Below, one piece after another: positions 1 to 41,680 of a stretch of 41,680 bases of DNA (position 1 is its first letter; every line of letters starts with the position of its first letter). Origin of the DNA: a virus. Where the stretch lies: the IMG/VR virus record IMGVR_UViG_3300020462_000014, positions 1-41,680 of that record. One strand, 5' to 3'. Below the pieces are notes generated by a model that saw only the letters and a program-made list of their open reading frames with translations, searched no databases and was not told the DNA's origin. The position numbers were made by a program, and so were the translations under genes.

Positions 1-551
1 TCTCTAGTTCCTGACCCAGGTGTTACGTTAGCACCATCTGAGAAAGAACCATTGAATGCAAACCACTCAACTTCTCTAGCTACTTTTTCCAATGCTTTTT
101 CCATTTGGAAAGCAAACTCATCTGCCACTGGGCTACCACCAAACAAACCTAATTTATCACCAGCAGTTGTTGTTCCGTCTCCATCAGAGGCGTTTGCAAT
201 GTTTGCTGACAAGTCAAAAGGATTTTGATTTTGGGTAGATGCTAAAGCGGTATATGTCATTTGTACACCTTTGTGGAAAATCTGAGTTACATATGTGTAT
301 GCAGCTCTGTCTCTTCCAAGGTATTCAGTAGGACTAGCACCTTCTTGAGCTTTAGTTGGTTCAGATGAAATGGTTGCATTATCTTCTACTTGGACTTGCC
401 AAAATGTAGAGTTTAATGTTTTACCTCCATTTAAACCACCTGCTGCTGTAAGTAAAGGTGTCCTTTGACCACCGACTTTAAACAATTCACCAGCGAAGTT
501 ATTAATGTTTTGTGCATAAATCGTATTGTTTGTTAACGATATGTCTGCCAT
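1..551 (-). CDS. Major capsid protein, N-terminal part (cut by window edge)
   Basis: An open frame runs from ATG at 551 to the window edge, 183 codons plus two bases. The product begins MADISLTNNTIYAQ and contains TYVTQIFHKGVQMTYTAL and an acidic helix ending VEWFAFNGSFSDG. This arrangement (beta segment, helix beginning ADEFAFQMEKALEKVAREVEW, then an NGS/NGT turn) resembles SU10/DUF5309-type phage capsid proteins with the HK97 fold. That is my reading by eye, not a search. A strong ribosome site (AGGAGA) lies just before the ATG, and the scaffold gene is immediately upstream, as expected. The protein should be about 300 residues, so roughly the last 40 percent is not here; a matching C-terminus is at the other end of the window. 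Confidence 0.85.
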   Translation of the reverse strand, partial: MADISLTNNTIYAQNINNFAGELFKVGGQRTPLLTAAGGLNGGKTLNSTFWQVQVEDNATISSEPTKAQEGASPTEYLGRDRAAYTYVTQIFHKGVQMTYTALASTQNQNPFDLSANIANASDGDGTTTAGDKLGLFGGSPVADEFAFQMEKALEKVAREVEWFAFNGSFSDGANVTPGSGTR

Positions 552-575
552 TTTTATCTTCTCCTATTTAAATTG

Positions 576-1070
576 TTATTTTTTTTCGTCTTTTATAGAG
601 TCCATCATACGCAATTTAGCGTTAATGGTATCTCTTGGTCTTTGGTTGGAATCTGTAACGAATTTGGCGAACTCTTGTGATATATCAACAGGTTCAGCAT
701 TTACACCAATTTGATTCAAAGTCTCAACACGTGATTGAGCGTCTACTACATTTTGAGTCATATCAGCAGGAGTTGAACTAGGTTGTGTGGAACTACTAAC
801 TTCTCCAAACTCTTGAGTTACAAAATCCTGTATGGACTCTACATTCATATCACCTGTATAGAGTTTCGTAACAGCTTTTCCTATTCCTTTATCTGCTTGT
901 AGTCCTAAAGAACTCAATGCATTATTCATGGCATTGGCTTTAAACGCTTTGTTTTCAGCCTTAAGCTTCTTGTACTCTTCTCTAAGTTGTTTGATACCAT
1001 CTGTAGAATCGTCTACGACTTCTTCTACTGTAGTTTCTTCTTTTGTTTCTTCTTGGTTTATTTCTTCCAT
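576..1070 (-). CDS. Capsid scaffolding protein
   Basis: The product has 164 residues. It starts with a very acidic, low-complexity stretch (MEEINQEETKEE) followed by a helix with heptad character (QLREEYKKLKAENKAFKANA), and ends basic (KDEKK). Size, composition and position directly before the capsid gene fit a scaffolding protein that fills the procapsid and is lost on maturation. I chose the ATG at 1070 because GGAG lies six bases upstream of it; an in-frame ATG at 1082 would add four residues and contains that ribosome site. It is the first gene of a two-gene transcript with the capsid, read from a promoter at 1233-1261. There is no protease signature, so it is probably a separate scaffold and not a fused protease. 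Confidence 0.75.
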   Translation of the reverse strand: MEEINQEETKEETTVEEVVDDSTDGIKQLREEYKKLKAENKAFKANAMNNALSSLGLQADKGIGKAVTKLYTGDMNVESIQDFVTQEFGEVSSSTQPSSTPADMTQNVVDAQSRVETLNQIGVNAEPVDISQEFAKFVTDSNQRPRDTINAKLRMMDSIKDEKK

Positions 1071-1205
1071 TATTTTCTCCATTTTTCTCTAGCATAAAAT
1101 CCCATGTAAAAATAATCGCTAGGTAATTAAAAGGGATGTCGCAAGGGATTTTTAATACTAGTTGGACACCTTGGATAACCAACTGCTTACGACCCTATAT
1201 TTAGT

Positions 1206-1225
1206 GTGCCGAACTCGTCAGGCAC
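1206..1225 (-). other. 5' hairpin at the predicted start of the scaffold-capsid mRNA
   Basis: GTGCC and GGCAC form a five-pair GC-rich stem around a ten-base loop. It lies one base downstream of the transcription start predicted from the 1233-1261 promoter, so the mRNA would begin almost directly with this stem. A 5' terminal stem of this kind can protect abundant mRNAs from decay; that role is inferred. No run of U follows it, so it does not look like a terminator. Confidence 0.4.
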
Positions 1226-1232
1226 TATATAT

Positions 1233-1261
1233 AGTATATAATATTTAGAATCTAAAGTAAA
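1233..1261 (-). promoter_or_regulatory. Promoter for scaffold-capsid genes
   Basis: Read on the minus strand there is TTTACT, a 17-base spacer and TATACT, close to the sigma-70 type consensus. It sits in the only sizeable gap (188 bases) in the left structural cluster, directly upstream of scaffold and capsid. A dedicated promoter fits the need for many capsid copies. The upstream half overlaps a 25-base element found again at 19172-19202. Confidence 0.6.
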
Positions 1262-1272
1262 GGTTTAGATTT
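1248..1272 (-). repeat. Shared 25-base element, copy A
   Basis: On the minus strand the element reads AAATCTAAA, CCTTTAC, TTTAGATTC. Copy B at 19172-19202 (plus strand) has the same blocks apart from one extra TCTAAA unit and one base. Both copies carry an inverted repeat (AATCTAAA and TTTAGATT). Copy A overlaps the -35 region of the scaffold-capsid promoter, so it could be the binding site of a phage regulator. Confidence 0.5.
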
Positions 1273-2374
1273 AATTTTCTGTTAGACCAGTAACTCGACC
1301 TGATTGTGTTTGAGCAGCACCAGTTGCAATAGAACTACCTGACATGCTTTGTGCTTCTATAGCTGATATTTCTTCTAATAAATTTTCATCTTTAAATAAA
1401 GTAGCATCTAATACATTGGAAGCTGTACCTACAGTTGTGTTTCTATTTTGTCTTCTAGCCATGCTACCTAGTAATCTTGCAGTAGTTGCCGCTTGAGCAA
1501 ACTGTGTTCTTGCTCTACCTAATGTAACTCCTGCTTGTGTAAATTCTTGTATTCTTTCTAAAGATACATCTTCTCCTACTTCAGTTGTATATACAGCACC
1601 TAACTCAGATGCGTTTAATCTTTTTTGTAGTATTTCTTGATTTAAATTTGGGTCAATAGCTAGTGCTAATATTGATGCTTCTTCAAGTTGAACAGATTCT
1701 CCAAGCTCATTAGAGTAATAATCGTTATAAGCTGATACAATATTTTGTTTCATACCTTCATCCATTCTGTCAAACAATCTATTTCTAACAGTATTAACTC
1801 TATTTATATATTCATTAGGAGATACTTGATTACCTACCATAGTTGCATATATTTCTCTACCTTTTTGTTTTGCATAACCGCCTAGTCCTTGACCTACAAG
1901 TGACGCTTTTATTTGTTCAAAACCAGCAACATAAGAACCTTCTGTCATTCTTATAGCTCCTGTTTCTGTATTTACTATGCCAGGAAATACGGTATTATAT
2001 TCTGGTGTTCCCCTCATAGCCGCAGTCGCTGCTGTTTCTGAAGCATCTCCTTCTATATATCCTTTTATGTATGCATCAACTAACTTATCTGCATTGCCAC
2101 CAGCAAATGCTTTGAGCCACGGTAAACGTAAATAAACTTGATTAGGACTTAAATTAATAGGTTCTTCTTCTTCAACAGGTGTAGATGCTGATGATGCTGG
2201 ACCAGAATAATTTAAACCACCTACTAAAGACTCTGATTCTCTTTTTGCTCTTTCTTCATCTTGATAATATCCTGCTCCTTCTAGGTCTGCAATAAATTGT
2301 TTACCCTTTTCTGATTCGTCATCAACAGTTATAGGTGTTAGTTGGTCTCTTCTAAAGTATGAAAGTATAGCCAT
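1271..2374 (-). CDS. Structural protein, unknown (367 aa)
   Basis: No family recognised. The product has 367 residues, is soluble, and has no signal peptide or membrane segment. It has an acidic N-terminal third, then a mainly helical middle (residues about 80-300) and an Ala/Ser/Gln-rich C-terminal tail. It lies last in the run portal, giant virion protein, 568-aa protein, lysozyme, 464-aa protein, and just before scaffold, so a virion role (internal or ejection protein) is the best inference. Its ATG at 2374 abuts the stop of the 464-aa gene, so the two are probably translated together. Confidence 0.6.
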   Translation of the reverse strand: MAILSYFRRDQLTPITVDDESEKGKQFIADLEGAGYYQDEERAKRESESLVGGLNYSGPASSASTPVEEEEPINLSPNQVYLRLPWLKAFAGGNADKLVDAYIKGYIEGDASETAATAAMRGTPEYNTVFPGIVNTETGAIRMTEGSYVAGFEQIKASLVGQGLGGYAKQKGREIYATMVGNQVSPNEYINRVNTVRNRLFDRMDEGMKQNIVSAYNDYYSNELGESVQLEEASILALAIDPNLNQEILQKRLNASELGAVYTTEVGEDVSLERIQEFTQAGVTLGRARTQFAQAATTARLLGSMARRQNRNTTVGTASNVLDATLFKDENLLEEISAIEAQSMSGSSIATGAAQTQSGRVTGLTEN

Positions 2375-3768
2375 TATCCTATCCTAGTATCTCTAAGTAT
2401 ATTTCCGCCTAATGAAGAAGATATCTTTTCTGCCATTTCATTCATAAAGTATTCATTCCTTTGCGAATATGCACTTGTTCTATACTTTTTTCTAGCTTCT
2501 ATTTGTGATAAACCTATACCTTCTAAGAATGTTTCATCTAATTCATCTGCTACTTCTCCGAAGGTATTTTGATAAAAGTTTTTATATGGTCCTACAACCA
2601 TAGAATAATTTAAATTTTTACCTCCATATTTATCTCCCCATACAGGGTCATTGTCAAACATTTGTTGCATTGTACTATTAAAAGTACCTTGGTCATTTGC
2701 ATATAACTCTACTAAATTGTTTTGTTCTTCTCTAGATAATCCATTCCATCTAGATAATCCTATGTATCTTATTGCTTGATTTTGTGCAGTAATGCCTTGT
2801 GTGAATGATGCATTTGATTGTGACCAAGTAGGATTGTTTAACTCACTTCTTGGTCCAGAAAATATTGCATAGTAATTACTGTCTTTAGCATAATCAAATC
2901 CTTCAATGCCTAGTACAAATCCTAAGTATTCATCAAGTAAAGTAGAAGTAATCTTTCCTCTTATAGTTTGTTCTAATAAATTTTTATACAGTTCTGGATT
3001 CTCTTTCTTAAATGCATCTGCGTTTACACCTATGTCCGACATTGCAGTAACTAATTCATCTTCTTTTGTTCCAAGTAATTTTGCATACTTTTGATTTGTT
3101 ACTGTCTCACCATTTAAGTTAAATGATAAAGGGTCATCTCCACCTGTTAATACTGTTGCGTTTAAGAAATCTAATTGCCCTTGTGTATAACCTGTTGTTA
3201 ATCCTGCTCTACTAAGTTGTTCTGATGTTAAAGCAGTACCTAAAGCTAATGATTCAAACAGTAATGTTAACCCAACAGCTTTACCATTTATCTCATCAAA
3301 CAACCAAGGGTATGATGTTTTTAATTCTTCAAATCCATCAAATACAAAATCAGAAAAATTATTATTTGCAACAGGTGCAAACTTACCACCTACATTAAAT
3401 CCTTGCATTGTCAAGCTACGGTCTTCTATGATTGTTCCTGGAGGAGGTGTATTAGATAATGCAGGACCTACTCTATCTTCTCCGTCTGCTGATGTACCCC
3501 AGTTAGTATTGTATCTGTTAGCAGTCAAACCATTTGCTACATAAGATATGTATGCTGGATATCCAACTAAACCAGATATATCATATGCAAAGTAAACAAC
3601 ACCTTCTTTTACATATACATAATCTGCAACTAATTTATCACTGTGTACCCAGTTGGCTAATCCTCTTGATGGTGCTGGTGGACTTGTACTCCAACCATCT
3701 CCTTCATAAAGCTCTAAATCTGCTCTATCTATTTGTCTTTCTTGACCGTCTTTATATATAGTTATCAT
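2374..3768 (-). CDS. Structural protein, unknown (464 aa)
   Basis: No family recognised with confidence. The 464-residue product has an N-terminal beta-rich part (residues about 1-110, starting MITIYKDGQERQIDRADLE) that looks like a small adaptor or binding domain, followed by a long, mostly helical part. It overlaps the lysozyme stop by four bases (3765-3768) and touches the next gene, typical of coupled structural genes. Given its place between the virion lysozyme and scaffold, a capsid-internal or tail-tip protein is inferred. No catalytic motif is visible. Confidence 0.6.
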   Translation of the reverse strand: MITIYKDGQERQIDRADLELYEGDGWSTSPPAPSRGLANWVHSDKLVADYVYVKEGVVYFAYDISGLVGYPAYISYVANGLTANRYNTNWGTSADGEDRVGPALSNTPPPGTIIEDRSLTMQGFNVGGKFAPVANNNFSDFVFDGFEELKTSYPWLFDEINGKAVGLTLLFESLALGTALTSEQLSRAGLTTGYTQGQLDFLNATVLTGGDDPLSFNLNGETVTNQKYAKLLGTKEDELVTAMSDIGVNADAFKKENPELYKNLLEQTIRGKITSTLLDEYLGFVLGIEGFDYAKDSNYYAIFSGPRSELNNPTWSQSNASFTQGITAQNQAIRYIGLSRWNGLSREEQNNLVELYANDQGTFNSTMQQMFDNDPVWGDKYGGKNLNYSMVVGPYKNFYQNTFGEVADELDETFLEGIGLSQIEARKKYRTSAYSQRNEYFMNEMAEKISSSLGGNILRDTRIG

Positions 3769-4619
3769 TTTGTTTCTTCTTTATTATATACTTTATCCAT
3801 AAAATCTAATTGTCTATCTATTGTATCTCCAACAATTTCTTTTGTCTTACTCTTTAATGATTGACCTAACTTTCTAAAATACTGTGGCACATCATTTATT
3901 GGGTCAAAAAAATCTGATTTTACAGTTATAGTTGGTTCTTTATCTGCTTCTTGTTGTACTCGTTCTGCTGTCCAATATGGTCTTGCATCAGAAACTCCAT
4001 ATAATTCTTGTAATGCTTTAGACCAAAGTTCATTAGTAGCGTCATCAGGTATCATATAGCTACCTACTTTTTTAAATATCCTTTGTACTTCTGGTGGAAC
4101 TGTTCCTCCATCATCAGTAGTATCATCTGTAAAACCAAAGTTTATAAATTTATTTTCTTTATTTAATCTGTTAGTTGCCCATTCTGGAGTTTCACCATCG
4201 TATCTGTAATCAAATTTTTTTTCTTGGTCAGCTCTTATATCTGCTGAATTACCTTTAGATATTAATTCTAAACCATCATAAGTTCCTACATCACCTTCTA
4301 GATTACGTAAAGCCCAAGGTCTATTAAAATATACTAATGTTGCATACACTAATTCTTCTTCTGTAAAATCTTCAATTGATATATTTGGACTATTCTTTAT
4401 AAGTCTTTCAACAGTTTCTCTTGCATGATTTAAATCTAATTGCAATATCTCAATTGCTTTTTCTCTATCTATTACATCGCCTTCTTTAAAATCAAATGTT
4501 TTTGTAGCGTCAGTATGTCCAAAACCAATAGTTAAAGTTCCATTTACATCTGGATAAGCTTTATCTGAGTAGCCTTCTAAGTCTTCTATTTCTATAATTA
4601 ATTCTTCTGTCAGGTCCAT
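3765..4619 (-). CDS. Virion-associated lysozyme (GH24, T4-type)
   Basis: Residues 1-110 match the T4-lysozyme family: Glu15 in the LEG motif, Asp24 in AYPDVNG and Thr30 in LTIGFGHT, with the same spacing (9 and 6) as Glu11, Asp20 and Thr26 of T4 lysozyme. It should cut the glycan strands of peptidoglycan. The remaining about 170 residues are unrelated and probably anchor it in the particle. It lies among structural genes and far from the holin, so it is more likely a particle-borne enzyme that helps DNA entry than the lysis endolysin. I start at ATG 4619 (284 aa), two bases after the upstream stop and with AGGA before it. The longer frame from 4694 would add 25 residues that only overlap the previous gene. 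Confidence 0.85.
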   Translation of the reverse strand: MDLTEELIIEIEDLEGYSDKAYPDVNGTLTIGFGHTDATKTFDFKEGDVIDREKAIEILQLDLNHARETVERLIKNSPNISIEDFTEEELVYATLVYFNRPWALRNLEGDVGTYDGLELISKGNSADIRADQEKKFDYRYDGETPEWATNRLNKENKFINFGFTDDTTDDGGTVPPEVQRIFKKVGSYMIPDDATNELWSKALQELYGVSDARPYWTAERVQQEADKEPTITVKSDFFDPINDVPQYFRKLGQSLKSKTKEIVGDTIDRQLDFMDKVYNKEETK

Positions 4620-4620
4620 A

Positions 4621-6327
4621 TTAGTTTCCTGATTGATTACCGATGGCTGCAAGGCTAGCCATAATGCTAGCAAAAGACTTCCTGTATTGTGCATCTGCCT
4701 GACTTCCTGTAATTACATCTCCATAAGTATCTCTCATAAAGTCGTCAAAACTTGTTGCCATTGCTCCTGCAACATCTATTTCTGCTTCTAATTCTGTTGG
4801 TGTAAAGTCTCCTACTCTACCTTGACCAGCAAGGTTTCTTCTTCTTCTTGCATCTTCTAATTGAATTTCCATATTTTTTTGTCTTATATCAAAGTTTTGT
4901 TTTTGTAATGAATAATCTTGTTTAGACCAAAAATCAAAAAACTCTTGTAGTTCTCCATCTGATGCTGGTCTACCTAATCCATCTTGTATTGCTGAGCTAA
5001 TATAACTACTTGCATTTGTAAAATTAGGTTTTGTATAATTAAATATATTTTGATACGCATTGTCACTACCATAGTTTGGTTCAAAAGCACCTGTACCATA
5101 ACCATAATCTGCTAAGGAATCTTTAAAAAACTCTTTTAAAAATACATTCATATTACCTGCAGTGCTACCTGGAGCTAGAAGTATGCTATACAAATCTTCC
5201 ATACTCATACCATCACCATTTAAATTAAATCTTGACATTGCAGATTCTATAGCACTTATTGTGCCACCTGGATTGTTATCTAATACTCCATAAACAAATG
5301 TAAATGGTTGCAAGAATCCAGACTCTACTAATAAAAGTTGTGTATCCATAATGTCTTCTGGTGATGCATTAGCAAACAATGATGTAGCTAAACCATTTTG
5401 ATATAAAGGCATTGTTCCTTGATTAGTGTCTTCACTATACACATCTAAATCTAATTCTCCTATACCATAGTAATCTTGCTCACCAAAATAAGTTCTTGCT
5501 CTTGCTTGTTCTGCTTCTTCTGGTGTCATTTCTAAACCAGGTCCATATAAAGTTGCGTCTGTAAAAGCAAAACCTTCATTAATAAATTTATCTACATAAT
5601 CTGCACCATATTCGTTATCTATAATTGCATCTAAACCTGATACATATTCTTCAGTAGTTATTTCATCATTGTCAAGTTTATTTTTTAATTCATCTGCAGA
5701 TGCTAAATCTATATTTTTTGCGGCTGCTGTTATGTAATCCATATCTAATGATTGTTTATTTATATATGCTTTATAAGCTAAGTCTGCTTGAGGAGCATAA
5801 CCTGCAGATATTGCTGTACCTACAACATCAGCACTAATGTGTTGCAATTCAGGTGGTAATCTATCAGCTTCATGTAAGTTTATTAATACATCAGTACCTT
5901 CTGAAATAATTTCTACAGCTTCTTTCATTGCAGGAGTATCGTAAGAAAATGATTGATATATAAAATTTACATAATCTTTTGTATTTTGAGGCAATGATTC
6001 ATATGATTGACCTGTCATTGCTTCAACCCACAAATGATATTCAGCTAAACTTACTTCTGGCATTTCTAAATCTGCTTGTTCTAATTGTCCACTTTCTCTA
6101 GAACTAAAGTAATTTAGTACTTCACTACCAAATTGTCGTACAAATTGTTCTCTACCTAAAAAGAAAATACTTAAAAAGTCATTAAATAATTCAGTGTTAA
6201 ATGTAGTAGGTCTATTTTTTTCTGGAAGACTAAACTCATATCCACCCCAGCTATATTCTTTTTTTTCATTTACACCAAGAATAGTATCTAATACAGATTG
6301 TTCTTCTTCTGTATATTGTTCTGACAT
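4621..6327 (-). CDS. Structural protein, unknown (568 aa)
   Basis: No family recognised. The 568-residue product is acidic, soluble and largely helical, with a basic coiled-coil-like segment near residues 470-495 (QNFDIRQKNMEIQLEDARRR). It starts at the ATG overlapping the stop of the 2165-residue gene and is followed two bases later by the lysozyme gene, so these three form one translational unit. In podoviruses such a trio (very large protein, medium protein, muralytic enzyme) often makes the internal core that is ejected into the cell. That role is inferred from context only. Confidence 0.6.
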   Translation of the reverse strand: MSEQYTEEEQSVLDTILGVNEKKEYSWGGYEFSLPEKNRPTTFNTELFNDFLSIFFLGREQFVRQFGSEVLNYFSSRESGQLEQADLEMPEVSLAEYHLWVEAMTGQSYESLPQNTKDYVNFIYQSFSYDTPAMKEAVEIISEGTDVLINLHEADRLPPELQHISADVVGTAISAGYAPQADLAYKAYINKQSLDMDYITAAAKNIDLASADELKNKLDNDEITTEEYVSGLDAIIDNEYGADYVDKFINEGFAFTDATLYGPGLEMTPEEAEQARARTYFGEQDYYGIGELDLDVYSEDTNQGTMPLYQNGLATSLFANASPEDIMDTQLLLVESGFLQPFTFVYGVLDNNPGGTISAIESAMSRFNLNGDGMSMEDLYSILLAPGSTAGNMNVFLKEFFKDSLADYGYGTGAFEPNYGSDNAYQNIFNYTKPNFTNASSYISSAIQDGLGRPASDGELQEFFDFWSKQDYSLQKQNFDIRQKNMEIQLEDARRRRNLAGQGRVGDFTPTELEAEIDVAGAMATSFDDFMRDTYGDVITGSQADAQYRKSFASIMASLAAIGNQSGN

Positions 6328-9300
6328 TAAATATCTCCTCCATAATAACTTACTTCTTCTTCTATCTCTACTCTAAACACATCAAAGTACATAAAGTAAA
6401 AGTCTGGATTTTCTAGCATAATTTTGTTAGCAACACCTCTTAAATAACTTCTGTACTGAGAGGCTTCCGCTCTACTTAAAGTAGCGTTTAATCCATACTC
6501 TGATTTTATTACATTCATAACTCTTTGTCTTGCTGTTAAGTATTTAATAATTCCTTTCATAGCTGATAATTCTTTTAATTTTTTAGTAGAACCATCAGGC
6601 ATATTGATTGTTGTATCCCCTTCTCTTTGTATCATCTCTGTTAATTGGTCTATTTTTGCTTGAGATGTTAAAGAACGTGGTGCTGTTGAAGTATCTCCAT
6701 AGCCTTGAAATTGTTGTTGCAATTGTAATCTTACTAAATATAGTTGTTCTACTCTTTTTTGATAAGGCATGTTTGCATACATTGGTCCATCCATTATGAC
6801 TCTTCTAGCATGTTCATATGCTAAACTTCCTTGTGCTTGTCTTACAGCTTGTTTATATTCTTCTGGTGATAAATCTACTCTATCACCATCAGCAAAAGCT
6901 TTATTCCAAGCTTGCCAATTAAACTCGTCTAATGGACTATCAGGATACATGTAATATGCAACATCAGGATATTGTTTAAATATATCTATATTTTCTTGTT
7001 TAAAGAAACCACCTTCATCTGTAAAAGAAGTTTTTCTTATAGACTTAGATTTAGAAGTTAACAAAGAGGTAGGTTCAAAACCAAATACTTTTATAAATTG
7101 TGCTATAGCTACAACTCTATCTCCATTAGCTTTTGCTAACATTTGATAATAAGCATCTGATAATAAAGTTTGTGCAAAGTATTTACCTTCTGGGTCTCCT
7201 TCTGCAGTTTCTCTAGGGTCTAAATAAGCTCTACCTCCTGGTCCTATTTCATAATCATATTGTAAAACAGCACCTGTAGGAGCTAAGAATTGTATAAATG
7301 CTCTATGTAATAAACTTTGTGTTGCTAATCTTTTAGCTTTTTCTAATGATGCAACTTCTTGTTCTGGTGTTGAATCATCATATGTCTGTGTCATAAACAT
7401 AGCTCTCTGTATTTCTTTTACTTGATTTGCATAAGCTCTTTGAAACTCTACATCCATAGAGTCTCCTGCTGTTATTGCTTTTCTAAGCCAACTAGGTATA
7501 GCTTGCTTTGCATAAAACAATGGGTTAGCCATCTGTGGTACACCTTCATCTGGTCTACCATATGGAAAAAATACTTTGTCTACATCAGGAGTAGAAGGTA
7601 ACATAGCTGCTGCAGGTATCTGTGCCAATGGTCCAAGACCAGGTATAATATCTCCAGCAACCATATTTAAACCGCTTGCATATCCTCTTAGTTTCGTATT
7701 TATACTAGGTATTTCTGTTGTTTCTTTTCCTGTTATAGGGTTTGTACCTAAAGCATCTGGATTAGGATTTTGTAAACTTTTGTCTATGTTAAATATATTT
7801 TCAAACCAATTCATGTTGTACATTTCTTCACCTGATTGTGGGTCAGTAGTAAAGAATCCTTCATCTTCATACTCTCCAAATATGCTTGGTTTACGCATAG
7901 CTTCTACACTTCTTTGTACTTTTCTACCAAATAACATCTTTTGTCCTCTTAATAATCTTGACCATGTACCAGCTATTTCAAGATAAACTTCTGCGAAAGG
8001 CATTGCTAATCTAACCATGTCTGTAATAACATGTCGTTTATTTAAATCGTAAAGCAAATCTTTTGTTTCTGTTAATGCATATGCTTTTGCTAACTCATCA
8101 ACTTGTCTTAAATCATCTACACCAAGTAGTTTAGAAGCATTAGCTTGTCCCATATTTTCTAAACTCTTAAGATATTTTCTTGCTCTGCTACCAGGGTTTG
8201 ACCTACCCATAACTTTTTTAGCTTGTGCAAATACTTGTGTTCTTGCAGCGTCATCTAAATTTGCATACATGTTTTCCATAAAGTTCCAATAAAATTGTCT
8301 AAACGCTGGAGAACGTGATAAGTCATTTGTTGTTGAACCCATCAAACCTGAAAACATTGTTTCTAATAATTTGTCATACTTACTTGCTACATCTCCTGAC
8401 ATGTCAGTTCTAGATGCTTTAAATTTATGTGTGTCAGTCCATACACCACTCTTTTTAGTTCTTAACCAATTGGTATATTTTTTATGTTGTGACTCTGACA
8501 TTTCTCTATTAAATTTAAGTTGTACATCTTCACCTTTGTCAGTAATTTTTACAAATTGATTATCTGCTTTTGCAATGTGACCTATTAGTTCTTCATCTCC
8601 AGCTTGTACGATTGTGTATTTAATAACATTGTTTTCACTTTTAATAGTAGGTTTTATAGAATTTTCGTCCCATACATTACCAACAAACTTACCATCTGGT
8701 GTGTATTCTACAGCTCTATATCTACCACCTGTCTTGTCATGTATCCTTGCAACAATAGAATCTATATATGAATCTGAGTGTACTTTACTACTAGATAATA
8801 ATGATTTAGTATATCTACCTGTTTCATCAGAGTTTGATACAAATGATTTTCTCCATTGGCTTAATTCACCATCCCAGAATGATTGTTTAACTTCATCTAA
8901 ACTTCTATTAAATTGTTCTCTACCTCCTACAGGATTAAATTCAATAGAAGCTATTCGTGTAGCTAAAGGGTCATCTGCAAGTTGTAGTAACTCCTTAGTA
9001 CCAGCTCCATAAAATCTTTTGTTATCTTTTGTAACCTGTGTAAATCCTCTTGCTCTCTTAGGGTCAAAGCCAATAGTCATACCTCTATGAGATTGTGTTA
9101 ACGCTCTTTGATGTTCCATAGCTAGTTCTAATGATGCATCAAATATATCTGTACCACCTCTTCCTAAATTTAAAGTGTCAGCTAAATAATCATCTCTTAA
9201 TTTTTGTCTTTGTCCTTTTAACAAACCTTGTCTTTGTGAAGGTTTCCTACCTAGTACCCATGCAAACGCAGAAAATGGATGTGCAAACATATTGTCTAAG

Positions 9301-12300
9301 TCTGCTGCCCACATACGTAATTGTTCTTCACCAACAACTCTTAATACCCAAGCAGGTCGTAAAAGAATAGATGGCTTCCATAATCTTTGCATATAGCCAT
9401 CACCAATCATAGTAAGCATTCCTTCTGTTAAATTAACAATTTCTGAATCATCTGAAGTTTTCTTTACATTTACTCTTGCTTTTTTAACAACAAGCTTAAT
9501 TGTTTCCATTGCAGTCTTATCTTCTTTTAAAGCTAATTCAGCTAAGTTTGCTACTGGTTTAGCTAATAATCTTTCATAATCTTCTGTAGAAATATTTTTA
9601 GCTCTACCGGAAAGTCTTAACATTAAATCTCTCATAGGTCTAAATACTCTAATAAACATTCTTGCATCTGGCATAGGTATAAATCCTTGGTCAAAGTATT
9701 CAGATATCAAATGTGCTGTAGCTTTTGGAACTTTATTTATTTGTACTCTTTTAGATAAATCTTTGCTATTAGCTATTTCATCTGATATATCTTCTACAAC
9801 TGTTCTTAATTCTTGTGCTGTGTAAAGTGTTTCATCACCAGGTTTAATTCTTTCTATTGCATTATCAATAGCACCTTTAACATTACCTAATGTAATGTTT
9901 GGTTGGAATACTTTTTGTACAAACATAATATCTTCCATAGCTGTTTTAAGTAACGCTTCTTCTGCTTTTGTAAAATCACTTGGTCCTGAAACATTTAATG
10001 ACCTGACATTATTAAATTCAGCAAACCTTTGTATTTCTTCAGCTTGTTTTTTTGTAAGACCTTTAGACAAATCAACTACAGCATAAGGTTTATGTCCCTG
10101 GTATACACCTGGCTTTAAACCTTTAATACCTTTCTCAATAACATGTGTACCTTTTTCTAAATAATTTGCTACTTGTTTAAGTCCTTGTCCACCTTTGCTA
10201 GCACCCATAAATATAATTGTCATGTCTGCATCATCTAAGTTGTATCTAGAAACTCTACTTATTTCTTGTTTGTCTAGTTTCATAGTTGCAAAATCTTGGT
10301 CCCAAAATTTTTGGTCGTATATTTTCTTTTTGTCTATTTCAGATAGACCTTTAAACTCTGGAACTACATCACTTACTTCATTAGTAAGAGTCTGTATTCT
10401 TTTGTCAATTCTTGTTCTGTCTGCAAGAGATGAACTTAAATCATCTTTATAAGGTTTTACTGCTTCATCTAATTGTTCTTGTATTGCTGCTCTAGCATCT
10501 TTAGTTGTAGCTTCAGGAAATTCTTTTTTATATGCAGATATATTATCTGTGTTTGCTTTGTACTGTTTACCTATTTCGTCAATCTGTGTTCTTAAAGATT
10601 GTATTTTTTCTGTTACATTTCTTGTTTTAGTTTCTAGACCATTTAGTTCTTGTACATTTCTTTCTGCTTTCTGCCTTACTTTTCTTGGTAACTTAGATAC
10701 TTCTACGCCTGTTCTTTCTAATGCTTCTTGTCTAGCTACAGATAAGTTTTTTAACTCAGCAGCTTTATCTGCATCTGACATATCAGATAAACCTAGTTCT
10801 TTCATTCTTTGTGAAACATCAGTACCAGACTTACCTCTAAAACCATAAGGAACTCGACCACCAGTTTGTATACCTATTTCATCTGCAATGTTTAAAGCAG
10901 CTTGTTCTACACCTTCGTAGTATCCACCAGTAATATATTCAACTAACGCTCTATCTTCTGGAGTAGTTGTGTTACTAGCTATATCTTTTATATCTTGTAA
11001 AATAAAATCTAATTCATCTGTATCAACTTTGTTTGATTTTTTATATTTAGATAAAACTCTTGACACAATATTTAAAGCTTCATCATCAGTTAATTGTTCT
11101 GAAAAGTAAGTATCAAAAGGTAAATCTTCTATTTTACTGCCTGGAAAGTATTCGAGTTCACCTAGTGCATTTGTGAAATACATTCTTGTTTCATCAATAC
11201 TTGCCATCCATTTTCTAATTCCTTGTACTAACTCTTTAGGCAAGTTAATGTTTTCAAATTTTTCACCTATATGTTTTTGTACGTCATTCCAAATATCTAA
11301 AATATCATTCATGTTTCTTACAGACTGAGCTTTACTAACGGTATCTGCACCTTTTTGTGTAAGTGCTAAATCTGCAAGCCTATCTAAAGCAGGTTCTGCA
11401 ATAGCATCATCAACTCTTGCATACCTCATCCAATCTTGTAAATCAAAAAAAGATTGATTAAAATCGTTAACATACAACTTTGGTGCAGGAAATGTATCAA
11501 ACATTCTACCTAAAGCAGTGTTATTTAAATTATGTCTAATAGCACCAGATAAACCTACAGCTTCACCTAGTTCTCCACCAACCATACGACCTAATTTAGA
11601 TGACACCTGTCCTCTAAATATTAAAGAGTTAGGATTTAATTTCTTTGTTATTTCTCCAGCTTCTATAGCAGCTACTACTAAATCTTCTGTTTCTCTAGTT
11701 GTCTTAGCGTTTTTAATATTTCTATGTAATACAGCGTCTGCACCACTACTACCTCTTTTACCAAGTAATCTTTTAATAGTTCCATAGTCATCAGCTTTAG
11801 TTAACTGATTTATAATTTTTCTTCCCCCTGCTGTTCTTGTTACATACTCAATTGCAGAAGGTACATGTACAGTTTTTCTTACAGCTTTATCAATAATACC
11901 AGCACCTTTTAAAGCATCTCCTTGAGATAATGACCTAGTAACTTTTCCTGCTTTTGATAAATAACCACCAACTAATATTGTTGGGTCAGCAAGTAAAGTA
12001 AAAGCACCGTCAACAATACCTGTTGCTACATTGTATGACCTAGAACCTGGTTCTAAAACATTTGCAAACATAGCTGCTGCAGGTGTAAGTTTTACAGTAC
12101 CGTGTTTAGACTTAATTGTTAAACCTTCATCTCTAGCTTGTTCTGAATTAGTTATATCTTCTCCGTAATAACTTTGTACTATTTTTTTAACTTCTTCTGG
12201 GTCAGCACCTCTACCAACCATTTCTTTATATATATCTGTATTTTCTGCCATAGTAGAGTTTCCAAAAAAACCTTCGCCTAAATTTACTTTTTCTCCAGCT

Positions 12301-12824
12301 AAAGATTTCTTTATAGCTTCTCTACCTACAGACGGTCCTAATATCTGTCTTGTTTTCTGCCATTCTTTTTGTGCTTTTTTATCAAATAACAATGATGAAG
12401 CTGCTGTAACAAATCCTTGACCATCATTATGTTTTCTATCATTTAAATATTTTTGTGTAGCTAACATTGGTTTTTTTACCAACTCATCTTGAAAAGAGTC
12501 AAAGGCTACAAATGCAGTTCTAACTGCTCCTTTACCTGCATTTTTAGTTCTATCCCACCAAGTCTTTTCAACATCTAACCATCTTTCTACTAAAGGTGCT
12601 AACTCTGGTGATTCAGTAGTTAAACCCATAAGAGCAGAACCAATTAATATATCTTTTGGCAAATAAAAATTTTCAGTAATTAAATTTTTTAAATTATTTG
12701 CTATACCAGGATTTGCTTCTAAAGCATCTGTAATTTGTTGAGCTTGCACAAATCTTTCTTTTTGTGCTTCTTCTTCTAAATTTTCTGTATAAGGAGGTTG
12801 CCACCACCATCTAATTTCTGCCAT
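6327..12824 (-). CDS. Giant virion protein, probable ejection protein, with split YspA-like domain
   Basis: At 2165 residues this is 15 percent of the window. It is mostly helical, with hydrophobic stretches near residues 255-290, around 1160 and near 1710-1760 (GLNMVAGDIIPGLGPLAQI) that could contact membrane. Residues about 631-663 (ITGGYYEGVEQAAL, then GIQTGGRVPYGFR) and about 857-950 (NLDDADMTIIF, GG, KPYAVVDLS, VRSLNVSGPSD) together match the glycine-rich start and LNVAGP end of the putative molybdenum carrier/cpYpsA group of the SLOG superfamily, interrupted by a coiled coil (about 680-820). Position after portal and size suggest an internal protein injected with DNA. It is too far from tail genes to look like an ordinary tape measure, though that remains possible. 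Confidence 0.7.
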   Translation of the reverse strand: MAEIRWWWQPPYTENLEEEAQKERFVQAQQITDALEANPGIANNLKNLITENFYLPKDILIGSALMGLTTESPELAPLVERWLDVEKTWWDRTKNAGKGAVRTAFVAFDSFQDELVKKPMLATQKYLNDRKHNDGQGFVTAASSLLFDKKAQKEWQKTRQILGPSVGREAIKKSLAGEKVNLGEGFFGNSTMAENTDIYKEMVGRGADPEEVKKIVQSYYGEDITNSEQARDEGLTIKSKHGTVKLTPAAAMFANVLEPGSRSYNVATGIVDGAFTLLADPTILVGGYLSKAGKVTRSLSQGDALKGAGIIDKAVRKTVHVPSAIEYVTRTAGGRKIINQLTKADDYGTIKRLLGKRGSSGADAVLHRNIKNAKTTRETEDLVVAAIEAGEITKKLNPNSLIFRGQVSSKLGRMVGGELGEAVGLSGAIRHNLNNTALGRMFDTFPAPKLYVNDFNQSFFDLQDWMRYARVDDAIAEPALDRLADLALTQKGADTVSKAQSVRNMNDILDIWNDVQKHIGEKFENINLPKELVQGIRKWMASIDETRMYFTNALGELEYFPGSKIEDLPFDTYFSEQLTDDEALNIVSRVLSKYKKSNKVDTDELDFILQDIKDIASNTTTPEDRALVEYITGGYYEGVEQAALNIADEIGIQTGGRVPYGFRGKSGTDVSQRMKELGLSDMSDADKAAELKNLSVARQEALERTGVEVSKLPRKVRQKAERNVQELNGLETKTRNVTEKIQSLRTQIDEIGKQYKANTDNISAYKKEFPEATTKDARAAIQEQLDEAVKPYKDDLSSSLADRTRIDKRIQTLTNEVSDVVPEFKGLSEIDKKKIYDQKFWDQDFATMKLDKQEISRVSRYNLDDADMTIIFMGASKGGQGLKQVANYLEKGTHVIEKGIKGLKPGVYQGHKPYAVVDLSKGLTKKQAEEIQRFAEFNNVRSLNVSGPSDFTKAEEALLKTAMEDIMFVQKVFQPNITLGNVKGAIDNAIERIKPGDETLYTAQELRTVVEDISDEIANSKDLSKRVQINKVPKATAHLISEYFDQGFIPMPDARMFIRVFRPMRDLMLRLSGRAKNISTEDYERLLAKPVANLAELALKEDKTAMETIKLVVKKARVNVKKTSDDSEIVNLTEGMLTMIGDGYMQRLWKPSILLRPAWVLRVVGEEQLRMWAADLDNMFAHPFSAFAWVLGRKPSQRQGLLKGQRQKLRDDYLADTLNLGRGGTDIFDASLELAMEHQRALTQSHRGMTIGFDPKRARGFTQVTKDNKRFYGAGTKELLQLADDPLATRIASIEFNPVGGREQFNRSLDEVKQSFWDGELSQWRKSFVSNSDETGRYTKSLLSSSKVHSDSYIDSIVARIHDKTGGRYRAVEYTPDGKFVGNVWDENSIKPTIKSENNVIKYTIVQAGDEELIGHIAKADNQFVKITDKGEDVQLKFNREMSESQHKKYTNWLRTKKSGVWTDTHKFKASRTDMSGDVASKYDKLLETMFSGLMGSTTNDLSRSPAFRQFYWNFMENMYANLDDAARTQVFAQAKKVMGRSNPGSRARKYLKSLENMGQANASKLLGVDDLRQVDELAKAYALTETKDLLYDLNKRHVITDMVRLAMPFAEVYLEIAGTWSRLLRGQKMLFGRKVQRSVEAMRKPSIFGEYEDEGFFTTDPQSGEEMYNMNWFENIFNIDKSLQNPNPDALGTNPITGKETTEIPSINTKLRGYASGLNMVAGDIIPGLGPLAQIPAAAMLPSTPDVDKVFFPYGRPDEGVPQMANPLFYAKQAIPSWLRKAITAGDSMDVEFQRAYANQVKEIQRAMFMTQTYDDSTPEQEVASLEKAKRLATQSLLHRAFIQFLAPTGAVLQYDYEIGPGGRAYLDPRETAEGDPEGKYFAQTLLSDAYYQMLAKANGDRVVAIAQFIKVFGFEPTSLLTSKSKSIRKTSFTDEGGFFKQENIDIFKQYPDVAYYMYPDSPLDEFNWQAWNKAFADGDRVDLSPEEYKQAVRQAQGSLAYEHARRVIMDGPMYANMPYQKRVEQLYLVRLQLQQQFQGYGDTSTAPRSLTSQAKIDQLTEMIQREGDTTINMPDGSTKKLKELSAMKGIIKYLTARQRVMNVIKSEYGLNATLSRAEASQYRSYLRGVANKIMLENPDFYFMYFDVFRVEIEEEVSYYGGDI

Positions 12825-12832
12825 TAGACCTC

Positions 12833-13153
12833 CTAAGTTTTATATCTTAATAAAGCTGCTATTTCTTTACTTGGCAATACTCTGTACATTGCTTGCAACA
12901 ACATGTCTGGGTCCATACCAGTCATCATTGGTTCTTGATACAAAGTATCTTGTGATTCAAATGGTCTATCTGTAAACCTTGTAGCGTCTTGTATAGCTCC
13001 TGGATTAGGTGCTATAGGTTGTGGTGCTACTTCTGTTTCTACAATACTTGTATCTTCTCCAGCCATCATTGCAGCATTTTCTAAGTTAGCTAATTCTGTA
13101 GCTTCACCTTTAAAGTTTTCTGCTTTATATTTACCTTTAACTCCTCTACCCAT
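12833..13153 (-). CDS. Small protein after portal, unknown (106 aa)
   Basis: No family recognised. The product has a basic N-terminus (MGRGVKGKYKAENFKGE), an Asn/Ala segment, a Pro-rich linker and a helical C-terminus ending LPSKEIAALLRYKT. I chose ATG 13153, which has GGAG nine bases upstream and overlaps the stop of the 60-aa gene; the longer frame from 13168 begins inside that ribosome site. It sits between portal and the giant virion protein, so a virion or assembly role is likely. Confidence 0.6.
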   Translation of the reverse strand: MGRGVKGKYKAENFKGEATELANLENAAMMAGEDTSIVETEVAPQPIAPNPGAIQDATRFTDRPFESQDTLYQEPMMTGMDPDMLLQAMYRVLPSKEIAALLRYKT

Positions 13154-13328
13154 AAAATTCATCTCCATCTGGAATAATTAACATATCTAATCTTCCTACA
13201 CCAGGTATGTAAGCGATTGTAATACTATTTACAATTCTTTCTTCTACTGTATATTCTGCCATCGGTGGTATGTAATCTGGAAAGTTTCTTGCTACAATTT
13301 CTGCAAATTCAAATTCTGCACCTTCCAT
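13146..13328 (-). CDS. Small protein after portal, unknown (60 aa)
   Basis: A 60-residue acidic protein with no recognised family. Its ATG shares a base with the portal stop (TAATG), so it is translated by coupling to portal. It reads as a helical first half (AEFEFAEIVARNF) and a beta-rich second half (SITIAYIPGVGRLDMLIIP). The tight linkage on both sides supports it as a real gene. Confidence 0.6.
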   Translation of the reverse strand: MEGAEFEFAEIVARNFPDYIPPMAEYTVEERIVNSITIAYIPGVGRLDMLIIPDGDEFYG

Positions 13329-15058
13329 TAAGCACCACCTAGTAATGCTTGTAAGTTAGGAGGACCACCTTGTTGTACAGCTTGTGCTTGTTGTGCTTGT
13401 TGTAACATTGCTTGTTCTTCAACTGAAGGTTCATCACCAACAGCAGAAAAGAATTTTTCTAATGTATTACCAATATTTTTTGGATTATTGTATATTTCTA
13501 CAACTGCCATCATAGCTTTAGTATCTCCCTGTTGAGATTGTTGCAATAACATTTGAAACAAAATTTCTTCTGTTTTTTGTTTTGTTATTCTTTCATTAAT
13601 CTGAACAATATTGTCAAGTCCGTCCATTTCTTGTTGCATTGTTTCTTTATCTATAATTCCTGCTTGTAGCAATTGCAAACCAGTAATTATTTTGTTTGGT
13701 GCATCAAAGGAAGCCATAGCACCATATTTTCTTTTAGTCATATAGTTACTATCAATATCTCTATCTGGAGTATAAAACTCTGCAAAGGAAGCTCCTTTGT
13801 ATGTACCAGTCATAGGTTTACGTTTGTTACCTAATAAGATTTCATCTAGTTCAAGACGCTTTGCATCTACATCTTGTAACGCATATTCTAAAATAGTATG
13901 GTATTCAGAAACCATCTGACCTACGCCAGACTCTAGTTCCTCTAAACCTCTACCTGTTACAAATGAATTAGGAGATATTGCATCATCCTGAACTGGATAA
14001 CCTGCTACTACTCTCAATTGTCTTTCGAGTCGTCCTACAGATTCAAATAACTGATATGGCAAATTAGTAACTGGTTTTACTACTTGTGAACCAGGAGCTA
14101 AGTAATTTATAGAATGTCTACCTTTTCTATATTTACCTGACTCTATTTCGCCAATAATATTTGTTTCTGTAAAAACTGCATCTTCCATAGCTATAACAGA
14201 TAAAATATTTATCTTTGCCATAGCTGCCATTAAACCTATAACTTGGTCAAACTGACCTTGTAATTTATCAAAACTAAATCTTTTTGCAACAACAAATGCT
14301 GGTCCTGATTTAAGTGGGTTAGGAACAAAATCTACAACTTTTTTAGAAGCAGGGTGTACTACATAAGTTCCTTCTGGATTCATGTATTCTATAATTACAT
14401 CTCCATCATCACCTGAATTTGCCCAGCTACCTTCATTATTATTTAATCCATATAATCCAGCAGGTCCATTTTCTCTATCTTCGTTGTCGTTGTCGTTGTA
14501 CCATGATTTTAATTCAGGATACATTTTTATTAATTCTTTTAAAGGAATGTTAGAAACAATAACAAGTTCTTGTGGTTCTTGCATATTTCCAAAATATCCA
14601 GGGTAACAATCATAAGGGTTTCTTAATTCTGCACAAGGATATATATTTCCATTGCTATCTGTTTTTGATGTTATAACCCATACAGCAAAACCGTAACCTG
14701 GTAGCCATCTAGCAACTTGTGGTAGTTGTAATTCAAGTTTTTGCATATGGTCATACGAACTAATAATTCTTTCTATTTTTTCTTTCTTAACTTTATTACG
14801 ACCACTATCTCTAGCATTTGTTATTTGTACTTCTGTTGATGGTGTTTTACCAATTTTTTGAGCTAATCTGTCCAATGCAGATAACATTAAGTTAGGTGCA
14901 GGTAAATTACCACTATCTACTTTTGTAGTGCCTAAAAGTTCTGCTATGCCTTTTTCTCCACCATTAAGTATACTTTTAAATTTATGTCTATCAGGTAATG
15001 CGTCTTGATGCATATTTCTAAGATATACAGCTCTGTCCAATATCTGTTGTGGTGTCAC
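13328..15058 (-). CDS. Portal protein
   Basis: The 576-residue product has the usual portal length and sits directly after the large terminase. It shows portal-like features: an N-terminal helical region, a wing with WLPGYGFAVWVITSK followed by ELRNPYDCYPGY, a central beta region, a long clip/stem helix region around MAAMAKINILSVIAMEDAVF, and a Gln-rich C-terminal tail (MLQQAQQAQAVQQGG). Twelve copies would form the ring through which DNA enters and leaves the head and to which the terminase docks. The start is ATG 15058, four bases after the terminase stop. Confidence 0.85.
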   Translation of the reverse strand: MTPQQILDRAVYLRNMHQDALPDRHKFKSILNGGEKGIAELLGTTKVDSGNLPAPNLMLSALDRLAQKIGKTPSTEVQITNARDSGRNKVKKEKIERIISSYDHMQKLELQLPQVARWLPGYGFAVWVITSKTDSNGNIYPCAELRNPYDCYPGYFGNMQEPQELVIVSNIPLKELIKMYPELKSWYNDNDNEDRENGPAGLYGLNNNEGSWANSGDDGDVIIEYMNPEGTYVVHPASKKVVDFVPNPLKSGPAFVVAKRFSFDKLQGQFDQVIGLMAAMAKINILSVIAMEDAVFTETNIIGEIESGKYRKGRHSINYLAPGSQVVKPVTNLPYQLFESVGRLERQLRVVAGYPVQDDAISPNSFVTGRGLEELESGVGQMVSEYHTILEYALQDVDAKRLELDEILLGNKRKPMTGTYKGASFAEFYTPDRDIDSNYMTKRKYGAMASFDAPNKIITGLQLLQAGIIDKETMQQEMDGLDNIVQINERITKQKTEEILFQMLLQQSQQGDTKAMMAVVEIYNNPKNIGNTLEKFFSAVGDEPSVEEQAMLQQAQQAQAVQQGGPPNLQALLGGA

Positions 15059-15062
15059 TTAT

Positions 15063-16976
15063 CTAACTCCAAGGTAACTCGTTCCAATCCATAGTATCAT
15101 ACTTATCGTAACTTGGAGAGTAATCATAGGACAAATCAGCATATGTTAGTCTAGTTAATGTCCTAACAGTTTTCATAGGAAACCATGAAGCCATAACAAC
15201 ATCTGATGCTACACCCCTATTGTTTCCTTGACCTTTTGAAGCAAAATATGTCAGTTGCTTTGTGTATAATATAGATTTCGATATTCCTTCATCATTGCCA
15301 AAAGGTAATGTTATAACACCTTCTTGAAACATAGGTGCTAATGAAGTTACACCAAATTTTTCGTCCCACTTATTTTTATGTGTTTCGTGTCCTTCTAGTT
15401 TAATTCCTTGTGTTGCTGCAAACTTTTTAATCCTATCATCTTGTCTAATAGCTTTTTGAAAACCATTTTCTTCTATAACCCAGTGATAACAATTGTATTT
15501 GTCATACCATTTTTTAATAAGTTCTAATGCTTCATCTAGACCTCCACCTTGGTGGTTTTCTAAATCAACCATTTGTAATTTAGGTTTGCCGTTTTCTGTA
15601 TCTACAGCCCATAAAAATCCTGCTTGATAGCCTGTTGCAGCAGGGTCTAAGCCTGCAACTAAATAACTTTGTTTAGGTATATATCCTAAAGGTATAGAAG
15701 TGTCATAACATTTTTCTATAATTTCAGGATTAAATATATTAAGACCTTCTGCCATAGCTTTATTTAAATAAACCATCTCAAAGTTTTTTAATCCACCTGT
15801 AGTTAATGCATCATTCTTTCTATTCATTAACCATTTAAAAGTTCTAAAACTTCCCCACAACATACAGTCAACATGTTTTTCTTCATCAAATTCTGCTATT
15901 GAACACATGCTATCGTGTGCTTCTTCTACTATTGTTTCCCATGCTGTATTGTTTAAAAGAGATGAATACAAGTCTTCTGGATGCTGCCTAGAACCAATTA
16001 AAACCATAGCTGTGTGTTCTTCTTTTCTAGAACCTAATGTTGTTGTCCACCATTGTTTTGTATTTTCTCTTGACTTAGGTTGCATTGTAGAACTGTGGTC
16101 TTCAATGTCATCTGCAATAATTATGTCACAGTCTCTTGATAGAATCTTACCACCTCTACCTATGCCAATCATTGTTGGTGATTTAATACCAGGTATAGTT
16201 CTTGTTGCTACAGAAAATTGATTTTGTGACCATGATTTACCTGTTCTATTAGCAGGTTTAAAACTACCGCCTGGTCCACAGTAAGCTTCTTTTAACTTAT
16301 CGTTATTATCTAATGTATCCATAATTGATGACACAGAGTTTTTTGCTATGTCTTCGTTACCACCAACCCACATAATTCTTATATTGGGATTAGTACATAT
16401 AAGCCAAACTACAAAGTGTATAAGTAATTCTGTCTTACCATGTCTAGGTGGAGATAGTATCATTTGTTGTCCACCAGTTTCTATAGCTTTTATAATAGAA
16501 TCTATCCATACTTTATGAAAATCAGCAGTCTCAAACAATTCACCTTTTTCTGTTTGAAAATACATATCTCTAAAATCTTGGAAATCTTTTTCTGCTTGTA
16601 ATGTAGCTTCTGATTTTTTCCAATTTTGTGTTTGTGCTGCTTGTTCTATATCTTCTTGATAAGCACCTAAGAGTCTTGAAATATGTGCTGGAGTACAACC
16701 TAACAATTCTGCTATAGCATTACGTTTCATTGTTCCGTTTATTAAATCTAATGCGTAACCTTCTTCTACAAACTTGTCATACAAAGCACCTCTTCTAGTT
16801 GTAGCTACTTTAGATTTGTTTACTTTTTTTTCTTCAGGTATATATTCACGATTTTGTTTAACACCTCTATGTACTCGTTTTTGTTCACGCCATTTACAAG
16901 TATCTGAACAATACTTTCTTTTTCCTTTAGGTAGAGAGTTATCGCATTCTGGAGATACACATATTAAATTAGGCAT
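15063..16976 (-). CDS. Terminase large subunit with N-terminal zinc finger and HTH
   Basis: This is the DNA-packaging motor. ATPase: Walker A SPPRHGKTE at residues 175-183 and Walker B CDIIIADD at 283-290. Nuclease: acidic residues in AGLDPAATG (Asp444), WVIEENG (Glu502) and VASDVVMASW (Asp592). Upstream of this standard core there is a four-cysteine zinc site (Cys6, Cys11, Cys23, Cys27) and a helix-turn-helix (about residues 84-105, KRNAIAELLGCTPAHISRLL). No separate small terminase gene is obvious nearby, so this extension may do the DNA recognition. Length 637. The start at 16976 lies inside the preceding 37-aa gene, with no clear ribosome site, so it is probably coupled. Confidence 0.93.
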   Translation of the reverse strand: MPNLICVSPECDNSLPKGKRKYCSDTCKWREQKRVHRGVKQNREYIPEEKKVNKSKVATTRRGALYDKFVEEGYALDLINGTMKRNAIAELLGCTPAHISRLLGAYQEDIEQAAQTQNWKKSEATLQAEKDFQDFRDMYFQTEKGELFETADFHKVWIDSIIKAIETGGQQMILSPPRHGKTELLIHFVVWLICTNPNIRIMWVGGNEDIAKNSVSSIMDTLDNNDKLKEAYCGPGGSFKPANRTGKSWSQNQFSVATRTIPGIKSPTMIGIGRGGKILSRDCDIIIADDIEDHSSTMQPKSRENTKQWWTTTLGSRKEEHTAMVLIGSRQHPEDLYSSLLNNTAWETIVEEAHDSMCSIAEFDEEKHVDCMLWGSFRTFKWLMNRKNDALTTGGLKNFEMVYLNKAMAEGLNIFNPEIIEKCYDTSIPLGYIPKQSYLVAGLDPAATGYQAGFLWAVDTENGKPKLQMVDLENHQGGGLDEALELIKKWYDKYNCYHWVIEENGFQKAIRQDDRIKKFAATQGIKLEGHETHKNKWDEKFGVTSLAPMFQEGVITLPFGNDEGISKSILYTKQLTYFASKGQGNNRGVASDVVMASWFPMKTVRTLTRLTYADLSYDYSPSYDKYDTMDWNELPWS

Positions 16977-17082
16977 TATGCTTCATTTCTTGAAGCCTTA
17001 AGTTTGTTAGTTTTTTATAAACTAATTCATTATCTTTTTTAAATTCACTATTTTTAAATTTAATCCAATATGTTCTTTTCAT
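16969..17082 (-). CDS. Very small basic protein, unknown (37 aa)
   Basis: A 37-residue frame beginning MKRTYWIKFKNSEFKKDNE. Its ATG shares a base with the stop of the 70-aa gene (TAATG), and its end overlaps the terminase start by eight bases. It fills the gap exactly, with no spare bases, which supports it as a translated gene; reading through it would deliver ribosomes to the terminase start. Function unknown. Confidence 0.5.
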   Translation of the reverse strand: MKRTYWIKFKNSEFKKDNELVYKKLTNLRLQEMKHNA

Positions 17083-17294
17083 TACTCTTCTTCTTGTTCA
17101 GCTCTTACTTCGTTCATAGTTTGCATATTAAAGTTGTAATCTATTACAAACTGCTCTAATAATCTATCTACTGTATATACATCGTGATTATTTAACTTTA
17201 AACTTGTTTGTGTTACTTCTTGTCCACCACAAGCATTTGCTAATTTTATTGCCCATTTTTTTAATTCTTTAGGCTCACTAAATAAATTGCTCAT
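17082..17294 (-). CDS. Small helical protein upstream of terminase (70 aa)
   Basis: The product has 70 residues and two or three predicted helices (PKELKKWAIKLANACGG and VDRLLEQFVIDYNF), with an acidic tail. It overlaps the nuclease gene by four bases and the next gene by one. Its place two genes before the large terminase makes a small-terminase-like role thinkable, but I see no recognisable DNA-binding motif, so it is left unnamed. Confidence 0.55.
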   Translation of the reverse strand: MSNLFSEPKELKKWAIKLANACGGQEVTQTSLKLNNHDVYTVDRLLEQFVIDYNFNMQTMNEVRAEQEEE

Positions 17295-17632
17295 CTCTTA
17301 CCTCCATAGTATTCAACAGCATGTCCATTATCTACCATTAATTGATTTATATTTAGACCGTTAATAAAAAATTCACCAAGTATTCTTCCAAATTTACCTT
17401 TGCCGTGTGACTGTAATGTAATAATTTCTTCTGAATTAAATTTATCTTTTAACCAATCTTTTGCAGCAAGCCCTCTTGCTTTCTCTTCTTTATCTCTGGT
17501 TCTAGATTCAGGAGCGTTAATGCCCATAAGTCGTACACGACATTTATGCCACACATCAAAACCCAAATCAATTCGTACATCTACAGTGTCTCCGTCTACT
17601 ACTCTAAGTATTTCTACTTGGTAATAATACAT
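17291..17632 (-). CDS. Staphylococcal-type (thermonuclease) endonuclease
   Basis: A single SNase-like domain of 113 residues. It has the DGDT motif at 13-16, RVRLMGINAPES at 32-43 (Arg34 and Glu42 equivalent to Arg35 and Glu43 of staphylococcal nuclease) and KFGRILG (Arg83 equivalent to Arg87). The calcium ligand Asp40 of the prototype is Asn39 here, which may alter metal use. There is no signal peptide, so it acts inside the cell, perhaps in host DNA breakdown or in processing DNA during packaging, since it lies in the terminase operon. Its ATG at 17632 shares a base with the preceding stop. Confidence 0.85.
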   Translation of the reverse strand: MYYYQVEILRVVDGDTVDVRIDLGFDVWHKCRVRLMGINAPESRTRDKEEKARGLAAKDWLKDKFNSEEIITLQSHGKGKFGRILGEFFINGLNINQLMVDNGHAVEYYGGKR

Positions 17633-17760
17633 TATTTCTTTTTAACTATTTTTTTAATTTTGCCGTTCTCTGTACGTGCAAAAATATGTGTTTTAGTTTC
17701 TCGTATAAAAGTACCATAATATCTTTTGCCACCCCACATCCAACTTACTTTTTTAGCCAT
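17632..17760 (-). CDS. Small basic protein, unknown (42 aa)
   Basis: This frame starts at ATG 17760 behind a very good ribosome site (GGAGGAG), and its stop overlaps the nuclease start as TAATG. The 42-residue product is strongly basic and aromatic (MAKKVSWMWGGKRYYG, ending KIKKIVKKK). It may bind nucleic acid. Function unknown. Confidence 0.6.
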   Translation of the reverse strand: MAKKVSWMWGGKRYYGTFIRETKTHIFARTENGKIKKIVKKK

Positions 17761-17769
17761 TTTCTCCTC

Positions 17770-18042
17770 CTACCATTTTGTTTTATTTGCCCAGTATGCT
17801 GCAGACATTTTACCTTTTTTAATGTTTTTAGCATGACGAGCTTTGAACGACCTAGACCTAGCAGTATTACCTCTATCGCCAGTTACGCCTTGTTGTCCAA
17901 ATCTAATTAATTTTAATGTATGACCTTCTTGTGCTAATACAACATGTGACTTCTTTGGATGTTTTGGTGTACGTTTAGGTTTGTTAACTCCTGAGAGTCC
18001 ATGTTTCTTTATTAAATTTTTTCTTCTATTAGCATGTGGCAT
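17770..18042 (-). CDS. Conserved-looking basic phage protein (90 aa)
   Basis: The 90-residue product is rich in Lys, Arg and His. It has a central SHVVLAQEGHTLKLIRFGQQG segment interrupted only by Gly turns, and a C-terminal block SFKARHAKNIKKGKMSAAYW. I have seen close relatives of this C-terminal block in other marine tailed phages, always small and of unknown function. The charge suggests nucleic-acid binding. It follows the 20-codon gene closely and precedes the 42-aa gene in the same transcript. Confidence 0.65.
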   Translation of the reverse strand: MPHANRRKNLIKKHGLSGVNKPKRTPKHPKKSHVVLAQEGHTLKLIRFGQQGVTGDRGNTARSRSFKARHAKNIKKGKMSAAYWANKTKW

Positions 18043-18044
18043 TG

Positions 18045-18107
18045 TTACATTTTCTTTTTACGTTTAGAACTATATCTTTTTTTCTTCCCGGTTTTGCCGT
18101 ATGGCAT
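18045..18107 (-). CDS. Twenty-residue basic mini-protein
   Basis: A 20-codon frame, MPYGKTGKKKRYSS then a basic end, starts at 18107 behind a full AAGGAGG ribosome site and stops two bases before the 90-aa gene. Such a strong ribosome site with such a short frame suggests either a real mini-protein or a leader that loads ribosomes for the next gene. More than half of the residues are Lys, Arg or Ser. Confidence 0.45.
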   Translation of the reverse strand: MPYGKTGKKKRYSSKRKKKM

Positions 18108-18225
18108 TATTCCTCCTTATAATTTTGTTATATTCTACACAACCAAGATTAACACATTTTTTGTGTTTCTTTGTAATCTCTAGTTGTTTATTACAACTCT
18201 TACAAGTTGTAATGACTTTACTCAT
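18070..18225 (-). CDS. Zinc-ribbon mini-protein (51 aa)
   Basis: The frame from ATG 18225 gives 51 residues with Cys-x2-Cys (TTCKSCNK) and Cys-x4-Cys (KCVNLGC), the spacing of a small zinc ribbon, followed by a basic tail. It overlaps the 20-codon gene in another frame. No good ribosome site precedes it, so it may depend on translation of the 161-aa gene that ends ten bases upstream. Similar small Cys-rich genes occur at 20622, 21641, 22649 and 28447. Confidence 0.45.
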   Translation of the reverse strand: MSKVITTCKSCNKQLEITKKHKKCVNLGCVEYNKIIRRNNAIRQNREEKKI

Positions 18226-18235
18226 TTAAGATATT

Positions 18236-18721
18236 TTAGTTATTTTTTTCTAAGATGTCTTGCAATAAATTTCCGCTTATCGTATGCGAGCGTACCAGCC
18301 CTGTTTCGAGCAGCTCGCTCTTCTCTATCTTTATTGTGTGTGAAAAAAAATTTTTTATTTCTATAACTTGTTTCATTAAGTAAGGGTTTAGCTCTGAAGG
18401 ATTCCAGTAAAGAAGCTCGGCGGTTGGGTATATCCAATAGAAAAAGTAGTCTGGAAAGGTTTGCATAGCCTCCCCTATCTCTAGTCGGTCGTTTTCTTTA
18501 TATAGTTCTAGGGAAACTAGGTTATTATCTTTTGTTGTTTTATCTGTTTTTATTTTAAGATACTTAGATTCTAATTCATTAGATACAATAAAAAAATCGG
18601 CACCCTTCTCGCTCTCCTCTGGTCCTGCAGGTCTCACTACATACACAGTCTTACCATTAGAGTCTACGATATCTTCATACCATCTTCTTAGTAATTGCCT
18701 TCCTAGTTCTTGCATATACAT
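18236..18721 (-). CDS. Unknown protein, first gene of the left minus-strand cluster (161 aa)
   Basis: No family recognised. The product is soluble and mixed alpha/beta, with an aromatic core (FPDYFFYWIYPTAELLYW). It is the first gene of the long leftward transcript and has no ribosome site at ATG 18721. A candidate promoter at 18730-18758 would start the RNA within about two bases of that ATG, so the message may be leaderless. Confidence 0.6.
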   Translation of the reverse strand: MYMQELGRQLLRRWYEDIVDSNGKTVYVVRPAGPEESEKGADFFIVSNELESKYLKIKTDKTTKDNNLVSLELYKENDRLEIGEAMQTFPDYFFYWIYPTAELLYWNPSELNPYLMKQVIEIKNFFSHTIKIEKSELLETGLVRSHTISGNLLQDILEKNN

Positions 18722-18729
18722 ATCATACT

Positions 18730-18758
18730 GTTATAGTAAACTTACAAATATTTTTTAA
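18730..18758 (-). promoter_or_regulatory. Candidate leaderless promoter for the left cluster
   Basis: Read on the minus strand: TTAAAA, 17 bases, TATAAC, with the predicted start about two bases before the ATG of the 161-aa gene. The -10 box is good and the -35 box weak. It is the only such pair close to the gene, which itself lacks a ribosome site. Confidence 0.4.
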
Positions 18759-18940
18759 TAAGGTATTTACAGGTAAAGGAGCTATCGGACGGCTAAAAGC
18801 TAGCTACTTATCAAGGATAAGGACTGGGATTACCACAAGGCTAGTACCCAAGGAATAAGGTTATTAAATTTTTAAAAAAATTACACGCATATGTCCGCTT
18901 ACGCACAAAACGACAAACACTACACATTTAAAAGAAAGTT

Positions 18941-19060
18941 TTAAACGCTTGTGTTTAGTCCCCTTTACTGTTAAAGTAGGACATAGTGAACGGTGGTGTA
19001 GTTCTCAACTATACCTTCCTTGTCGTGTAATATACCTGCTACACCACAGTTCCTAGTCAG
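18941..19060 (+). ncRNA. Candidate structured RNA, rod-like (part of a 750-base gene-free stretch)
   Basis: Two small hairpins (TTAAAC/GTTTAG at 18941-18958; CTTTA/TAAAG at 18963-18976) are followed by a long rod, 18980-19058. The rod pairs GAC/GTC, TAG/CTA, GAAC/GTTC and a perfect nine-pair GTGGTGTAG/CTACACCAC, with two single-base bulges and one G-A mismatch, around a 37-base loop. It is not a tRNA: there is no T-arm and the arm lengths are wrong. Between 18759 and 18940 I see only small hairpins (for example CTTATC, AAG, GATAAG) and no gene. It may be an RNA or a DNA-level control site between the divergent transcripts. Confidence 0.35.
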
Positions 19061-19102
19061 ACAAGTTACCACATATATTTTTATGACTTACGTACTATAT
19101 AT

Positions 19103-19215
19103 AGGGGGTAGCTAGGTTAAATCCCCCTCTGCATACACATGCGTAGGCATAATGCACAATCGTATATAGGGAAATCTAAATCTAAACTTTACATTTAGAT
19201 TCGCACCTATATGCG
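19103..19215 (+). ncRNA. Candidate structured RNA, three abutting hairpins
   Basis: Three helices follow one another closely: AGGGGG/CCCCCT (19103-19128), a nested hairpin TGCAT/ATGCA around ATGC/GCAT (19130-19156), and CGTATATAGG/CCTATATGCG (19161-19215). The last has ten pairs, one of them U-G on the plus strand, and encloses AATCTAAA/TTTAGATT. None is followed by a U-run, so they are not simple terminators. The last hairpin contains copy B of the shared element. Confidence 0.35.
19172..19202 (+). repeat. Shared element, copy B
   Basis: The blocks AAATCTAAA, TCTAAA, CTTTACA, TTTAGATTC match copy A at 1248-1272 (opposite strand) with one extra six-base unit. Here it lies between the divergent early and late transcripts. 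TTTACA could be a -35 box, but I find no good -10 box at the right distance, so a regulator site is more likely than a promoter. Confidence 0.5.
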
Positions 19216-19395
19216 TATATATGCCCTAGTATGTCCTACATTGATTAAAAATTAGTTCCTATGCATTGAAACGATAACTAGTTCGCATAGGGCGTACAGA
19301 TGAAAACTCGGGACAGCTGTTAAAAAAATATCAGTAAAAACATAATTGAAATATAGGCGAATCATAGGCATGGGCGATTGGTGTTCTTTTGGTGC

Positions 19396-19424
19396 TTGAC
19401 ATGATTTCAGTTAGCGATTAGATT
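19396..19424 (+). promoter_or_regulatory. Early promoter for the 132-aa gene
   Basis: A perfect TTGACA, a 17-base spacer and TAGATT give a strong sigma-70 type promoter, with the predicted start near 19431. The 44-base leader contains GATTGA/TCAATC, a six-pair hairpin just before the ribosome site AAGGCAGG. It is the best -35 box in the window and reads towards the early genes. Confidence 0.7.
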
Positions 19425-19474
19425 TGATTTTAGTAGATTGATAAATTCAATCGTTACATAAAGGCAGGTAAAAA

Positions 19475-19873
19475 ATGGCGAATCAAGAATCGTTGTTTCA
19501 ACCATACAAAAGCAACTTTGGAAAATATAAAGTTGTTAAGACTAGGGGCGATATTTCCCTTAAATACGATAAGGAAAGCGAAGGCAAAACGCGTTATATT
19601 ATATGCGATTTGGTAGATGGCGAATACAAGCCATTAGGCGTATTAAAGCAATATGAAGCAGTAATACAATTCAAAAACCTAATGGAAATTAGTCCTAGCC
19701 CCCTTAATCGTAAGGCGTTAAAGCCATTGAAAAATGGAACTATGTCAGCCGAATTTATGGGCTTAATCGGTAGTAACCGAATCGCTCAAGAATTTGAGGG
19801 CAAAGTTCCTACGATTCAACAGGCTAAGGCGTTTATGAATAGCAAGTTTAAAGGAAGTCCCTTAGACTACTAA
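19475..19873 (+). CDS. Unknown early protein, own transcription unit (132 aa)
   Basis: No family recognised. The 132-residue product is basic, begins MANQESLFQPYKSNFGKYKVV, has an N-terminal beta-rich part that could be an OB- or SH3-like barrel (KTRGDISLKYDKE, TRYIICDLVDGEY) and a helical C-terminal part (IQQAKAFMNSKF). It stands alone between a consensus promoter and a perfect terminator, unlike every other gene here. It is therefore the likeliest first gene expressed after entry. A host-takeover or regulatory role is inferred. Its codons use more G/C-ending and CGA forms than the neighbouring operon. Confidence 0.65.
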   Translation: MANQESLFQPYKSNFGKYKVVKTRGDISLKYDKESEGKTRYIICDLVDGEYKPLGVLKQYEAVIQFKNLMEISPSPLNRKALKPLKNGTMSAEFMGLIGSNRIAQEFEGKVPTIQQAKAFMNSKFKGSPLDY

Positions 19874-19894
19874 TAAACTAAGCCTAACTAAAAG

Positions 19895-19922
19895 CCCCCC
19901 TATGCGTAGGGGGGTTTTTTTT
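19895..19922 (+). terminator. Intrinsic terminator after the 132-aa gene
   Basis: A perfect eight-pair stem (CCCCCCTA/TAGGGGGG) with a TGCG loop is followed by eight T. A run of A precedes it, so it may also work on the other strand. It ends the lone early transcript. Confidence 0.9.
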
Positions 19923-19941
19923 ATGGTCTTCCTCTATGCAT

Positions 19942-20298
19942 TATGCATAATCAACCTAATCAAAAATACTATAACTTAGATACAAAACATTGGCTTAGAA
20001 TAGCCCTCACGCCCACGAGGTTTAATTTTAAGGTAGGGGAATCTTGATTATGGGGAATTGTAGCCCAATAGAAAAAACTAGGGCTTAAATCAGCTCTAGC
20101 GTTCTCACAGAACAAAAGCCTTATTTCATGGGCTTTTACCCTATAATAAATTATAACACATATCCCTATATATATGAAATAAAATAAAAATTTTTTTTAC
20201 GCGTGGGGGGGCGTATACATACGAAAAATATGCATACATAAGTGAACGACTCTCAGCTCTTTAAAGGTTTGCCTATGCATACTCTACATCTATGCATA
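19942..20298. repeat. Cluster of palindromic TATGCATA sites
   Basis: The eight-base palindrome TATGCATA occurs at 19942, 20229, 20274 and 20291, and two overlapping copies lie at 26097-26110. Near-copies are at 19935 and 19261. I noticed only one copy inside a gene (34717-34724). The clustering in early intergenic DNA suggests a protein-binding site, perhaps for regulation or replication. Confidence 0.4.
19989..20137 (+). ncRNA. Candidate structured RNA between early genes
   Basis: ATTGGCT (19989-19995) can pair with AGCCCAAT (20062-20069) with one bulge, enclosing CCTC/GAGG. Three hairpins then follow with at most one base between them: CTAGGGC/GCTCTAG (20078-20099, one G-U pair), GTTCT/AGAAC (20101-20113, loop CAC) and AAAAGCC/GGCTTTT (20114-20137). 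The first 66 bases after the terminator hold only TATGCATA-type repeats. The wobble pair is G-U on the plus strand, so a plus-strand transcript is favoured, but no clear promoter is seen. Confidence 0.35.
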
Positions 20299-20621
20299 AG
20301 AATATAATTATGTATAAGTATTACGCATAATGATTATATATAGTAATGTGAACGGCTCTCAGTCCTGTTAATTAAACGCATAGTCAATAGATTTCTAGTT
20401 GGCATAGTCTATATAGAAAAAAAACTTTGAGATTTTTTTTTGTCTATATATTTAAATACGAAATTATGAACGCATAGTGGTTACCGCATAGGGAGTGTCA
20501 AGTCATTCTAGTATATAGCAGCCTTATGATTAGCGAGAGATGTTAGCTTGAAGCCACGACCAAAATCACAAGTCAATATATACATAATGTATGTATTGCA
20601 TATTTATACAAAGGGGAAACA
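20138..20621. other. AT-rich gene-free stretch, possible origin or control region
   Basis: No open frame of note. It contains A and T runs (around 20180-20200 and 20420-20450), three TATGCATA palindromes, a near-identical pair GTGAACGACTCTCAG (20242-20256) and GTGAACGGCTCTCAG (20348-20362), and a repeated GTCTATATA. Repeats plus easily melted DNA between early transcription units would fit a replication origin, but this is only an inference. The ribosome site AAAGGGG for the next gene is at the right edge. Confidence 0.3.
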
Positions 20622-21080
20622 ATGGTGTACATACAGGGACACAATATAGACAAGGCAAGTTACTTGCCCAAAGGTACTTATCAAGAAGGCTCAACCATAG
20701 ACAGTATGCGTGAGCCTACTGTAAGACCTGACATACCACTTCCCTCTGGTGCATGTATCTTTTGTCGTAAGAATACATCATCACAACGAGCTTGTTACTC
20801 GTGTAGGGAAGTTGACTTTAAGATAAACAGCAAAGAACATGCTGAATACCTAGCTAGTATTCACGATGTTATTAACACAAAGCAAGAGTCCATAAGGCAG
20901 GGACACTATGCACCTGTTACGAGTGCTGATTACGAGGAAAAACTAGCTCTGCTAGGCGACACTAAGTACGACCACGATATAAAACAAGGTTGTTGCTCTA
21001 GCCATAGCGACCTATTCAAGCCATACTGCAAAGGTTGTGGGTTACAACTACCTATGACTAAGGTATGCGACTACTGTTAG
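20622..21080 (+). CDS. Zinc-ribbon protein (152 aa)
   Basis: Two pairs of Cys-x2-Cys lie near residues 45-61 (CIFCRK, CYSC) and a further set lies near the C-terminus (YCKGCGLQ, CDYC), with extra Cys at QGCCSSH. This makes at least two zinc sites joined by a helical middle. The N-terminal 40 residues are Pro-rich and probably flexible. The likely role is nucleic-acid or protein binding, perhaps as a regulator of host transcription. The start is ATG 20622 behind AAAGGGG. No family name can be given. Confidence 0.65.
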   Translation: MVYIQGHNIDKASYLPKGTYQEGSTIDSMREPTVRPDIPLPSGACIFCRKNTSSQRACYSCREVDFKINSKEHAEYLASIHDVINTKQESIRQGHYAPVTSADYEEKLALLGDTKYDHDIKQGCCSSHSDLFKPYCKGCGLQLPMTKVCDYC

Positions 21081-21106
21081 TAGTTTTTATATAAGAACTA
21101 AAGAGT

Positions 21107-21627
21107 GGCTTGTCCATGTAGGCGTATGTATTACACATACCATATTTCACATGCCTACGCGTAGTTAATCTACGCCAAGCCCTGCTATCTACTAAGTAAT
21201 AAACAAGCTGGACACTTGCGTAAAGGTTAGTAGGTAGCACGATATCTATACGAGAGTTGATGTTCTCTCCTGTTGCAAAAGCAACCAATAAAGTTATTCA
21301 ACTAGTTGTAGGTATCGTGCTATCTATCTATTGCACAGATTGATACTCTCTGTGTACAAGTCGTGCAAACGATATAGGTAGGTAGCTCGCTACTTATTAC
21401 AGCATTATGAAGGGGCTTCGTGGATTGTAGTCCTAGTTTGAGTGTTGTAATAGTGGAAGTAACTACTTTGTTAGTTGCTCGTTACTTATAAGTAGGAATA
21501 GGTTATTCAGCCCTGTTTCAACCTATGACCGAAATGTAGGTAGCGAGAGGTGTATTTACAAAGGGGGTTATCCCCTAATCCCTATACCTGCCGTATACGT
21601 ATGTAATGTACACCTCTCGTTATCTAC
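21107..21627 (+). ncRNA. Candidate large ornate RNA (about 520 nt) built of abutting helical domains
   Basis: Domains in order: (1) 21107-21181, three-way junction GGCTTG/CAAGCC with GTAGGC/GCCTAC and GCGTAG/CTACGC, the last helices touching. (2) 21184-21238, twelve-pair stem. (3) 21239-21318, ACGATA/TATCGT enclosing GAGAG/CTCTC and GTTGC/GCAAC; it can extend to 15 pairs by invading domains 2 and 4. (4) 21319-21386, thirteen-pair stem, then a seven-pair hairpin and GTCGT-GCAA-ACGAT with a GNRA loop. (5) 21390-21456, fourteen pairs, one bulge, two inner hairpins. (6) 21457-21487. (7) 21498-21526. (8) 21536-21627, nineteen pairs enclosing two hairpins. All mismatches in the long stems are G-U on the plus strand. 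GTAGGTAGC recurs at 21230, 21378 and 21536. Base pairing was done by eye; no known RNA family was identified. Confidence 0.5.
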
Positions 21628-21640
21628 AAAAGGAAATCAA

Positions 21641-21781
21641 ATGATATGCGACAACTGTGGGCAGAGTGAGATGTCTGTTGTAGGACAACTTGCAAATGTC
21701 AAATCAACTGTACTCAATATGGTTAAGTGTTACACCTGTGGGTATGGAAGTGTAAGAAAAGCTAACACGAAAAGGAGATAA
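21641..21781 (+). CDS. Zinc-ribbon mini-protein (46 aa)
   Basis: ATG 21641 opens a 46-residue frame with CDNCGQ near the start and CYTCGYG near the end, a classical four-cysteine zinc ribbon, and a basic tail. It starts 14 bases after the last helix of the structured RNA, with AAAAGGA as ribosome site, so RNA folding could control it. Its stop is followed one base later by the next ATG, sharing an AAAGGAGATAAT ribosome site. Confidence 0.65.
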   Translation: MICDNCGQSEMSVVGQLANVKSTVLNMVKCYTCGYGSVRKANTKRR

Positions 21782-21782
21782 T

Positions 21783-22046
21783 ATGCTACCTACTAAACGG
21801 CATAAAATTAAGGGCAAGAAACTTCTTAATTTAGCAAAACAAAATCCTAATACTGAATATGTAGTGGATATGCGAATAGACAATGCTAGGAATTGGGCAG
21901 AGCTTCGCAAAGATGTAGTTCAGTACAATCTATTAAGTCCTATGGGGTTTCGTTTTCGTGCTACATATAAACAAGGACAAGAAGGCTTCGTGTACTTGCT
22001 CGTTAGATATAACGATAACGGCAAGTCCCATGAGGAAGAACAATGA
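21783..22046 (+). CDS. Unknown small protein (87 aa)
   Basis: An 87-residue basic product with no recognised family. A basic first segment (MLPTKRHKIKGKKLLNLAKQN) is followed by an alternating beta-rich region ending in an acidic tail (KSHEEEQ). It has a good ribosome site (AAAGGAGAT) and is the second gene of the MoxR-VWA operon. Confidence 0.6.
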   Translation: MLPTKRHKIKGKKLLNLAKQNPNTEYVVDMRIDNARNWAELRKDVVQYNLLSPMGFRFRATYKQGQEGFVYLLVRYNDNGKSHEEEQ

Positions 22047-22064
22047 AAATAAAAGGAGGGCTAT

Positions 22065-22649
22065 ATGAATAGTGATGACTTTGATGATTTTGAACAATCA
22101 TTTAAAGAAATGTTTGAAAGAGCAGAATCACTAGGTTTTAAACCATTAAAACCGAAAGATGACTTTATCCCAAGAGTGTTTGGTCTTAGGGCGTTGCACT
22201 TAAACGGAGATAGAGATGACGGAATCATAGAAAGCGATATGTATTTCGCACCTAAAAATAATCCTGTTGAGATGATGATGGACTACTTCATGACTTTAGT
22301 AGATGAAAATTCTATTAACTTCATAAGGAAATTCGTTATGTTGACAGCAGAAATATTTGTTGACGCTACGAAAGATGGTGTAGTAGATACTTCTCATTGC
22401 AAAACACCAGAGGACTATGCACAGGTTTATGCAAGTCTAATGGTAGAGGGTGCTGAAATGCTAACCAAAGGTACTACATGGACAAAGTTTGCTAGAAGTG
22501 TAGAACTTGATTTACCACAAGTGGTAATGATAGGACACCCTGATGCGTTAGCCAATATGATACCGACTTCAAATGGCGACTTAATAAAGAAAGTAAGTAA
22601 CGCTGATGTTGAGAGCTTCATTAAAGAAGTTCTTACAGAGGAGGAATAA
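22065..22649 (+). CDS. Unknown acidic protein of the MoxR-VWA operon (194 aa)
   Basis: A 194-residue, strongly acidic, mostly helical protein (start MNSDDFDDFEQSFKEMFERA). No motif recognised. A good ribosome site (AAAGGAGGG) precedes it, and its stop overlaps the next ATG (TAATG). It is the largest unknown gene upstream of the AAA+ ATPase, so it could be an adaptor or substrate of that chaperone pair; this is inference from linkage only. Confidence 0.6.
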   Translation: MNSDDFDDFEQSFKEMFERAESLGFKPLKPKDDFIPRVFGLRALHLNGDRDDGIIESDMYFAPKNNPVEMMMDYFMTLVDENSINFIRKFVMLTAEIFVDATKDGVVDTSHCKTPEDYAQVYASLMVEGAEMLTKGTTWTKFARSVELDLPQVVMIGHPDALANMIPTSNGDLIKKVSNADVESFIKEVLTEEE

Positions 22650-22891
22650 TGGAAGAAGTTAAATCGCATGAGGTTATCTCATACCTTAACTGTCGTAAGT
22701 GTGTTGAGGATTGGGAATTGACCGACAAAAGCGAATCCCCTCGTGATTACGCAAGATTAGAAATTGCTATCAATATTGACAATCAATTACTAATAGGTTG
22801 TGTTAGACACAACGAACATGTCGGTGCTTTTACTTTGCATGAGCAAGTAAACATGCAAGCTATGAGTAGAGGTTGTGATTGTTGTGAGTAA
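22649..22891 (+). CDS. Small Cys-rich protein (80 aa)
   Basis: The product has CRKC near residues 16-19, CVRH near 51-54 and GCDCCE at the very end, so at least one zinc site is likely. It is coupled to the 194-aa gene by a TAATG overlap, and preceded by GAGGAGG. It may be an adaptor in the operon. No family recognised. Confidence 0.6.
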   Translation: MEEVKSHEVISYLNCRKCVEDWELTDKSESPRDYARLEIAINIDNQLLIGCVRHNEHVGAFTLHEQVNMQAMSRGCDCCE

Positions 22892-23078
22892 CAAAGAGGA
22901 GATAAAGAAGTTCGTAACAAATGTAGTTAGACCAACACTACAAGAGGAACTAAATAGTTTCATTGCAGAGTGCAATGACATTGAGTTCTTAGAGGAAATA
23001 TGTGAGTGGTCTAAAGACAGACAAGAACTAATTAAAAAATACGATAAGAAATTAGGAAACTATGGAAGGAGAATATGA
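22884..23078 (+). CDS. Small coiled-coil protein, probable GTG start (64 aa)
   Basis: The frame overlaps the end of the 80-aa gene and the start of the 166-aa gene. There is no ATG; GTG at 22884 has AGAGG 11 bases upstream, and GTG at 22875 would add three residues but leaves only two bases after that site. The product is helical and charged (KKFVTNVVRPTLQEELNSF, DRQELIKKYDKKLG). Function unknown. Confidence 0.5.
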   Translation: MSNKEEIKKFVTNVVRPTLQEELNSFIAECNDIEFLEEICEWSKDRQELIKKYDKKLGNYGRRI

Positions 23079-23575
23079 CAATAAATAATGATGGGCTAAA
23101 CCCCGACATTGAAAATATGCTAGATAGCATAGGTAAGAATATAAGTGATGCGACAATACCAAAGAGGTATGTTGCTGTTACTAGAGATATTCTACAATAC
23201 CTAAACGAATTATCAGTAGACATAGGTTACAACCAAAGTCTAGCTGATTGGCTATTTGAGGACACAGCAGATAAGCAGATAGACAAGAAGTTCCCTGTCT
23301 TTCTAAGACTAGTTGTACCTCATCACTTTATAGCAGGAGAGCCAAGCGATACACATTACCGAACTATATGGGAATTTGTATTTACTGATGACTATGAGAA
23401 TAGCCATACAGGTATGGTAGATATTCCTGCTGAGGCATACGAATTGCTACCAGAGGTACCAGAAGCAGTACTCGTAGATGAAGGCACATATGATTTGTGG
23501 TCATCACTTGATACTGAATCACTAACCTCTGACTTTATTACACAAGTAGAGAGTCTACTTAAAGAGGAGGAATAA
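23075..23575 (+). CDS. Unknown protein next to the AAA+ ATPase (166 aa)
   Basis: A 166-residue acidic product with a helical N-terminal part and a beta-rich middle (VFLRLVVPHHFIAGEP, YRTIWEFVFTDDY). Its ATGA overlaps the preceding stop and its own stop overlaps the AAA+ start (TAATG). GAGGAGG lies at its end and serves the ATPase. Tight coupling suggests it works with the ATPase and VWA proteins. Confidence 0.6.
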   Translation: MTINNDGLNPDIENMLDSIGKNISDATIPKRYVAVTRDILQYLNELSVDIGYNQSLADWLFEDTADKQIDKKFPVFLRLVVPHHFIAGEPSDTHYRTIWEFVFTDDYENSHTGMVDIPAEAYELLPEVPEAVLVDEGTYDLWSSLDTESLTSDFITQVESLLKEEE

Positions 23576-24300
23576 TGAAAAATCAATGGGCATTACTAGA
23601 GAGTGTAATTAAGTCCCCTCGCATATTACTCTATGGAAAGCCCGGTACAGGTAAGACTTACTCGGCTATGAAACTAGGTATGCGAAAAGGTAAAGATAGA
23701 AAATCTATCACCCTTACACCAGAGACCACAGCAACAGACTTGTTAGGTCATTACATACTAGAGGGTAACAATGGTATGAAATGGAACGATGGCGTTGCTA
23801 TACAAATGTGGAAACGAGGTGGTAGGTTAGTACTAAACGAGATAGACCATGCAGGTCAAGATGTTAGTTCAATACTACATGCTTTGCTAGATGATGTAGA
23901 GTTCGCAGAGCTAACACTACCTAACGAGGAGAAAGAAATCGTTAAACCTGCAAAGGGATTCCAAGTCATAGCAACTATGAACGGAGAGCCTGAAGATTTA
24001 TCCGAAGCACTAAGAGATAGATTCCCTATCAAGATAAACATAACTGATATACACCCATCAGCTATTGATAGTTTAGATAACAAGATTGCTAGTATAATGC
24101 TAGATGTTGCAGATTCTAATACTTCTATTCGTAGCTTCATGGAATTAGACAGGTTGATTAACAAGCAAGGTGTTGATTTAGATACTGCTCTATACGCTGT
24201 ATTCGGACATGATGAGGACTTTGTAGAGTCTATGATAGAAGCCTTTACAGTTACCGATTCAGATGAAGTCTTTGTAGAAAACGAAAATAATGTTATTTAG
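23575..24300 (+). CDS. MoxR-type AAA+ ATPase
   Basis: The 241-residue product has Walker A GKPGTGKT (21-28), Walker B RLVLNEID (84-91), sensor 1 VIATMNG (131-137) and an arginine finger region ALRDRF (145-150). Sequence and compact size place it with MoxR/CobS-like ATPases, which act as chaperones with a VWA partner to remodel or insert metal into protein complexes. The partner follows directly, overlapping by 11 bases. The C-terminal lid is short and ends in an acidic tail. In this phage the target is unknown; neighbours in the same operon are candidates. Confidence 0.85.
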   Translation: MKNQWALLESVIKSPRILLYGKPGTGKTYSAMKLGMRKGKDRKSITLTPETTATDLLGHYILEGNNGMKWNDGVAIQMWKRGGRLVLNEIDHAGQDVSSILHALLDDVEFAELTLPNEEKEIVKPAKGFQVIATMNGEPEDLSEALRDRFPIKINITDIHPSAIDSLDNKIASIMLDVADSNTSIRSFMELDRLINKQGVDLDTALYAVFGHDEDFVESMIEAFTVTDSDEVFVENENNVI

Positions 24301-25975
24301 TAAAAGAGAATATGCTAAACCTGTACCAAAACACTTACCTAACCTAGCGTTACAAGGTAATGTAGTGCAGAGGTACTCGTATGAGAAAGGTGTCAATAAT
24401 CCTAGTGGTAGGCACGGAATACCAATTCCAAATAGTGCTTACAATACTCAGCATGATGTTAATAGGGCAATGTTATTACAAACCCTGCGTAAGAAATATT
24501 TTACCCATGCTAAGTACAGAGGAGAAATTGATTGGGATATTATGGCTGTTGCACAGACTTACTGCATACTACCATTTGCAAGAGCAGTAACAGTCAAAGT
24601 AAACAAAAGACTAAGTAAATATTCTGATAAGTTACTAGATGAGGGACAGAATTATGGTATGGATTTATACCTACCAAAGATGAGTGAAATGACTACTAGA
24701 TATCATATTGATAAATTAGTAGATGAATTGTACTCAATGATTAAAGATGGTAAGGATATTGAAACTATACAAAACTCATTATCTAAGAAAGCGATTGTAA
24801 GATTTGGCTTTACAAGGCTTCCTAATAATGGACACATTATGACAGAGGAAGTAAGTGAAGCAGTAGAGAGTGCTGTAAAGAGAAACGCACCCTTTAAAAT
24901 CATACAAGATAGTAAAGATATTGAAAAAGAAATTCACTCTGTTAAACAAGTAATAGAATATTGTGTACAAAGAATTAGGTACGCATTGCAGTATGTAAGT
25001 AAGAATAAAAGACCTAGTAAATGGCATTATGACAATGAGCTAGAGCGTTGGAATAACATTTACTATAAGTTCCAACCTAAAAAATATGCTCGTAGAGTAT
25101 ACAACATACTAGATAATGATTGGGGTACAAATTACTACTTCAAAAGGTGGTTAAAAACTATGCCTTCTATTGAGGAAGGTCATATAGGTAAACACCTCCA
25201 AGAAGCAGTAGTACCTAATCATAGCAATGCAGAGGACACTCGTAAACTACTAGAGGATATGCAAGAGTTGACTATGCCGAAGTACATCTCTGAGGATTTA
25301 TCTAATAAGATAACTCAAAGAGCAGAGACTAACTTTAGACATGTTGTAGATTACTTATCACAACAAGGTGGTCGTCATGGTATTGCTAAGTTCCCACCCT
25401 TTATAGGTAGAAAACCTGTTCGTGAAGCATTACGAAAACTAACAGTAACGCAAGGCGAGTATGGTGTAAAGCCTAGAAATGTACACAGGATAATTACAGA
25501 TAGAAAAGTATTCAAACGCAGAAACCACATAGCAGGTGGTAGCGTAATGATAGACTGTTCTGGAAGTATGGGATTTGATTCTCGTGATGTTACAGAAATC
25601 GTAGAATTGTTACCTGCTAGTAATATTGCAGGTTACACAGGGTACGGACATAACGAAAATGGCTTTGATGGTGTCGTAAAAATCATTGCTAAAAATGGTC
25701 GTATAGACACAGAAGCTATTGATTATCTACAAAACTATGGACTTAATTCCGTAGACTTTGATGCTTTAAAGTGGCTCGCTAAACAAGAGGAGCCTCGTAT
25801 ATGGGTATCAGACATGCAGGTAGTAGGTGTTAATGAAAATGGTGGTGCAAAAACATTGCACGGCGAAGGCGTAAGTGAAATTATGAGATTCATGGCTATC
25901 AATAACATACTACCAATACAAGACATAGAACATGTTAAAGAGTATGCTAAACAGTACTCTAAATTTGTAGGTTAA
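24290..25975 (+). CDS. VWA-domain protein, partner of the MoxR ATPase (CobT-like)
   Basis: In the 561-residue protein, residues about 1-410 are helical and of unknown fold. The C-terminal part is a von Willebrand A domain with an intact metal site: DCSGS at 422-426 and WVSDMQ with Asp508. The layout (long N-terminus, C-terminal VWA, next to a MoxR-type ATPase) is that of CobT and related VWA partners. Its start at 24290 lies inside the ATPase gene, so the two are made together. It probably recruits the ATPase to a target. It is followed by a structured 3' region and a strong terminator, marking the end of the operon. Confidence 0.85.
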   Translation: MLFSKREYAKPVPKHLPNLALQGNVVQRYSYEKGVNNPSGRHGIPIPNSAYNTQHDVNRAMLLQTLRKKYFTHAKYRGEIDWDIMAVAQTYCILPFARAVTVKVNKRLSKYSDKLLDEGQNYGMDLYLPKMSEMTTRYHIDKLVDELYSMIKDGKDIETIQNSLSKKAIVRFGFTRLPNNGHIMTEEVSEAVESAVKRNAPFKIIQDSKDIEKEIHSVKQVIEYCVQRIRYALQYVSKNKRPSKWHYDNELERWNNIYYKFQPKKYARRVYNILDNDWGTNYYFKRWLKTMPSIEEGHIGKHLQEAVVPNHSNAEDTRKLLEDMQELTMPKYISEDLSNKITQRAETNFRHVVDYLSQQGGRHGIAKFPPFIGRKPVREALRKLTVTQGEYGVKPRNVHRIITDRKVFKRRNHIAGGSVMIDCSGSMGFDSRDVTEIVELLPASNIAGYTGYGHNENGFDGVVKIIAKNGRIDTEAIDYLQNYGLNSVDFDALKWLAKQEEPRIWVSDMQVVGVNENGGAKTLHGEGVSEIMRFMAINNILPIQDIEHVKEYAKQYSKFVG

Positions 25976-26032
25976 AGCTATCTAAATCTAGCGATAGATT
26001 GAGTACCTAGCAATAGATACCAGAGATAGCTT
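25975..26032 (+). ncRNA. Compact three-way junction in the 3' end of the MoxR-VWA mRNA
   Basis: AAGCTATCT/AGATAGCTT (nine pairs) encloses AATCTA-GCGA-TAGATT and GTACCTA-GCAA-TAGATAC. Both inner hairpins carry GNRA tetraloops on the plus strand; the second has one C-A mismatch, which would be G-U on the minus strand. The first base overlaps the VWA stop, and the element ends five bases before the terminator stem. It resembles the junctions at 21107-21627 in style. It may stabilise the mRNA end or be cut out as a small RNA. Confidence 0.45.
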
Positions 26033-26036
26033 ATAA

Positions 26037-26085
26037 ATACCCCCCTCGTGTGTGGTTGTTCACACATAGGGGGGTATTTTTTTTT
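26037..26085 (+). terminator. Strong intrinsic terminator after the MoxR-VWA operon
   Basis: ATACCCCCCT/AGGGGGGTAT and TGTGTG/CACACA stack into one long stem with a small internal loop and a six-base end loop, followed by nine T. Confidence 0.92.
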
Positions 26086-26139
26086 GTTTTTTTTTCTATG
26101 CATATGCATATACATATAAAAAATTTCTTGATTTAATGC

Positions 26140-26167
26140 TTGTATATAGGGCGAACGCTGATATGAT
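26140..26167 (+). promoter_or_regulatory. Promoter of the recombination operon, leaderless
   Basis: TTGTAT, 16 bases, TATGAT. The -10 box ends six bases before ATG 26174, so transcription should begin at or within a base or two of the start codon. The gene has no ribosome site, which agrees. Two overlapping TATGCATA palindromes (26097-26110) lie just upstream. Confidence 0.6.
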
Positions 26168-26173
26168 TACCAC

Positions 26174-26452
26174 ATGAGCGATAAGAAAAACATATCAGAG
26201 CTAATAGAAATGGCGTATGATAAGAAACAGGGGGGTGTTACTGCATGGTATTTTCAAATACCAGATGAAGTAAAACCATTTATTGAGGGTATAGAGATAC
26301 TCATTAAACAAGGAAAAAAACCAAACTCAACTGCTGTAAGCAGGATATTATCAGAGGAATATAATTTCTCAGTATCACGAGCTGGTATTAACAGGTGGCT
26401 GACATACTTAAAGGAAGAAAATGAAAAAGAACGAGGAAGCGAAACTAGTTAA
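26174..26452 (+). CDS. Small DNA-binding protein, probable HTH (92 aa)
   Basis: The 92-residue product has a C-terminal segment, NSTAVSRILSEEYNFSVSR then INRWLTYLKEE, that reads as a helix-turn-helix with a recognition helix. The N-terminal half is helical. As first gene of an operon on a likely leaderless message it may be an early regulator. Its end overlaps the phosphoesterase gene by 32 bases in another frame. Confidence 0.6.
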   Translation: MSDKKNISELIEMAYDKKQGGVTAWYFQIPDEVKPFIEGIEILIKQGKKPNSTAVSRILSEEYNFSVSRAGINRWLTYLKEENEKERGSETS

Positions 26453-27470
26453 ACTCTTAGCAGAGGTAGAGAGTGAAAAGGTTACAGACCTAAAGAACAC
26501 TAACAAGAGACTACTTAGGCAAATAGAGAAACTAAAAGACAAGAAAGCAGACTTAGTGGAAGCAGTATACAAAGGTGCTAAAGATGGTATGTCTACTGTT
26601 ACATTACCTAAAGTTAAGGCACCACCTAAATCTAAAAGTAAGGGGCAAGAAATTTGTGTCCCTTTACTAAGCGATATTCAACTCGCAAAAAGAACAGACA
26701 CATACGACTCAGAGATAGCCGTTAAGAGAGTCATTAAATATGCTGAGAAAATCGTGAATCTCTCTCAGTTGCAGGGTGCAAACCACACAATAAAGAAGTG
26801 TGTTGTACTAGCACTAGGAGACATAGTAGAGGGAGAGTTAATATTTCCTGGACAAGCACATGAAATTGACAGCTCTTTGTATAAACAAGTTACTGTTAAT
26901 GGACCTACTATGTTATATGAGTTCTTTAGCATATTGCTTTCTCACTTTGAGGAGGTTGAATGTTATTGGGTTATAGGTAATCATGGTGCGTTAGGTGGTA
27001 GAAGTCGTAAAGACTACAACCCTGAGACCAATGCAGATAGAATGCTAGGTAAGATTATGGAAACCATGTTTAAAGATGAGCCAAGAATGAAGTGGCACAT
27101 TCCTGAAAAGAAATGGTATACCATTGCTGACTTGGGTGTTAAAGCAAAGTTCTTTTGTTTTCACGGAGACAACATAAGAGGTAGCATGGGCTTACCTTTT
27201 TACGGTTACAATAAAAAAATTCTAGGTTGGAAGGCATTAGCAAGTGCTGAACTTATGGAAGATTTTACACACGCAGTATGTGGACACTACCACACACCAA
27301 CATCTCTTTATCTTAACGATGTGAGACTTTGGGTAAACGGCTCAACTGAAAGTCACAATGGATATGCACTTGAACAGTTAGCTGCAATGGGTAGACCATC
27401 ACAATTTTGTTTGTTTGTAAAGCCTTCTAAAGGTGTAACAGCAGAGTACCTAGTGAGCTTAGAGGAATAA
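26421..27470 (+). CDS. Calcineurin-like metallophosphoesterase
   Basis: The motifs of the two-metal phosphoesterase fold are present: SDIQLAK (Asp85), GDIVEGE (Asp134), GNHG (186-189), FHGD (247-250) and GHYHT (288-292). The usual Asp-x-His of motif 1 is Asp-x-Gln (Gln87), as in some phage members. Residues 1-60 form a coiled coil (KNTNKRLLRQIEKLKDKKADL). In phages such enzymes often replace Mre11/SbcD-type nucleases; with a Rad52-type annealase two genes on, a role in end processing for recombination is likely. It starts at ATG 26421 inside the preceding gene, behind AAAGGAAG. Confidence 0.85.
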   Translation: MKKNEEAKLVKLLAEVESEKVTDLKNTNKRLLRQIEKLKDKKADLVEAVYKGAKDGMSTVTLPKVKAPPKSKSKGQEICVPLLSDIQLAKRTDTYDSEIAVKRVIKYAEKIVNLSQLQGANHTIKKCVVLALGDIVEGELIFPGQAHEIDSSLYKQVTVNGPTMLYEFFSILLSHFEEVECYWVIGNHGALGGRSRKDYNPETNADRMLGKIMETMFKDEPRMKWHIPEKKWYTIADLGVKAKFFCFHGDNIRGSMGLPFYGYNKKILGWKALASAELMEDFTHAVCGHYHTPTSLYLNDVRLWVNGSTESHNGYALEQLAAMGRPSQFCLFVKPSKGVTAEYLVSLEE

Positions 27471-27544
27471 TGATAGAACTTGAAGTTATATTTCAATGGC
27501 TAGTATTATTGCTAGTAGGTATATTGATAGGCAAAACTATATAA
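27470..27544 (+). CDS. Single-pass membrane mini-protein (24 aa)
   Basis: ATG 27470 shares a base with the phosphoesterase stop (TAATG) and has AGAGG before it. The 24-residue product starts MIELEVIFQWLVLL and is almost wholly one hydrophobic membrane segment, with a lysine near its end. It fills the gap before the annealase gene. Function unknown. Confidence 0.45.
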   Translation: MIELEVIFQWLVLLLVGILIGKTI

Positions 27545-27553
27545 GGAGATAGT

Positions 27554-28447
27554 ATGGACAAGGAAACACATAAAAAATTAGTAAAAGACTTTCCAAGTAG
27601 TGTAGTAAAACCTGCACCAAAGGGTAAGTTTGGGGACTATGTTCCTCATCACATATACACACAACGACTTGTTGATGTTATACCAGGAAAATATAACTTC
27701 TCTTATGAAGTTATTAGAGCTAAAGATAATTCTATTATAGGAGCCAAGTGCATACTAGAAATAGAAAAGCTAGGTACAGTTGAGGAAGTCGGAGATGTAG
27801 ATATGAATGCATTAAAAAGAAATATTACTGAGAGCGAGATACTTAAACTTGCTGTATCAGATGGTATTAAAAGATGTTGCATGAGATTCGGAATCGGATT
27901 AGAGCTATGGACAGGTGGTACTACTGAGGAAGAACACTATGCAAACGACAACTCTCAAAAAAAAACTCAACCTGACGCGGTGAAACCACCCTCAGTCCAA
28001 GTAAAATCAGATGCAGATAAGTCGCAGGATAGCCTTTCGCCTGCCGTTGAGACCAAGACTTCCTCTGCATCGCAGGTATCTTTAGGTCCTATAAAGGTAT
28101 TAGAAGATGCAAACTTTTCTACAAAAGATTTAAGTCATAAAAATGGCAAGGCATGTATGGATGAGAATGGTTTGTTATGTCCTTGTGACATGCAGTCTAA
28201 AGTAAATTACATACCAGAAAATCAGAAAACTTCTGCAAAAGGACCAGACTTTAGATGTTCTATGATGGGTCAATGTGCGGGTGGAGATGTAGTTGACGGT
28301 AAAAGATTTGCTAAATCTTGGTGGATAGTTGACTATAAAAAAGAAACACCAAAGGTTTGGGGTAACTATGTACAAGCTCTTAATGGTGTAGTAATGCCTA
28401 CTGCAAAAGGTATGGATGAAATTAAGGAAGGCGAGGCACCTTTCTAA
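27554..28447 (+). CDS. Rad52-type single-strand annealing protein
   Basis: Residues about 1-135 resemble the Rad52/Rad22 annealase core: an N-terminal helix, PKGKFGDYVPHHIYTQRL, a beta sheet with YNFSYEVIRAKDNSIIGAKC, then the helix region ESEILKLAVSDGIKRCCMRFG and LELWTGG. A low-complexity linker (about 140-190) follows, then a Cys-containing C-terminal domain (CMDENGLLCPC, CSMMGQC) that may bind zinc. It should anneal complementary single strands in recombination-dependent replication or repair. A good ribosome site (AAGGAGAT) lies before ATG 27554. Confidence 0.8.
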   Translation: MDKETHKKLVKDFPSSVVKPAPKGKFGDYVPHHIYTQRLVDVIPGKYNFSYEVIRAKDNSIIGAKCILEIEKLGTVEEVGDVDMNALKRNITESEILKLAVSDGIKRCCMRFGIGLELWTGGTTEEEHYANDNSQKKTQPDAVKPPSVQVKSDADKSQDSLSPAVETKTSSASQVSLGPIKVLEDANFSTKDLSHKNGKACMDENGLLCPCDMQSKVNYIPENQKTSAKGPDFRCSMMGQCAGGDVVDGKRFAKSWWIVDYKKETPKVWGNYVQALNGVVMPTAKGMDEIKEGEAPF

Positions 28448-28602
28448 TGTTGTATGGAACAGAGAAAGTGTTCTTTAATACATGCATAGATTGTTTCAAA
28501 ACTTATTTACATGAGTTGCAAGCATATAAAGGACTATGTCAACAATGTGAAAAGGCTTTTGGTGAGAGGATGAATAATGTCGCAAGCGGAAACAGTAGCT
28601 GA
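28447..28602 (+). CDS. Zinc-ribbon mini-protein (51 aa)
   Basis: ATG 28447 shares a base with the annealase stop (TAATG). The 51 residues include CIDC and CQQC, 15 residues apart, a clear zinc-ribbon pattern, followed by a polar tail that overlaps the next gene in another frame. Likely a small nucleic-acid or protein-binding factor. Confidence 0.6.
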   Translation: MLYGTEKVFFNTCIDCFKTYLHELQAYKGLCQQCEKAFGERMNNVASGNSS

Positions 28603-28834
28603 ATTACTAACTACAAACAGGCAAGGTGTTTGTGGAACTGTATTTTTACAACATTACATACCTAGATTCGGTAGTTTAATCTACGATTTAAGACACGAAA
28701 AAAAATGGGATATAGTAAAAGAACGTTGTGATTTACATGAACATAAAAATACTCAATGGAAATACAGATTAATAAGTAGTGACATCATTAACTACAATGT
28801 AGAAGAAGGTCAAACTTATTCTTTTAATTTTTAA
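28577..28834 (+). CDS. Helix-turn-helix protein, last early gene (85 aa)
   Basis: An 85-residue protein. GVCGTVFLQHYIPRFGSLIYDLR fits the phage helix-turn-helix domain of the HTH_55 type (helix, turn, recognition helix ending in a YDLR-like motif), followed by a small wing (WKYRLIS). It is probably a transcription factor of the early-to-late switch. It ends two bases from the convergent holin gene, with no terminator between them. Confidence 0.65.
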   Translation: MSQAETVAELLTTNRQGVCGTVFLQHYIPRFGSLIYDLRHEKKWDIVKERCDLHEHKNTQWKYRLISSDIINYNVEEGQTYSFNF

Positions 28835-28836
28835 TA

Positions 28837-29118
28837 CTACTTAGTAATTTGCTTTTTAGCGTATGTCTTGACTACTGCTAATGCAGCACCACCACCAGCT
28901 AAAGCAGCTAGTTCTAAGGTATTGGCGTCAAGAGATACTAAAGGTGCGACTACTAAAGCTCCTAGAAACGCTTCTACGAAAGTCCATAGTGTACGTTCTA
29001 GCATATCTTTGAGGTCTTCGCTCATTTTATAACTCCATGCTTCGTTCCAAGGGGTCCACGCCACATCCTTCTTGAATGTCCCATCAGAGTTTCTTGTTCT
29101 CTTAAATTTTTCTAACAT
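28837..29118 (-). CDS. Holin, r1t type
   Basis: A soluble N-terminal part (residues 1-40) is followed by ERTLWTFVEAFLGALVVAPL, then a second hydrophobic stretch ELAALAGGGAALAVVKTYA and a basic end. This is the pattern of the phage r1t holin family that is common in actinobacterial phages: two membrane segments with the conserved Trp-Thr-Phe-x-Glu start. It makes the hole that triggers lysis. It is last in the leftward lysis cassette, directly after the DUF5675 gene. Confidence 0.85.
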   Translation of the reverse strand: MLEKFKRTRNSDGTFKKDVAWTPWNEAWSYKMSEDLKDMLERTLWTFVEAFLGALVVAPLVSLDANTLELAALAGGGAALAVVKTYAKKQITK

Positions 29119-29714
29119 TAGTTTATTAACCTTCCTTTAATCATAGCGTTAGTTGTAAGTACATTACCGTTTATCTCTTGTAATTTTTCATAAACAGTAT
29201 CTGCTAAAACAAGATGGTCTTTAGATTTGTTATCAACAACAGATGTTGGATTAAGTAAAGCATCAATAGTTGTATATTCTATAGTTACTTTCTTACCTTG
29301 TAATAATTGATTAGCTACTTTTGAATACATTTTTTTATAAGCAACAGTACTAGAGCCAATAAAACCATCACCAGATACATCTAAATCTTGTTGTGTTTCT
29401 CCAACTATTAAACAACCTGATGTATGTTCATCAGTGTTGCCTGTATGAATTAAGATATAAGTAAAGTTAGGTACATCTGTAATATGTAACATACCATAAT
29501 GTGCATTCTTATATCTCTCTGAATACTTAGCATGGAATCCACCAGTCTTTCTAAATTCTATATTGTATGTTCCTTCAGGTATACATGTTTCATGCATAAC
29601 TTTTACTGCTTGGTATTGGTCTTCTAATGTATAACACTCAAACAGTCCATCAATAAAAAGCAAACCATTTGTTGCGTCTTTACCGAACTGTGTTCTTACT
29701 ACTTGTAATTTCAT
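29118..29714 (-). CDS. DUF5675 protein, possible lysis enzyme
   Basis: Residues 1-135 match DUF5675: early beta strands, ECYTLED, IPEGTYNIEFRKT, then ILIHTGN and TSGCLIVG, where His and Cys in the last two motifs could be catalytic as in L,D-transpeptidase-like folds. The C-terminal about 60 residues are helical and may bind the wall. It lies between holin and other membrane lysis genes, so a role in wall cutting is likely though not proven for the family. The ribosome site is GGAG, seven bases before ATG 29714. Confidence 0.75.
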   Translation of the reverse strand: MKLQVVRTQFGKDATNGLLFIDGLFECYTLEDQYQAVKVMHETCIPEGTYNIEFRKTGGFHAKYSERYKNAHYGMLHITDVPNFTYILIHTGNTDEHTSGCLIVGETQQDLDVSGDGFIGSSTVAYKKMYSKVANQLLQGKKVTIEYTTIDALLNPTSVVDNKSKDHLVLADTVYEKLQEINGNVLTTNAMIKGRLIN

Positions 29715-29820
29715 TTTTCTTCTCCACTTCTTCTAACCAAGAGATATGTACTCTTGAACCATCATCTAGTATAACCCAAACATGGTCTTCTTCTTTGTCT
29801 TTATCTACCAACACTACCAT
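29680..29820 (-). CDS. Small acidic protein, possible (46 aa)
   Basis: The frame from ATG 29820 gives 46 residues (MVVLVDKDKEEDHVWVILDDG, then SRVHISWLEEVEKK). It reads like a small beta barrel and overlaps the DUF5675 start by 35 bases. There is no ribosome site. A perfect seven-pair hairpin (ACAAATA/TATTTGT, 29831-29848) lies just upstream. It may be real or chance. Confidence 0.4.
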   Translation of the reverse strand: MVVLVDKDKEEDHVWVILDDGSRVHISWLEEVEKKNEITSSKNTVR

Positions 29821-29882
29821 ACTTACATTTACAAATAGTTATATTTGTATAACCGTTTGGGTGTAATGTCGTAGTGCAGTGC

Positions 29883-30101
29883 TTATCTGCTTTTTGCTTT
29901 CTTTGGTTCATTGCCTTTGTCCTTTCTAAACCCTATGGTTAGCAACCATATAACTAAAGTAATTAAAGTCGCAAGACCTGTAACCTGTTGTGCTGAACCA
30001 GTCAATGTAAGAGTAGCTATAACTAAACCTACTAAAGTCCAACTAAGATTTAAAGTTTCTTTAATTGCCTCTATAATCCATGACCATAGTTTTTTTAACA
30101 T
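29883..30101 (-). CDS. Small membrane protein of the lysis cassette (72 aa)
   Basis: An amphipathic start (MLKKLWSWIIEAIKETLNL) is followed by two membrane segments (TLVGLVIATLTLTG and LATLITLVIWLLTIGF) and a strongly basic tail. The layout suits a second holin or an antiholin. Its ATG shares a base with the stop of the acidic protein gene (TAATG). Confidence 0.65.
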   Translation of the reverse strand: MLKKLWSWIIEAIKETLNLSWTLVGLVIATLTLTGSAQQVTGLATLITLVIWLLTIGFRKDKGNEPKKAKSR

Positions 30102-32233
30102 TATTGTTTCCTCATTAAAAATGCTGCCATAGAGGCTATTCTAGTCAAAATAACTGGGACTACAACTTCTTGTGCTTTTTCCTTCTGGTCTTTAGTCATG
30201 TCGTCTCCAATACTACCTATTGTTATTTCTGTAAAGTCTACATCTACAAAAGTTTCTATTGGATTTTCTAAGAATGTTTCAAACTGTACCTCTGTAACAA
30301 CATCAGCTAATGTATAGTTCTCTACATCTGCATTCTCTACAGCTCTTTCAACGTATTCTTCTACAGCTTCAGCTACAACTTCATCTTCTTGTATTGCTTC
30401 TGCAATGATTTCAACGTCTTCAGTTTGTACCTGTAATACTTCAGCGACAACTTCAACTTGTTCTTCAGTAAGTATTTCAATATCATTTATAGCTTCCTCC
30501 ACTACAGCTTGTACAACTTCTTGTATTTCTTCTGACGCTTGTTCTAAGTTTTGTACACCAATGTCGTTTACTTCTTCTATGACCTCGATAACTTCTTCGG
30601 TTTCAAGTTCTTGTACAAACTCTTGTATTGCTTCTTCTTTAGATTCTTCATACTCTTCTAACTCCTCCTCAGTATATTCTTCTAACTCTTCTTCAGTAAC
30701 TGTTTCAATTTCAATAACAATAACTTCTTCTATGTCTGCAACTTCTTCAGCTACTTCTTCTTCAGTTAATTCTATTACTTCTTCGTCTTTAAATATGTCA
30801 GTTATAGAATCTGTTATTTCTGTTTCCTCAACATCTTCCTGTATTGACTCATCCAAAATCTCCTCTGCTTGAACTTCATCTTTTCTATCGGTGTCATCTC
30901 TATGTATCTCTTCGACCAACTCATCTTCTTCTACTTCCTCAAACTCAGTATCCCAATCATCTAAGTCTATTTCTAATTCTTTTATATCTTCAATAATTAT
31001 AATCTCTATTTCTTCAAACTCTTCTAAAAATTCTTCTACTTCTATGTATGTTTCTACAAACTCTTCGAACTCTTCATCATCTTCGAATACCATAATCTCA
31101 ATAAATTCTTCATCTTCTTGAAGCTCAAGAGCCTTAGCATCTCTCTCCATTTCTTTTTCAAATTCAAGTATCTCTTCTTCAGTAAGCTCAACAAATTCTT
31201 CATCTTCATACTCATCTTCCAAATCATCATATACAAAATCATCATCATAAAACTCGTCTCCGATTTCTCCCAGGTCTTCCTCAATAACTTCGATGTCATA
31301 TAATTCTAAATCTCCACGTTCAACTTGTTCATCGGTTAATTCTACACCATATAAATCTAAATTTCTTTGACGCTCATTATCACGCTCAACAGTACCATCT
31401 TCTATTTCATATTCTTCATACTCAGATTCTGTACCATCATCCATGACTACAACAAATACTTCAGGTTCAGGAGGAGGTGGTGGTATATATATCTCTGGCT
31501 CTGGTTCAGGTTCAGGAGGTGGAGGTAATGTTGTTGTAGTAGTTGTTGGCTGTATGTATTTAAAGGATATATCATCTACTAAAGTCCAATCATTTAGTGT
31601 CAAAGTAAACTTATCTATAAAAGTATCTAAAGTTGTTCTTATGTTATAAACAATAACTTCATACATTGTTTGAGCTGTTACAAATTGTTGAGCATCAATA
31701 TTATTTGTTTGAGTTGTTTCATCAGTATGTGTATAAGTTACTTCAGCTTGATTATTCAAAGCTCCAATAGTAAATCCAACTTCATAGATTTCTATTTCAA
31801 GTTCTTCTTCATCAACAGTTGTTGTTTCTGGTAAATCAAATTCATAAGACCCAGAATCTCCATGATGTTGTTGGTACTCAATGTTAATACAATAGTCGGT
31901 GCAACCATATTGACCAGACCATGTATTGTTATAATCAATATTATTTTCTACTTCGTTACCTTGTATATCTAATTCATCTTGAGGAATAACCATATCAGTT
32001 GCCTGTTCATAAGTTTCAGGAACAGTTGTTGTTGTAGTTGTTGTAGTATCTGTAGATTCTTCTTCTACAGGAGGTGGTCCATCAAATGTTTCTACCTCTT
32101 CTACTTCTCCCTCTGGGATAGTTGTTGTTGTTGTTGTCGTAGTTGTATTATCTTGTTCGTTAGCTAACGCTGATAGCGGTAGCAAACTTAAAGATACTAC
32201 TAACCACCATTGCAGCAGCCGTGTCCACAGCAT
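30101..32233 (-). CDS. Very acidic secreted protein with Thr-rich linkers (710 aa)
   Basis: A signal peptide is clear (MLWTRLLQWWLVVSLSLLPL then SALA). Two runs of eight or nine Thr ending in Ile/Val-Pro follow, then a beta-rich domain (about residues 105-225), a Pro-rich linker, and some 350 residues dominated by Glu, Asp, Val and Ile in short repeats (for example EEVIELTEEEVAEEV). The end is a hydrophobic helix (VVVPVILTRIASMAAFLMRKQ) that could span the membrane. Thr runs of this type are common in exported actinobacterial proteins. It sits inside the lysis cassette, which is unexpected. It might be a cell-surface or spanin-like element, or a decoy. AGGAGG lies nine bases before ATG 32233. 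Function unknown. Confidence 0.7.
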   Translation of the reverse strand: MLWTRLLQWWLVVSLSLLPLSALANEQDNTTTTTTTTTIPEGEVEEVETFDGPPPVEEESTDTTTTTTTTVPETYEQATDMVIPQDELDIQGNEVENNIDYNNTWSGQYGCTDYCINIEYQQHHGDSGSYEFDLPETTTVDEEELEIEIYEVGFTIGALNNQAEVTYTHTDETTQTNNIDAQQFVTAQTMYEVIVYNIRTTLDTFIDKFTLTLNDWTLVDDISFKYIQPTTTTTTLPPPPEPEPEPEIYIPPPPPEPEVFVVVMDDGTESEYEEYEIEDGTVERDNERQRNLDLYGVELTDEQVERGDLELYDIEVIEEDLGEIGDEFYDDDFVYDDLEDEYEDEEFVELTEEEILEFEKEMERDAKALELQEDEEFIEIMVFEDDEEFEEFVETYIEVEEFLEEFEEIEIIIIEDIKELEIDLDDWDTEFEEVEEDELVEEIHRDDTDRKDEVQAEEILDESIQEDVEETEITDSITDIFKDEEVIELTEEEVAEEVADIEEVIVIEIETVTEEELEEYTEEELEEYEESKEEAIQEFVQELETEEVIEVIEEVNDIGVQNLEQASEEIQEVVQAVVEEAINDIEILTEEQVEVVAEVLQVQTEDVEIIAEAIQEDEVVAEAVEEYVERAVENADVENYTLADVVTEVQFETFLENPIETFVDVDFTEITIGSIGDDMTKDQKEKAQEVVVPVILTRIASMAAFLMRKQ

Positions 32234-32246
32234 TCCATATAACCTC

Positions 32247-32432
32247 CTACATTAGAGCGTTGACCAACACCACCAATGCAGAACCTGCAACTAACCAACC
32301 GCTTAGTTCTTGTCTTGAAATTTTAGTGTTCACTTTTTCGTGCAGTGAATCTATTCTTTCATTTGTTTTTTCTTGTGTTTCTATAATTATGTTTAAAAGT
32401 TCTTTGTTTGTATAGCCGTTTCCATTACTCAT
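32247..32432 (-). CDS. XhlA-like coiled-coil membrane protein (61 aa)
   Basis: An N-terminal coiled coil (ELLNIIIETQEKTNERIDSL, then HEKVNTKISRQEL) is followed by one membrane segment (LVAGSALVVLVNALM) at the very end. This matches haemolysin XhlA-type proteins that accompany holins. I start at ATG 32432, which overlaps the preceding stop as ATGA. The in-frame ATG at 32447 adds five residues that lie inside the previous gene. The stop TAG is part of the AGGAGG of the next gene. Confidence 0.7.
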   Translation of the reverse strand: MSNGNGYTNKELLNIIIETQEKTNERIDSLHEKVNTKISRQELSGWLVAGSALVVLVNALM

Positions 32433-32554
32433 ACAATCCAATCCCAATCATCTTCTGTATAATTGTCTGGTATTTTTGGACTTGCAAATCTATCTAGCCA
32501 AGCTAGAAACTTACTCATAAAATATCCAAAAAGGAAACCGACAATATAATCCAT
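32429..32554 (-). CDS. Small membrane-anchored protein (41 aa)
   Basis: ATG 32554 opens a 41-residue frame. An N-terminal membrane segment (MDYIVGFLFGYFMSKFLAWL) is followed by an acidic, Trp-rich tail (NYTEDDWDWIV). It is preceded by TCTTGATGG, a weak ribosome site, and overlaps the XhlA-like start as ATGA. It is probably part of the lysis cassette. Confidence 0.5.
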   Translation of the reverse strand: MDYIVGFLFGYFMSKFLAWLDRFASPKIPDNYTEDDWDWIV

Positions 32555-32561
32555 CAAGAGA

Positions 32562-33251
32562 TTATAGCATACGCTTCGGTCGTTTCCTTTTTATACTGTC
32601 AAATATCGTACGAATATTTCTATGAAAATTTATACTAGCAGTTGAGTAAGACATATATTTTAGAATATCCTCTGTTGGTTCTATTTCTTTTAAGTCTATA
32701 GGTTTATTAAAAAATATTGTGTTACATGGATTACCTTTTACTAAATTAATTGTTGCAGGTTTATTTATATCTTCTTGTACCCATGCAAGATTGATTGGTC
32801 TTAACCAAGCATAAGGATAAAAAGAACCTATAACAGCAGAACAATTAGTTTTGTCTACATTGTCTAATGGGTTCATTAAAGACATTTCTAAATCTTTATC
32901 ATCAGTTACAAATATCATACTTATTGTTTGTTGCAGAACAGCTCTTCCATCATCAGTAGCTCTAACAGATAACATATCACCCATCAATGTGTGCATATCA
33001 TCAGATGTACTATGAACTTTTTCATCTAACATATAGTTGTAATATGGTCCTTCTTTGTTTATACCAAATTCTATTTGTACACTTAATATTCCAGGCAAAG
33101 TAAAAAGTCTATTGTTTAATCCACCAATAGAGGGACAACCGTAAACATTATTATTTATTTTTTTTAACTCTTGTTGTAATGAAGGATGCATAAAATCGTT
33201 AGGTATATAAAAATATCCTGCTTTAGTTTTTTTTAATTTAGGATACACCAT
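32562..33251 (-). CDS. Unknown protein (229 aa)
   Basis: No family recognised. The 229-residue product starts MVYPKLKKTKAGYFYIPNDF, contains a beta-rich centre (TLPGILSVQIEFG, QQTISMIFVTDD) and ends very basic (SIKRKRPKRML). It follows three paralogous genes but does not show their KGYS or PKG motifs, so I treat it as unrelated. Its ATG shares a base with the preceding stop (TAATG). Confidence 0.6.
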   Translation of the reverse strand: MVYPKLKKTKAGYFYIPNDFMHPSLQQELKKINNNVYGCPSIGGLNNRLFTLPGILSVQIEFGINKEGPYYNYMLDEKVHSTSDDMHTLMGDMLSVRATDDGRAVLQQTISMIFVTDDKDLEMSLMNPLDNVDKTNCSAVIGSFYPYAWLRPINLAWVQEDINKPATINLVKGNPCNTIFFNKPIDLKEIEPTEDILKYMSYSTASINFHRNIRTIFDSIKRKRPKRML

Positions 33252-33970
33252 TACTTAAATCTTTTCTTAGACCAACTTGTATCACGATAATGATTTTGCA
33301 TAGTAGCATTAAAACCATTTTCAGCTAAAACATCTAACTCACCATCTTGTAGATACTCTGTCTCCATAGACCAGGACTCTCTTTGAAATGGTATTATCTG
33401 TGCTAAAGGTGTTCCTTTAGTTATAATGCCTGTAAAATCTTCTTTTAACCACATAGGAAAATGAAAGTTTAATACTTCTTTATCTGTATCTACTATGGCA
33501 GGTATCATTCTAAGAGGTGTATCATGCCAACCAAAGGGCTGTGTAATTAAACAACTGTAGCCTTTAGGTGTTTTAATTATTGTATTCCAAATGTAATTAA
33601 CAACTTGACTATTGTATCCAGTAGGTGGTTCTATTATATTTGTACTTGTGTTGTGTATTGTAAATAACAGCTCATCACTATTCCACTGCAAATCAAATAC
33701 ATTGTCTTTGTTGTGTTGAACAATCATATCTTTGCGTAGCTCTACAATATAACCTGCTTTCATAGTATCAATAAAAGGTAAACACTTTTTAAATGTCATG
33801 TTCTTTCCTTCATCTGTCATCATAAGTTTTTTATCAGGTGTTCCATCACTCATGTAAACAGGTGACATAGAATACCAAGATGGCTTGTATAGATAAGCAG
33901 GTTTAGGTGCAGGTTGTATTTTAGAATATCGTTTATTTATAGCTACAAATTTAATCTTTTTGTTTAGCAT
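33251..33970 (-). CDS. Paralogous unknown protein, copy 3 (239 aa)
   Basis: The shared plan of the three tandem genes is visible: an N-terminal PAP/K motif with an aromatic Trp-Tyr, KKCLPFIDTMKAGYIV, a Trp-containing beta strand, KTPKGYSCLI, a metal-or-ligand-like middle with IPAIVDTD, and TKGTPLAQIIPFQRESW. It is the most divergent copy. I chose ATG 33970, with AGGAAAC just before it, over the longer frame from 34015, which runs through the end of the previous gene. The family is known to me only as unknown proteins near tail genes of marine phages. Confidence 0.65.
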   Translation of the reverse strand: MLNKKIKFVAINKRYSKIQPAPKPAYLYKPSWYSMSPVYMSDGTPDKKLMMTDEGKNMTFKKCLPFIDTMKAGYIVELRKDMIVQHNKDNVFDLQWNSDELLFTIHNTSTNIIEPPTGYNSQVVNYIWNTIIKTPKGYSCLITQPFGWHDTPLRMIPAIVDTDKEVLNFHFPMWLKEDFTGIITKGTPLAQIIPFQRESWSMETEYLQDGELDVLAENGFNATMQNHYRDTSWSKKRFK

Positions 33971-34673
33971 TACGTTTCCTAAACAGTTTCCTATATCCAT
34001 TTTTAAATGAACCAAGGTTATTTACATAACCCCTAGCGGAAAGTTCTTCGTCCCATTCTTGTAAAACTAAATTATATTCTTCTCTTTTATAAGGAACTAT
34101 ATAACATAATGGTGTGCCTTGTGCAATGAATACATCTTTTACACCATTCTTTAACATGATTTGTGGATTAATTAAATGATATTGGTCAGTATGAATTATC
34201 CCATATGCAACTTCCCAATCAGGATTGTTGTGCCATAACATTGGTATTTGCATTATTGAGTATCCATCAGGAGTAATGCATTCCCAGGTGTTATCTAATT
34301 TAAAAACAAAATCAAAATTAGAATCGCCATAACTTAAAAACTGGTCACGACCATGTATTACTATTTCTATTCCAGGTATTCCTGTTTCAAATCTCCAGTC
34401 ACCATTATCTTTGTTATACATTAATTGTAAATCACATGGTGCAGGTATTACATATCCAGTATTAAAAACATCTACAAAAGATGGGCATAACTTTGCTGTT
34501 CTTGTTTCACTGTTAGGACCAGTATGTTTGTAAGGGTCTAATGGATTATGTTCTATATCTGCAGCAGCAGGTGTATTTTTCCATATCTCAGGTATAAAAT
34601 TTTTAGCAGGTTGTACAGTTACTTCTGAATTAAGTAATCCTTTTATAGGTGTTTGAAACTTTACATCTATCAT
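33951..34673 (-). CDS. Paralogous unknown protein, copy 2 (240 aa)
   Basis: The motifs line up with the copy upstream: QPAKNFIPEIWKN, RTAKLCPSFVDVFNTGYVIPAPCD, PDGYSIMQIPML, NPDWEVAYGIIHTD, AQGTPLCYIVPYKREEY and SFKNGYRK. There is no signal peptide or membrane segment. Its ATG overlaps the preceding stop (ATGA). Conserved Cys, Asp and His/Tyr positions suggest a binding or enzymatic fold, but none is recognised. Confidence 0.7.
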   Translation of the reverse strand: MIDVKFQTPIKGLLNSEVTVQPAKNFIPEIWKNTPAAADIEHNPLDPYKHTGPNSETRTAKLCPSFVDVFNTGYVIPAPCDLQLMYNKDNGDWRFETGIPGIEIVIHGRDQFLSYGDSNFDFVFKLDNTWECITPDGYSIMQIPMLWHNNPDWEVAYGIIHTDQYHLINPQIMLKNGVKDVFIAQGTPLCYIVPYKREEYNLVLQEWDEELSARGYVNNLGSFKNGYRKLFRKRNAKQKD

Positions 34674-35362
34674 TTGTTAAATCTCCTGTAACCATTTTTA
34701 AATTTAGATAAGGCTCTATGCATACTGCCTTCTATCTGTGGTTTATACTTATCATAGTTATTATCTATAACTAATTCATAATCTTCTCTTTTAAATGGAA
34801 CATAATAACATAAAGGTTCACCTGCTTTAATAAGTATTTCTTTCTTGTTACTTGTATAGCAAATTTGTAAATTAACTTCATTTACTACATCTGCTTTTAG
34901 AACACCATAAGCTACATGCCAATCAGGATTGTATTCATAAAACAGTGGTAATTGTCTTACACTATAACCTTTAGGAACAATTATTCTGTAAGGATAATTT
35001 AATTTAAATATTTGTTTTATTACAGGGTTAGGTAAAAAATTATTAAGCTGTCCTTGTCCATGCATTGATATATCAAAGGCTTCATTAGATGTTTTCCAAG
35101 CCCAATCATTTACACCATCACCATCAACACTTAACCATATATCACAAGGTGCAGGTAAAACAAACCCTTCTGTAAATATATCTAAGAAGTTAGGACATAA
35201 TTTTGCTGTTCTAAAGTTAGGTATTTCTGTGTAATTTGTTTCATACTCTACATCTGAAGGCATATTTTTATACCATTCAGGGATATAATTTTTGGCAGGT
35301 TGTGGTTGAAATTCTTTTATGTCTCTGTGTCCAACGACATCAGAAGTAAATATTATTTTCAT
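34670..35362 (-). CDS. Paralogous unknown protein, copy 1 (230 aa)
   Basis: First of three tandem paralogues: QPAKNYIPEWYKN, RTAKLCPNFLDIFTEGFVLP, PKGYSVRQLPLF, NPDWHVAYGVLKAD, KAGEPLCYYVPFKREDY and KFKNGYRR. It follows the MAHFAK protein and glycine-rich fibre genes. Tandem copies of one family beside host-contact genes may act on lipid, sugar or protein modification of the cell surface or tail; that is speculation. Confidence 0.7.
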   Translation of the reverse strand: MKIIFTSDVVGHRDIKEFQPQPAKNYIPEWYKNMPSDVEYETNYTEIPNFRTAKLCPNFLDIFTEGFVLPAPCDIWLSVDGDGVNDWAWKTSNEAFDISMHGQGQLNNFLPNPVIKQIFKLNYPYRIIVPKGYSVRQLPLFYEYNPDWHVAYGVLKADVVNEVNLQICYTSNKKEILIKAGEPLCYYVPFKREDYELVIDNNYDKYKPQIEGSMHRALSKFKNGYRRFNK

Positions 35363-35378
35363 TCTCCACCTATGTTAG

Positions 35379-35876
35379 CTAATCGCCTAAATCTTGTCCT
35401 TGTAATGCATCTTCATCAGCTTGTGTCCATTGAACAAATTCCCAACCTGTTGTATTGTCTGCTTGATATGCTGTTTCATTCCATCTATGTAGCCATATTT
35501 CATCAGCAGGTTTACTTGTAATATAATCAGGTTGTGCTGCTGCATCATTTGGGTCTATGTCTGCTAATGGATGAGGTAATGGAGCTACATATTCGTTCTT
35601 TGTATCATCCCAAGTCCAACTATCAAATGGTTTTGGTTCTTGAAATTTATCAAGAGAGCTATCATAAGTTCCACCAATGAATGCAAAGTTACCTCTTATA
35701 TTGCTGTTATAAGATGTTTGAACCCATGTGCCTTCTAGTTTTAAAACATTAGCTATAAAATCTAAACCAAGTTGTTCTGTATCTGTACCTGTAGATTCAG
35801 GGTCTGTAATTTCATTTCCAATAACAATAACTTGTTCTACTGTATTGTCATCTGCTATTTTTGCAAAGTGTGCCAT
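35379..35876 (-). CDS. Tail-region protein of the MAHFAK type (165 aa)
   Basis: It begins MAHFAKIADDNTVEQVIVIGN, has WVQTSYNSNIRGNFAFIGGTYD and a PKPFDSWTWDD motif. I know this arrangement from proteins encoded among tail genes of many marine myoviruses and podoviruses, where the function is not established. The C-terminal part is acidic and ends in an acidic, Trp-containing tail. Its ATG shares a base with the stop of the glycine-rich gene (TAATG). Confidence 0.7.
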   Translation of the reverse strand: MAHFAKIADDNTVEQVIVIGNEITDPESTGTDTEQLGLDFIANVLKLEGTWVQTSYNSNIRGNFAFIGGTYDSSLDKFQEPKPFDSWTWDDTKNEYVAPLPHPLADIDPNDAAAQPDYITSKPADEIWLHRWNETAYQADNTTGWEFVQWTQADEDALQGQDLGD

Positions 35877-36772
35877 TAGTATGTAATCGTTCCTGCACCA
35901 GTAAATGTATATATCTGATTGCCACCACTTGTTGATGCTGCTACCGAACCTGATGTTGCTGAGGCTACAGATGTGCTGCTTAGAATAACTGTTCCTGAAC
36001 CACCGCCACCACCATTAAAAGTTTGTCCATGGTTTCCGTGACCTCCGCCACCTCCGCCACCGCCGAGACTTCCAGAACCTCCACCGCCGCCGCCGCCTTT
36101 ACCGCCGCCGCCGCCTCCACCAGAGCCACCGCCACCGCCGTGTTGTTCTCCTCCTGCGTAGATACGATAGTAAGCACCGCCACCACCGCCTCCAGCACGA
36201 GTTACAGCAGAACCAGTAATTGATGATGAAGCACCTGAGCCACCTGCTCCTCTGTTTTGACCAGAAGCATTGCCACCTGTTGCTCCTGCTCCACCACCAC
36301 CAGAGTTACCTCCGCTATTTCCTTCAGCAGGAGAGTAACCTCCAGAGTTTCCTGCTTTGCTTGTGCCACCGCCTGAACCTCCTGTAGCAGCAGAACCGCC
36401 ACCACCTGTAGAGTTGACTAAAATATTTCCTGAAGTTGTTTCTGCAATTCTTGAAAACCCACCATTGCCACCAGTTGTTCCGTGACCTGCACCTGTACCA
36501 CCACTGCCACCTGCACCTACTGTAATTGTGTATTCAACACCTTGTATAAAACCTACTGTTCCTGTTCTGTATCCACCTGCACCACCACCACTAGCAGTAG
36601 AGCCTCCTCCACCACCACCGCCACCTAGACAAAGAAAATCAACTGATGCTTTACCACCCCAGTTGCTATCTTCTGTTAGGTTAGTGATGTCATCTAATCC
36701 GAACACACCTTGAAGTGCAGCAGTATCATCTGCTACATTTCCTATAAATCCATATTTTTTTCTTTCTACCAT
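35876..36772 (-). CDS. Glycine-rich tail fibre or adhesin (298 aa)
   Basis: After about 50 residues (FLCLGGGGGGGG start) most of the protein is Gly/Ser/Ala repeats with spaced short beta strands (GVEYTITVGAGGSGG, SGTVILS near the end). Such proteins form polyglycine sandwiches, as in phage S16-type receptor-binding tips, and vary quickly to change host range. The coding DNA has GGC/GGT runs that make it far richer in GC than its surroundings. The ribosome site is AAGGAG, 11 bases before the ATG. Confidence 0.75.
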   Translation of the reverse strand: MVERKKYGFIGNVADDTAALQGVFGLDDITNLTEDSNWGGKASVDFLCLGGGGGGGGSTASGGGAGGYRTGTVGFIQGVEYTITVGAGGSGGTGAGHGTTGGNGGFSRIAETTSGNILVNSTGGGGSAATGGSGGGTSKAGNSGGYSPAEGNSGGNSGGGGAGATGGNASGQNRGAGGSGASSSITGSAVTRAGGGGGGAYYRIYAGGEQHGGGGGSGGGGGGGKGGGGGGGSGSLGGGGGGGGHGNHGQTFNGGGGGSGTVILSSTSVASATSGSVAASTSGGNQIYTFTGAGTITY

Positions 36773-36790
36773 TTAAAAAAAACTCCTTGT

Positions 36791-37117
36791 TTAGACGTCT
36801 ATTTCAAGAACGCTGAGTGTCATTTCTAAATCTGATGCTGCACCTGCCCAAGACCTGAGTTCATCAGCAGCTTCTAGTACTAGCTTTCCTCCAATAGGAT
36901 TTATTGCAGTTTTCGCTGGTACTGATAATGCTGATACTAGGGCTGAGACAACTGAACCATCATTCATGTCAACATTTAAATCTGCAGCATTTGTACCGTC
37001 TACGTTAGCAACTTGACAGTGGATAACCACTGCAATCTTGCTAGCAGGACAAGTATAAACTACTGCATCTGCACTAGAACCTAGTGCTGTGTTAACTGTT
37101 TGAAACGCTTCTGCCAT
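36791..37117 (-). CDS. Tail or fibre-associated beta protein (108 aa)
   Basis: A 108-residue, low-charge, beta-rich protein (start MAEAFQTVNTALGSSADAVV). The alternating pattern and lack of Lys/Arg clusters resemble small virion decoration or tail proteins. A GGAG ribosome site is present. No family can be named. Confidence 0.6.
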   Translation of the reverse strand: MAEAFQTVNTALGSSADAVVYTCPASKIAVVIHCQVANVDGTNAADLNVDMNDGSVVSALVSALSVPAKTAINPIGGKLVLEAADELRSWAGAASDLEMTLSVLEIDV

Positions 37118-37143
37118 AATTTATCTCCAATATAATTAATTAA

Positions 37144-37347
37144 TTAACTATCTCCCAATACTATAGCACGACTTTGTGTCGCAGTCACGCTTGTAACCGA
37201 AAGACTTTCGTAAGTTAATCTAAGGGCTAGGGAAATCCCTGCTCCTCCTTCATTTAAAGTTAAATCTAAATCTTCATCTAACTTTGTATTTCCTTTAGCC
37301 TCTAAGACTAATTGACCACCTTCTTTAAGCATTACGAGCATACTCAT
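37144..37347 (-). CDS. Small beta protein, tail region (67 aa)
   Basis: The 67-residue product (MSMLVMLKEGGQLVLEAKGN) is preceded by a perfect AGGAGG and lies within two bases of the upstream gene. It has beta-rich, repeating Leu/Val content. A short AT palindrome (TTAATTAATTAA) is just downstream. Probably structural. Confidence 0.55.
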   Translation of the reverse strand: MSMLVMLKEGGQLVLEAKGNTKLDEDLDLTLNEGGAGISLALRLTYESLSVTSVTATQSRAIVLGDS

Positions 37348-37348
37348 G

Positions 37349-38251
37349 TTATCCTCCTAACGCCAAAACCATGCCGAGTGTTGTACCTGCACCTGGGTAC
37401 AATGTTATTTCACCTTGTCCACCCATTCCTGTATGTCCACCTGTAGAGCAGTAGTAATATAATTTAGAAGTTGCTCCTGCTATACCTAAAGTTTCAGGTG
37501 TAATTTCTATTTGCTGATAAGCATTAGCACTTCCAGGACTACCACTTGATGTTACATTAGTTGTAAACTCTGAACCTCCGCCATGAGTACCATCTCTTGT
37601 TACAGAAAATTTAAAGTTATGTCCTGATAAAGAACTATCTGATAAATCAAATTTGTATTTAAAACCTAATTGAAATATAAAATTAGCTGACCTTGTACCT
37701 GCACCTGAATCAGTACCTGATAAAAAGTAAAATACATTCTGACTTCCTGAACCATCATCAGCTACTTTTACTGTAATAACAATAGTCTGTGATGCAGTAC
37801 CTGCGGTGATACCATCTATCTGTGCTTGAATATTAGAACTTGCATTATTAAGATATTGAAACTCTGTATTACTTATGCTTCCATCACCAATAATTGTTGC
37901 AGCTATTGAAGAAGGACCAGCATCTATTCTGTCATGAATGTCTTCAAACATTTCTTTTACAACTGCCATACGAACTACAGTTCCGTCTGCATGTGTAGGG
38001 TCTGTAGAATGTCTACCTTCTACATCTCTAGTTATAGCAGATAAGGTTACACCTGATGAACCAGTTACTAATACAACTTCTCTGTTTGAAGCATTGTCAG
38101 GGTCTAATACTAAATAATATGATGCTGCTATGTTGGATGTTCCATTTGAAGTAGGTGCGGAAGTTAAAGTTGCAGATGTGCTACCTGATGCTAATACACC
38201 ATTTAATGTTGTTTCAAAAAAGTTTGAAAATTTTACTTCTTGTGCTGTCAT
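37349..38251 (-). CDS. Tail fibre-like protein (300 aa)
   Basis: The N-terminal half has a structural repeat start (FFETTLNGVLASGSTSATL) and a collar-like segment (GDGSISNTEFQYLNNASSNI, then QAQID) typical of fibre attachment regions. The C-terminal half carries FKYKFDLSDSSLSGHNFKF and LYYYCSTGGHTGMGGQG, a cupredoxin-like pattern common at the ends of marine phage fibres, with His and Cys at metal-ligand-like positions. It probably contacts the host or holds the glycine-rich tip. It starts directly after the stop of the 643-aa gene. Confidence 0.7.
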   Translation of the reverse strand: MTAQEVKFSNFFETTLNGVLASGSTSATLTSAPTSNGTSNIAASYYLVLDPDNASNREVVLVTGSSGVTLSAITRDVEGRHSTDPTHADGTVVRMAVVKEMFEDIHDRIDAGPSSIAATIIGDGSISNTEFQYLNNASSNIQAQIDGITAGTASQTIVITVKVADDGSGSQNVFYFLSGTDSGAGTRSANFIFQLGFKYKFDLSDSSLSGHNFKFSVTRDGTHGGGSEFTTNVTSSGSPGSANAYQQIEITPETLGIAGATSKLYYYCSTGGHTGMGGQGEITLYPGAGTTLGMVLALGG

Positions 38252-40183
38252 CTATGCTCCAAATTTCATAAATCCTAATGCGTTAATACCAAACACATTA
38301 GCAGAAGTTACGTCTGTAACAACATTTTGTCTAGTACCACGCACCGTAATTATAGCATATTGTACTACACTTCCTACTTCTGTATTAGATTGTATAGGAT
38401 AAGTTATTCTTTCTACAACGCCTCTTATTATTTCATTAGGGTCAAATATTTCTAAAGTAACAGCATCGCCTTCTTTGTCTCTTAAAGTATTGTATAGTGC
38501 ATCTCCTAATCCTTTAACTTTAACTGGCTTTCTACCAGGTCTATGCACTCTATCAGATATGTTTATAGGTATTTGTGCTACTACAGTTTCTGGTCTAGGT
38601 AATGCTCTAAATTGTACAGATTTTACTTTAGGTGTATTAGATGTATTAGTAGTAGACAAAGTTATTTTACCAACAATGTATCTTGCAACTTCTTCTATCT
38701 GATTTTCTTGGTCACCTGTACCACCAACTTGTGTTATAGCAGTTTTGTAAGAACTATCACTGGCATTATTTAAAGATTCAAATTTTGTAGAAAAAGATAA
38801 ACTTACTGAAGTATCAGTTGGCAGTGCTTCTGTAGATATTTCTGCACCTACCCATTGTTTTTCTTCTGCTGTATAAAAATCTGCAGCAGGCAAAACTAAA
38901 TATCCTGTGCTTTCAAAAGCAGAAGTTTGTGTGTATGTACCGCTAGCAGATACAGTAAATGTAAATTTTTCATTTACTTGACAAATGCTGTACACATTAC
39001 CACCAGCGTTAGCTTTATAATATCTAGCTATACCAGCAGTAGGTAAATAGTATCTCCATAAATAAGCAGTGCTTGCTGATTCTTTTATGCCTGTGTATAT
39101 AGAATCTCTTGTTGTATATAAAGCATAAGGTGCATTATCAATACCATCTTCATCCCATTCTTTTATTAATTGATTTCCTGTTAACACATACAAATCATCA
39201 GAGACTGTTAAATCTGCACGATATAATCTTCCAAGAACTTTGCTACCTGTTGAGGCAGTTTTAGTTCCATAAAAAATTATGCCCTGTGATTCAACTACAC
39301 AAGTTGGAGACTCACCAGCTATTTCTGTTTCTCCTTTAGCAGTTAATGTTCCAGATATATCTTTGATTGAATATATATATCCATCTGAGGCAGTTGCTAA
39401 TATAACAGCACCTGCATCACATACATCTGTAAATGTTTGACCTGTTCCTAGTGTAATAATTGCAGTACCTACAGTAGTATTACCATCGTAAGCATGTATT
39501 GCATTTCCAATAGAAACTAAAAATTGATTTTTAACTGACCATATTTTGTCATATACAGCAGCAGACATTTTCTGTGTTGACGAACCTCCTGAAGGTAGTA
39601 ATTCTATTTCTCCATTACCACCATTGTTAGCAGTTATATATAAATCTGTACCATATGCGGCTAAACCTTTTATTTGATATCCTCCTGTAAGGTTTAATGA
39701 AACTGTAGAATAAGTACTTCCTCCATCTTCTGATACATATAGTGTTGTATCATCAGATACATATATTTTTGTACCAACTGTTGCCATATAATTGTCATTA
39801 TCAGAAGAAGTTAAAGCACGATTGTTAGTTGTAGTATGTAATAAACTTACTGCATAAGAACTACCTAAGTCACTATTAAAAACATCTACACATTGACTAT
39901 CCCAAAATCTAGTTGTATCTGACTCTGTGCCATTAGTTCTATGTGCTGTATCTAAATTAGAACCACCAGAAAAATTGTTTCTAGAAAATATACGACCAAC
40001 ACCTGTAGTAAAATCTTCTGCATTTTGTCTTACATTTATACCAGACTCTGTAACATCTGTAGATTGTATAGTCATATCTCTATTAGGACCAACTGCACTT
40101 CTTAATAAAATGTCATCAAGTTTTAAATCATATCCAAATCTTTTAGGATTACTTATATTTATTGTTGTAGCTATCCTAGGCAT
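38252..40183 (-). CDS. Tail hub or nozzle-like protein, beta-propeller (643 aa)
   Basis: The N-terminal 80 residues begin MPRIATTINISNPKRFGYDL. Residues about 100-420 hold repeated short blades (KIYVSDDTTLYVSEDGG, DLYITANNGGNGEIELL, GYIYSIKDISGTL) that look like a beta-propeller. The C-terminal part (PGRKPVKVKGLGDALYNTL onward) is a separate beta domain. Position after the adaptor gene and before the fibre genes suits the distal tail or nozzle of a podovirus. Its ATG shares a base with the preceding stop. Confidence 0.6.
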   Translation of the reverse strand: MPRIATTINISNPKRFGYDLKLDDILLRSAVGPNRDMTIQSTDVTESGINVRQNAEDFTTGVGRIFSRNNFSGGSNLDTAHRTNGTESDTTRFWDSQCVDVFNSDLGSSYAVSLLHTTTNNRALTSSDNDNYMATVGTKIYVSDDTTLYVSEDGGSTYSTVSLNLTGGYQIKGLAAYGTDLYITANNGGNGEIELLPSGGSSTQKMSAAVYDKIWSVKNQFLVSIGNAIHAYDGNTTVGTAIITLGTGQTFTDVCDAGAVILATASDGYIYSIKDISGTLTAKGETEIAGESPTCVVESQGIIFYGTKTASTGSKVLGRLYRADLTVSDDLYVLTGNQLIKEWDEDGIDNAPYALYTTRDSIYTGIKESASTAYLWRYYLPTAGIARYYKANAGGNVYSICQVNEKFTFTVSASGTYTQTSAFESTGYLVLPAADFYTAEEKQWVGAEISTEALPTDTSVSLSFSTKFESLNNASDSSYKTAITQVGGTGDQENQIEEVARYIVGKITLSTTNTSNTPKVKSVQFRALPRPETVVAQIPINISDRVHRPGRKPVKVKGLGDALYNTLRDKEGDAVTLEIFDPNEIIRGVVERITYPIQSNTEVGSVVQYAIITVRGTRQNVVTDVTSANVFGINALGFMKFGA

Positions 40184-41193
40184 TAGGACTGTATTCCAAA
40201 TACCAATCCATCAACAGAAACTGACTCTGGATATTTTGCTCTTAAAAATTTTCTAGCTTGATTTAATAACAACTGTTGATATTGAAGTAATGAGTTTCTT
40301 ACACTATTAGAACTTCCCACAGGATAATTAGATACAGCTAATTGGTCTGATATATAATCTGTTGTAGCTGCAGGTATGTCTCTACCAGCTAACATTTGTG
40401 CTGCAACACCAGCCATAATAATAGGTTCATATTCTTGTTCTAAACCAATGCTTGATAATGTATCTGTTTCTAAAGTAGGTTCTATAAACTTCTTTTTAAA
40501 TGTTACGTATGCTGTATGACCAGAAGCTATTCCTGTAAATTGCATAGCGTGTACAACTGATGGTCCTGTTGTGTAAGTAAATGTTCTTTCTACACCGTCA
40601 CTATCATTGTATGAAAAAGGATTTGGTAATTCTACTAATGTACAAGGTACTGCTTGAAAATTAACTCCAGTTGTATCTGAATTAGAACTGAAGTCTGTGT
40701 ATTGAGATATCGCACCAATAACAGAAACAATATAGTTATGTGTACCTAAATCATTGTAAGCACCAAGTAATGTATATCCATCTCCTGTAGTTACAGTTTG
40801 TGTATCTACTGCAAACAAAGTAGGAAATAAATTATTTATTTGGTCTTTAACTGCATCAAAAACATTTTTTCTAGGAAATGGTGGAGCTATTTTTATTATA
40901 TCACCAGCAGTATGACTAGTTGCTGCAGTTCCTCTTGCTGCTCTTTTTACAGTAATTGTATTTGTAACTGAGTTTAAATCAGTACATATCATTAGTTCCT
41001 GATTTATTTCTATTATTGTGCCTTTATCTAAAGCATCTTCTTCTTCAATAGATAACATATCTCCATCGAAAACAACACTAGTTATTGAGTTATTAATACC
41101 TGTTGCTAATGTAGTATAACTTACTACATCATCCATAGGTTCTAAGTATTCCCTATAAACTCTGTCAACAAGACCTCCAATGTCTGTACTCAT
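40183..41193 (-). CDS. Head-tail adaptor-like protein (336 aa)
   Basis: The product has 336 residues. The N-terminal helix (GGLVDRVYREYLEPMDDV) is followed by a beta domain with a turn-rich IEINQELMICTDLNS and TVKRAARGTAATSH, which resembles insertion domains seen in fibre and connector proteins. The C-terminal helices (YEPIIMAGVAAQMLAGRD, LQYQQLLLNQARKFLRA) resemble adaptor proteins that bind below the portal. It is the second gene after capsid, as expected for a connector. Confidence 0.6.
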   Translation of the reverse strand: MSTDIGGLVDRVYREYLEPMDDVVSYTTLATGINNSITSVVFDGDMLSIEEEDALDKGTIIEINQELMICTDLNSVTNTITVKRAARGTAATSHTAGDIIKIAPPFPRKNVFDAVKDQINNLFPTLFAVDTQTVTTGDGYTLLGAYNDLGTHNYIVSVIGAISQYTDFSSNSDTTGVNFQAVPCTLVELPNPFSYNDSDGVERTFTYTTGPSVVHAMQFTGIASGHTAYVTFKKKFIEPTLETDTLSSIGLEQEYEPIIMAGVAAQMLAGRDIPAATTDYISDQLAVSNYPVGSSNSVRNSLLQYQQLLLNQARKFLRAKYPESVSVDGLVFGIQS

Positions 41194-41201
41194 GAGGACT
41201 C

Positions 41202-41534
41202 CTAACTATGTCTAAAGTGTAATGTTAAACTTCTATCTGCTGCTTCGTTTCCGTCAGATGTAATTCTAATGTAGCCATTGCTAGCAAAAGCCCAACCTGA
41301 TGGGTCTACTCTTAATAAGTCTCCAGCCGAAACTGTATAAGTTACATCAGTTCCATCTGTTTCTTTTACATCAACCCAAGTGCTATTGTCCATTGCGAAA
41401 TCAAAAGTAATATTAGAACCTGTCATTGCTGCAGGAAATTGTATACCACAAAGAAGCATTCCTTCAGTTTGTACTCCCAAAGAGTTATTATTATCTGCTG
41501 AAATGTCTATTAAACATGTTTTTGATTTAATCAT
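41202..41534 (-). CDS. Small virion protein after capsid (110 aa)
   Basis: A 110-residue beta-rich protein (LGVQTEGMLLCGIQFPAAM, ITFDFAMDNSTWVDVKE, NGYIRITSD). The length and position just after capsid suit a head decoration or head-completion protein. It has a good ribosome site (AAGGAAG) and lies behind the capsid terminator, so it is expressed at a lower level or by read-through. Confidence 0.6.
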   Translation of the reverse strand: MIKSKTCLIDISADNNNSLGVQTEGMLLCGIQFPAAMTGSNITFDFAMDNSTWVDVKETDGTDVTYTVSAGDLLRVDPSGWAFASNGYIRITSDGNEAADRSLTLHFRHS

Positions 41535-41552
41535 ATCTTCCTTACTATAGCA

Positions 41553-41583
41553 GAAGAAAAGGGTGGAGGTGGAGTTCCACCCT
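41553..41583 (-). terminator. Intrinsic terminator after the capsid gene
   Basis: On the minus strand AGGGTGGA pairs with TCCACCCT (eight pairs, eight-base loop), followed by TTTTCTTC. It lies 17 bases after the capsid stop. Incomplete termination here would set the ratio of capsid to the downstream head-tail genes. Confidence 0.8.
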
Positions 41584-41599
41584 AATCTTCAATTATTAT

Positions 41600-41680
41600 T
41601 TAAGCTACTGCTTGAATTTTACAATGGTATGAAGGAGGTCCGAACTCGAATCCCATCTCCATATAAATTGCTTTTCCAAT
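41600..41680 (-). CDS. Major capsid protein, C-terminal 26 residues (cut by window edge)
   Basis: An open frame enters at the window edge and ends at TAA 41602-41600. It encodes 26 residues including AIYMEMGFEFGPPSYHCK, a plausible capsid C-terminus. It precedes a terminator and the head-tail genes, exactly where the capsid gene cut at position 1 should end on a circular map. Joining base 1 to base 41680 puts the two pieces in different frames, so they are not directly continuous. Confidence 0.6.
   Translation of the reverse strand: MGKAIYMEMGFEFGPPSYHCKIQAVA

What the first reader, a model, noticed from the sequence alone, without database searches (positions are those of the whole stretch)
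21107..21627. A 520-base stretch tiled with abutting RNA-like helices upstream of the MoxR-VWA operon
Seen: eight helical domains follow each other almost without spare bases, at least four are branched, one carries a GCAA tetraloop, and stems reach 12, 13, 14 and 19 pairs. In the long stems every imperfect pair is G-U when read on the plus strand; a minus-strand transcript would have A-C clashes there. Known: large ornate RNAs such as GOLLD and ROOL occur in phages and are of similar scale, but I cannot match this one to either. Inference: a phage-encoded large non-coding RNA, possibly undescribed.
Basis: partly seen in the sequence, partly recalled or inferred. Interest (0 to 1): 0.82.

Follow-up and report, generated by a model that had tools for sequence, protein, structure and literature searches.

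The report
Shuffled RNA hairpin cassettes in phages
The stretch is one member of an apparently undescribed family of phage RNA arrays, built from hairpins that share standard stems while their tips are swapped between phages, which looks like a changeable kit of structured RNAs whose job is still unknown.

Summary
Window 21104-21626 (+ strand) folds into eight abutting hairpin domains (z = -8.9; minus strand only -4.85), and no Rfam family matches. Comparative evidence shows it is not a single fixed RNA but one member of a large modular family. Arrays alternate hairpins closed by GCUAUCUA/UAGGUAGC (X slot) with hairpins whose commonest arms are UUGUAGCACA/UGUGUUACAA (Y slot). The arms covary, and G.U wobbles stand at fixed places, so selection acts on the plus-strand RNA. 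The tips form about 93 Y and 73 X families. Identical tips sit in different phages, and the same tip can sit on an X or a Y stem. Near-identical phages differ by one cleanly inserted or replaced module. A recurrent CCCUGU module (window 21481-21544) has an internal helix with compensatory changes at all five pairs. Most arrays lie in one phage lineage, early operon, sense strand, between varied small genes; one lies in an unrelated siphovirus. Best guess for function: a trans-acting set of interchangeable RNA domains that bind or decoy host factors. Structure and shuffling are shown; function is inferred.

The parts
21104..21183 (+). D1, branched 5' domain (GGCUU..AAGCC closing stem, two inner hairpins); found only in the window's near relatives
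21184..21238 (+). D2, X-slot hairpin: R GCUAUCUA 21184-21191, R' UAGGUAGC 21231-21238
21239..21318 (+). D3, Y-slot hairpin with arms ACGAUAUCUAUA / UGUAGGUAUCGU and a UGUUCU tip that recurs on other stems in the L014 and L071 groups
21319..21386 (+). D4, X-slot branched hairpin: R 21319-21326, R' 21379-21386, GCAA tetraloop
21390..21455 (+). D5, Y-slot hairpin (CUACUUAUUACAGC..GUUGUAAUAGUGG)
21458..21479 (+). D6, short hairpin
21481..21544 (+). D7, X-slot hairpin carrying the CCCUGU module: R GUUACUUA 21481-21488, AGUAGGAA 21491-21498, CCCUGU 21511-21516, GACCGAA 21527-21533, R' 21537-21544
   Evidence: covariance model hit 65.2 bits, E 2.2e-13 (the window copy is in the training set)
21545..21618 (+). 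D8, Y-slot long branched hairpin with arms GAGAGGUGUA / UACACCUCUC
21619..21626 (+). Final R arm GUUAUCUA, just before the ribosome-binding site of the next gene
20622..21080 (+). 152-aa cysteine-rich (zinc-ribbon-like) ORF upstream of the array
   Evidence: no Pfam or PHROG match
21641..21781 (+). 46-aa CxxC..CxxC ORF directly downstream; similar ORFs follow arrays in the L014, L071 and L075 groups

Best explanation
Shown: 21104-21626 is a tandem array of RNA hairpins on the plus strand, one member of a phage-borne family. Hairpins stand on standardised, wobble-marked stems (R/R' for X slots; UUGUAGCACA/UGUGUUACAA or covarying substitutes for Y slots). Their tips are independent structured modules that recombine between phages and between stem types. 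Inferred: the array is transcribed with the early operon; each hairpin folds on its own and may be released by a double-strand-specific host RNase. The tips would act in trans, binding or decoying host proteins or RNAs, and modules would be exchanged as hosts and their defences change, much as phages exchange small accessory genes. I put the structural and modular description at about 0.95 and the trans-acting host-directed role at about 0.4.
For: Folding z -8.93 on +. Y arms chosen only by their flanks pair at 85% against 58.5 +/- 2% for shuffled partners. X-slot R/R' arms covary, 0 of 1000 shuffles as high. G.U 51 against A.C 4 in the less common arms. CCCUGU module: five of five inner pairs with compensatory changes, invariant loop motifs, covariation score 0.426 against 0.214 +/- 0.015, found in 54 of 100 further loci. 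About 93 Y and 73 X tip families; same tip on X and Y stems; clean module insertion or swap between near-identical phages. Array is sense to MoxR in 44 of 45 cases and downstream genes belong to 21 families in 29 cases, which argues against gene-specific control. Array also in an unrelated siphovirus record. T-arm-like hairpins in 9 Y units against 0.15 expected.
Against: No expression, processing or binding data exist. Many arrays end within 35 bases of a ribosome-binding site, which would also suit a cis role. Many tips are seen in only one phage, so their function cannot be judged. The host is unknown.
Confidence: 0.45

Rival explanations
1. Cis-acting operon element: the hairpins act in the mRNA that carries them, as RNase III-type processing or stabilising sites between genes (as known for T7 early mRNA) or as RNA that alters the transcribing polymerase (as known for phage HK022 put). 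The tips would be largely incidental.
For: Arrays lie between genes of the early operon, in sense, and often end just before a ribosome-binding site. Long imperfect stems suit RNase III (general knowledge).
Against: Processing sites do not need conserved apical loops or exchange of tips. Number of hairpins varies from one to about ten at one locus. Downstream genes are very varied.
Confidence: 0.27
2. Selfish hairpin cassettes: the modules spread by recombination at their repeated stems (or by an unknown recombinase) and give the phage no benefit.
For: Clean insertions, a 4-base TAGC overlap at one insertion, reuse of the same ends, spread to an unrelated phage.
Against: Conserved loop motifs and compensatory changes inside the CCCUGU tip, strict sense orientation, and survival in small 36-42 kb genomes imply function of the RNA. 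No transposase was found to go with them (recurrent proteins).
Confidence: 0.13
3. RNA scaffold: the array assembles, alone or with the phage's small cysteine-rich proteins, into a particle comparable to the GOLLD and ROOL cages.
For: Similar length and phage origin, conserved loops; an R' arm can pair with the R arm on either side, which would allow exchange between molecules (inference).
Against: The number and kind of hairpins vary too much for a defined particle. The complement of the CCCUGU loop is rare in array loci (4 AACAGGGC against 56 GCCCTGTT). Covariation favours X-slot pairing, not the alternative pairing.
Confidence: 0.1

Closest known systems
GOLLD and ROOL large phage RNAs (PMC12286853)
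   Same: Phage-encoded structured RNAs of 500-900 nt, function unknown, optional stems, sometimes with tRNA-related elements nearby
   Different: Those have a conserved global fold with an Rfam model; this one has no Rfam match and no fixed fold, only a fixed grammar of stems with exchangeable tips
TIGR stem-loop arrays with Tas proteins (PMC12045711)
   Same: Tandem stem-loops with variable inner sequence, found in phages and metagenomes
   Different: No Nop-domain protein in 23 array-bearing records; [quoted passage not shown] tips are 20-200 nt folds shared between phages
Integron gene cassettes
   Same: Interchangeable units bounded by imperfect inverted repeats, shuffled between genomes (works like)
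   Different: Units carry no genes, the repeats show G.U-specific RNA conservation, no integrase was seen, and the ends do not read as attC core sites (by eye)
ssNA-helicase RNA, RF03070
   Same: Shares a short string GUAGCNUGUAGCA with the R'-Y junction
   Different: Best score 19.7 bits against a cut-off of 41.5, with no shared structure shown
OLE RNA (PMC9723947, title and abstract only)
   Same: Large structured RNA with a kink turn; the CCCUGU module's internal loop has GA facing GA, which could form a kink-turn-like bend (inference)
   Different: No Rfam match; partner proteins of OLE were not searched for

Membership tests
GOLLD / ROOL / OLE / HEARO and every other Rfam 15 family | Match to the covariance model | tested here: not met
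   No match at gathering in the window or 13 array loci; none up to E 10 in 20900-21800
GOLLD / ROOL | Ordered homo-oligomeric RNA particle | not testable with these tools
   Needs biochemistry or cryo-EM
TIGR-Tas | Nop-domain Tas protein near the array | tested here: not met
   PF01798 absent from 23 records at E <= 1; control genomes rang
[quoted passage not shown]
   Not seen by eye in the units; no formal search made
ssNA-helicase RNA RF03070 | Score at or above 41.5 bits | tested here: not met
   Best 19.7 bits in 19 records
tRNA / tmRNA | Recognised by ARAGORN or the tRNA model | tested here: not met
   None in the window or 9 loci; 13.9 bits against 29 for the T-arm-like tip
Integron cassettes | attC sites and an integron integrase | not tested
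   Only inspected by eye; no integrase among recurrent proteins
RNase III processing sites of phage early mRNA | Cleavage in the long stems | not testable with these tools
   Needs RNA ends from infected cells

The most novel reading that the evidence does not exclude
Phages carry a cassette system made of RNA rather than genes: a bank of small structured RNA domains on standard stems, exchanged between phages, each disabling or mimicking a different host component (for example as RNA-based counter-defence, including tips that mimic part of a tRNA).
Probability: 0.3. Interest if true: 0.95.

Novelty: categorically new. Interest (0 to 1): 0.85.

Why it matters
If the arrays act in trans, phages keep a swappable library of structured RNAs comparable to their libraries of small accessory proteins. 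That would open a hidden class of host-directed RNA, and each of the many tip families would be a ready candidate for binding assays. Even as cis elements, a grammar of standard stems with exchangeable tips is a natural example of modular RNA evolution, with sets of natural variants to test. The family lies unnoticed in common metagenomic phages and has no Rfam model.

Tried and rejected
BLASTN against named phages found nothing for 20400-22700 or for a typical cassette. The exact Y end in 84,980 bacterial and archaeal species genomes gave three hits, none with a matching hairpin, taken as chance. An alternative pairing register, R' with the following R around Y, was considered because it gives longer helices; covariation supports X-slot pairing instead, though lone Y units without an upstream R can only use the other register. 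Hammerhead ribozyme was considered because of CUGAUGA..GAAA in L007; rejected since there is no room for stem II and the window copy breaks the motif. TIGR guide arrays were rejected for lack of a Nop protein. A partner for the CCCUGU loop was sought and not found. The first pairing search, which counted both strands (354 units), was biased by preselecting pairing and was replaced. The commonest Y end is conserved by construction because it was the search pattern; the 5' arms, the tips and the other arms were not selected that way. Structured spots elsewhere in the window are mostly weaker; the strongest is the terminator after the MoxR-VWA operon. RNAalifold on six near relatives had too little variation to be strong evidence by itself.

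Full report
What was checked. The stretch 21107-21627 was read, folded on both strands, compared with Rfam and then with relatives. The plus strand folds at z = -8.93 and the minus strand at -4.85. Piecewise folding gives eight abutting domains, D1 21104-21183 to D8 ending at 21618, with the last R arm at 21619-21626 and a start codon at 21641. No Rfam family matches.

Relatives. The window is a 41,680-base IMG/VR virus record of 34.6% G+C. A protein search with its MoxR-like ATPase brought 61 loci. Six of them (L002, L007-L011) carry recognisably homologous RNA at the same place, one cut short by the contig end. Four more, with MoxR about 50% identical, carry a 600-800 nt structured region at the same place whose sequence is mostly different. 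Comparison shows hairpins gained and lost as units. Pattern searches for parts of the stems then brought in many further phages. The commonest Y end, TGTGTTACAAGCTATYTA, alone hit the limit of 120 stretches.

Grammar. Arrays read R-X-R'-Y-R-X-R'-Y-R, where R is GCTATCTA, R' is TAGGTAGC and Y is most often bounded by TTGTAGCACA and TGTGTTACAA. In 150 distinct Y units chosen only by their R' and R flanks, the 45 with other arms pair in 85% of positions against 58.5 +/- 2% when partners are shuffled. Examples are GAGAGGTGTA/TACACCTCTC (the window's D8 arms), TCGTACTACA/TGTAGTACGA and TTGTAGGATA/TATCTTACAA. G.U pairs recur at fixed helix positions; in the less common arms G.U outnumbers A.C 51 to 4. 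In the DNA these are mismatches, so selection is on the plus-strand RNA and not on a DNA palindrome. Among variable arms, R pairs with the next R' more often than chance (82% against 62.5 +/- 3%, 0 of 1000), while R' with the next R does not.

Tips. The interiors fall into about 93 Y and 73 X families. Several families occur on both stem types, for instance a 40-base stretch identical in Y of L097 and L129 and in X of L117. Phages 95-96% identical around the site (L067, L002) differ by an 82-nt inserted hairpin with a TAGC overlap, and L009 and L011 (94-98% identical) differ by a replaced Y tip. The commonest tip, called here the CCCUGU module, was aligned in 30 distinct copies including the window's. 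AGUA, GA, CCCUGU and GAA are invariant, and the inner helix has compensatory changes at all five pairs (covariation score 0.426 against 0.214 +/- 0.015, 46 double-change cells against 12.5 +/- 3.2). The copies were gathered with a pattern that fixed those conserved letters but not the helix. A covariance model finds the module in 54 of 100 further loci and in none of the distant MoxR-bearing loci included as controls. T-arm-like hairpins occur in 9 Y units of 5 families where shuffles give 0.15, but they are not tRNA genes.

Where it lives. Of 26 array-bearing records, 23 have a terminase 43-94% identical to the window's, and most loci share a metallophosphoesterase, a Rad52-like protein, MoxR and the protein after it. 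The terminase and portal are about 25% identical to those of Streptomyces phages, which hints at, but does not show, actinobacterial hosts. Arrays are sense to the early operon and often end just before a ribosome-binding site. Genes just downstream belong to 21 families in 29 cases. At least one record, G028, is a different phage: it lacks the lineage's terminase and metallophosphoesterase, its large proteins read like HK97-type siphovirus proteins (my reading of the sequences), and its array lies well inside the contig. Bacterial genomes show no arrays with the commonest end.

What it probably does. The facts demand selection on the folded plus-strand RNA and on particular loops, with frequent exchange of tips. 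That pattern is most like accessory genes that answer to the host, so a trans-acting set of RNA domains is preferred (about 0.4). Cis processing or polymerase-acting sites come next, then selfish cassettes, then a scaffold. None of these roles was tested.

Known systems. GOLLD, ROOL and OLE are the nearest in size and origin but the Rfam test is not met and they are fixed folds. TIGR stem-loop arrays fail for lack of a Nop protein. RF03070 shares a short string only. Full-text searches found no description of such arrays, but preprints and most subscription journals are not held, so novelty is stated within that limit.

Noticed in passing
window 25976-26090: An isolated R..R'-like hairpin (GCTATCTA..GATAGC) followed by a very strong terminator-like hairpin and T run at the end of the MoxR-VWA operon.
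   Followed up: partly
window 20622-21080 and 21641-21781: Two small cysteine-rich (zinc-ribbon-like) ORFs flank the array; the 46-aa one also follows arrays in other groups and could be an RNA-binding partner.
   Followed up: partly
L177 1698-1826, L113 near 3349, L091 near 9336: Some Y tips hold a perfect tRNA T-arm-like hairpin (such as GTAGG-TTCAAAT-CCTAC), far above shuffle expectation, within larger tRNA-like but unrecognised folds.
   Followed up: partly
L079 about 3190-3600 (record G028): An array in an unrelated siphovirus follows a near-consensus promoter (TTGACA, 17-base spacing, TAATAT), suggesting it is transcribed from its own promoter there.
   Followed up: no
window 6327-12824 (-): A 2165-aa ORF has a weak Pfam match to a circularly permuted YpsA SLOG domain.
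   Followed up: no
window 32562-35362 (-): Four consecutive ORFs of 229-254 aa look like tandem paralogues of one family.
   Followed up: no
window 30101-32233 (-): A 710-aa ORF carries long threonine runs and very acidic repeats after a possible signal peptide.
   Followed up: no
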